Of a stretch of 36,964 bases of DNA, positions 1 through 36,964 are shown piece after piece. This stretch comes from Prevotella sp. (GTDB lineage Bacteria > Bacteroidota > Bacteroidia > Bacteroidales > Bacteroidaceae): NCBI GenBank assembly GCA_017417465.1, contig JAFPZD010000127.1, forward strand, positions 1 to 36,964, given 5' to 3'. Position 1 is the stretch's first letter. The number at the start of each line of letters is the position of its first letter. The notes beneath the pieces are model-generated. The model was given only the letters and a program-made list of their open reading frames with translations. It did no database searches and was not told the origin of the DNA. A program made the position numbers and the translations under genes.

Positions 1-2
1 CC

Positions 3-296
3 TATTGGATTGTATCCGTCACCAAGTATCGCCTGAAACTAAAGGAGTACCCCAACGTACGTTGGGACGAAATCATGCGCATCGCACAGAGCCAGGTCGT
101 TGTTACGGCTGAGATGAACACTGAGGATGGAGGCAAGGTCTCCGTGCGTCAGAGTACGGAGGCAGAGGAAGAACTGGCCAAAATATACAGTTTGCTGGAG
201 ATCAGACCCAATACGATAGGAAAAGTAAAATCGCAGGTACACCCAAAAGCACCTCCCAAAAAAAATCCACCTCCTGAAAATCAGGGAGATAAGTAG
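3..296 (+). CDS. Probable IS transposase, C-terminal fragment (5' end outside window)
   Basis: The frame is open from the first base, so only the last ~97 residues are present. The segment begins YWIVSVTKYRLK, continues with a WDEIMRIAQSQ stretch, then VSVRQSTEAEEELAKIYSLL, and ends in a Lys/Pro-rich tail. From memory this pattern (a 'YxIVxxxxYRLK' helix, then 'EIMRIxxTQ', then 'SEPxxxxxxIYxxL', then a basic tail) matches the extreme C-terminus of IS4/IS1634-type DDE transposases in Bacteroidota. The catalytic residues lie upstream of the window, so this is recognition of an end fragment only. An ATG at 75 could be taken for a start but is internal. The stop overlaps a minus-strand signal-peptide fragment at 281-412, consistent with insertion into that gene. 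If it is not a transposase it is an unrecognised protein. Confidence 0.5.
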   Translation, partial: YWIVSVTKYRLKLKEYPNVRWDEIMRIAQSQVVVTAEMNTEDGGKVSVRQSTEAEEELAKIYSLLEIRPNTIGKVKSQVHPKAPPKKNPPPENQGDK

Positions 297-412
297 CCTT
301 TAGCTGCAATGTGGGTTAAGTTGTAGTAGATGCCGTCAATCTCCACAGTGACTGCGTTGGCTGCCAATGGAGCGAGCAGCATTGCGATTAACAGTATTTG
401 CTTCTTCATCAT
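281..412 (-). pseudogene. Truncated 5' end of a BspA-like secreted surface protein
   Basis: On the minus strand an ATG-ATG pair at 412/409 opens a 43-codon frame that begins MMKKQILLIAMLLAPLAANA, a clean signal peptide. It then reads VTVEIDGIYYNL, the way many Prevotella BspA/leucine-rich-repeat surface proteins begin after the signal peptide. It ends at a TGA (281-283) after a few unrelated residues. The last ~15 bases overlap the 3' end of the probable transposase, so the rest of the gene has probably been displaced by that element. A Bacteroidota -7 box lies about 27 bases upstream of the start. Too short to be functional as a surface protein; whether the 43-residue product is made is unknown. 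Confidence 0.6.
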
Positions 413-438
413 CGTTTTGTTGTTTTACTTTTTCGGTG

Positions 439-446
439 CAAAGTTA
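439..446 (-). promoter_or_regulatory. Bacteroidota -7 box (TAACTTTG) for the truncated surface-protein gene
   Basis: TAACTTTG on the minus strand matches the TAnnTTTG -7 consensus of the Bacteroidota housekeeping sigma factor. It lies 27-30 bases upstream of the ATG pair at 412/409. I see no TTTG at the expected -33 distance. It supports the view that the fragment is the true 5' end of a gene rather than a chance ORF. Confidence 0.5.
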
Positions 447-567
447 CGAAAAAGTGGGGGAAAATGCGCGTTTGGGGTGAATAAATATGTTTTTTTTGCT
501 TTCAGCGATGAAAAATGAGGCGTTTAGGCGGGAAATTGGAAAAAAAGGAGTAAATTTGGGGCCGGAG

Positions 568-692
568 AGGAGTTAAGGGGAGTTAGGGGGGAGTTAAAGG
601 GGAGTTAAAGGGACGATAGTTGAAGAGGAGTGTTGGGAGTTAGGGGGAGTTAAGGGACGACAGTTTGGGGAGTCAAGGAGAGTTGGGAGGGG
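568..692 (+). repeat. GGGGAGTTA-type decamer array upstream of the methyltransferase
   Basis: This stretch is a degenerate run of AAGGGGAGTT / GGGGGAGTTA units with interspersed GGGACGATAGTT words. The same units occur in inverted orientation at 25734-25865 and in a shorter AGAAGGAGTT form at 2278-2307. The G-runs (several GGGG tracts separated by 5-8 bases) are dense enough for a G-quadruplex on the plus strand. The block occupies most of the spacer before the methyltransferase gene. I see no ORF in it. Confidence 0.8.
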
Positions 693-717
693 CTATGACC
701 ATATAAAAAAACGGAGA

Positions 718-1440
718 ATGAGAAAGATGAATAGTAAGATGGACCCGATGGGCAGGGCTATTGCCGACTACTACCAGAGGGGTGTGGCTGAGAGGCTCAG
801 GGTGTTCTCACCAATGTTTGAGGACGACGAGATACCCCTGCCACTGCTTTTCCGCCAGTATGAGGAGATGCCTGCCATTGAGCGGAAGGCCCTTGACATG
901 GCCAGGGGCAGGACACTTGACGTGGGTGCTGGCTCAGGGTGCCACTCCCTGGTGCTTCAGGAGCGTGGGCTGGATGTCATGGCTGTCGACATCTCCCCCC
1001 TGTCGGTTGAGACGATGCTGCAGCGTGGTGTGAGGAAGGTGGTGGAGCAGGATGTGTTCACGCTGGAGGGACAGTTCGACACCATCCTGATGCTGATGAA
1101 TGGCATTGGCATCGTGGGGAGGCTGTCACGGCTGCCTGCGTTCTTCAGGCTGCTGGACAGGATTCTGGCGCCTGGTGGTCAGCTGCTGTGTGACTCGTCG
1201 GACATCAGCTATGTGTTTGAGACGGTAGATGGGCTGGTAGAGCTGCCCGAGGACATGGACTACTATGGTGAGCACTGCTTCCAGATGCAGTACAAGGACA
1301 CTATCGGCGAGCCTTTCGACTGGCTCTACATCGATGCTGACACGCTCTGGAAGTGGGCTGCCAGGTATGGCTATGCTGTGGAGGTGGTGGCTGAGGGTGA
1401 GCACTACGACTATCTGGCAAGGATCACGCGGAGGGCGTAA
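718..1440 (+). CDS. Class I SAM-dependent methyltransferase
   Basis: A 240-residue protein whose residues ~61-85 read TLDVGAGSGCHSLVLQERG and then VMAVDIS, the glycine-rich motif I plus the acidic residue ending strand 2 of a Rossmann methyltransferase. A later FDTILMLMNGIGI segment is the motif around strand 4, and LAPGGQLLCDSSD is the post-motif strand 5. This establishes a SAM-binding class I fold; the substrate cannot be read from the sequence. The start at 718 is preceded by GGAG 4-7 bases upstream; ATGs at 727 and 739 are alternatives. The gene is followed after 37 bases by a secreted hydrolase on the same strand, probably one transcript. The upstream spacer is filled by the decamer array, and I find no convincing consensus promoter there. 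Confidence 0.85.
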   Translation: MRKMNSKMDPMGRAIADYYQRGVAERLRVFSPMFEDDEIPLPLLFRQYEEMPAIERKALDMARGRTLDVGAGSGCHSLVLQERGLDVMAVDISPLSVETMLQRGVRKVVEQDVFTLEGQFDTILMLMNGIGIVGRLSRLPAFFRLLDRILAPGGQLLCDSSDISYVFETVDGLVELPEDMDYYGEHCFQMQYKDTIGEPFDWLYIDADTLWKWAARYGYAVEVVAEGEHYDYLARITRRA

Positions 1441-1477
1441 GTAGGGTGAAAAAACAACTAGAACAAAGCTATAGCGT

Positions 1478-2305
1478 ATGAAGAGACTAACGGTTATGGC
1501 CCTGGCTCTCGTGGTCACCATGGGACTGTGGGCGCAAGGCTACAAGCAAGTGAACGACATCAGCTACACCAGCAAGACGGATGACTATGCTCAGGAGCGG
1601 CTGAAGCTCGATGTGTACTACCCTGAAAACCAGCAGGCTGGTGAGGGGGACGACGTGCCTGTGGTGGTGTGGTTCCACGGTGGTGGGCTGGAAGCGGGCA
1701 ACAAGGAGATTCCCGCGAGGCTGAAGGAGAAAGGCTGGGTGGTGGTGGGTGCCAACTACCGGCTGCTGCCCAGGGTGACGGTGAAGGAGACGATTGATGA
1801 TGCTGCAGAGGCAGTGGCATGGGTGTTCAGGAACTGTGGTAGGTTTGGCGGCAACCCGAGGAAGGTGGTGGTCACTGGGCACTCGGCTGGTGGCTACCTC
1901 GCCATGATGCTCTGCCTGAACAAGGCGTGGCTGGGGGCCTACGGCGTGGATGCTGACTCGGTGTGGCTCTATGTGCCGTTCAGTGGGCAGGCCATCACGC
2001 ACTATAACGTCCGAAAGATGCAGGGCATCAAGCCACTACAGCCTACCATCGACGAGTATGCCCCACTCTACTGGGTGCGCCCTGACTGTCCACCGCTGGT
2101 GCTGATCTGTGGGGACCGTGAGCTGGAGCTCTATGGCCGCTACGATGAGAACCAGTATCTGGCCAGGATGATGAAGCTGGCAGGCCATCAGCACACTTAC
2201 CTCTATGAGCTGGATGGCCATGGGCACGTGGAGATGGTGGAGCCGGGGTTCCATATTCTGGAGAGGTTTATACGGAAGGAGTTAGAAGGAGTTAGAAGGA
2301 GTTAG
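1478..2305 (+). CDS. Secreted alpha/beta hydrolase (esterase/lipase-like)
   Basis: A 275-residue protein with an N-terminal signal peptide (MKRLTVMALALVVTMGLWAQ, cleavage near residue 20). VVWFHGGGLEAGNKE carries the HGGG oxyanion-hole motif of the hormone-sensitive-lipase/feruloyl-esterase-like group. VTGHSAGGYLAMM carries the GxSxG nucleophile elbow. CGDRELELYGR and DGHGHVEM supply the probable catalytic Asp and His. It therefore should be an exported or periplasmic carboxylesterase; the substrate (acetyl, feruloyl or lipid ester) is not determinable. The C-terminus is odd: the last codons and the stop itself fall in a decamer repeat (AGAAGGAGTT units at 2278-2307), so the tail ELEGVRRS is repeat-encoded. 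It probably forms a two-gene unit with the methyltransferase. Confidence 0.85.
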   Translation: MKRLTVMALALVVTMGLWAQGYKQVNDISYTSKTDDYAQERLKLDVYYPENQQAGEGDDVPVVVWFHGGGLEAGNKEIPARLKEKGWVVVGANYRLLPRVTVKETIDDAAEAVAWVFRNCGRFGGNPRKVVVTGHSAGGYLAMMLCLNKAWLGAYGVDADSVWLYVPFSGQAITHYNVRKMQGIKPLQPTIDEYAPLYWVRPDCPPLVLICGDRELELYGRYDENQYLARMMKLAGHQHTYLYELDGHGHVEMVEPGFHILERFIRKELEGVRRS

Positions 2306-2307
2306 AA
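2278..2307 (+). repeat. Three-unit GGAGTTAGAA repeat overlapping the hydrolase stop
   Basis: Three exact 10-bp units (2278-2287, 2288-2297, 2298-2307) run through the last codons of the hydrolase. The TAG stop at 2303-2305 lies inside the third unit. The motif is a variant of the array at 568-692, and a GTCGATAGTT word follows directly, as in the other arrays. Confidence 0.8.
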
Positions 2308-2383
2308 GTCGATAGTTTTTTGGGGGGGAGTTCTTGCGTCCCTTTGGTAGCAAGCGAGCAGAGCTCGAGCGAAGGGGAGTAAG

Positions 2384-2431
2384 TACGGAGGTACGGGGGT
2401 ACGGGGGTACGAGGGTACGAGGGTACGAGGA
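2384..2431 (+). repeat. 8-bp tandem repeat (TACGGGGG/TACGAGGG)
   Basis: Six head-to-tail 8-bp units, TACGGAGG then TACGGGGG twice, TACGAGGG twice, and TACGAGGA. It is a simple-sequence array in the non-coding region after the hydrolase. Confidence 0.8.
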
Positions 2432-2472
2432 TAGTTCTGCCTTTTTCAGGGGGGACGGAGGGATTCTTTTCT

Positions 2473-2690
2473 CACACAGAGACACGGAGAGCACAGAGGC
2501 TGCGCATACATGGGGGTGAATAACTCTGTGTTCTCTGTGACTCCGTGTGAGAATATTTTTTTCCACACAGAGACACGGAGAGCACAGAGGCTGCGCATAC
2601 ATGGGGGTGAATAACTCTGTGTTCTCTGTGACTCCGTGTGAGAATTTTTTTCCACACAGAGACACGGAGGGCACAGAGGCTGCGCATTGT
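2473..2690 (+). repeat. ~90-bp palindromic repeat, two full copies and one partial
   Basis: Copies begin at 2473, 2564 and 2653. Each opens with CACACAGAGACACGGAG and, in the two complete copies, closes with GTGACTCCGTGTGAGAA. The two 26-base arms are inverted repeats matching at about 22 positions, so each full unit can fold into a long imperfect hairpin, followed by a T-run. The third copy stops after the left arm and TGCGCAT. Similar 'cacagagacacggag' intergenic words are common in many bacterial genomes. The overlapping ORFs on either strand are products of the repeat and show no protein family. Confidence 0.85.
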
Positions 2691-2730
2691 TATTTGGCGG
2701 TGTTGAGATAGACGGCGTGCTACCAATGGG

Positions 2731-2880
2731 GTTGTTGCGGATGGGCGCTTGCGCCCAGGATGTTGTCCTTGTTTTTTTCGCTGGTTAATAAGTTGTTCAG
2801 GTTGTGTGGGTTGTCTTAAAAAATAAAAAGGCACACTGGCCCTAAGGGGCCATCGGGCTGGCACAGGGCCTGCCCCTACA
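2731..2880 (+). repeat. Composite dispersed repeat, copy A
   Basis: The element has a left module (2731-2766) around the hairpin GGGCGCTTGCGCCC, about 68 bases of T/G-rich linker, and a right module (2834-2880) with CACTGGCCCTAAGGGGCC and GGGCCTGCCCCTACA. The same two modules, in the same relative order and with a linker of about 60 bases of different sequence, occur inverted at 35391-35532. Conserved ends with an unconserved middle suggest a structured or mobile unit rather than chance. No ORF with a recognisable family is present. Confidence 0.8.
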
Positions 2881-2957
2881 CTGGCGGCATCGCCTGGCAC
2901 CTGACACTGGACCGTGTAAAACCGTGTAGAACCGTGGCAGAATGGCCTGGCACCTGA

Positions 2958-3005
2958 CACTGGCCCTAAGGGGCCATCGGGCTGGCACAAAGGCCTGCCC
3001 CTACA
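2958..3005 (+). repeat. Composite dispersed repeat, right module only (copy B)
   Basis: A second copy of the right module lies 124 bases after the one in copy A, differing mainly at CACAAAGG versus CACAGGG. Both are followed by TACAYTGGCGG. The intervening DNA also contains a direct repeat, CCTGGCACCTGACACTGG, and a small ACCGTGTARA tandem. This looks like a local tandem duplication of the right half of the element. Confidence 0.75.
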
Positions 3006-3179
3006 TTGGCGGAGTTGCTTTGCGCGGAGAGTGACTCAGTGTCGCTGTGGTGAATTGAAGTTAGGAGGGAAAGGGGGGGAGAATGGGTGCTTTTCAGTGT
3101 GAATCGCGTTAGTAAACAGAAAAAACGAACAGAAGTGAGGGTACAATGGGGTTTCTGCGGAAAAGAATTGGGGAAAAAG

Positions 3180-3210
3180 TTTGTCAATTGAAAAAAAAAA
3201 GGTAACTTTG
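3180..3210 (+). promoter_or_regulatory. Consensus Bacteroidota promoter for psd-pssA
   Basis: TTTG at 3180-3183 and TAACTTTG at 3203-3210 are separated by exactly 19 bases, a full match to the -33/-7 consensus of the Bacteroidota primary sigma factor. The predicted start of transcription leaves about 20-25 bases before the psd ATG at 3239. Confidence 0.85.
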
Positions 3211-3238
3211 CACCCGATTTTGAACCTAAGCATCCATA

Positions 3239-3928
3239 ATGGGAGAAAGAATAAAGAAACTGAAGAAAATCAGAATACACCGCGAAGGCACCGATGAGCT
3301 GCTCTACAGCATGTTTGCCATCATTGCCATCGCGGTCATTTTGTGGCGTTGCTTTGACACGCCTATACCTTTTTTTGTGTTCGTGGGCGTGTTTGGTGTC
3401 CTTTGGTCACTGATGCTGAACTTCTATCGCTGTCCGATACGCTATTTCAATGGCAACACTGACAAGGTGGTGGTGGCACCTGCCGATGGCAAGGTTGTGG
3501 TGATCGAGGAGACTGAAGAGAATGACTACTTCCATGAGCGCCGGCTGCTGATCAGCATCTTCATGAGCCCGCTCAATGTGCATGCCAACTGGTTCCCTGT
3601 GGACGGGAAGGTGAAGTTCGTCAAGCACTTTGATGGTAACTACCACAAGGCTTGGCTGCCCAAGGCCAGTGAGGAGAACGAGCATTCGGACATTATGATC
3701 GACACCCCTGACGGTCAGGAGGTGCTGGTGAGGCAGATTGCAGGTGCCATGGCACGACGAATTGTGACCTATGCCAAGGACGACGAGGAGTGCTACATCG
3801 ACGAGCACCTGGGATTCATCAAGCTGGGCTCACGCGTGGATGTCTATCTGCCCCTTGGCACGCAGGTGTGTGTGAAGATGGGCCAGTCGACCACTGGTGA
3901 CCAGACTGTCATCGCCAAACTGGTATAA
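3239..3928 (+). CDS. psd: Phosphatidylserine decarboxylase
   Basis: A 229-residue member of the short PSD group. It converts phosphatidylserine to phosphatidylethanolamine at the inner membrane, using a pyruvoyl cofactor made by self-cleavage. Two hydrophobic segments lie at ~24-38 and ~43-60. Conserved motifs are APADGKV (80-86), [11 protein letters not shown] (108-118) with its His, and [21 protein letters not shown] places the expected Gly-Ser self-cleavage pair at G197-S198, so processing would leave a long beta chain and a ~32-residue alpha chain. Full-length PSDs of the E. coli type are ~320 residues; this shorter form is usual in Bacteroidota. pssA starts 21 bases downstream, so substrate synthesis and decarboxylation are co-expressed from the consensus promoter upstream. 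Confidence 0.93.
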
Positions 3929-3949
3929 ACTGACAACTGATTATCGACA

Positions 3950-4654
3950 ATGAAGAAGCATATCCCCAATACCATCACCTGCTGCAACCTGATCTGCGGA
4001 TGTATCGCCACCTTCTGGGCTTTCCAGGGCGACTACATGCTGGCACTGCTGTTCATCATCCTGGGTGCTGTCTTCGACTTCTTCGATGGTATGACAGCCC
4101 GTCTGCTGGGTGTCTCCTCACCTATTGGCAAGGAGCTGGACTCGCTGGCTGATGTGGTGACCTTTGGCTTTGCACCGTCGGCCATGCTGTTCAACTTCCT
4201 CTGCACCATCGTACCGTGTTCGATGGCCTATATCCCCTATCTGGCTTTCATCATGGCAGCCTTCTCAGCCCTGCGTTTGGCCAAGTTCAATCTTGACGAG
4301 CGGCAGGCCATGGGATTTATTGGACTGCCCACACCTGCTAATGCACTGTTCTGGGCATCACTGGCGGCTGGATGGCAGTGGAAGACGCTGTTTGAGCCCT
4401 ATCCGACGGCTCCTGCATGGGTAGCAGCCATTGTGCTGGCCATGATGCTGGTCAGCTGTTGGCTGCTGGTGAGCGAGGTTCCCATGTTTGCACTGAAGTT
4501 CAAGCACTGGGGCTGGAAGGGTAACGAGGTGAAATACTTGTTTCTGCTTACCTCAGCAGTGCTCATCGTGGTGCTTGGCACACTGGGCATTGCTGCCGTC
4601 ATTGCCTGGTACGTGCTGCTCTCACTGCTGACACAAAAACGCGCAAAAGCCTGA
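3950..4654 (+). CDS. pssA: CDP-diacylglycerol--serine O-phosphatidyltransferase
   Basis: A 234-residue integral membrane enzyme that makes phosphatidylserine from CDP-diacylglycerol and serine, the substrate of the upstream psd product. The CDP-alcohol phosphotransferase signature DG-x2-AR-x8-G-x3-D-x3-D is complete: D46, G47, A50, R51, G60, D64 and D68. Several hydrophobic helices surround it (e.g. ~28-43, ~75-105, ~145-168, ~185-228). Length is normal for the Bacillus-type (class II) PssA. The start at 3950 follows psd by 21 bases, and the stop precedes the DUF4834 gene by 4 bases, indicating tight coupling. Confidence 0.93.
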   Translation: MKKHIPNTITCCNLICGCIATFWAFQGDYMLALLFIILGAVFDFFDGMTARLLGVSSPIGKELDSLADVVTFGFAPSAMLFNFLCTIVPCSMAYIPYLAFIMAAFSALRLAKFNLDERQAMGFIGLPTPANALFWASLAAGWQWKTLFEPYPTAPAWVAAIVLAMMLVSCWLLVSEVPMFALKFKHWGWKGNEVKYLFLLTSAVLIVVLGTLGIAAVIAWYVLLSLLTQKRAKA

Positions 4655-4658
4655 GCCT

Positions 4659-4943
4659 ATGTCGTTCATCGTCGGTCTGCTGTTCTTCGGACTGTTCATC
4701 CTGCTGACTGTTTTGTTGTTTGTCATCGTGGTGGTGATGCGTGGCATCAACAGTGTACGCCGTTTCCTGCATCTGGACGGTGGCAACAAGTATGGGCAGG
4801 CATCATCGAACGGACAGACCACCTACCGACAGACTCACACGGCTGATGGCATCACCATCACTGACCACCGCTCACCAGAGGAAGCTAACAAAAAAATATT
4901 CGCCCCCGATGAAGGCGAATATGTGGAATACACTGAGCAGTAG
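4659..4943 (+). CDS. DUF4834 family small membrane protein
   Basis: A 94-residue protein with one strongly hydrophobic N-terminal helix (about residues 4-29) followed by a polar, probably cytoplasmic tail. The tail contains RRFLHLDGG, a TDHRSPEEANKKIF segment, and the acidic end EGEYVEYTEQ. This organisation is that of the Bacteroidota DUF4834 proteins, which often sit beside pssA and have no established function. It starts 4 bases after pssA and is the last gene of the operon. A symmetrical element at 4936-4963 overlaps its end. Confidence 0.75.
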   Translation: MSFIVGLLFFGLFILLTVLLFVIVVVMRGINSVRRFLHLDGGNKYGQASSNGQTTYRQTHTADGITITDHRSPEEANKKIFAPDEGEYVEYTEQ

Positions 4944-4963
4944 TACTTTGCAAAGTCACTGCT
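4936..4963. terminator. Inverted repeat between convergent genes
   Basis: AGCAGT-AGT-ACTTTG is mirrored by CAAAGT-C-ACTGCT, giving a near-perfect symmetrical hairpin exactly between the DUF4834 gene (+) and pyrH (-). There is no U-tract on either side, so it may be a weak bidirectional terminator, an mRNA 3'-end stabiliser or a protein-binding palindrome. Confidence 0.45.
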
Positions 4964-4973
4964 AAGTTCGAAG

Positions 4974-5681
4974 TCAGGGATGCACCAGCGTGCCGATGTC
5001 CTCACCCTCCATGACCTTGCGCAGGTTACCCACGATGTCCATGTTGAAGACGTAGATGGGCAGGTTGTTGTCCTGACACATACAGACGGCTGAGAGGTCC
5101 ATCACCTTCAAGCCACGGTTGAGCACCTCCTGATAGGTGATGTCGTGGAACTTTGTGGCCGTGGGGTCTTTCTCAGGGTCAGCAGTGTAGACACCATCCA
5201 CACGCGTGCCCTTCAGCATCACATCGGCCTCAATCTCCACACCACGCAGGCTGCTGCCTGTATCGGTGGTGAAATAGGGTGAGCCAGTGCCAGCTGAGAA
5301 GATGCAGACATAGCCCTGCTCCATGGCCTCAATGGCACGCCACTTGCTGTAGAACTCACCGACAGGCTCCATGCGGATGGCTGTCAGCACCTTGTTCTTG
5401 ACACCTACGGCATCGAGTGCTGAGCTGATAGCCAGAGAGTTGATGACGGTGGCCATCATACCCATCTGGTCGCCCTTCACACGGTCGAAGCCTTTCTGGG
5501 CACCACTCAGGCCACGGAAGATGTTGCCACCACCAATGACGATGCCTATCTCGACACCCATGTCATGAACGTCCTTGATCTGGCGGGCATAGTCACCCAG
5601 CCGCTCAGGGTCTATCCCGTAGCCCTGCTTTCCCATCAGGCTCTCGCCCGATAACTTCAGAAGAATTCTTTTAAATCTCAT
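4974..5681 (-). CDS. pyrH: UMP kinase
   Basis: A 235-residue bacterial UMP kinase of the amino-acid-kinase fold, phosphorylating UMP to UDP with ATP in pyrimidine synthesis. Visible motifs are KLSGESLMG at the N-terminus (ATP site), IGIVIGGGNIFRG, DQMGMMATVINSLA, and STDTGSSLRGVEIEAD with MLKGTRVDGVYTADP (nucleotide site and hexamer region). Length is the family standard. It is alone on this strand, with birA upstream after 54 bases; co-transcription is possible. Confidence 0.95.
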   Translation of the reverse strand: MRFKRILLKLSGESLMGKQGYGIDPERLGDYARQIKDVHDMGVEIGIVIGGGNIFRGLSGAQKGFDRVKGDQMGMMATVINSLAISSALDAVGVKNKVLTAIRMEPVGEFYSKWRAIEAMEQGYVCIFSAGTGSPYFTTDTGSSLRGVEIEADVMLKGTRVDGVYTADPEKDPTATKFHDITYQEVLNRGLKVMDLSAVCMCQDNNLPIYVFNMDIVGNLRKVMEGEDIGTLVHP

Positions 5682-5735
5682 AGTCGCTTGGTTATTTGGT
5701 TCCTAATTGTTGTTATAGTGTGCTAAGATTCATCG

Positions 5736-6452
5736 TCAAATGACGAAGCTCACCTCCTTGAAGGCATAGCGTCGGTAGGCACCTTCACGGTCGCGTAACA
5801 CCAAGTGGCCATCGTCCTCAACAGTCACCAGCTCTGCCTCAAACGTGCCATGGCCATCACGATAGCAATGCCATCCCTCACGTCGGTAGAGCAGGTGCCT
5901 GTAGCGCTCAGCATCGACATCAAGTGTAAAAGCCTCAAGCACTTTCAGCAACAGCGTCTCCCTGTCAGTTGCCTGTCCAATGATCTGTCGCAAGGAGACA
6001 GGGTTGGGTGCATCACTGAGGAAGACCTCTTGGTTGACATTCAGTCCCACACCGATGATGCAGTCGCGAATCTGCGACCCACTCAGCTGACATTCTATCA
6101 GGATGCCACACAGCTTGCGGTCTGCCCAGTAGATGTCGTTGGGCCACTTGATGCTCAGGCATTCATGGTCTTGCGCGCGAACCTTATTCATATAGGGAGT
6201 CAGTGCATCGACGATAGCCAGCGAGGCTGCCATTGAAATGCGGAACTGCCTGGTGGCAGGCACTGCAGTAGGGTGTGTCAGCATGGAGAACAGCAGGTTC
6301 CTGCCACGCTCCGACTCCCATGTGTTGGTGCCACAGCCACGGCCTGCCGTCTGGAAGTCAGTCCACACAGCCATGTCACCCTCCTCAGCATGCTCACGCA
6401 GCCACTGATTGGTAGAGGCGGTCTCGTCGATATGAATGACCTTGAACTCCAT
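5736..6452 (-). CDS. birA: Biotin--[acetyl-CoA-carboxylase] ligase
   Basis: A 238-residue protein that activates biotin to biotinyl-AMP and transfers it to the lysine of biotin carboxyl carrier domains. Motifs are ETASTNQWLRE at the N-terminus, QTAGRGCGTNTWES (35-47, biotin/adenylate loop), and SIKWPNDIYW around K102 (catalytic lysine). LCGILIECQ and IIGVGLNVNQ follow. There is no N-terminal winged-helix domain, so it is the monofunctional class and not a repressor. The start codon lies 8 bases downstream of the stop of the FAH-family gene, suggesting one transcript. Confidence 0.92.
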   Translation of the reverse strand: MEFKVIHIDETASTNQWLREHAEEGDMAVWTDFQTAGRGCGTNTWESERGRNLLFSMLTHPTAVPATRQFRISMAASLAIVDALTPYMNKVRAQDHECLSIKWPNDIYWADRKLCGILIECQLSGSQIRDCIIGVGLNVNQEVFLSDAPNPVSLRQIIGQATDRETLLLKVLEAFTLDVDAERYRHLLYRREGWHCYRDGHGTFEAELVTVEDDGHLVLRDREGAYRRYAFKEVSFVI

Positions 6453-6460
6453 TCGTTTTG

Positions 6461-7114
6461 TTAGCGGCAGTAGAAGTCCAGCACCTTACGTCCCTCAAGA
6501 TAGCCCTGCAGGTGGTCGCCAATCTTCACAGGCCCTACGCCCGCTGGAGTTCCTGTGTAAAGCAGGTCACCCGTGCGGAGGGTAAAGAACCGTGAGATGT
6601 AGCTGATAAGACGATCCACTGAGTAAATCATGTCGGCAGAACAGCCACGCTGCACAGTCTGTTCGTTCAGGTCGAGGTGGAAATGCAAGTTCTCCATATC
6701 GACCATGTTGCCATTCATCTCTGGCTTCTCCTCTCTCCTGTCGCCCCTGATAGCCACCCATTCGCCAATGACAGCACTGCCATCAAAGCCCTTGCAGATG
6801 GCCCAGGGCAGACCTTTCGACTTGGCCTGCTGCTGCATGTCACGGGCAGTGAAGTCGATGCCCACAGTGACAGCATCGTAGTAGCGATAGGCAAAGCGCT
6901 CAGGAATGCTCTTACCTAACCGGCAGATGCGTACCACAAGCTCTGCCTCATAGTCGACGCGCTCTGTCCAGTCGGGCACAAAGAATGGCTTTCCCTGATT
7001 CAGCAGTGCCGAGTCGGCCTTGGTGAATATCACGGGCTCCTCAACATGGAAGTCCATGCGCTTCATCTCTTCATTGTGGCTGGCATAGTTCATGCCCACT
7101 GCAAATATCTTCAT
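6461..7114 (-). CDS. Fumarylacetoacetate hydrolase family protein
   Basis: A 217-residue single-domain FAH-superfamily protein. This family includes acylpyruvases, oxaloacetate tautomerase/decarboxylase and other enzymes acting on small beta-keto acids. The metal-binding acidic set is visible as VDYEAELVV (E56, E58) and GIDFTARD (D87). KGFDGSAVIGEW and TGTPAGVGPVKIGD are the other conserved blocks. The length fits the YcgM/FAHD1-like group, so acylpyruvate hydrolase or oxaloacetate decarboxylase activity is a reasonable but unproven guess. It is first in a probable FAH-birA(-pyrH) unit, with a -7 box at 7144-7151. Confidence 0.85.
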   Translation of the reverse strand: MKIFAVGMNYASHNEEMKRMDFHVEEPVIFTKADSALLNQGKPFFVPDWTERVDYEAELVVRICRLGKSIPERFAYRYYDAVTVGIDFTARDMQQQAKSKGLPWAICKGFDGSAVIGEWVAIRGDRREEKPEMNGNMVDMENLHFHLDLNEQTVQRGCSADMIYSVDRLISYISRFFTLRTGDLLYTGTPAGVGPVKIGDHLQGYLEGRKVLDFYCR

Positions 7115-7143
7115 GCGTTCTTCCTCTTTTAACTAATCGGTTG

Positions 7144-7151
7144 CAAAGATA
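7144..7151 (-). promoter_or_regulatory. -7 box (TATCTTTG) upstream of the FAH-family gene
   Basis: TATCTTTG on the minus strand fits TAnnTTTG and lies about 30 bases upstream of the ATG at 7114. No clear TTTG is found at the -33 position. Confidence 0.55.
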
Positions 7152-7243
7152 ACAAAAAAAGCCGACTTGAAGAAACTATTTGGGAGAATTAACGCAGCTC
7201 GAGGAAAAAATGCCTCACGTCAGGCAAGTGTCAAGAGCTGTTA

Positions 7244-7304
7244 GCCTCGGTATAACGAATGCCTCGGTATAACGAAATAACGTCATAACGTTATAACGAA
7301 ACGT
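7244..7304 (+). repeat. GCCTCGGTATAACGAAT direct repeat and CGTTATAACG words
   Basis: The 17-base word GCCTCGGTATAACGAAT occurs twice head-to-tail (from 7244 and 7261), followed by ATAACGTCATAACGTTATAACGA-type words including the palindrome CGTTATAACG. A related cluster in the opposite sense lies between adk and hpt (23385-23426). The rest of the 315-base spacer between the FAH gene and tsf holds only the promoter above and the terminator below. Confidence 0.7.
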
Positions 7305-7351
7305 CGCTCTTTTATTCTACTGATGCAAAGGAAATATGGGTTTGGGATAAA

Positions 7352-7397
7352 CAACAAAAAAAAGCGTCCGAGCAGTCACAATGACCGTTCGGACGCT
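7352..7397 (-). terminator. Rho-independent terminator of the rplM-rpsI-rpsB-tsf operon
   Basis: A long hairpin (7363-7397) has the arms AGCGTCCGA and TCGGACGCT extended inward by GTCA/TGAC. On the minus strand it is followed by a run of eight T. It begins about 33 bases after the tsf stop, the expected place. Confidence 0.9.
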
Positions 7398-7429
7398 TAT
7401 CATCATGTGATGATGTGGAATGTGCGCCT

Positions 7430-8431
7430 TTACTCAGCAACGAGGGTGAAGCGACGGAAAGCCACAATCTGCAGCTCCTTGTCCTGCTGCTTCAGCCATT
7501 CGGCCACAGTAGCCTTGTCGCCATCGCCGAACTGGAACTCCTGGTCAACGAGGCAGTTCTCCTTAAGGAACTTCTGCACGCGACCCTTGGCAATGCCTTC
7601 GATCATGGGCATCTTCAGCTGAGCCTCGCCTTCGACCTTTGCGTCGGCAATGACCTTGCGAGCCTCATCGGCCTCAGCCTGAGTGAGCCAGCCCTTCGAC
7701 ATGTTGCTCTCGATGTGGTCCTCGCTGTCAACCAGGTTGGGGTTGATGCCGGCCTTCTTGAGCTTCATGTCAACGAACTTCTGCACCTGCTCGAGCTTGG
7801 TCTTCTCAACGGCAGTCTTGTACTCCTCGTCAAGAATCTTCTGCTCAACGCTCTGTGCATCGAGAGCCACGGGCTTCATAGCAGCCACCTGCATGGCCAG
7901 CTTGTGACCAGCGTCGACGTTCTCCTTATTGAGCTGCACCATGGTGCAGAGGGTGTGCTTACCCATGTGGTCGTAGATCTCCACATTGTTGCCTTCGAGT
8001 GTCAGGTAGCCATCGAGCTCCATCTTCTCACCGGTGATACCACTGCGCTGGGTCACAATCTCCTGAGCCTTCTGTCCACCAACCTCGAGTTCCTTAACCT
8101 CGTCGAGGGTCTTGCATTTAGCGGCGACAGCAGCGTCGAGGATGCTCTGCGTCATTGCGATGAAGTCGGCTCCGTTAGCCACGAAGTCAGTCTCGCACTT
8201 CACGGCAACCATAGCGGCAAAGCCGTCAGCTTTCTTAACGAGCACGCAACCGTTGGATGTCTCTCGGTCGCTGCGCTTGGCGGCAATAGCCAGTCCGCGC
8301 TCGCGGAGCAGCTCCTTTGCACGGTCGAAGTCTCCCTCAGCCTCGGTGAGTGCTTTCTTCACATCAGCCAGGCCTGCACCGGTCATGGTGCGGAGCTTCT
8401 TGATATCTTCCATGTTTGGCTTGTAGTCCAT
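7430..8431 (-). CDS. tsf: Elongation factor Ts
   Basis: A 333-residue EF-Ts, the guanine-nucleotide exchange factor that reloads EF-Tu with GTP. The N-terminal UBA-like domain is clear (MEDIKKLRTMTGAGLADVKK, then ALTEAEGDFDRAKELLRERG). The core motif CETDFVAN, which contacts EF-Tu, is intact. Dimerisation/C-terminal modules follow with GWLTQAEADEARK and PMIEGIAKGRVQKFLKENCL. The annotated start adds six residues before MEDIKK; the internal Met (8413) is an equally plausible start and fits most homologues better. Last gene of the ribosomal operon, followed by a strong terminator. Confidence 0.95.
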   Translation of the reverse strand: MDYKPNMEDIKKLRTMTGAGLADVKKALTEAEGDFDRAKELLRERGLAIAAKRSDRETSNGCVLVKKADGFAAMVAVKCETDFVANGADFIAMTQSILDAAVAAKCKTLDEVKELEVGGQKAQEIVTQRSGITGEKMELDGYLTLEGNNVEIYDHMGKHTLCTMVQLNKENVDAGHKLAMQVAAMKPVALDAQSVEQKILDEEYKTAVEKTKLEQVQKFVDMKLKKAGINPNLVDSEDHIESNMSKGWLTQAEADEARKVIADAKVEGEAQLKMPMIEGIAKGRVQKFLKENCLVDQEFQFGDGDKATVAEWLKQQDKELQIVAFRRFTLVAE

Positions 8432-8478
8432 AATCTTAATTTACGATTTACGAATTTACGATTTACGAATTGTTTGTT

Positions 8479-9330
8479 TTACTCAGCGGCGGGAGCCTCT
8501 TCAGCAGCGGGAGCCTCTTCAGCAGCGGCGGGGGCAGCAGCCTCCTCGTCACGACGTGCACGGCGCTGGCGGCGGGGACGCTCCTCAACGGGCTCGTCAA
8601 CGTCGGCCTGTGCCTCAGCAGCCTTCTCGTCAGCCTTCTCAGCCTTGCGCTCCTCGATGCCCTCGACGATAGCTGCACAGCAGGCGTCGAGAATCACCTC
8701 TACAGAGTCCTTGGCGTCGTCGTTGGCGGGAATTACGAAGTCGATGTCCTTCGGGTCGCTGTTGGTGTCAACGATACCAATGACGGGGATACCCAGACGG
8801 TTAGCTTCCTTCACGGCAATGTTCTCCTTCATCACGTCGACCACGAACAGGGCGCTGGGCAGACGGGTGAGGTCAGCGATAGAACCGAGGTTCTTCTCCA
8901 GCTTAGCACGCTGACGTGTGATCTGGAGCAGCTCGCGCTTCGACAGGTTGCCGAAGGTACCGTCGGTCATCAGCTTGTCGATGTTCGACATCTTCTTCAC
9001 GGCCTTGCGGATGGTGGGGAAATTGGTGAGCATGCCGCCCGGCCAACGCTCGATGACGTAAGGCATGCCAATGCTGGTTGCCTTCTCGGCAATCACTTCC
9101 TTGGTCTGTTTTTTAGTACCTACAAAGAGGATTTTCTTGCCCTGACGGGCGATGTTCTTCAGGACCTCGGCTGCCTCGTCAATCTTCACGACAGTCTTGT
9201 GGAGGTCAATGATGTGGATACCGTTGCGCTCGGTGTAGATGTAGGGAGCCATAGCGGGGTTCCACTTGCGCTTCAGGTGGCCGAAGTGGCAGCCTGCCTG
9301 CAGCAGCTGGTCAAAATTTGTTCTTGCCAT
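8479..9330 (-). CDS. rpsB: 30S ribosomal protein S2
   Basis: A 283-residue S2 protein. The N-terminus has LLQAGCHFGHLKRKWNPAM, the usual S2 opening, followed by YTERNGIHIIDLHKT, GKKILFVGTKKQ and RWPGGMLTNFPTIRK. The core ends near residue 240; the remaining ~40 residues are a low-complexity tail rich in Glu, Arg and then Ala-Pro-Glu (AAAPAAAEEAPAAEEAPAAE). Such tails are usual for S2 in this phylum. The gene lies 186 bases after rpsI, a spacer with several inverted repeats, and 47 bases before tsf. Confidence 0.96.
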   Translation of the reverse strand: MARTNFDQLLQAGCHFGHLKRKWNPAMAPYIYTERNGIHIIDLHKTVVKIDEAAEVLKNIARQGKKILFVGTKKQTKEVIAEKATSIGMPYVIERWPGGMLTNFPTIRKAVKKMSNIDKLMTDGTFGNLSKRELLQITRQRAKLEKNLGSIADLTRLPSALFVVDVMKENIAVKEANRLGIPVIGIVDTNSDPKDIDFVIPANDDAKDSVEVILDACCAAIVEGIEERKAEKADEKAAEAQADVDEPVEERPRRQRRARRDEEAAAPAAAEEAPAAEEAPAAE

Positions 9331-9376
9331 TTTTTCTTAATGCTTAATTGTTGTTTACCTTCTTTTTAATCGTTAG

Positions 9377-9467
9377 ATCAGCTTCTGAGTAGTCCCCGAT
9401 TAGGAGTCTCAGAAGTTTAGATACTAAACACGTCCAGTCTCTATTCTGCAATTGTCCAGGAGCTGAT
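9377..9467 (-). promoter_or_regulatory. Structured spacer upstream of rpsB (candidate S2 leader)
   Basis: On the minus strand the rpsI-rpsB spacer carries three nested inverted repeats: ATCAGCT/AGCTGAT (9461-9467 with 9377-9383), the perfect GTTTAG-TAT-CTAAAC hairpin (9415-9429), and CTTCTGAG/CTCAGAAG (9382-9415). The outer pair shares bases with the third, so alternative folds are possible. A leader by which S2 controls rpsB-tsf is a natural reading, since S2 represses its own operon in other bacteria. This is inference from base pairing only. Confidence 0.45.
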
Positions 9468-9516
9468 TGACATATATAATAATGTACAACCGCACCTTGT
9501 CCAATCGTCCAATAGA

Positions 9517-9903
9517 TTAACGCTTACTGAACTGGAAGCGGCGGCGTGCCTTGGGCTGTCCAGGCTTCTTACGCTCAACCTCACGGCTGTCGCGGGTCAG
9601 GAATCCCTGGGCCTTCAATGCCTTCTTGTCCTCTTCGTTAATCTTCACCAGAGCACGGGCGATGGCCATACGCAGAGCCTGGCTCTGACCGGTGAAACCA
9701 CCACCGTCAAGGTTCACCTTGATATCGTACTTCTCGGCGCAGCCAAGCAGGTTCAGGGGCTGTTTCACCACATACTGCAGGATGGCTGAGGGGAAATATT
9801 CGGTTAAGTCCTTCTTGTTGATCGTGATCTTGCCAGTACCTTCCGACAGATAAACGCGAGCCACTGAGCTCTTGCGACGACCTAATGCGTTAATTACTTC
9901 CAT
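9517..9903 (-). CDS. rpsI: 30S ribosomal protein S9
   Basis: A 128-residue S9 with the canonical start EVINALGRRKSSVARVYLSE. The middle blocks include GGGFTGQSQALRMAIARAL. The invariant basic C-terminus KARRRFQFSKR reaches the P-site tRNA in the ribosome. It follows rplM by 22 bases, the universal L13-S9 pairing. Confidence 0.97.
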   Translation of the reverse strand: MEVINALGRRKSSVARVYLSEGTGKITINKKDLTEYFPSAILQYVVKQPLNLLGCAEKYDIKVNLDGGGFTGQSQALRMAIARALVKINEEDKKALKAQGFLTRDSREVERKKPGQPKARRRFQFSKR

Positions 9904-9925
9904 AATACTCTTTCTTCGTTAATCC

Positions 9926-10387
9926 TTATTTGTACTGGTTAATATCGATAGCCTTAGGCTTCTGAGCCTCGTGCTTGTGCTCTGTACCGTCGTAAATGTA
10001 CAGGTTGTTAAGCAGTGAACGGCCGAGGGGGCCTTTGGGGAGCATGCCCTTAACGGCATGACGAAGGATGCGCTCGGCACCGAAGGGCTTCTTGCGGAGC
10101 TCGGCGGGGGTGTTGAAACGCTGTCCACCGGGATAGCCCGTGTAACGGGTGTAAACCTTGTCGGTCTCTTTGTTGCCAGTGAAACGCACCTTGGCAGCAT
10201 TGATGATAATCACGTTGTCACCGCAGTCAACATGCGGGGTGAAGGAGGGCTTGTACTTGCCACGAATCAGTTTGGCGACCTTTGAAGCCAGGCGACCCAC
10301 TACCTGATCGGTAGCGTCGATGACCACCCACTCCTTCTTGGCTGTCTCCTTATTAACGGAAACGGTCTTGTAACTTAAAGTGTTCAT
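9926..10387 (-). CDS. rplM: 50S ribosomal protein L13
   Basis: A 153-residue L13. Diagnostic blocks are WVVIDATDQVVGRLASKVA, the early-assembly core GDNVIIINAAKVRFTGNK, YTRYTGYPGG and the HAVKGMLPKGPLGRSLLNNL segment. First gene of rplM-rpsI-rpsB-tsf, preceded by a leader of about 150 bases with a -7 box at its far end. Confidence 0.97.
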   Translation of the reverse strand: MNTLSYKTVSVNKETAKKEWVVIDATDQVVGRLASKVAKLIRGKYKPSFTPHVDCGDNVIIINAAKVRFTGNKETDKVYTRYTGYPGGQRFNTPAELRKKPFGAERILRHAVKGMLPKGPLGRSLLNNLYIYDGTEHKHEAQKPKAIDINQYK

Positions 10388-10536
10388 TTCTCTTTTTAAT
10401 GACTAAAAAACAGTTTTACTTTTAAAGTTTGCTTCGTGTGAGCGCCGATTCACAAACCACGCCGCCCGGCCAAAGACGGACGCTATTTACACGACGTCAC
10501 AGGGGGTTCTAAGACACTCCCCAAATAATCGGACTG
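10388..10536 (-). promoter_or_regulatory. Long structured leader of the rplM operon
   Basis: The ~150-base 5' leader contains a hairpin with arms GTTTG and CAAAC (10428-10458), extended inside by TGTGA/TCACA. It also has a GGGG/CCCC stem near the 5' end and GC-rich segments (GGCCGGGCGGCG). The A/T-rich stretch before the ATG is unstructured. L13 leaders have been proposed in Bacteroidia, and this position fits such an autoregulatory element; I cannot confirm that it matches the published model. Confidence 0.55.
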
Positions 10537-10544
10537 CAAAGGTA
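10537..10544 (-). promoter_or_regulatory. -7 box (TACCTTTG) of the rplM operon
   Basis: TACCTTTG on the minus strand fits TAnnTTTG and would start transcription about 145 bases before the rplM ATG. No TTTG occurs at the expected -33 spacing. Confidence 0.6.
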
Positions 10545-10658
10545 CACCTTTTTATTGAATTAGGGTCCACTTGACTATCAGCGAACCCTAACTTTTACAA
10601 AAGTTTAACAGTTTTAAGCAGAAATAAGACACATTTGCAAGAAAAGGAAGCGTATTCC

Positions 10659-10764
10659 GAGAGGTCTGACACTTTGCTCCGAGAAGTCTGCAAGACATCT
10701 CCTAGAAGTCTCCCACCTTTCTCCTAGAAGTCTCCCACCTTTCTCCTAGAAGTCCCAAGGAGAC
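10659..10764 (+). repeat. 22-bp tandem repeat array after obgE
   Basis: Five consecutive units of 22 bp, the last truncated: starts at 10659, 10681, 10703, 10725 and 10747. Units 3 and 4 are identical, beginning TAGAAGTCTCCCACC and ending TTTCTCC. The array ends 5 bases from the obgE stop. The same repeat, differing at one base, occurs at 27008-27051. It is not CRISPR-like: there are no spacers. Confidence 0.85.
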
Positions 10765-10769
10765 ATGCC

Positions 10770-11939
10770 TCACGCCTCCTCGTCCTCTTCGTATTCGAAG
10801 TCATCCAGGTCGTCGATGTCATCAACATCGATATACTCGATGTCATCATCGGCACCCTCGTCGGCCATCTCCTCTGCGAAGCGCGTCATATCCTTGTCGC
10901 GGTGGACAAGCGTGTCCTCGGCCATGACAGCCTGCAGTTTATTGCTCTCAGCGTTCAGCTCGGCCCAGAGCAGGTCCTTCAGCGTGTCGAGGCCCATGCT
11001 CGTGACGGCAGAGATGAAGACGACGGGCAGGTCATCGGGCAGGGTGGGGCGCAGCATGTCGATGAGCTCCTCGTCGAGCAGGTCGCACTTCGTGACGGCC
11101 AGCACGCGGTGCTTCTGTAGCAGTTCAGGGTTGAAGCGTTCCAGCTCACCCAGCAGGATGTCGTACTCATGGCGGATATCGTCGGTATCGCCAGGAACCA
11201 TGAACAGCAGCAGTGAGTTACGCTCGATGTGGCGCAGGAAGCGCAAGCCCAGACCACGCCCTTCGGCTGCTCCTTCGATGATGCCAGGGATGTCGGCCAT
11301 GACGAACGACCGCTGGTCGCGGTAGCCAACGATACCCAGTGAGGGCTCCATCGTGGTGAATGGGTAGTTGGCAATCTTCGGGCGGGCATTGCTGAGGGCA
11401 CTGACGAGTGTCGACTTGCCCGCATTGGGGAACCCCACCAGGCCCACGTCGGCCAGCAGCTTCAGCTCGAGGATGATGGTCAGCTCCTGCATGGGCTCGC
11501 CAGGCTGGGCGTAGCGCGGAGCCTGGTTGGTGGCCGAGCGGAACTGGAAGTTGCCCAGACCGCCTCGACCGCCCTTCAGCAGCACAATCTCCTGACCATC
11601 GTAAGTGACGTCGCAGATGTACTTGCCCGTCTCGGCATTGTAGACAACGGTGCCGCAGGGCACGTCGATGTAGACGTCGCGCCCGTCGGTGCCGTGACAC
11701 TTGTCCTTGCCCCCGTTGCCGCCGTGCTCGGCAAAGATGTGGCGCTCGTACTTCAGGTGCAGCAGCGTCCAGTAGTTGTGGTTGCCGCGCAGAATGACGT
11801 TGCCGCCGCGTCCGCCGTCGCCCCCGTCGGAGCCGCCGTTAGGGTTGTACTTCACGTGCTTCAGGTGCATCGATCCTCTGCCGCCCTTTCCCGAGCGGCA
11901 GAGAATCTTTACGTAGTCTACAAAATTCGATTCTGGCAT
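10770..11939 (-). CDS. obgE: GTPase Obg/CgtA
   Basis: A 389-residue Obg GTPase, which acts in late 50S ribosome assembly and stress responses. The glycine-rich Obg fold occupies about residues 1-158 ([29 protein letters not shown] and [14 protein letters not shown]). The G domain follows: [14 protein letters not shown] (G1), [10 protein letters not shown] (G2), DIPGIIEGA (G3) and TKCDLL (G4). The C-terminus is a highly acidic tail ([20 protein letters not shown]) in place of an ordered OCT domain. The gene lies 32 bases downstream of the giant secreted protein gene on the same strand. Its usual upstream neighbours, adk and hpt, are displaced by ~10.8 kb. Confidence 0.96.
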
Positions 11940-11971
11940 GATTCTTCTTTACTAAATGGTTTGAGCACCGG

Positions 11972-14900
11972 TTATTGGTGCGGTTTGATCACAATCTTCT
12001 GTCCGTTATAGAGATAGACGCCGGCAGACGTAGGTCGCTTGGTGCCATAACGGATGCCCTGCAGCGTGTACCACACGCCATCGTCCATGGTCCAACGGAT
12101 GTCGTTGATGCCCGACGGGTCGTTGATGTCGATGACGAAGGGTTCCCATGGTGTGCCGATACTGCCGTCGCTGACATAGGTCAGCGTGGTGCAGACAGTG
12201 CGGATGCTACCCTCGATGCTGGCACGTATCTCCATGGGCTGTCCGCTGCCCTCACCGGCAACGAGCAGGTAGTAGAGACCGTCGTCGGCAAAGGCGGTGC
12301 CGCGGCACTCACCGTCGATGAAGGCAGCCACCTCGGCGCCGGTGATGGGTGTGCCGTCGTCGGTGAGCTGAATCACGATAGCCATATTGTCAGGATAGCT
12401 GGCAGGGTCGAACGACGGGAACACCGATGTGGCGTTGCTCCTACTGGCAGAGGCCTCGGAGCGGAGGCTGCGCGCTGTGGCCACGGTTCTGACGGGATAG
12501 ACAAACTGCTTCGTGACGCTGTCGAGGCTGTGGTAGAGGTAGCCCCGTCCGCTCTCCAAGACTTCGAGGTTGCCCTCCCAGCCGTAGGGACCGTAGTAGG
12601 CAAATGCCGTCTGCGACTTCACCTGGTCGCCCTTCTTCGGGTTGGCTCCGGCCAGGGCCATGTCGACGGGCATGGTGGTCAGGGGCAGATAGGGCAGCCA
12701 GTTCCAGTCCTTGGTGATGGTGACGCGCGTCTCGGCAAGCGGCACCTGCTCACCGTTGACGTTGAGCGACTTCGGCAGTTCGCTGCTGTTTTCCAGGCGT
12801 GACAGCTGCAGCTTGTACATGGTGTTGGCATGCACCTCCTTGAGGTTGCCGGCCCAGTAGTTGCCACGGCTGTAGGCCACGCCCGTACTCTTGTCCTTAA
12901 GTTGTGCACTCCATGACACCACGTCCCTGAACACGACAGACACGCTGGGGTTGGCCGGCTCGATGCCCATGGAGAGCCAGTTCCAGCCGGAGCGGATGCT
13001 GAGCGGTTGCTCCACGGAGTTGTTCTTGGTGAAGATGAGCGGGTGGTCGAAGTCGCCAAAGCTTACTGCCGGGTCGAAGGTGATGGCATCGGTCTGGGTG
13101 TTGTCTGTCAGGGTGATGTTGACGTTGGTGTAGGTCATGCCTGTCGTAGCATCCCAGATGCGGAAGGTGACGGGCTTACCCTTGTCGAGGTCGGTGGGCA
13201 CGCCGTTGACGCTCTTCTGTGCCGTGCCGTAGACACTCATGGCCACGTAGGCGGCGCCACGCATCTGTCGGGGTGAGGCAATGCCGCGGCACTCATCGCC
13301 GATGAACGCTGCCAGGAGGCTCTCGCTGTTGCCCATGAGGATGCCGTTGACGTAGATCTGTCCAACGACGCTCATGGTGTTCTCATAGGCATTGGGGTCG
13401 ACGCTCCACGCGGGCTGCTCGCCCTGCACCTTCATCACGATGCGCAGGGGCTCGAGTATCTCGTTGTTGCCCTGCAGACCGATGGTGACGTCGTAGTTGC
13501 CCACAGCCACCAAGGGGTTGACGCGGAAGCGCAGCGTCTTCGTCTTCAGCGGGTCGACGTCGTCGGTGCGCTCGCTGCCAATGAGTGTGAGCCACTGCGG
13601 CATATTATATAAGGTGTAGTACTCGGTGTTGCCGCCGCGGTTCTCAATGTTCACGTCGAAGGTGTAGTCGTCGCCGTATTGCTTGACGATGTTCACCGAG
13701 TCCTTCATCCACTTCAGCGTGTTCAGCTGCACGTAGGTCGTCCAGCGTATGGGTTTCGACTCGTTGCCGTGCATGTCGTGAATCTTGTCCACAGTGACAT
13801 TCAGCGTGCATCCCTCAATGTCGCGTGCCTTGATGCCGCTGCCCTCCTCTAAGCGGATGACAATCTTGCGCTCCGAAGCCACGGGCTTGGCAATGATGCG
13901 GCTCTCCACCGGGGCGTTCTTCAACGGCGGTGCTGAGCCAATAAGCATTGTCAGGCCCAGCGGGGTGATGGCGGCAGTGACACCGCCGGTCGCAGCGGCG
14001 GGAGCCATGTTCTCGAGCGTCGACACCTTAGTGCTCACGCCGTTCTCCGTGCCAGCTTTCTCGAAAGGATAGTAGGCCACCAGACCGCGTGAATAGACAT
14101 CGGTGGTGTCGATGCAGTTATACTGGTTAGCCAACAGGCGGCTCTCCGAGAGCGAGGCGTGCCAGATGCGCACCTCGTCGATGGTGGATAAGTAGGCCAT
14201 GCCCTTGCCCAGAATGAGGCGTGAGCCCTCCAATGACGGCACGTCGCGCTCGGCGATGACTGCCGTCCGCTGTCCGTTGAAATAGAAGCTGGCAGCCTGA
14301 CCGCGCACCACGTTCAGGGCCACGTGGTTCCATGTCTGTTTGTTGGCGAAGTCGGCGTTGCTAGCCACCACCTGTTCCATGCCTCCGTAGCGCAGCATCC
14401 AGTCCTGCTGCTGGTTGATGTAGAGGCGCAGGCGGTTGCTGTCGTTGCTGCCTGTCTCGAAGACGGTCTGTTCGCCACTGGCTTTAGTGCCTGCCGGGTG
14501 TACCCACAACTCAATGGCATAGCTGTCGCCCTGGCCCGTATTGATGCGGCTGATGTCAGCCTCCACGCCCTCCTCGTCGTCCAGCCGGAGGGCATAGTTC
14601 TTGTTGTCCAGCAGCCAGGAGTCGTTGACCACGAAGTCGTGGGTGTGGCGTGTGTCGGTGGCCATGTGGCCGTGGCCTTCCTTCATGGGCCAGTAGTTGG
14701 CCAGGCCGTAGACATAGTTGTCCTTCGTCTGGTTCTTAGTGGCGGCAGCCTCAGTGACGTTGCGGTAGATGTTGTACAGTGCCAGGTCGTGTATGGCACC
14801 GTGCATATTGCCAAGATAGAGGTAGTTGTCGTCGCTGTAGTGTACCTGCTGCACCACCACGTCGTCCACCGTCTGGTCGGTGAAGAGTTGGAGCGTGGTG

Positions 14901-17900
14901 CCGCCATACTCTGCCAGGGCGCTGAACTTCTTCTCTGACGACTTGTAGCTCAGCACGATGTACGTCCACTCGCTCTTTGGCACCACGTCACGGCTGGTCT
15001 GCTGGGCCTGTCCCATCGTGACTATGATGTGTCCCGAGTCATCGACACTCAGGGCGAACTGGCCAGAGCCGAGCCGCAGGATGCTGCCCGAATCTTCCCA
15101 TTTCATCCAGAAGTCCACAGAGAAGTCGCCATTGAGGAAAATGGGGTTCAGTGTCATCTGCTCCTCACCGTAGGGCAGCAGCAGCTTGGCAACGTCGTGT
15201 GCCACGGGCTGGTCGTTGAGCTTGGCAGTGACAATGATGTTCTTGTCGCTGACGTAGCCGGGGACGATGTCCTCGTTGAACTCCACCACCAGGTCGTCGC
15301 CATAGCGCAGGATGCCGTTGGCCGGAGCCGGCGTGGTGAGGTTGCGGGGGCGCACGTTGTCCTTGACTACAGTCAGCTCCTTACTGTACACGCGTATGGG
15401 ATCGGTGCCATACATCGTCTCAGTGTAGGCGCGGAAGGTGTAGGTGCCCTGCGGGTAGTTGTTGTCGTCGCTCATGTTGAAGTTCAGACGCAGGTCGCCG
15501 CTGGCGGGCAGCACGCGGTCGCCGGCATTGGCCGAGTCGCTGCGGTTGACGAGGAAGGTGAGCTCCGAGGGCTGCGCCCAGGTGGTAGAGCCCTCGTAGC
15601 GGTACTCCACGCCCACTCTGGTCATGCCCCGGAACTGCCGGTCGAAGTTGGTGACCTTCATCTCCAGGTTGCCCTCGTTGCGGGCCAGCGTCTCAATATT
15701 GAGCACGGGGTCGCTGATGAGCAGGTCGACGGGCGACGACGAGGGCTTGAAGCTGATGTCTAACGACACCTCGTCGTAAATCTTCAGCGGCTGGTACTGC
15801 GACTGGAAGCGAATCTTCACGCCCTTGTAGTCCAGACGGCTCTGGTCGGTCTGGCGCACGGTGATAATCTTCTTCACCGTCTCGCCGGCGGGCACCCACA
15901 CCGAGCGTCCGCTCACGGGCACGCCGTCCATAAGTATCTCCAGTCCCAGCGAGTCAGTATGCTCCTGTACGGACAGGTTGTAGGTCATGTCCATGGGCTG
16001 GTGGGTGTGGTTGTTGTTCGACAGGTGCAGGGTGAACTGCCCCGTCTGCCCTGCGGGCACATCGGTCAGCACGGCGCTCTTCGCCCCCACGGCACCGTCG
16101 GTGCTGACGGCTATGGCGGGCTGCTCCATCTGCTCGGTGCCGTAGGAGATGACGTGCTTCTTCTCTGGCTCGTAATACTCGGCATACTCCAGTCCCTCGT
16201 AGGGGTTGTAGCTCTGTCCGCCGCGCAGCAGGAAGATGTCGCCCCACCCTCGCGGCGAGCGGTAGATGTCAACCGTGAAGTCGGTGCCGGTGTTGCCGTC
16301 GATGAGGTCGTAGGCGAACTCGGCGTATGACTTTGTATTGTCTAAAGAGTCTCCCACGAGGCGGCTTCCGGTGTATCCCAGTTCCTCCTTAAAATTGACG
16401 TTCGTACCGAAGGTGGCTCCAGAGTTGACGGAGAACGATGTCTTGAAGTCACTCGAGAAACCTGCTTTTGCCGTCTCTTGGTATGTTGACGTCAACGTGG
16501 TGTCGCGGCGTTCTGAATAGGTATAGCTGACACTTCCGTCGAATGAGCGGTTCTCCTTGTAATACTTCCGGTCATTGAAGGCTTCAATCTTGTCCAGTTC
16601 GTTTTCCCTGAGCCTTTCACGCCACAGCCTCATCGACTCATTGTAGTGCAGCACCATGTCCTGCGACTGTCCGTTGATGCCCCTTTTCCATTCGTATGTA
16701 CCTTCCTTTCCGTAGTTGGGGTCGCCGGGCTGCAGCCAGGTCAGGTATACGTCCTGGTCTGTCGTGTTCACATAGCTCTTGGCCTGAACGCTGTCCATGT
16801 ATTCCAACAGCATGTTTCGCGTTTCCTCCAGCTTGGGCAGCATGGTCTGCTTGATTTCGAGGGCAGAGTACATGAAGTCGGTACTGATGCTGTCGTTGAT
16901 GCTCACCGCGTCCTTCAGTGCCAGCACGATGCCGTTGGCCTCGCGGTGGAAACCCAGCTTTCGGCATGTTCCGATGATGAAGTTGTGCGACTTGCCTATG
17001 AACACGTCGCCGTTGGCTCCCACATACTTCGACCCCGTGCCGGTGCTGATGTTATCGGCTTCGGTATAGACGTAAGTCTTGTCATCTTTCCAAAGCCATG
17101 AAAACGAGCTTTTTATGCCGACCGTCCATAATGTCTCGGCCTTGCTGCTGGAGACGATGGCCACGCCCAGACCGACTACTGTTTTCAGATTGGCACCCCA
17201 GACCAAGTCCATTGCCTCCGTCTGATCCCAGTAGATGCCATCCACTTTGGATTCTATGGTAGTGTAGCTGCGTCCTGTCTTCCATGTCGTCTTGCCCTTT
17301 GCGCCTGGCGGGTCGCGCAGCACCATGTCCACGTGGTCGGGGCCAGCAGTGACGAAGTTGTTGCCATTGGTCAGCTCGCCCAGCACCACGCCGTTGAGCA
17401 TTGGCCCGGTATAGGTGCGCTTGTTGCGCTCAAAGACGATGCTGAACTGGCGCGTATAGGGTGCCGTGATGTTGGGTGTTCCCGTGGTGAAGGTTATCTC
17501 GTTCCTGCCTACGCTGTCCAGGCGCACCTGGTTCCATTTCAGGTTGTAGATATCGCCCTCCTTCAGGTCAGTGACCGAGGGGTCGATGACGCGCGCCACG
17601 ACGTCCTGCTCGTCGCTCATCTCGTTGGCCACCGTCAGCACCTGGCCGTTCATGGGTATGGTGTCGGCCACGGCCTGGCCCGAATCGTAGTTGGTGTAGA
17701 CCTCAAAGCCATGCACCGCGAAGGTGTATTCCTTATGTCGTGCAAAGACGGGGAATCCGTAGGTGTAGCTGACGTCGCCGTTGGCCTGTCGCACCCAGAT
17801 GTCGCTGATGTCGGTCTTTTCGGTGCTGCTCACGGCATAGTCCTTCATCTCCTTCTCGCCGTAGGCACCGTCGCCCTTCACCTGCTGCATGGTCACTTGC

Positions 17901-20900
17901 GGCTCGGCGAAGTAGCTCTTCACCAGCTTGGTGTTGTAAGTATAGTAGTTCCACACGCTGTCGCCGAACTCTTTGGCCTGCTTCAGCGAGTCGCGCAGCT
18001 CCTTTTTCACGTTGGTGAGGTCTATCTCGGGCAACGTGTTGAAATCCACGTTGGGGTTACTGTCTATGCGTATGCTCCTAGTGACGTACTTCAGCGGCGG
18101 CAGCAGTGCCGAGAACTCACCGGTGCGGGGGTCGGTCTTGATGTTGATGTACTTGGCATCGCTTCCAATGCCCGTCCAGGCGGTACTGCGTATGCTGGTG
18201 GTATCGCTGTCCCATGTGCGCTGCGACGTGGCATCGCTGATGAAGTCGTCCTTGCAGTTGAACGAGAACGACTCGTTGTTCAGCCTCAGCTGTATGGTAG
18301 CAGTGCCGATGTTGTTTCTCGACTCGCCGAAGCCCACGGCCAGTGAGTCGTTGCGCACGCCTCCGCCGATGCGCCCCACGAAGTTGACGAGGGTGGAGTC
18401 GGTGAAATTGTACTGCACGGCACGCTCGAAGTTATAGGTGCCCTGCGTGGGGAAGCGTCCGCCGCTGACCATGGTGTGGCCGTCGAGCCTGGCCTCTACA
18501 TAGTGCTCGCCGATGGGCACGGAGATGCTGTAGAAGCCGTCGCTGTCGGTGGTATTCAGCTTTCCGTTGGCGGTGACCAGGTCGCCGTCGACGTAGAACT
18601 GTATGCCCTCGGCGGGGATGTTGGTGCCGGCATAGTAGATGTGTCCGCTCATGGGGAACGACGACACGTCCTCGAAGTCGATGTTGTTGGCCGTCAGGCT
18701 GGTGGGGCTGACGAACATCGAGCGGGTGTTGGGGTTGAACTCGTGTATGCCCAGTGCGGGGGTCAGCTTGTAGTTGGTGCCGCCCTGCTGGAAGGGTATA
18801 CCTTTAATAATATAGTCGCCCTCGGTGTCGGTCAGACCGTAGAGTGCCAGGAGCCTGCCGTTGGGCACGGTGGCCGACGGGCGGGCATTGACACCCACGT
18901 CGGGATGATTCAGCTGGTAGATGCCGTCCTGACGGGCCACGTCGAAGGCATAGTCCTTGATGCCGATGCCCTCGTCGAGGGGCCAGTAGAGTATGAGTCC
19001 GCTCTCCGTTCCGCCGAGGATGCGTGTGTAGGTAGCGTTGAGTTCCTCCTCGGTGAGGGCCCGCTTCCACAGTCGCACATCGTCGACGAAGCCGGTGAAG
19101 GTGCTGCCGCCGGTGCGGTTCGAACCGCCGATGCTGAGCGTGACCTGTGGCTCGGGCAGCGAATAGGCTGCTGCCTGGCAGACGTTCCACTCTGTGCCGG
19201 CAGCGGTCATGGTGGCTGAACGCAGCGTGTCGTTGCCCACATAGAAGGTCCACGTTCCGCCCTTGTAGACGGCTGCCACATGGCTGAAGTCATAGTGGTC
19301 GAGCACCAGGCTGGGGAATTCCTTCACAGCGGTGCCGCCCTGCGAGCAGTCGATGGCATAGAGGTATGAGGTGTCGCCGGTGGTCTTCACGCCCAGCTCC
19401 AGAGCATTGGCCAGATGGAGGAGCATGCTGCTGCCGTCGGCGGCCTTGCCGGTGTGCTGCTTCTTGGCCCAGAGCTGCAGCGTCAGCTCTTTCTGCCCGT
19501 TCAGGTCGTTTTGATAGCGGTCGGCGTCGGCAGTCCACTGCAGACCCTTGCCCTCGCCCTCTATGTAGCGCGAGAGGAACTGTGGCTGGTCGGTGCTCTC
19601 GTCGGCGCTCGACTTCACCAGGTTCACACGCACGCCGGCAACGGGGGTTCCCGAGCCGAAGGAGATGTGCCCGGTGATGGTGCCGCGAGCCTGCGAGAAG
19701 CCCGGGGCTATCACCGCGTCGGTCTTCACCAGCTGCTCTTCGCACTTCGCGCCGTAGGCCTCCACGGTGTATTCATAGTAGGAGCCGGCCATCACGCGGT
19801 CATCGGTGTAGGTGTACTCCGATGCCGTGCCATGAATCTCGTCGGTGAGCACGGTCCACTCGTCGGTACCTATGGCACGGCGCAGCACGCGGTATTTGAT
19901 GTCGTTATTGGCATCGGCACTCTCCACCTTCCACTTCACGATGACGGTCTTCTCTTCTGTTCCCGTCGAAGCCTTCACCTCGCTGATGTAGCTGCCTGCA
20001 GGCAGGTTGCAGGTGACGACATTCGAGTAGAAGTCGCGCTCCATGTAGGTGGTCTTCACGCGGTAGTCAACGAGGTCGCACACCGAGCCGTCGGTGTCGA
20101 AGGTGGCTTTCGAGAGCGTGGGGTCTACGTTAAGGCTGTTGTCCAGCGTGCGCCAGGCATTCTGGCCCTGGGGGCTGAACTCTATGGTCCAGTTCTGGCC
20201 CGTAGGCTCTATGCAGTATTCCCACACCAGGCGCACGGCCGTGGTGAATGTTCGGTCCTGCGCCAGCTTGATGGGCATCTCGAGCATGGTGTTCACGCTC
20301 CGCTCCCGCCACAGGTCGTACTTCGAATCGGGCTGCGCGGGCAGGGTGACGAGGCTGTTCTTGAATGTATTGCTGATGACCGAGGGCAGGAATACCACAC
20401 GGTAGATGTATGTCTTGTCGTACTCTATGTCATCGTCGGTCATCTGCAGCTGGTCGGCATTGCCGTTCAGGGTGCCCACCACCACATAGTCAGCGGGCGA
20501 CTGCCCCTGCTCGTAGCGAATGACATACCAGGTACCGTCGGTGCGGCAGTCTACCGTCACATTCTGACGGCCGTCCCAGCCCGTCTCGCTGCTGTTCCTC
20601 GTCCATTGTATGGTGTTGCTCCTGTTCCACTTGTTGAAGTCGACCTTCATTTCCGTGGGGCGGATGAAAGGCTTGAGGATGCCCTTGACGCTGGGCTGCT
20701 CTATCCACGTTACCTCTCCGTCGCTCTTTTCGTCATTGTAGTTCACGCCTCCATGGTACTCTATGAACACGGGTATGGTGTAGCTCACGTTCTGCAATCC
20801 GCCGGGCGAGCTGAACTCCAGGTCCATCTTGTTGTTCGACCGTGTGGTAACAGTCATCGGTTTTCTGCCCATGAGGCTGGTGGTGCCGAAGTTTTCGTAC

Positions 20901-21643
20901 ACCCTTTCCGTGTTCCCGTGCCCTGTCCAGATGGTGTACACGCCGTAGTACTGAGCGGCGCAGAGCGGGTTGCTGCGCTTGTCGGGCGCATTGACGGCCT
21001 TGAAGCCCACCTTGCCCTGGTCGTTCCATTCGTACTGCAGCCGTGGCATGGGGTTGTCCTCGGTCACTGACGAGAGGTCGAGCTTCTTTTCATACTCAAA
21101 CCATCCGAAGGCATATTTGTTGTTGTAAACGTAGCGGCACCTGAACACGATGCTTTTGGCACCTGCGGTGAATACGTCGCTGGTAGGCAAATATTGCACG
21201 ACGGCATAGGTGCGTATGGGACTGAGGAAATAGGCCGGTCCGTAGATGAACCTGTTCTCCACCGAACTATTTATATTCCCTGCATAGTCCATGGTCGCTT
21301 TGCCTATCAGCAGGCGTGAGCCGTTTTCCGGAGCTATATAGGCTTCCACTTCGGCGGCGACGGGAACAGAAGAGTTAGGCGGCGCTGGGAATACGCAGAA
21401 GCTGAACTCGTAGAAGATCTGGTCAGAATTGATGTCGAAGCTCTTAGATGTCGTAAACGTATGGAGATCCTTGGCATAGAAGTTATTCGCTGAGCTTATC
21501 ATCTCGCTGCGGAAGTCGTAGGAGCCTCCGCCACTGTCGTCGGCTGTAGTCTGGTATTGCCAGTCAGCCAGTGCAGTAGTGCTGCCGGCCAGCAGTGCCA
21601 CCAGCACCACGGCCATCATACGTAGGAAGTGTTTAGTCTTCAT
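11972..21643 (-). CDS. Giant (3223 aa) secreted multidomain LamG protein
   Basis: The longest gene here. A signal peptide (MKTKHFLRMMAVVLVALLAG, cleavage after TTALA) shows export. Visible regions are: beta-rich and fibronectin-III-like sections (~440-640); LamG/concanavalin-like domain 1 (~700-890, VDDVRLWKRALTEEELNATY); a carboxypeptidase-regulatory/Cna-B-like stretch (~930-1065); a middle section (~1500-1830) with a helical part near 1590-1620 and Ser/Thr-alternating beta strands; LamG 2 (~2154-2300) and LamG 3 (~2344-2505, IDEVRIWHASLSESRL). The C-terminal part holds two AFIxxECRG modules (~2780 and ~3104) and two WNWL segments (~2890 and ~2985). The end, GVYLYNGQKIVIKPHQ, resembles the tail of many Prevotella surface proteins. 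I see no catalytic motif. It starts 13 bases after the fimbrillin-like gene and ends 32 bases before obgE. Adhesion or matrix scaffolding is likely; the exact role is unknown. Confidence 0.9.
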   Translation of the reverse strand: MKTKHFLRMMAVVLVALLAGSTTALADWQYQTTADDSGGGSYDFRSEMISSANNFYAKDLHTFTTSKSFDINSDQIFYEFSFCVFPAPPNSSVPVAAEVEAYIAPENGSRLLIGKATMDYAGNINSSVENRFIYGPAYFLSPIRTYAVVQYLPTSDVFTAGAKSIVFRCRYVYNNKYAFGWFEYEKKLDLSSVTEDNPMPRLQYEWNDQGKVGFKAVNAPDKRSNPLCAAQYYGVYTIWTGHGNTERVYENFGTTSLMGRKPMTVTTRSNNKMDLEFSSPGGLQNVSYTIPVFIEYHGGVNYNDEKSDGEVTWIEQPSVKGILKPFIRPTEMKVDFNKWNRSNTIQWTRNSSETGWDGRQNVTVDCRTDGTWYVIRYEQGQSPADYVVVGTLNGNADQLQMTDDDIEYDKTYIYRVVFLPSVISNTFKNSLVTLPAQPDSKYDLWRERSVNTMLEMPIKLAQDRTFTTAVRLVWEYCIEPTGQNWTIEFSPQGQNAWRTLDNSLNVDPTLSKATFDTDGSVCDLVDYRVKTTYMERDFYSNVVTCNLPAGSYISEVKASTGTEEKTVIVKWKVESADANNDIKYRVLRRAIGTDEWTVLTDEIHGTASEYTYTDDRVMAGSYYEYTVEAYGAKCEEQLVKTDAVIAPGFSQARGTITGHISFGSGTPVAGVRVNLVKSSADESTDQPQFLSRYIEGEGKGLQWTADADRYQNDLNGQKELTLQLWAKKQHTGKAADGSSMLLHLANALELGVKTTGDTSYLYAIDCSQGGTAVKEFPSLVLDHYDFSHVAAVYKGGTWTFYVGNDTLRSATMTAAGTEWNVCQAAAYSLPEPQVTLSIGGSNRTGGSTFTGFVDDVRLWKRALTEEELNATYTRILGGTESGLILYWPLDEGIGIKDYAFDVARQDGIYQLNHPDVGVNARPSATVPNGRLLALYGLTDTEGDYIIKGIPFQQGGTNYKLTPALGIHEFNPNTRSMFVSPTSLTANNIDFEDVSSFPMSGHIYYAGTNIPAEGIQFYVDGDLVTANGKLNTTDSDGFYSISVPIGEHYVEARLDGHTMVSGGRFPTQGTYNFERAVQYNFTDSTLVNFVGRIGGGVRNDSLAVGFGESRNNIGTATIQLRLNNESFSFNCKDDFISDATSQRTWDSDTTSIRSTAWTGIGSDAKYINIKTDPRTGEFSALLPPLKYVTRSIRIDSNPNVDFNTLPEIDLTNVKKELRDSLKQAKEFGDSVWNYYTYNTKLVKSYFAEPQVTMQQVKGDGAYGEKEMKDYAVSSTEKTDISDIWVRQANGDVSYTYGFPVFARHKEYTFAVHGFEVYTNYDSGQAVADTIPMNGQVLTVANEMSDEQDVVARVIDPSVTDLKEGDIYNLKWNQVRLDSVGRNEITFTTGTPNITAPYTRQFSIVFERNKRTYTGPMLNGVVLGELTNGNNFVTAGPDHVDMVLRDPPGAKGKTTWKTGRSYTTIESKVDGIYWDQTEAMDLVWGANLKTVVGLGVAIVSSSKAETLWTVGIKSSFSWLWKDDKTYVYTEADNISTGTGSKYVGANGDVFIGKSHNFIIGTCRKLGFHREANGIVLALKDAVSINDSISTDFMYSALEIKQTMLPKLEETRNMLLEYMDSVQAKSYVNTTDQDVYLTWLQPGDPNYGKEGTYEWKRGINGQSQDMVLHYNESMRLWRERLRENELDKIEAFNDRKYYKENRSFDGSVSYTYSERRDTTLTSTYQETAKAGFSSDFKTSFSVNSGATFGTNVNFKEELGYTGSRLVGDSLDNTKSYAEFAYDLIDGNTGTDFTVDIYRSPRGWGDIFLLRGGQSYNPYEGLEYAEYYEPEKKHVISYGTEQMEQPAIAVSTDGAVGAKSAVLTDVPAGQTGQFTLHLSNNNHTHQPMDMTYNLSVQEHTDSLGLEILMDGVPVSGRSVWVPAGETVKKIITVRQTDQSRLDYKGVKIRFQSQYQPLKIYDEVSLDISFKPSSSPVDLLISDPVLNIETLARNEGNLEMKVTNFDRQFRGMTRVGVEYRYEGSTTWAQPSELTFLVNRSDSANAGDRVLPASGDLRLNFNMSDDNNYPQGTYTFRAYTETMYGTDPIRVYSKELTVVKDNVRPRNLTTPAPANGILRYGDDLVVEFNEDIVPGYVSDKNIIVTAKLNDQPVAHDVAKLLLPYGEEQMTLNPIFLNGDFSVDFWMKWEDSGSILRLGSGQFALSVDDSGHIIVTMGQAQQTSRDVVPKSEWTYIVLSYKSSEKKFSALAEYGGTTLQLFTDQTVDDVVVQQVHYSDDNYLYLGNMHGAIHDLALYNIYRNVTEAAATKNQTKDNYVYGLANYWPMKEGHGHMATDTRHTHDFVVNDSWLLDNKNYALRLDDEEGVEADISRINTGQGDSYAIELWVHPAGTKASGEQTVFETGSNDSNRLRLYINQQQDWMLRYGGMEQVVASNADFANKQTWNHVALNVVRGQAASFYFNGQRTAVIAERDVPSLEGSRLILGKGMAYLSTIDEVRIWHASLSESRLLANQYNCIDTTDVYSRGLVAYYPFEKAGTENGVSTKVSTLENMAPAAATGGVTAAITPLGLTMLIGSAPPLKNAPVESRIIAKPVASERKIVIRLEEGSGIKARDIEGCTLNVTVDKIHDMHGNESKPIRWTTYVQLNTLKWMKDSVNIVKQYGDDYTFDVNIENRGGNTEYYTLYNMPQWLTLIGSERTDDVDPLKTKTLRFRVNPLVAVGNYDVTIGLQGNNEILEPLRIVMKVQGEQPAWSVDPNAYENTMSVVGQIYVNGILMGNSESLLAAFIGDECRGIASPRQMRGAAYVAMSVYGTAQKSVNGVPTDLDKGKPVTFRIWDATTGMTYTNVNITLTDNTQTDAITFDPAVSFGDFDHPLIFTKNNSVEQPLSIRSGWNWLSMGIEPANPSVSVVFRDVVSWSAQLKDKSTGVAYSRGNYWAGNLKEVHANTMYKLQLSRLENSSELPKSLNVNGEQVPLAETRVTITKDWNWLPYLPLTTMPVDMALAGANPKKGDQVKSQTAFAYYGPYGWEGNLEVLESGRGYLYHSLDSVTKQFVYPVRTVATARSLRSEASASRSNATSVFPSFDPASYPDNMAIVIQLTDDGTPITGAEVAAFIDGECRGTAFADDGLYYLLVAGEGSGQPMEIRASIEGSIRTVCTTLTYVSDGSIGTPWEPFVIDINDPSGINDIRWTMDDGVWYTLQGIRYGTKRPTSAGVYLYNGQKIVIKPHQ

Positions 21644-21656
21644 ATTGATAGGACTT

Positions 21657-22574
21657 TTAGTTTTGTTTATTCAGCTTCAGTGCTACGGGGTAGTACTTGC
21701 CGGCCTGCAGCGTGGCACGGGCCGTGCCGGTGTAGGTGCCTTCGCTGCCGGTTACAGAGAAGGAGAACGGTTCGCCAGTGCAGGGGAACAGGGCCACATA
21801 GACACCATCGGAGGTTTCAACATCGAGAGTGATGGTGAGCGGTTCCCAGCCATTATCGCCTTGGGGTTCCCAAGTGAGTTCAAGTTCGTCAGACTTCTCT
21901 TTAGGTTCAACGGTCGCTGTCTGCGGATAGCCCACTACGCCGCCCGTATAATCATCTTTGTAGTTGATAGTGAGCGTTGTCACTGGAATAGCCTTATCTG
22001 TAGCCTTGTCCTTGAACGTGAACTTTGCCACGGCCAGCAGGGGCTTCATCGTGGAGATGTATGCCGTGGCCGTAGTTTCCGTCACACTGGTCACCTGAGC
22101 CACGCCATAGATATAATGATAGCGGTCGGCCACATCGCTGAGCGTTCCCTTTTGTTCTTTCAGGCTGACGGTGAAGGCTGCGTTGCCAGTTGCCAACGAC
22201 ACTTCGGGGTAGATGAGCGCCAACTTGTCCTGAGGACCGCACGTGATGCTGCCCGTAAACGTTGTTGTGACGGCATCCGACGCAGCGGTGAAATTGCCAT
22301 AGAGGATCTCAGACTGAACTGCACTCACGTTCAGCAGCGTCGCCTCGTCGCCGGCATTCCAGCTGGCCCCCAACGTATTGGTATTGTCGGAGAGCGTGGC
22401 CCTGGTGAGGGGCACGTCGCTAATCGTCAGTCGTCGCACCTTCCTGCCGTCGGTGCGCTGTTCGGTGCCCTCCTGTCCGTCGTCGGAGGAGCATGCGGTC
22501 TGTACTGCGCCAAATGTCAGGAGGCAGATGATAAAAGCCAGGCTTTCGGCCGTGCATAAAAAATACTTCTTCAT
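21657..22574 (-). CDS. Fimbrillin-like (Mfa-type) lipoprotein
   Basis: Taken from the ATG at 22574 (305 residues), because the protein then opens MKKYFLCTAESLAFIICLLT and reaches a lipobox at VQTAC (C28), as an exported lipoprotein should; an ATG at 22586 adds four residues. The mature part starts with a Ser/Asp/Gly linker. It then shows LTRATLSDNTNTLGASWNAGD, the kind of opening seen in fimbrillin-like (Mfa_like_1) proteins, where a short 'W-x-x-GD' strand follows an Arg-Ala site. The rest is beta-strand-rich and ends AGKYYPVALKLNK, typical of the family. Such proteins form or anchor fimbriae or act as surface lipoproteins. Its stop lies 13 bases upstream of the giant gene, so a functional pairing is likely. 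Confidence 0.75.
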   Translation of the reverse strand: MKKYFLCTAESLAFIICLLTFGAVQTACSSDDGQEGTEQRTDGRKVRRLTISDVPLTRATLSDNTNTLGASWNAGDEATLLNVSAVQSEILYGNFTAASDAVTTTFTGSITCGPQDKLALIYPEVSLATGNAAFTVSLKEQKGTLSDVADRYHYIYGVAQVTSVTETTATAYISTMKPLLAVAKFTFKDKATDKAIPVTTLTINYKDDYTGGVVGYPQTATVEPKEKSDELELTWEPQGDNGWEPLTITLDVETSDGVYVALFPCTGEPFSFSVTGSEGTYTGTARATLQAGKYYPVALKLNKQN

Positions 22575-22588
22575 AACTGGATGCATTG

Positions 22589-22732
22589 TCAGTCTTGTGA
22601 GAAACCGCCGTCTGTGTCTTCTTCGTAGCCCGACATGGTGGCTGTCACTCCGCCGGGGCTGCCCTCAAGCATGTCGTGCCCGCCTTCCATCTGGATAGCT
22701 TGCGTTGTGGGGGGCGTGTACTTCGTCTTCAT
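22589..22732 (-). CDS. 47-aa peptide, MKxxYxxPTT type
   Basis: A small ORF that starts with MKTKYTPPTTQAIQMEGG and ends with an acidic/Gly tail, EEDTDGGFSQD. AAGGA lies 4 bases before the ATG, an unusually good ribosome-binding site for this phylum, and the stop is 14 bases before the fimbrillin-like start. It closely parallels the 54-aa peptide at 36131 in its opening (MKxxYxxPTT, then E at position 16) and in its small/Pro-containing centre (GSPGG versus ASDPKP). Short peptides of this style are frequent in Prevotella genomes as I recall them, and their role is unknown. There is no signal peptide or transmembrane segment. A possible function as precursor, cofactor or regulator of the downstream surface proteins is inference. 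Confidence 0.65.
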   Translation of the reverse strand: MKTKYTPPTTQAIQMEGGHDMLEGSPGGVTATMSGYEEDTDGGFSQD

Positions 22733-22782
22733 ATCCTTACTTTTTTTGTAATCTGTCCTTCTCTGTCATGGGGCGCTGAAGA

Positions 22783-23355
22783 TTACAGCGTGTCCACCAC
22801 CTTGCAGATGTCGCTGAAGATGCGGTCCAGGTCGCCCAGACCGTCGATGTGGTGGTGCACGCCCTGCTCGCGGTACCACGCAATGAGGGGCTGCGTCTGC
22901 TGGTGGTACACCACGAGGCGCTTCTTGATGGTCTCCTCGTTGTCGTCAGCACGGCCAGAGAGCTGTCCACGCAGCAGCAGGCGCTTCATCAACTCGTCCT
23001 CAGGGACGTCGAGCTCCAGCATGGCAGCTACCTTGTCGCCACGCTCGGCAAGCATGGCCTTCAGGGCCTCAGCTTGTGGGATGGTGCGGGGGAAGCCGTC
23101 GAAGATGACACCCTTGTGCTCACGTCCGAAGCTGTCGTAGACGCTGGCCAGGATGCTCACCATCAGCTCGTCGGGGATGAGCTGCCCCTGGTCGATGTAG
23201 CGCTTGGCCGTCTGGCCCAGCTCGGTGCCATTCTTAATCTCGGCGCGTAGCACGTCGCCTGTGGAGATGTGCTCCAGTCCATACTTTTCGATGAGCTTGT
23301 CGCTCTGTGTGCCCTTACCAGAACCGGGAGCACCAAAAATCACGATATTCTTCAT
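22783..23355 (-). CDS. adk: Adenylate kinase
   Basis: A 190-residue adenylate kinase, interconverting ATP + AMP and 2 ADP. FGAPGSGKGTQS (7-18) is the P-loop, ISTGDVLRAEIKNGT (30-44) and FDGFPRT (85-91) bind AMP, and LSGRADDNEETIKKRL (132-147) carries the LID arginines. The LID is the short form, without a Cys4 zinc site, which explains the length below the 214 residues of E. coli. It follows hpt by 73 bases. Downstream, where obgE would be expected, comes the small peptide after 50 bases. Confidence 0.96.
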   Translation of the reverse strand: MKNIVIFGAPGSGKGTQSDKLIEKYGLEHISTGDVLRAEIKNGTELGQTAKRYIDQGQLIPDELMVSILASVYDSFGREHKGVIFDGFPRTIPQAEALKAMLAERGDKVAAMLELDVPEDELMKRLLLRGQLSGRADDNEETIKKRLVVYHQQTQPLIAWYREQGVHHHIDGLGDLDRIFSDICKVVDTL

Positions 23356-23384
23356 AATCAGTTGTTTGTTATTTAGTTTTTTCG

Positions 23385-23426
23385 TTTTTTCGTTATCTCG
23401 TTACACCGTTAACGTTATAACGACGT
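23385..23426 (-). repeat. CGTTATAACG-type words between hpt and adk
   Basis: The spacer contains TTTTTTCGTTTTTTCGTTAT and then CCGTTAACGTTATAACGACG, made of the same words as the cluster at 7244-7304 but in the opposite sense. It lies inside the hpt-adk transcript. Confidence 0.55.
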
Positions 23427-23428
23427 CA

Positions 23429-23968
23429 TCACCCCTCCACAATTGAATAGATGTCGCGCAGGCCACGGCCTTGCTGGTTGTAGTCCAGACCGTAACCCAC
23501 GATAAAGTCGTTAGGAATCTCCAATGCACAGTACTGAATGTCGAGAGGCACCTGCAACTTCTCGGGTTTTACCAAGAGGGCACAGATGCTAATGCTGGCG
23601 GGCTGCCGCGTGCCCAGTGTCTCCATCATACGCTTCATGGTGCGGCCCGTGTCGACAATGTCCTCGACGATGATGACGTGGCGACCAGTCAGGTCCTCAT
23701 TGATGCCGATAACCTCCTTGATAGTGCCCGTCGACGTGGTGCCCTGATAGGAGGCCAGCTTCACGAACGACAGCTCACAGGGAATGGTGATGGCGCGCAC
23801 CAGATCGGCTGCGAAGATGAATGCACCGTTCAGAACGGCCAACAGCAGTGGGTTCTTGCCCGCAAAGTCATGATTGATACGGTCAGCGACAGCTTTCACA
23901 CGCTTCAGGATGTCAGCTTCGGCTATTGATGTCTCGAACGTCTTGTCGAGGATGGTCACTCTGCTCAT
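23429..23968 (-). CDS. hpt: Hypoxanthine phosphoribosyltransferase
   Basis: Purine-salvage enzyme joining PRPP to hypoxanthine (or guanine). The PRPP-binding signature VIIVEDIVDTGRTM is complete; LAVLNGAFIFAADLVRAI and the flexible-loop region ELSFVKLASYQGTTSTG are also typical, as is FIVGYGLDYNQQGRGL near the end. I chose the ATG at 23968 (MSRVTILDKTF, 179 residues), which aligns with family N-termini. An in-frame ATG at 24001 would add MKTIISNKTKR and leave a leader of only about 15 bases after the -7 box. First gene of the hpt-adk operon, divergent from nnr. Confidence 0.94.
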   Translation of the reverse strand: MSRVTILDKTFETSIAEADILKRVKAVADRINHDFAGKNPLLLAVLNGAFIFAADLVRAITIPCELSFVKLASYQGTTSTGTIKEVIGINEDLTGRHVIIVEDIVDTGRTMKRMMETLGTRQPASISICALLVKPEKLQVPLDIQYCALEIPNDFIVGYGLDYNQQGRGLRDIYSIVEG

Positions 23969-24021
23969 ACGCTTCGTTTTGTTAGAGATGATTGTTTTCA
24001 ATGGGTTTCATAACTCGGTTG

Positions 24022-24029
24022 CAAAGGTA
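24022..24029 (-). promoter_or_regulatory. -7 box (TACCTTTG) of hpt-adk
   Basis: TACCTTTG on the minus strand matches TAnnTTTG. It lies just upstream of hpt and probably drives the whole hpt-adk-peptide-lipoprotein-giant-obgE run, since I found no other consensus promoter ahead of the cassette. Confidence 0.6.
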
Positions 24030-24089
24030 CAAAAAAAAATGCAAACAACCATTCCTTTCGTGATTTATTTAAAAAAAGCTGGCAGAAGT

Positions 24090-24120
24090 TTTGTATTTTG
24101 ACGAATTTGCCGTATCTTTG
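24090..24120 (+). promoter_or_regulatory. Consensus promoter of nnr, abutting the start codon
   Basis: TTTG at 24090-24093, 19 bases, then TATCTTTG at 24113-24120: a full match to the Bacteroidota consensus. The nnr ATG is at 24129, only 9 bases beyond the -7 box, so the transcript should have almost no 5' leader. Confidence 0.85.
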
Positions 24121-24128
24121 CATGCTGT

Positions 24129-25643
24129 ATGAAGATTTTCACTGGTGCTCAGATACGTGAGCTTGACAAATACACCATTGAGAACGAACCCATCAAGTCG
24201 ATTGACTTGATGGAGCGGGCAGCACGAGCCATCACGCGGGCTATCACTGAAAGGTGGCCGCAAGAGGTGCCCGTGGTGGTGTTCGCCGGTCCAGGTAACA
24301 ACGGCGGTGACGCTCTGGCAGTGGCACGCCTGCTGACGGAGCAGAACTATCAGGTACAGACCTACTTGTTCAACATCACCGGTAAGCTGTCGGCCGACTG
24401 CACAGAGAACAAGCGACGCCTGACTGACCGCAAGGGGCGACCCCTGCTGACAGAGGTGACGCAGGAGTTCGACCCACCGCGCCTTGAGAGTGGCATGCTT
24501 GTGGTCGACGGCCTTTTCGGCTCAGGTCTAAACAAACCCCTTGCCGGCGGCTTTGCCTCGCTGGTGAAGTATATCAACGCTTCACAGGCTGAAGTGGTAA
24601 GCATCGATGTACCCTCGGGACTGATGACCGAGGACAACACTTACAACATCCGGGCCAACATTGTGCGGGCAACGCTGACACTGACGCTGCAGAACACGAA
24701 GCTGGCGTTCCTCTTTCAGGAGAATCAGCAGTTCGTTGGTGAGCTGAAGACGCTCGACATACGCCTCAGCCAGGAAGGGATGGAGAAAACCGATGCTCAG
24801 TACACCATCCAGGAGGAGCAGGACATCAGGCCACTGCTACGACCACGCGACCCCTTTGCTCATAAAGGCACCATGGGCCACGCACTCCTCGTGGCAGGCA
24901 GCTACGGCATGGCAGGTGCTGCCATCCTGGCCACACGGGCCTGTATGCGGAGCGGAGCGGGCAAAGTGACAGTCCACACACCGAAGCGTAACGTGGTACC
25001 ACTGCAGATAGCTGTCCCAGAGGCAGTGCTCCATACAGACCGTGAAGAGACGGCTTTCAGCGAGCCCATCGCCACTGAGGACTATCAGGCCTTAGGCATC
25101 GGTCCTGGCTTAGGCACCAGTGAGCAGACGGCTATCGCACTCATCGCCCAGCTGCGGCGTGCACAGTGCCCAGTGGTGGCCGACGCTGATGCCCTGAATA
25201 TCCTGTCGACACGGCGGGCATGGCTACAGCAACTTCCAAAAGGCATCATCCTCACACCACACCCCAAGGAGCTCGACCGCCTGGAGGGACAATCGGTCGA
25301 CAGCTACGAACGGCTGACAAAAGCACGTCTGCTGGCAGAGCGGCTACATGGCTACGTCGTACTGAAAGGCCACCATACGGCCATCTGCATGCCCGACGGC
25401 CACATCGTGTTCAACTCAACAGGCAATGCGGGGATGGCAACGGCAGGCAGTGGCGACGTGCTGACGGGCATCATCACTGGACTGCTCACCCGTGGTTATG
25501 GACGGCGCGAGGCATGCATGGTCGGTGTCTACCTGCACGGGCTGGCCGGAGACCTTGCAGCTGAAGCCTTAGGACAAGAGAGCATCACTGCCAGCGACCT
25601 CATCACCTACTTACCCAAAGCCTTTTTGAGAATCGAAAACTGA
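24129..25643 (+). CDS. nnr: Bifunctional NAD(P)HX epimerase/dehydratase
   Basis: A 504-residue fusion that repairs hydrated NADH/NADPH. The N-terminal YjeF_N epimerase (~1-215) shows VVVFAGPGNNGGDALAVARL and VVDGLFGSGLNKPL. The C-terminal ADP-dependent dehydratase of the ribokinase-like fold (~225-504) shows KGTMGHALLVAGSYGMAGAA, IGPGLGTS, LTPHPKELDRL and the catalytic GNAGMATAGSGDVLTGII. Length and domain order are those of E. coli-type Nnr. The start at 24129 is fixed by the family N-terminus MKIFTGAQIRELDKYTIEN, even though it leaves almost no leader after the promoter. Confidence 0.95.
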   Translation: MKIFTGAQIRELDKYTIENEPIKSIDLMERAARAITRAITERWPQEVPVVVFAGPGNNGGDALAVARLLTEQNYQVQTYLFNITGKLSADCTENKRRLTDRKGRPLLTEVTQEFDPPRLESGMLVVDGLFGSGLNKPLAGGFASLVKYINASQAEVVSIDVPSGLMTEDNTYNIRANIVRATLTLTLQNTKLAFLFQENQQFVGELKTLDIRLSQEGMEKTDAQYTIQEEQDIRPLLRPRDPFAHKGTMGHALLVAGSYGMAGAAILATRACMRSGAGKVTVHTPKRNVVPLQIAVPEAVLHTDREETAFSEPIATEDYQALGIGPGLGTSEQTAIALIAQLRRAQCPVVADADALNILSTRRAWLQQLPKGIILTPHPKELDRLEGQSVDSYERLTKARLLAERLHGYVVLKGHHTAICMPDGHIVFNSTGNAGMATAGSGDVLTGIITGLLTRGYGRREACMVGVYLHGLAGDLAAEALGQESITASDLITYLPKAFLRIEN

Positions 25644-25650
25644 CTGGAAA

Positions 25651-25724
25651 AATGAAAGATGAAAGATGAAAAATGAAAAATGAAAGACAGGAAGATGAAA
25701 AATGAAAGATGAAAAATGAAAGAT
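25651..25724 (+). repeat. ATGAAAG/ATGAAAA tandem words after nnr
   Basis: About ten 7- to 8-base words of ATGAAAG, ATGAAAA and GATGAAAA type follow the nnr stop. They form a simple-sequence block directly before the decamer array. The ATGs are all part of the repeat and open no meaningful frame. Confidence 0.75.
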
Positions 25725-25733
25725 ACCAACTAT

Positions 25734-25865
25734 TGTCCCCTAACTCCCCTTAACTCCCCTTAACTCCCCTTAACTCCCCAAAAGACTCCCCCTAACTCCC
25801 CTTAACTCCCCAAACTATCGTCCCCTAACTCCCCTTAACTCCCCCTAACTCCCCTTAACTCCCCC
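25734..25865 (+). repeat. AACTCCCCTT decamer array upstream of the DUF4831 gene
   Basis: Roughly a dozen TAACTCCCCT units, with two GTCCCC-preceding AACTAT(C/T)GT words. This is the reverse complement of the family at 568-692. The last unit ends 7 bases before the start codon at 25872, so the array occupies the place of the ribosome-binding site and leader. The minus strand has many GGGG tracts and could form G-quadruplexes. Confidence 0.85.
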
Positions 25866-25871
25866 ACTCGC

Positions 25872-26960
25872 ATGAAACGTATCCTCATAGCCCTGGCACT
25901 CATCGTTTGCCAATTGACGACAAGCGTCGCACAGACGCAGATTAGCACTTACAAGCCTGGCGTTACCACCGACGGTGCCATCTACTATCTGCCAAAGACA
26001 GCCCTGCGCATCCGTGTGCAGGTTGAGAAGACCAGCTATCAGCCGGGCGACTTCAGCCGCTTTGCCCAGCGCTATCTGCGCTTGAACGACGTAGCGCAGG
26101 AGCCCTCAGTGGCCTTCCGTGTGCTGACCGTCAGTCAGGAGGCCCTTGCTGTGCCTGACACGACAAAGGCGTACGCCCTGAAGTTCAATGCCAAGACAGC
26201 TGCCGCCAATGTCCGGCTGAGTGACGATGGCTGTCTGCTTGCCATCAATGGCGATCCGCTTTCGCCCAAGAGTGGCACAATAGACGCTTCCCACAAAGCT
26301 AAAGAAGCGGTCACAGTGGTTAATCCCCGCCGCTACCTGACGGAGGAGATTCTTGCTGCTGGCAGTACGGCAAAGATGGCAGAGCTGACGGCACGCGAGA
26401 TCTATGACCTCCGCGAGAACCGCTCACTGCTCATCAAGGGACAGGCCGATTTCATGCCACAGGATGGACAACAGCTAAAGCTGATGCTCCAGCAGCTCGA
26501 CGAGCAAGACCGCGCACTGACCTCGATGTTCAGCGGCGTCACTACTTGTGACACCACGGAGCACTTCATCCTCGTCTATCCTGAGACCATCAAGGAGCGC
26601 CGTGTGCTCTTCCGCCTCTCACTGTGGGACGGACTGGTTGACCCCGATGACTTGTCGGGTACACCTTATTATATTATAATAGACGACCTAAAGGCTGTCG
26701 CACCCGTCGACGAGGTGGCAGCGGCCAAGACGAAGAAGAAGCAGTACGAGGCTGGTGTCTATGTCAACGTCCCTGGCCGTCTGCGCTCAACCATCCTCCA
26801 GGGCATCGAGCCCCTGTTGTCACAGGAGTTCCCTGCCCCACAGTTCGGCAATGTGGAACTGCTCAGCGCCGACCTCTTCAACAAGCGCTACACCACGCGC
26901 CTCTGGCTCAACCCCCTCACCGGTGCCGTTGACAAGTTAGAGGCGGAACAGCCAAAGTAA
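25872..26960 (+). CDS. DUF4831 family exported protein
   Basis: A 362-residue protein with a signal peptide (MKRILIALALIVCQLTTSVA, cleavage near residue 20). After it come YKPGVTTDGAIYYLPKTALR, RYLRLNDVAQEPSVAFRVL, a TAREIYDLRENRSLLIKGQA segment and YYIIIDDLKAV. These are the blocks I associate with the Bacteroidota DUF4831 family, which is periplasmic or surface-located and of unknown function. Length fits. There is no recognisable promoter; the 130 bases upstream are a decamer array, so expression may come from nnr read-through. A 22-bp tandem repeat follows the stop. Confidence 0.75.
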   Translation: MKRILIALALIVCQLTTSVAQTQISTYKPGVTTDGAIYYLPKTALRIRVQVEKTSYQPGDFSRFAQRYLRLNDVAQEPSVAFRVLTVSQEALAVPDTTKAYALKFNAKTAAANVRLSDDGCLLAINGDPLSPKSGTIDASHKAKEAVTVVNPRRYLTEEILAAGSTAKMAELTAREIYDLRENRSLLIKGQADFMPQDGQQLKLMLQQLDEQDRALTSMFSGVTTCDTTEHFILVYPETIKERRVLFRLSLWDGLVDPDDLSGTPYYIIIDDLKAVAPVDEVAAAKTKKKQYEAGVYVNVPGRLRSTILQGIEPLLSQEFPAPQFGNVELLSADLFNKRYTTRLWLNPLTGAVDKLEAEQPK

Positions 26961-27007
26961 CTCCAGCCGCCGTTCCCGACGGTTCTCCGCCGGGCCTACT
27001 CCTCTCC

Positions 27008-27051
27008 TAGAAGTCCCCCACCTTTCTCCGAGAAGTCCCCCACCTTTCTCC
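27008..27051 (+). repeat. 22-bp tandem repeat, second locus
   Basis: Two 22-bp units (27008-27029 and 27030-27051) and a degenerate third. The units read TAGAAGTCCCCCACC then TTTCTCC, one base different from those at 10703-10746. The block lies between the DUF4831 stop and the fba terminator. Confidence 0.85.
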
Positions 27052-27083
27052 GAGCAAACCTGCCTCTTCTTCGGAGCCAACAA

Positions 27084-27126
27084 CAGAAAAAAAGGCTGCG
27101 CCATCGTTCATCACGGCGCAGCCTTT
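27084..27126 (-). terminator. Rho-independent terminator of fba (probably bidirectional)
   Basis: A perfect 12-bp stem, AAAGGCTGCGCC (27091-27102) with GGCGCAGCCTTT (27115-27126), and a 12-base loop. On the minus strand it is followed by a T-run, just after the fba stop; on the plus strand TTTT follows, so it can also end transcription coming from the DUF4831 gene. Confidence 0.9.
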
Positions 27127-27148
27127 TATAGTTCTTTTATGCTTCTTT

Positions 27149-28159
27149 TTAGTCGAGGTTGACCAGCTTGTTGTCCGAGCCAAGCACCTCAACAATCTTG
27201 TGCTTGTACATCTTCTCCATCTCGTCGCGAGCAGGACCACAGAACTTGCGGGGGTCGAACTCACCGGGTTTGTCGTGCAGCACGCGGCGCACAGCAGCGG
27301 TGAAAGCCAGACGTGAGTCAGAGTCGATGTTAATCTTGCAGACGGCACTCTTTGAAGCCTTGCGGAGCTGCTCCTCGGGGATACCGATAGCATCGGGCAG
27401 CTTGCCACCCAGCGAGTTGATCTCGTCGACATACTCCTGGGGAACCGAGCTTGAGCCATGCAGCACGATGGGGAATCCGGGCAGCTTCTCCATCACGGCG
27501 TCCAGCACATCGAATGCCAGTGGAGGAGGCACGAGCTTGCCAGTCTTCGGGTCGCGAGTGCACTGCTCCGGCGTGAACTTGTATGCACCGTGGCTGGTAC
27601 CGATTGAGATAGCCAGTGAGTCGCAGCCTGTACGCTGTGAGAACTCGATGACCTCTTCGGGCTTGGTGTAGTGCGACACAGCGCTCGACACCTCGTCCTC
27701 TACACCAGCGAGCACACCCAGCTCAGCCTCGACGGTGACATCGAACTGATGGGCATAGTCCACAACCTTTTTCGTCAGGGCGATGTTCTCCTCGAAGGGC
27801 AGGTGGCTGGCGTCGATCATAACGCTTGAGAAGCCATAGTCGATGCAGCTCTTGCAGGTCTCGAAGCTGTCACCATGGTCCAGGTGAAGCACAATCTCGG
27901 GGTGCTTGCAGCCCAGTTCCTTGGCATACTCCACAGCACCCTGGGCCATATAGCGCAGCAGGGTGGCGTTGGCATAATTACGGGCACCTTTCGACACCTG
28001 CAAGATGACAGGGCTCTTCAGGTCGCTGCTGGCCTTGATGATGGCCTGCAGCTGCTCCATGTTGTTGAAATTGAAGGCGGGAATGGCATAGCCGCCGTTG
28101 ATGGCACGGGCGAACATTTCACGGGTGTTCACCAGACCCAAGTCTTTGTAATTTACCAT
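27149..28159 (-). CDS. fba: Class II fructose-1,6-bisphosphate aldolase
   Basis: A 336-residue zinc-dependent aldolase cleaving fructose-1,6-bisphosphate to dihydroxyacetone phosphate and glyceraldehyde-3-phosphate. PAFNFNNMEQLQAI is the usual opening. VLHLDHGDSFETCKSCIDYG holds the first zinc/catalytic residues, and SVMIDASHLPFEENI follows. IVLHGSSSVPQEYVDEIN carries a later zinc His, and KINIDSDSRLAFT is near the C-terminus. Monocistronic: it has its own -7 box and a strong terminator, and is divergent from tadA. Confidence 0.95.
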   Translation of the reverse strand: MVNYKDLGLVNTREMFARAINGGYAIPAFNFNNMEQLQAIIKASSDLKSPVILQVSKGARNYANATLLRYMAQGAVEYAKELGCKHPEIVLHLDHGDSFETCKSCIDYGFSSVMIDASHLPFEENIALTKKVVDYAHQFDVTVEAELGVLAGVEDEVSSAVSHYTKPEEVIEFSQRTGCDSLAISIGTSHGAYKFTPEQCTRDPKTGKLVPPPLAFDVLDAVMEKLPGFPIVLHGSSSVPQEYVDEINSLGGKLPDAIGIPEEQLRKASKSAVCKINIDSDSRLAFTAAVRRVLHDKPGEFDPRKFCGPARDEMEKMYKHKIVEVLGSDNKLVNLD

Positions 28160-28197
28160 AATTGTAATAATGACTGTTAAACGTTACATTACTGCTG

Positions 28198-28205
28198 CAA
28201 AGTTA
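28198..28205 (-). promoter_or_regulatory. -7 box (TAACTTTG) of fba
   Basis: TAACTTTG on the minus strand, about 40 bases upstream of the fba ATG. The -33 TTTG is not evident. Divergent to the tadA box. Confidence 0.6.
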
Positions 28206-28359
28206 AGCATTTCTTTCGACAATACTCATATCAGGCGCCGTTATTTGACGCATTTTAAGTTTTTTTATTCCAAGCATGCATCGTCTGAGAGGTTTCGTGC
28301 CAGTGCCACTTTCCTGAAAAGTTTTCATCTAAAGATGCTGCTATGTGCGGAAAAAGCAG

Positions 28360-28367
28360 TAACTTTG
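28360..28367 (+). promoter_or_regulatory. -7 box (TAACTTTG) of tadA
   Basis: TAACTTTG, 22 bases before the tadA ATG at 28390. No TTTG at 19-21 bases upstream (GCTG is present there). The fba and tadA boxes face away from each other in a 230-base divergent spacer. Confidence 0.6.
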
Positions 28368-28389
28368 CAGCCAAAGAAGTATTGCCACA

Positions 28390-28863
28390 ATGGAAAACGT
28401 AAAGAAAACAGCTAACAACGACAACCAACCGCAGCATGACGAACGTTTCATGCGCATGGCCTTGGCCGAGGCTCGCAAAGCCTATGACAAAGGCGAGGTG
28501 CCGATAGGGGCCGTGGTGGTGTGCCGCAATCAAGTGGTGGCGCGTGCCTACAACCTGACAGAAACGCTCACCGACGTCACGGCCCACGCTGAGATGCAGG
28601 CCATCACGATGGCTGCCAGCGAGCTGGGGGGCAAGTACCTGACGGAATGTACACTCTACGTCACCGTCGAGCCCTGCACCATGTGTGCCGGTGCACTGGG
28701 CTGGGCACAGGTGGCCCGCATTGTCTATGGCTGCCGTGACGAGAAGCGTGGCTACACTGTCTATGCGCCCCATGCCCTGCATCCCAAGACCACTGTCACA
28801 GCCGGCATCCTCGAAGATGACTGCCGCCAGCTGATGCAGGCGTTCTTTCGCTCAAAGCGGTGA
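28390..28863 (+). CDS. tadA: tRNA-specific adenosine deaminase
   Basis: A 157-residue zinc deaminase that converts the wobble adenosine of tRNA-Arg(ACG) to inosine. The cytidine-deaminase-fold signature is complete: HAEMQAI (H66, E68) and PCTMCAGAL (C96, C99). The opening MRMALAEARKAYDKGEVPIG is typical of the family. Some 20 N-terminal residues precede the conserved region, within the normal range. The last 60 bases of the gene have a diverged copy at 28918-28977, beyond the stop. Confidence 0.94.
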   Translation: MENVKKTANNDNQPQHDERFMRMALAEARKAYDKGEVPIGAVVVCRNQVVARAYNLTETLTDVTAHAEMQAITMAASELGGKYLTECTLYVTVEPCTMCAGALGWAQVARIVYGCRDEKRGYTVYAPHALHPKTTVTAGILEDDCRQLMQAFFRSKR

Positions 28864-28905
28864 CACTTACGCACAAGGCGACATGGGGAGAGAACCGCGC
28901 AGAAG

Positions 28906-28944
28906 TTAAAAACCGGCGACACCCTTGAGAAGGAGTGCCGCCGG
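28906..28944 (-). terminator. Rho-independent terminator of the susCD operon
   Basis: CCGGCGACACCCTT pairs with AAGGAGTGCCGCCGG (28913-28944) around a GAG loop, with one bulge and one mismatch. On the minus strand a TTTTT run follows. It is ~38 bases past the stop of the last operon gene. Confidence 0.8.
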
Positions 28945-28977
28945 CTGATGTAAGAGTTCTTTCGCGCTAAGCGCTGA
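28918..28977 (+). repeat. Diverged partial duplicate of the tadA 3' end
   Basis: The final 60 bases of tadA (28804-28863) align without gaps to 28918-28977, about 46 identities by hand count, including GTTCTTTCGC and the terminal TGA. The frame in the copy is broken by TAA after CTGATG. It sits between tadA and the convergent lipoprotein gene, and part of it forms the terminator listed next. Confidence 0.75.
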
Positions 28978-28981
28978 AAGA

Positions 28982-29497
28982 TTACTCGTAGAAGCCAGTA
29001 TACTTCTGACCGCTCATGCGGTAGATGTATCCGTAGGCAGGATTGTCGTCGTTGAACGAGATGTCGAACACGATGCTGTCGTTGGGCATGCCGTGCAGGT
29101 TCTTGGCAGCGCCAAGCAGCACCTTACCATTGGTAATGATAGCCTTGCCAGTGCCCTCTGCATCGTAGTCCATCTCAGGGCATGAGAAAGTCATGGTGTT
29201 GACGTCGCAAGGAATCTTCATGGTGAACTGCCAGAAATTGCCCATGTCGCTGATCCACATCTTATCAGTATCGTTGGCAGTTGTGTTGTAGGTGAACACA
29301 TCAATCTCGCCCATTCCGTAGGGATCTTCGTAGAGCACAGTTCCGCTCTGGTCAACGATGTCGACTGTTACCAGCCAGTGGCCAGCCAGGTTCTGTACAT
29401 TGGTTCCGCCGGGCTCTTCGTCGGTCTCCACATCGCAGGCAGTGAATCCGAAGCCGATTGCGAGGGCCATCATTGCAAACTTGAAATATTTCTTCAT
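28982..29497 (-). CDS. Lipid-binding putative hydrolase-type lipoprotein
   Basis: A 171-residue lipoprotein: MKKYFKFAMMALAIGFGFTA then Cys (C21) and an Asp/Glu/Gly linker. NLAGHWLVTVDIVDQSG begins a calycin-like beta barrel, with WQFTMKIPCDVNTMTFSC and GYIYRMSGQKYTGFYE at the end. I place it in the 'lipid-binding putative hydrolase' family (PF12888-like) that is regularly found as the last gene of certain susCD operons. Its ligand is unknown. It is 19 bases after the DUF5012-type gene, and a terminator follows. Confidence 0.65.
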   Translation of the reverse strand: MKKYFKFAMMALAIGFGFTACDVETDEEPGGTNVQNLAGHWLVTVDIVDQSGTVLYEDPYGMGEIDVFTYNTTANDTDKMWISDMGNFWQFTMKIPCDVNTMTFSCPEMDYDAEGTGKAIITNGKVLLGAAKNLHGMPNDSIVFDISFNDDNPAYGYIYRMSGQKYTGFYE

Positions 29498-29516
29498 AAC
29501 TGTTTCCTCCTTTCGT

Positions 29517-30203
29517 TTACTTGGTTAATGTGACAATGAAAGGTGCGCCGAAGTCCATGTTCAGGACAATCTTGCCCGTTGCGGGATCGTAGCTACCGTC
29601 AACCAGTGTGGGCACATCGTCACCCCAGTACCAGTCGCCATATTCCAGCAATTCGATGCTGTTGTCGTCGTTGAGCTGGATGGCTGCCTCGAGCAGGAAG
29701 TCGAGCGAGCCGAGGTACTGCGGATAGCGTCCGTAGGCATAGAAGCCGCCCAGGATGTCGCTAATAAGATAGGCATTGCCGCCCAGACTTGAGATGGTGA
29801 TGGGAGCATCATAGTAGTGGCGTGAGCCATACTGGCTTTCGCCATAGTATGCGCTGGCAAAGTGTTGGAGGTCCTTCACCATGACAGTGCGTGCTGCTGA
29901 GACAGCAAAGCCGTCCTTGTTTGACACACTGTAGACCAGGTCGTAGAAAGCGCCCACTGCGGTATTGACGCTACCGGTGACGACCACCTTGCTCGTAATA
30001 TCTTCGGTGCCCTCTGTAGCCTTGTAGCCAGGATCTTTAAAGGTGTCACCGACGTTCATCTCTATCCATGTGTCACCCAGCAGTTCCAGTTCTGCGAAGT
30101 GCGTTACCCGGGTGTCGGAGAGCTGATCCTCATCGTCGTTACACGAGGTCAGTCCCAGCGTCATCATGCCGAGTGCGAGGCTATAGAAAAATATCTTTTT
30201 CAT
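29517..30203 (-). CDS. DUF5011/DUF5012-type Ig-like surface lipoprotein
   Basis: Read from the ATG at 30203 (228 residues), giving MKKIFFYSLALGMMTLGLTS then Cys (C21). The longer frame (start 30230) has no lipoprotein signal at its start. After the linker, LGDTWIEMNVGDTFKDPGYK opens an Ig-like fold of the DUF5011 type, ending DGFAVSAARTVMV. The C-terminal half is a separate beta-rich section with many Tyr and Trp (YGESQYGSRHYYDAP, YGDWYWGDD). Such lipoproteins accompany susCD pairs as accessory surface binding proteins. The 54-base spacer to susD is filled with ATTATCAATT words. Confidence 0.7.
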   Translation of the reverse strand: MKKIFFYSLALGMMTLGLTSCNDDEDQLSDTRVTHFAELELLGDTWIEMNVGDTFKDPGYKATEGTEDITSKVVVTGSVNTAVGAFYDLVYSVSNKDGFAVSAARTVMVKDLQHFASAYYGESQYGSRHYYDAPITISSLGGNAYLISDILGGFYAYGRYPQYLGSLDFLLEAAIQLNDDNSIELLEYGDWYWGDDVPTLVDGSYDPATGKIVLNMDFGAPFIVTLTK

Positions 30204-30257
30204 ATTGCTTGTCGTTATTTGAATTATCAATTTTCAATTATCAATTATCAATTCCCT

Positions 30258-31739
30258 TTACTTCACGTCCCAGAACACGCGGTCAGTAATCTTTCTGACG
30301 GCAGGAGTGTTGCTGTTGTACTTACGCGAGTCGCTCGAGTAGGGGATGCTCAGGCAGAGTCCACCGTTGCCCTTCGAGTTACGAACGGGAATCAGCAGGT
30401 CACCAGGTGTGTAGATCGTAGGATCAGCCTTCACCTGTGCAGCAGTCTTCGACGACACCTTGGGCACGTCGGTACGGCGCTGCTCACTCCATGCCTCCAT
30501 GTGGTCGCGCATGAACAGTGCCACCCACTTCTGCATGTAGATGAGGTTCAGCTTGTCGGTTGTCGAACCATTCCATGCGCCATTGGCCGACAGGAAGTCA
30601 GCAGCATCAGCAGCCATGCCACGATAGGCAAAGTCGCTGGCCACACCAGCCTCGTAAGCAGCCTTGGCAGCAGCATCGTTGTTGTTGAAGCGCAGCTGAG
30701 CCTCTGCAATGAGGAACTGCAGTTCACTCTGCGTGAAGAAGAAGATAGGCATAGCGTGCGTGACGTCAAAGTTGATGCCGCTCACATCAGCATTCTTCGG
30801 TGTAGAGTTGCTCCAGAAGACGTTGTCCTGCTTTGAGCCGGGATAGAGGCCCACATAGGTATTGTCGCTGGTACGAGGCAGAATGGCGTAGCTGATACGC
30901 GGATCGTCCATAGCCTTGAAGTACTCCACGAGGGGGAATGCAGCGCAATGGTTGTTGGCGAGGTTAAAGACAGCGTCATACCAGGGGTTGTACTGTCCCT
31001 CAGCGTCGCTATACACATCCCATGCCACCTCTCCGGTGAAGAAGTTGTCGGCAGCCAGCAGGGTTTTCACCTTGTTGGTGTAGTCAGCAGCATTGATGTT
31101 GGCATCGATGAAGCGGAGGTACATGCGCAGACGCAGGGCGTTGGCATAGCCTTTCCACTGGCTGATGCTCTGATGCAGAACGGGGTCGGTCATCGTAATG
31201 ACATCGTTGGCATCCAGGTTGGCCTCGGCCTCGTCGAGCTCCTTCAGCACACCTTCATAGATAGCCTGACCGTCGTCATACTTCGGCGTAGAGTTGCTGC
31301 TACCCTGCAGTGCCTCAGAGTAAGGTGTCTTGTCAGTGTTGTCGACCAGCAGCTGATAGGTCTGCGTGCGCATCACCTGTGTAGCGAAGAGGTCAGCCGT
31401 GTTGGTGGTCTTCTCGGCCACTTCCTTCAGGTCCATCAGTGCACCGGCATAAAGTAAGCGATAAGGGCGAACGAACAGGTCGCTGGTCTCCTCAATGTTG
31501 AGCTCGGCCAGGTCGTTGTACTGGTTAGCCTCAGGACGCTGGTCAAAATACTGTACGAAGAAGCCGGCATAGTTGAACAACTGGTCGCCCGTGCAGGCTG
31601 CCACAGCATTGACGGCAGCGGGGAACTGCAGTGACGGAGTGATGTCAGCGCCAGAAGGATAGTTGGGGTTGTCGTTGATATCCATGTCGCAGCTCGTCAG
31701 CACCAGTCCGGCTAAAGCAATAAACATTATCTTTTTCAT
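30258..31739 (-). CDS. SusD/RagB-family surface lipoprotein
   Basis: A 493-residue lipoprotein (MKKIMFIALAGLVLTS, Cys at 17) that serves as the binding lid of the SusC transporter. DINDNPNYPSGADITPSLQF at the mature N-terminus and the helical TPR-like sections (YRLLYAGALMDLKEVAEKT, KGYANALRLRMYLRFIDANI) fit the SusD-like group 2. The C-terminus GDLLIPVRNSKGNGG and later IPYSSDSRKYNSNTPAV is also characteristic. It follows susC by 21 bases. No glycoside hydrolase, sulfatase or regulator is present nearby, so the imported ligand cannot be guessed. Confidence 0.9.
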   Translation of the reverse strand: MKKIMFIALAGLVLTSCDMDINDNPNYPSGADITPSLQFPAAVNAVAACTGDQLFNYAGFFVQYFDQRPEANQYNDLAELNIEETSDLFVRPYRLLYAGALMDLKEVAEKTTNTADLFATQVMRTQTYQLLVDNTDKTPYSEALQGSSNSTPKYDDGQAIYEGVLKELDEAEANLDANDVITMTDPVLHQSISQWKGYANALRLRMYLRFIDANINAADYTNKVKTLLAADNFFTGEVAWDVYSDAEGQYNPWYDAVFNLANNHCAAFPLVEYFKAMDDPRISYAILPRTSDNTYVGLYPGSKQDNVFWSNSTPKNADVSGINFDVTHAMPIFFFTQSELQFLIAEAQLRFNNNDAAAKAAYEAGVASDFAYRGMAADAADFLSANGAWNGSTTDKLNLIYMQKWVALFMRDHMEAWSEQRRTDVPKVSSKTAAQVKADPTIYTPGDLLIPVRNSKGNGGLCLSIPYSSDSRKYNSNTPAVRKITDRVFWDVK

Positions 31740-31760
31740 ATTGTAGTCTCCTTTCCTAAT

Positions 31761-34700
31761 TTAGAATTTAACGTTGAGGTTGAAACCGAACTTACGCGAG
31801 CTGGGGTTAGCACTGTACTCACCGAAGTTAGCAGTAAGGTCGTTACCGAATGTAGAGGTTTCAGGATCCACGAAAGTATTGCTGCTGGGCGTCCAGACAA
31901 ACAGGTTGTTGCCGAAGAACGACAGGCGCAGGCCCTGTACGAAGGTTCCCTTGAACCACTTGCGAGGCATGTCCCAACCGAGGACCACCTGGCGCAGCTT
32001 CATATAGCTTCTGTTGATGAGGGCGAACGACTCAACCTCGTCGGCACCATTGTTCCAGTAGTTGTAGAGGTTCGTGCCATACAGAGGAATGTTGTTCTCA
32101 GCATAGACGGGTTTCATGATTTCTGCGCCGGAGTCGTCGAACTGCCCGGTTCCCACTTCGCCCACCAGGATGACCGAGTTGGGCACCACGAACGGGTTAC
32201 GGTCGTTGTATGCAGTCTGAATAGCATTACCGGTGAAGTACTCGATATCCTTTGTACGCGAGAACATCAAACCACCATGACGCACATCGAGGTCGGCCGA
32301 CAGCGAGATGCCCTTGTAAGTAAAGGTGGTGTTGAAGCCCATCTGGTACTTGTTGCTCATGAAGCCGACATCGACGAGGTCGTCGCCATTCTGAGGCAGA
32401 CCATCGGCATCAACGATAATCTGGCCAGCTTCATTGGTCTTAGCCACGTGGCTACGCCAGACACCCAGTTCCTGACCCTCGACAGCATAGAGGCCTACGC
32501 CACCGCTGAAGCCGTAGATGAGTGCTTCGTTACCCAGCTCGTCGGGCAGGTCGATAACCTTGTTGTAGTTCTTGGTGAAGTTCCAAGAGATGTCCCACTT
32601 GAAGTCCTTAATCTTGATAGGTGTAGCGCTGACCAACAGCTCGATACCACGGTTGCGGACCTTACCCATGTTGATGTTCTGCGAGGTATAGCCCGAAGCA
32701 GCATCCATGCTCAGAGTGGTAATCTGCTTGTCAGTGTTACGGTTGTAGTAGGTGAAATCGAACGACAGGCGGTTCTGCAGGAAGGCCATGTTCAGACCGA
32801 ACTCAGTCTCAGTGGTCATCTCAGGGCTCAGGGTCGAGCTTCCCAGCGTGTTACCAGCAGTGTAGGCGTTGGTACCAGTCTTGGCAAACGGGAAGTTAGA
32901 GTTGCCCCAGTAGCTCGACGACGTGCCGGCCTGTGCATACACAGAGTTAGTCATGTAGACCGAGGCGTCGTTACCCGTCTTACCATAGGCGGCGCGAACC
33001 TTACCAAACGAGATGATATCCTTCATGTTCTGCGGCAGCAACTCAGTAAAGATCCAGCTCACCGTAGCACCGGGATAGAAGTACGAGCGGTTGTCCTTAG
33101 GCAGCGTCGATGACCAGTCGTTACGAGCGGTCAGCGTCAGGTAGAGCATGTTGTCCCAGCCCAGTTCAGCCTGGCCGTAGACACCCATGGTGCGGAGCTT
33201 CGACTCATACTGCGCGACACTGGGGATTTCACTCGAGTTAGACACGTTGTAGAACGTGGGGATGGTCAGGTTGGTGACACCTGCAAAGACGTAAGAATAG
33301 CGATACTCACGACCATTCAGACCGAGGACGCCATTAACGTCGAGCTTACCAAACTGCTGGGTGTAGTTCAGCATCAGGTCGTGCTCAATCTGGCGGCGAC
33401 GAGTGGTCTGCTGCGAGGTGCTACCCGTCATCTTCGAAAGCTGGTCATCAAAGTTAGGCGTGTTGGGATACATCACAGCGTAGTTGGGAGCACCAACCAT
33501 GCGGTGACCCGTCGAGGTGTCCAGACCCAGACGATAAGTCAGCTTGAAGTAAGTCAGGAAGTCATAGTCCAGCTGGAACTTACCATAGAGACGCTCGCTC
33601 TCATAGTTGTTATCGTAGTCCTGAAGCAGCTGGTAGGGGTTGATGATGCCGTAAGGCGTGTAGTAGTAACCTGGCGTGTTGAAGATGTTGCCCAGGTCTC
33701 TGCACTCCACGATGGAGATGTCACGCGGTGTCTGCATGATGGCATTGTACATCGAGTTCTCCTGCTGACCAGCCGTCACGAACGAGTTCTTCTGGAAAGC
33801 ATAGTTCATCGAGGTGCTGAACGTCACGTTGCCAGTCTTGTGGCTGCCACGGGCCGAGAAGGTGTACTTGTCGTAGCTGTCCTTCCGCGTGGGGATGATA
33901 CCATTGTCACTGATCTGTGAGAACGACACGAAGTAGTTCGACTTGTCAGTAGCACCGTTGAACGACAGGCTGTTCGAGTAGCGGAAGCCAGTGTCGAAGA
34001 AGTCCTTGATGTTGTTCTCGATGGGCAGGTACGACTTGATCTGCTGTGTGCCGTTGAACTCACGGCCATAGCGCAGCGTCGAGCCGTCGAACTTCGGACC
34101 CCATGAGCCGTTCTCAATGTCGGTCTTGTCACCGTCCCAGCCCATACCGAAGCTGTTCTGCATCTGAGGCAGGCGCATCACCTGCTCCCACTGCACGCCA
34201 CCGTTGTACTCCACACCGATGGCCTTGTTCTCCTGCTGCTTACCACTCTTAGTGGTGATGACCACCACACCGTTGGCAGCACGGCTACCATACAGAGCCG
34301 TAGCAGCAGCACCCTTCAGAATGGTCATCGACTCCACGTCGTCAGGGTTGATGGCGTTGGCACCGTTACCAAAGTCGTAGGAACCATCGAGGTCGCCATC
34401 GTAAGTAGCATTGTTCAGCATAGGCACACCGTCGATCACATACAACGGCTGGTTGCTGCCCGTCAGTGAGCTGAAACCACGAATGATGACCGAGTTAGAA
34501 GCACCCGGGTCAGCGGCACCAGTGTTGATCTGCACACCGGCAACCTTACCTGCCAAGCTCGACATCACATCAGCTGTGCGAGCTTCAGAAATCTTGTCAC
34601 CATCGACAGCCGTGGCTGAGAAACCAAGGGCCTTCGACTGTCGCTTGATACCCATGGCCGTCACCACCACCTCATCAATGGCATTGGCATCGAGGCCAAG

Positions 34701-34976
34701 ACGGACAACCATACCGTCACGGGCTGTCATCGTGTTCGTCTGCATACCAACATAGGTGACGCGGATCTGCGTCTTGTTGGCAGGCAACGTCAGCGAGAAC
34801 TTACCCTGACCGTTTGTTACTGTACCGACATTAGTGCCTACAACGAGCACGCTGGCGCCAATGACTGGCTGATCGTCCTCTTGAGACACCACGGTACCAC
34901 TGACTTTCGTCTGGGCAATCACTCCCCCAACCAGGAGGAAGAGGCCCACTAACAATGTCATTAGTCTTTTTTCCAT
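31761..34976 (-). CDS. SusC/RagA-family TonB-linked outer membrane protein
   Basis: A 1071-residue outer-membrane transporter. A signal peptide (to about residue 21) is followed by a carboxypeptidase-like regulatory domain (~24-100, VSGTVVSQEDDQPVIGASVL). The TonB-box region is AIDEVVVTAMGIKRQ, and the plug domain (~115-240) contains GKVAGVQINTGAADPGASNS and QPLYVIDGVPMLN. A large beta barrel ends in FGFNLNVKF, with the expected terminal aromatic residue. First gene of a four-gene operon with a consensus promoter ~125 bases upstream. The substrate is unknown; SusC proteins of this group carry oligosaccharides, peptides or other nutrients with their SusD. Confidence 0.93.
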   Translation of the reverse strand: MEKRLMTLLVGLFLLVGGVIAQTKVSGTVVSQEDDQPVIGASVLVVGTNVGTVTNGQGKFSLTLPANKTQIRVTYVGMQTNTMTARDGMVVRLGLDANAIDEVVVTAMGIKRQSKALGFSATAVDGDKISEARTADVMSSLAGKVAGVQINTGAADPGASNSVIIRGFSSLTGSNQPLYVIDGVPMLNNATYDGDLDGSYDFGNGANAINPDDVESMTILKGAAATALYGSRAANGVVVITTKSGKQQENKAIGVEYNGGVQWEQVMRLPQMQNSFGMGWDGDKTDIENGSWGPKFDGSTLRYGREFNGTQQIKSYLPIENNIKDFFDTGFRYSNSLSFNGATDKSNYFVSFSQISDNGIIPTRKDSYDKYTFSARGSHKTGNVTFSTSMNYAFQKNSFVTAGQQENSMYNAIMQTPRDISIVECRDLGNIFNTPGYYYTPYGIINPYQLLQDYDNNYESERLYGKFQLDYDFLTYFKLTYRLGLDTSTGHRMVGAPNYAVMYPNTPNFDDQLSKMTGSTSQQTTRRRQIEHDLMLNYTQQFGKLDVNGVLGLNGREYRYSYVFAGVTNLTIPTFYNVSNSSEIPSVAQYESKLRTMGVYGQAELGWDNMLYLTLTARNDWSSTLPKDNRSYFYPGATVSWIFTELLPQNMKDIISFGKVRAAYGKTGNDASVYMTNSVYAQAGTSSSYWGNSNFPFAKTGTNAYTAGNTLGSSTLSPEMTTETEFGLNMAFLQNRLSFDFTYYNRNTDKQITTLSMDAASGYTSQNINMGKVRNRGIELLVSATPIKIKDFKWDISWNFTKNYNKVIDLPDELGNEALIYGFSGGVGLYAVEGQELGVWRSHVAKTNEAGQIIVDADGLPQNGDDLVDVGFMSNKYQMGFNTTFTYKGISLSADLDVRHGGLMFSRTKDIEYFTGNAIQTAYNDRNPFVVPNSVILVGEVGTGQFDDSGAEIMKPVYAENNIPLYGTNLYNYWNNGADEVESFALINRSYMKLRQVVLGWDMPRKWFKGTFVQGLRLSFFGNNLFVWTPSSNTFVDPETSTFGNDLTANFGEYSANPSSRKFGFNLNVKF

Positions 34977-35100
34977 AAATCTCTCTCGTTTTTTTGTTAT
35001 TAATAATTAGTTGGGGTTTGTATATGTTAATCGATGAATTTCCCCATTATCCTGTGCGCCTCGACGGCGAAAAGAGCTGTTAACACAATGTAACAAGGCG

Positions 35101-35132
35101 CAAAAGTAGGCAATTGTTTTCAAAACGCCAAA
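35101..35132 (-). promoter_or_regulatory. Consensus promoter of the susCD operon
   Basis: On the minus strand, TTTG (35132-35129), 20 bases, then TACTTTTG (35108-35101), a full -33/-7 match. The leader to the susC ATG is about 120 bases and includes a small CGCC-GTCGA-GGCG hairpin. I see no adjacent sigma/anti-sigma or hybrid two-component gene that would regulate it. Confidence 0.8.
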
Positions 35133-35221
35133 CTTTTTTAATAAAAATTGCCCAAAAAGGTGAAAAAAGTAGCAAATGTCAAGGTTTACGCCCCCAAAAA
35201 CGTCACATTTATAAGCCAGAA

Positions 35222-35310
35222 TGTCCAATTCACAATTAATAATTCACAATTAATAATTCACAATTCACAGTGTATAATTCAGAATGCACAATACAGAATG
35301 CAGAATCAAA
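35222..35310 (+). repeat. AATTCACAATTAATAATT-type simple repeats
   Basis: AATTCACAATTAAT repeats two to three times, then degrades to CACAATACAGAATGCAGAAT-like words. It is simple-sequence filler between the susC promoter and the composite repeat. Similar ATTATCAATT words occur at 30221-30252 and TTTACGA words at 8440-8470. Confidence 0.65.
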
Positions 35311-35390
35311 GCTTATACAATATAATAACAATGTACGCGCGAAAGATTGTTCAATCCGCCAATCCACGGGCAGCCAATGGACGCCGCCTG

Positions 35391-35532
35391 TGTAGGGGCA
35401 GGCCCCGTGCCAGCCCGATGGCCCCTTAGGGCCAGTGTAAATTTGAAAAACAACTCAAACAACTCTAACAACCCTCCAATAACAGCCCCAAAACAAACAA
35501 CATCCTGGGCGCAAGCGCCCATCCGCAACAAC
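35391..35532 (-). repeat. Composite dispersed repeat, copy C (inverted)
   Basis: Reading the minus strand, the left module (35532-35497) with GGGCGCTTGCGCCC is followed by ~59 bases of linker and the right module (35437-35391) with CACTGGCCCTAAGGGGCC. The modules are nearly identical to copy A at 2731-2880, whereas the linkers differ. The left module ends about 35 bases before homology to surface proteins begins in the downstream fragment. Confidence 0.8.
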
Positions 35533-35567
35533 GCATCAGAGCCATCTCCCTAAGACATCCCCTCCCC

Positions 35568-36074
35568 TACAGCAACTACTATGATGTGGAGGTATCGGGT
35601 GCCAAGGCATACACGGCTGCCCTTGACGCTACTGCCGAAACCATTACCTGCACTGAGATTACCGACGGCAAGGTGCCTGCAGGCGCCGGTGTGCTGATCT
35701 ACGGTGATGCAAGTGCCACGGTGACACTGACCCCGACGACAGATGCCGCCGCCCTGAAAGGCAACGGCCTGAAGGCCACCACACTGGCCAATGGAGCGCT
35801 GGCTGCCAAGGAAAATGGCACTTACTACGTCCTGAGTGGCAACACGTTCAAGACGTTCACTGGCACAGCCTTCACAGCCAACAAGGCTTACTTCGAGGCA
35901 CCAGCCACTGCCCGTCCCTTCACCATCGTCTTCGGAGGTGAGACCACTGGCATCAACACCGTGCTGACCAACGGTGCCGACAGCAACGAGACATTCAACC
36001 TTGCCGGCCAGCGTGTGGCTGCTCCCCAGAAGGGCCTCTACATCGTCGGTGGCAAGAAGGTCATCGTGAAGTAA
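35568..36074 (+). pseudogene. C-terminal fragment of a Prevotella-type surface protein
   Basis: From about 35568 the frame reads like the last ~168 residues of a secreted Prevotella protein. DVEVSGAKAYTAALDATAET opens the domain, VPAGAGVLIYGDASATVTL follows, then AAKENGTYYVLSGNTFKTF, TTGINTVL and the conserved end RVAAPQKGLYIVGGKKVIVK. No signal peptide and no credible start exist. The in-frame GTG at 35586 lies inside the domain, and upstream the frame runs into the composite repeat until a TAA at 35466. The 5' part of the gene has been lost or replaced. The 54-aa peptide gene follows after 56 bases. Confidence 0.7.
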
Positions 36075-36130
36075 TTCACACAGAGAACAATCACACAAAC
36101 CAATTTGTTTCAAAGAAAAGGAATACGATC

Positions 36131-36295
36131 ATGAAAAAGATATATTTGCAGCCTACCACCACACAGGTGAAAGTCGAGACACTGGGCATGATAGCCGCCT
36201 CTGACCCCAAACCGGTTTTCAACCCCAGCGAAGAAACCACCGTGATGGAGTCACGCCAAAGTCACAGCAGCGTATGGGACGACGAGGAGGAGTAA
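36131..36295 (+). CDS. 54-aa peptide, MKxxYxxPTT type
   Basis: Starts MKKIYLQPTTTQVKVETLG and ends in the acidic tail SSVWDDEEE. It resembles the 47-aa peptide at 22589 in its first 16 residues (M1, K2, Y5, P8, T9, T10, E16) and in overall layout: basic start, small/Pro-containing centre, acidic end. AAAGGAA lies upstream of the ATG. The gene is followed by a strong terminator. Peptides of this style recur in Prevotella; no function is known to me. No export signal or membrane segment is visible. Confidence 0.65.
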   Translation: MKKIYLQPTTTQVKVETLGMIAASDPKPVFNPSEETTVMESRQSHSSVWDDEEE

Positions 36296-36330
36296 CAGCC
36301 CCCTCACAGCCCCTTCACAGCCCCCTCCAA

Positions 36331-36357
36331 CCTCCCCCTTGGGGGAGGCTTTTTTTT
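36331..36357 (+). terminator. Rho-independent terminator after the 54-aa peptide
   Basis: CCTCCCCC and GGGGGAGG form a perfect 8-bp stem around a TT centre, followed by CTTTTTTTT. It ends the transcript of the surface-protein fragment and peptide. Confidence 0.9.
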
Positions 36358-36577
36358 AGTTACCAAAGAGCCGCAAATGTGGGCTACTGTCCCCACGTTC
36401 CTAACTGGCACAATGTTTCAAATGTCGCATACGTTCAAACTTGTAGTTTATACAAGAAAACGACATTGTCATTCAACGCTTCACTTTTGATGTATATTAC
36501 TATATATCAGACTGTTACGGTGAAGGATTTTTAACAGGCTCTATCCTTGGGTAAGAAGGTGACATTTAGGTGATTGA

Positions 36578-36695
36578 ATCTCAGGTTTTGCGATCTGATT
36601 CTCGGGTTTTGCGAATCTATTCTCGGGTTTTACGAATCTATTCTCGGGTTTTGCGATCTGATTCTCGGGTTTTACGAATCTATTCTCGGGTTTTA
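36578..36695 (+). repeat. 21-bp tandem repeat array
   Basis: Five units and a partial sixth (starts 36578, 36599, 36620, 36641, 36662, 36683), unit TTCTCGGGTTTT then (G/A)CGAATCTA. Two units carry the variant CGATCTGA. No ORF covers it, and there are no spacers between units. Confidence 0.85.
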
Positions 36696-36720
36696 GAAAA
36701 GAAAACGCCTGTTTTAAAAA

Positions 36721-36815
36721 CGTAAGTCATAGGTTTACAACATGTAAACCCCATACTTACGACATGTAAACCCCATACTTACGACATGTAAACCCCATAC
36801 TTACGACATGAAAGC
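36721..36815 (+). repeat. 22-bp tandem repeat array with an inverted leading unit
   Basis: Three exact units starting at 36740, 36762 and 36784 read ACATGTAAACCCC then ATACTTACG, with a partial fourth. They are preceded at 36721 by CGTAAGTCATAGGTTTAC, an imperfect inverted copy, so the block can fold back on itself. Exact repetition without spacers rules out a CRISPR array. Confidence 0.85.
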
Positions 36816-36872
36816 AGCATTTTATTTAGAATAATTCAAGTTTCGCAAGTTTTGCGTAAGTTCTGCACAGCC

Positions 36873-36957
36873 GATGCCGTAGGCATCAGACAATGGTAGC
36901 CAGCCATTTTAATGGCTGGTACACAGGGCTGGGGTAGCGAGCGTGCCGTAGGTACGC
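36873..36957 (+). repeat. REP-like hairpin cluster at the window edge
   Basis: Three hairpins in succession: GATGCC-GTA-GGCATC (36873-36887), CCAGCCATT-TT-AATGGCTGG (36900-36919) and GCGTGCC-GTA-GGTACGC (36941-36957, one mismatch). The first and third share the GCC-GTA-GG tip. This looks like a palindromic intergenic repeat cut off by the end of the window. Confidence 0.6.
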
Positions 36958-36964
36958 GACAAGG

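Follow-up and report, generated by a model that had tools for sequence, protein, structure and literature searches.

Known fimbrillin operons of the Bacteroidales comprise FimA-E and Mfa1-5. The locus described here resembles these operons in that a fimbrillin-like lipoprotein is encoded beside a larger surface protein, but it differs from them in the weak profile match of the window lipoprotein, in its partner, a LamG protein of about 3200 aa, in the conserved peptide of 43-64 aa that comes first, and in the lack of Fim/Mfa accessory genes from the adk-obgE interval of the window. Compared with the hpt-adk-obgE run, the same genes were found in the same order and on the same strand, except that 10.8 kb of surface-type genes lay between adk and obgE. 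In Porphyromonas gingivalis, surface proteins are reported to undergo domain rearrangement and exchange of alleles, giving a mosaic unrelated to strain phylogeny (PMC5266723). The giant gene of the window is a mosaic as well, but the exchange would here be between species and would involve defined blocks within one 9.7-kb gene and dispersed copies. In the literature on Prevotella fimbrillins, surface-gene recombination, leader peptides and adk/obgE, part of it covered at title or abstract level, neither the peptide nor the arrangement was described.

The window, i.e. the whole stretch of 36,964 nucleotides analysed here, is an entire contig of a draft genome (G000; 278 contigs, estimated completeness 90.8%, estimated contamination 5.53%), whose closest named relatives based on adk were Prevotella and Prevotellaceae MAGs, many of rumen and deer origin. 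The original prediction described a surface cassette inside a housekeeping run, and its genes, order, strand and gaps were all reproduced by the gene coordinates and the Pfam/NCBIfam matches. The run lies on the minus strand and consists of hpt (23429..23968; TIGR01203 over cut-off), adk (22783..23355; PF00406, E 7.2e-53), a 47-aa peptide gene (22589..22732), a fimbrillin-like surface lipoprotein gene (21657..22586; weak Mfa_like_1), the gene of a 3223-aa giant LamG protein (11972..21643; a single open frame with three Laminin_G_3 matches) and obgE (10770..11939; TIGR02729 and NF008955 over cut-off), the identities of the three housekeeping genes being firm. Successive gaps measured 73, 50, 14, 13 and 32 bases, with the first ATG of the fimbrillin gene at 22586 and the 14-base gap counted from the second (21657-22574). 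No tRNA was found in the window. In a check for a target-site duplication, the roughly 200-base stretches at the two junctions shared no word longer than 7 bases. Ribosomal genes follow obgE in the window, where an L13-Bacteroidia ribosomal leader (RF03127; 10447-10521) precedes rplM, and a large downstream gene, TonB receptor-like by eye, was seen in genomes G250 and G246. An in-frame stretch of about 44 aa (MRIVKLPH...PGDLLPD.WYKGKE) precedes adk in several relatives (L080:1419-2123, L051, L052, L081, L086), and the window adk (start 23355) is without it.

The original prediction also held that the three housekeeping genes are direct neighbours in Porphyromonas and Bacteroides, and in the genomes compared here they were usually close together. 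Both adk and obgE were among the matches listed for 127 genus genomes (window included), on one contig in 119 and split in 8, and 44 further genus genomes were listed for one of the two genes only. Among the matches listed, the adk-obgE gap was at most 776 bp in 116 of the 119 genomes; the three exceptions were G105 (21 kb), the window (10.8 kb) and G151 (3.2 kb). Of the 22 genomes listed for adk only, 19 were examined further: 17 had obgE within 200 bp, and in 2 it was absent from the examined stretch. Thirteen near-adk genomes included 8 with obgE within the examined stretch (G250 among them), and other genes followed adk, with no obgE in the examined stretch, in G343, G286, G312, G379 and G382. 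Among 80 named relatives, a set overlapping that of the genus genomes, the gap was at most 299 bp in 70 and 1.7 kb in one, and obgE fell outside the examined stretch in 9. At the order level, an adk match was obtained in 87 of the 89 genomes from other genera; of the best 29 of these loci, 26 had hpt upstream of adk and 19 had obgE at most 605 bp downstream. Peptide, fimbrillin and giant matches were absent near adk in these 29 loci, in those of the 8 split genomes, G105 and G151, and within the 0.4-10 kb examined downstream of adk in the 80 named relatives. Overall, the comparison of adk-obgE spacing placed the cassette at this site in the window and in G250 only, among the loci examined. The hpt-adk-obgE neighbourhood is, judging by these distributions, common and old, though interrupted in several relatives. 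Because adk and obgE lie close together in nearly all genus genomes listed with both on one contig and in many order-level loci, the cassette between them is an insertion and the derived state. The interruptions seen elsewhere were of other kinds: a cell-wall/division gene cluster, named by eye, separates adk and obgE by 21 kb in G105 (L032-L033), and unrelated ORFs sit in gaps of 1.3-3.2 kb in G151 (L034; 949 aa, opposite strand), G155 (L045; 306 aa) and G246 (L089; a 341-aa gene).

The window lipoprotein matched PF13149 (Mfa_like_1) with an E-value of 3e-4, its score of 21.3 bits falling short of the cut-off (27 bits), and its fimbrillin assignment, taken alone, is weak. Within its family, 5 of 24 members matched this profile at E 0.01 or better (best 3.9e-6), and Cys32-Ser33 was invariant in all 24, with the consensus CSSDDD constituting a lipoprotein signal; the family profile returned nothing among PDB sequences at E up to 1. 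A search of 398 genus genomes yielded fimbrillin matches in 75 at E 1e-3. At E 1.1e-18 or better, 38 fimbrillin places were counted (pieces of one gene counted once), of which 36 were examined, G176:C134, G316:C42 and weaker places lying outside this set; the window and G250 alone were at adk. A small peptide was encoded upstream of the fimbrillin in 34 of the 36 loci, using a peptide pattern defined after the loci had been inspected (the exceptions were G041, where a contig end cuts the locus, and G343). A giant lay downstream in 32 of the 36: in 23 it came directly next, at most 260 bp away, and 9 others had it within 1.5 kb. No giant followed the fimbrillin in G312, G343 and G097, and the contig of G362 ends 386 bases on. 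The window showed the same layout: the gene of an SGY/GFSQ-family peptide immediately precedes the fimbrillin gene, and the giant follows 13 bp downstream. On this gene-order evidence, the 10.8-kb cassette is one copy of a dispersed Prevotella module composed of a small peptide, a fimbrillin-like lipoprotein and a giant LamG protein. The window's own genome also carries, on contig C242 (L220), a second peptide-fimbrillin-giant start, with a fimbrillin of a different clade.

The second adk-site copy is located on a 66-kb contig of another genome (G250:C19), with hpt, adk, peptide, fimbrillin, giant and, after 216 bp, obgE. Identities between the two copies amounted to about 46-50% for the peptide, 57% for the fimbrillin and 59% for the giant over residues 550-3220, and the module was intact in both (giants of 3223 aa in the window and 3158 aa in G250). 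When 248 relatives of G250, a set sharing many members with the genus genomes above, were searched at E 1e-15, no further fimbrillin place came up, and all matches fell in one of 99 genera. In the fimbrillin tree (33 rows), the window and G250 were sisters (99/96). The three-protein species tree placed G296 beside the window (84) and G139 beside G250 (99), with the clade of four at 87; its support near the window is weak. The cassette was absent from the site in G296, where adk and obgE are 14 bp apart, and in G139 the module was present elsewhere in the genome, with adk and obgE on separate contigs.

Of 200 genus genomes, 76 contained relatives of the giant, counting the genome of the window itself. 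Comparison along its length showed a recombinant mosaic, whose pieces would have been swapped between species. The N-terminal block (residues 1-900; 18944..21643, minus strand) belongs to type A in the window and to type B in G250, and the first 480 residues of the two giants gave no blastp match at E 1e-3; all 29 giants of at least 2600 aa matched one or the other of these two types. The central exchanged block (residues 1241-1840; 16124..17923, minus strand) was nearest to G194/G224, and the C-terminal part (residues 1951-3223; 11972..15793, minus strand; tree on 1951-2850) was nearest to the same-site gene of G250. In windows of 150 residues, the nearest giant was G194 or G224 in all five from 1201 to 1950, and G250 was nearest or tied in 7 of the 8 from 1951 to 3150 (G085 was ahead in one), the G250 giant being itself nearest to the window giant in all 8 of its own windows. 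Trees of 22 giants rejected the window and G250 pair for residues 451-950 (AU 5.5e-77) and 1201-1900 (AU 7.9e-11) and recovered it for 1951-2850 (SH-aLRT 97.6); these were quick trees, and the pair submitted to the AU test and the segments were picked after the identity scan. Conflict between N-terminal type and C-terminal group was also seen in G151, G085 and G072. The simplest reading is that homologous recombination replaced whole blocks, by way of the conserved sequence at about 950-1240 and after about 1850. A giant fragment in the window's own genome (G000:C198; L093) has a different central block, with identities over residues 1251-1750 of 61-63% to G250 and 37-43% to the window giant. 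This own-genome paralogue was ruled out as the central-block donor, as the fragment contains the other block.

Concerning export, SprA_N (PF14349), which marks a translocon gene of the T9SS, gave two matches over cut-off in the window's own genome and none in 14 control genomes. No curated C-terminal sorting domain of T9SS cargo was detected by Pfam or NCBIfam in the tail of the giant; by eye only, the tail resembled other tails in these genomes. Because of SprA, the LamG domains and the lipoprotein signal, we infer that the giant is exported and, together with the fimbrillin-like lipoprotein, serves as an adhesin or appendage.

Bacteroidetes promoters carry a -7 box with the consensus TAnnTTTG. 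On the minus strand between 10545 and 24100, this motif was found only at the box before hpt (TACCTTTG; 24022..24029, minus strand), from which hpt and all the genes behind it are presumed to be transcribed, with none between it and the box that serves the following unit (L13 leader and rplM; 10537..10544, minus strand, from the consensus scan). Shuffled sequences contained about 9 such motifs per window on both strands, which corresponds to a chance expectation of about 1.6 for a single strand over 13.5 kb, so that this absence alone is weak evidence. Within 9000-24300, neither terminator-like sites (11 against 13.3 expected) nor sigma-70-like sites (6 against 5.0 expected) exceeded chance. 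The prediction that no terminator or consensus promoter lies inside the cassette thus agrees with an empty consensus scan and with terminator-like sites at chance level. Elsewhere, TAnnTTTG was present within 200 nt of the peptide start in 18 of 32 modules, some of them near-identical copies (200 shuffles: mean 4.5, maximum 9), and was lacking within this distance in 14. Both adk-site copies were without a -7 box within 400 nt of the peptide, a stretch that is mostly adk coding. In G250, the 216-bp gap between the giant and obgE starts with a strong hairpin (-37.4 kcal/mol, z -5.65) and a U-rich tail, and TACCTTTG lies between this terminator-like hairpin and obgE. The 32-bp gap of the window has neither a hairpin (z -0.31) nor a -7 box, and the 3' end of the giant has no consensus -7 box. 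G250 therefore seems to have split obgE off, which the window species appears not to have done, barring a non-consensus promoter. As neither element precedes obgE in the window, its transcription may hinge on read-through from upstream. The placement of the cassette under the hpt promoter and the dependence of obgE on read-through, both proposed in the original prediction, fit the sequence of the window, but the hairpin and box of G250 speak against their being general.

The explanation towards which we lean, by a modest degree of confidence, is that the module was inserted once into the hpt-adk-obgE run, is driven by the hpt promoter, and had the interior of its giant replaced by recombination with dispersed copies. 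The module would have entered the run in an ancestor common to the window species and G250, and its expression from the hpt promoter would be tied to growth. The giant would then be exported and act with the lipoprotein at the cell surface as proposed above, while homologous recombination with other module copies would replace its first 900 residues and 600 in its centre, the ends staying with the site. Transcription of obgE would proceed by read-through in the window, whereas in G250 the gene has a terminator-like hairpin and a -7 box to itself. A broader proposal is speculative and probably goes too far: the adk-obgE junction would be a growth-coupled expression site for a giant adhesin that swaps its N-terminal and central blocks with dispersed module copies, so that surface identity could change while expression and obgE stay linked to ribosome assembly and the salvage of purines.

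A single insertion requires a later loss or a locus transfer, because G296 and G139 are without the cassette at the site. These two nearest relatives are also what would be expected from two independent insertions of similar modules at one junction, in the window lineage and in that of G250, as are the differing N-terminal types of the two giants and a window peptide nearer to that of G139 (64%) than to that of G250. Nevertheless, the sister relationship of the fimbrillins and of the C-terminal segments of the giants would be unexpected from two random events, and we regard this course as improbable. An arrangement that is ancestral and was lost in relatives is barely credible; nothing in this analysis spoke for it, and it was rejected on adk-obgE spacing (116/119 genus genomes listed and 19/29 best order-level loci with close genes, the latter 29 without cassette genes near adk) and on the narrow distribution of the fimbrillin (one of 99 genera), the cassette being at adk in only two genomes among the loci examined.

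The module may also be a neutral passenger that landed at the junction, without any useful coupling, with obgE transcribed from a non-consensus promoter of its own; this is a possibility to be taken seriously, albeit on the unlikely side. The same junction tolerates unrelated genes (G151, G155 and G246) and the G250 sequence indicates separate obgE control, but the module has stayed intact in both carriers and the consensus box is absent from the 3' end of the giant and the 32-bp gap. Multicopy giants, and a window that is the whole contig of a 278-contig draft with about 5.5% estimated contamination, are conditions in which a chimeric assembly of a metagenome bin could arise. However, the giant forms one intact frame ending 32 bp before obgE, and the identical gene order at the same site in G250, a separate genome, speaks strongly against an artefact, so that a chimera was rejected as very improbable.

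The locus shows how a conserved housekeeping run of a Prevotella-type genome has taken in a surface module, and two related species differ in apparent obgE transcription, through read-through in one and a hairpin plus promoter in the other. The mosaic giant and the dispersed module with its conserved peptide go beyond the original prediction, which was made without sequences of relatives. Cross-species block exchange in giant surface proteins may help to diversify the surfaces of abundant gut bacteria; newly defined as well is the recurrent three-gene module with its unannotated small peptide.

This peptide, the first gene of the module, belongs to a family with the pattern MKxxYxKP...LL..S...SGY...GFSQD, with homologues upstream of related fimbrillin genes. 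In an alignment of 25 rows, Y5, P8 and Y36 were invariant and L21, L22, S34, G35 and G43 nearly so. The window peptide had no Pfam or NCBIfam match; among the 25 family members, 3 touched DUF1455 (best E 0.0061) and single members touched two other Pfam families, with two single weak NCBIfam matches (E 0.11 and 0.9), so that the family has no clear known counterpart. The peptide profile gave 3 to 28 matches at E 1 or better in each of 9 genomes, mostly over the first 20-30 positions, including 18 at E<=1 in the window's own genome. In 15 of the 18 non-module loci examined, such a peptide started within 60 bp of the end of a same-strand upstream gene. RiPP mining in the Bacteroidales is reportedly the subject of one paper (PMC10352776). 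Widespread peptides of 45-80 aa (L250-L279) combine a constant start, MKxxYxKPxxxVVxLxxxxxLLxxS, with a variable end, a layout that resembles a leader plus a variable part.
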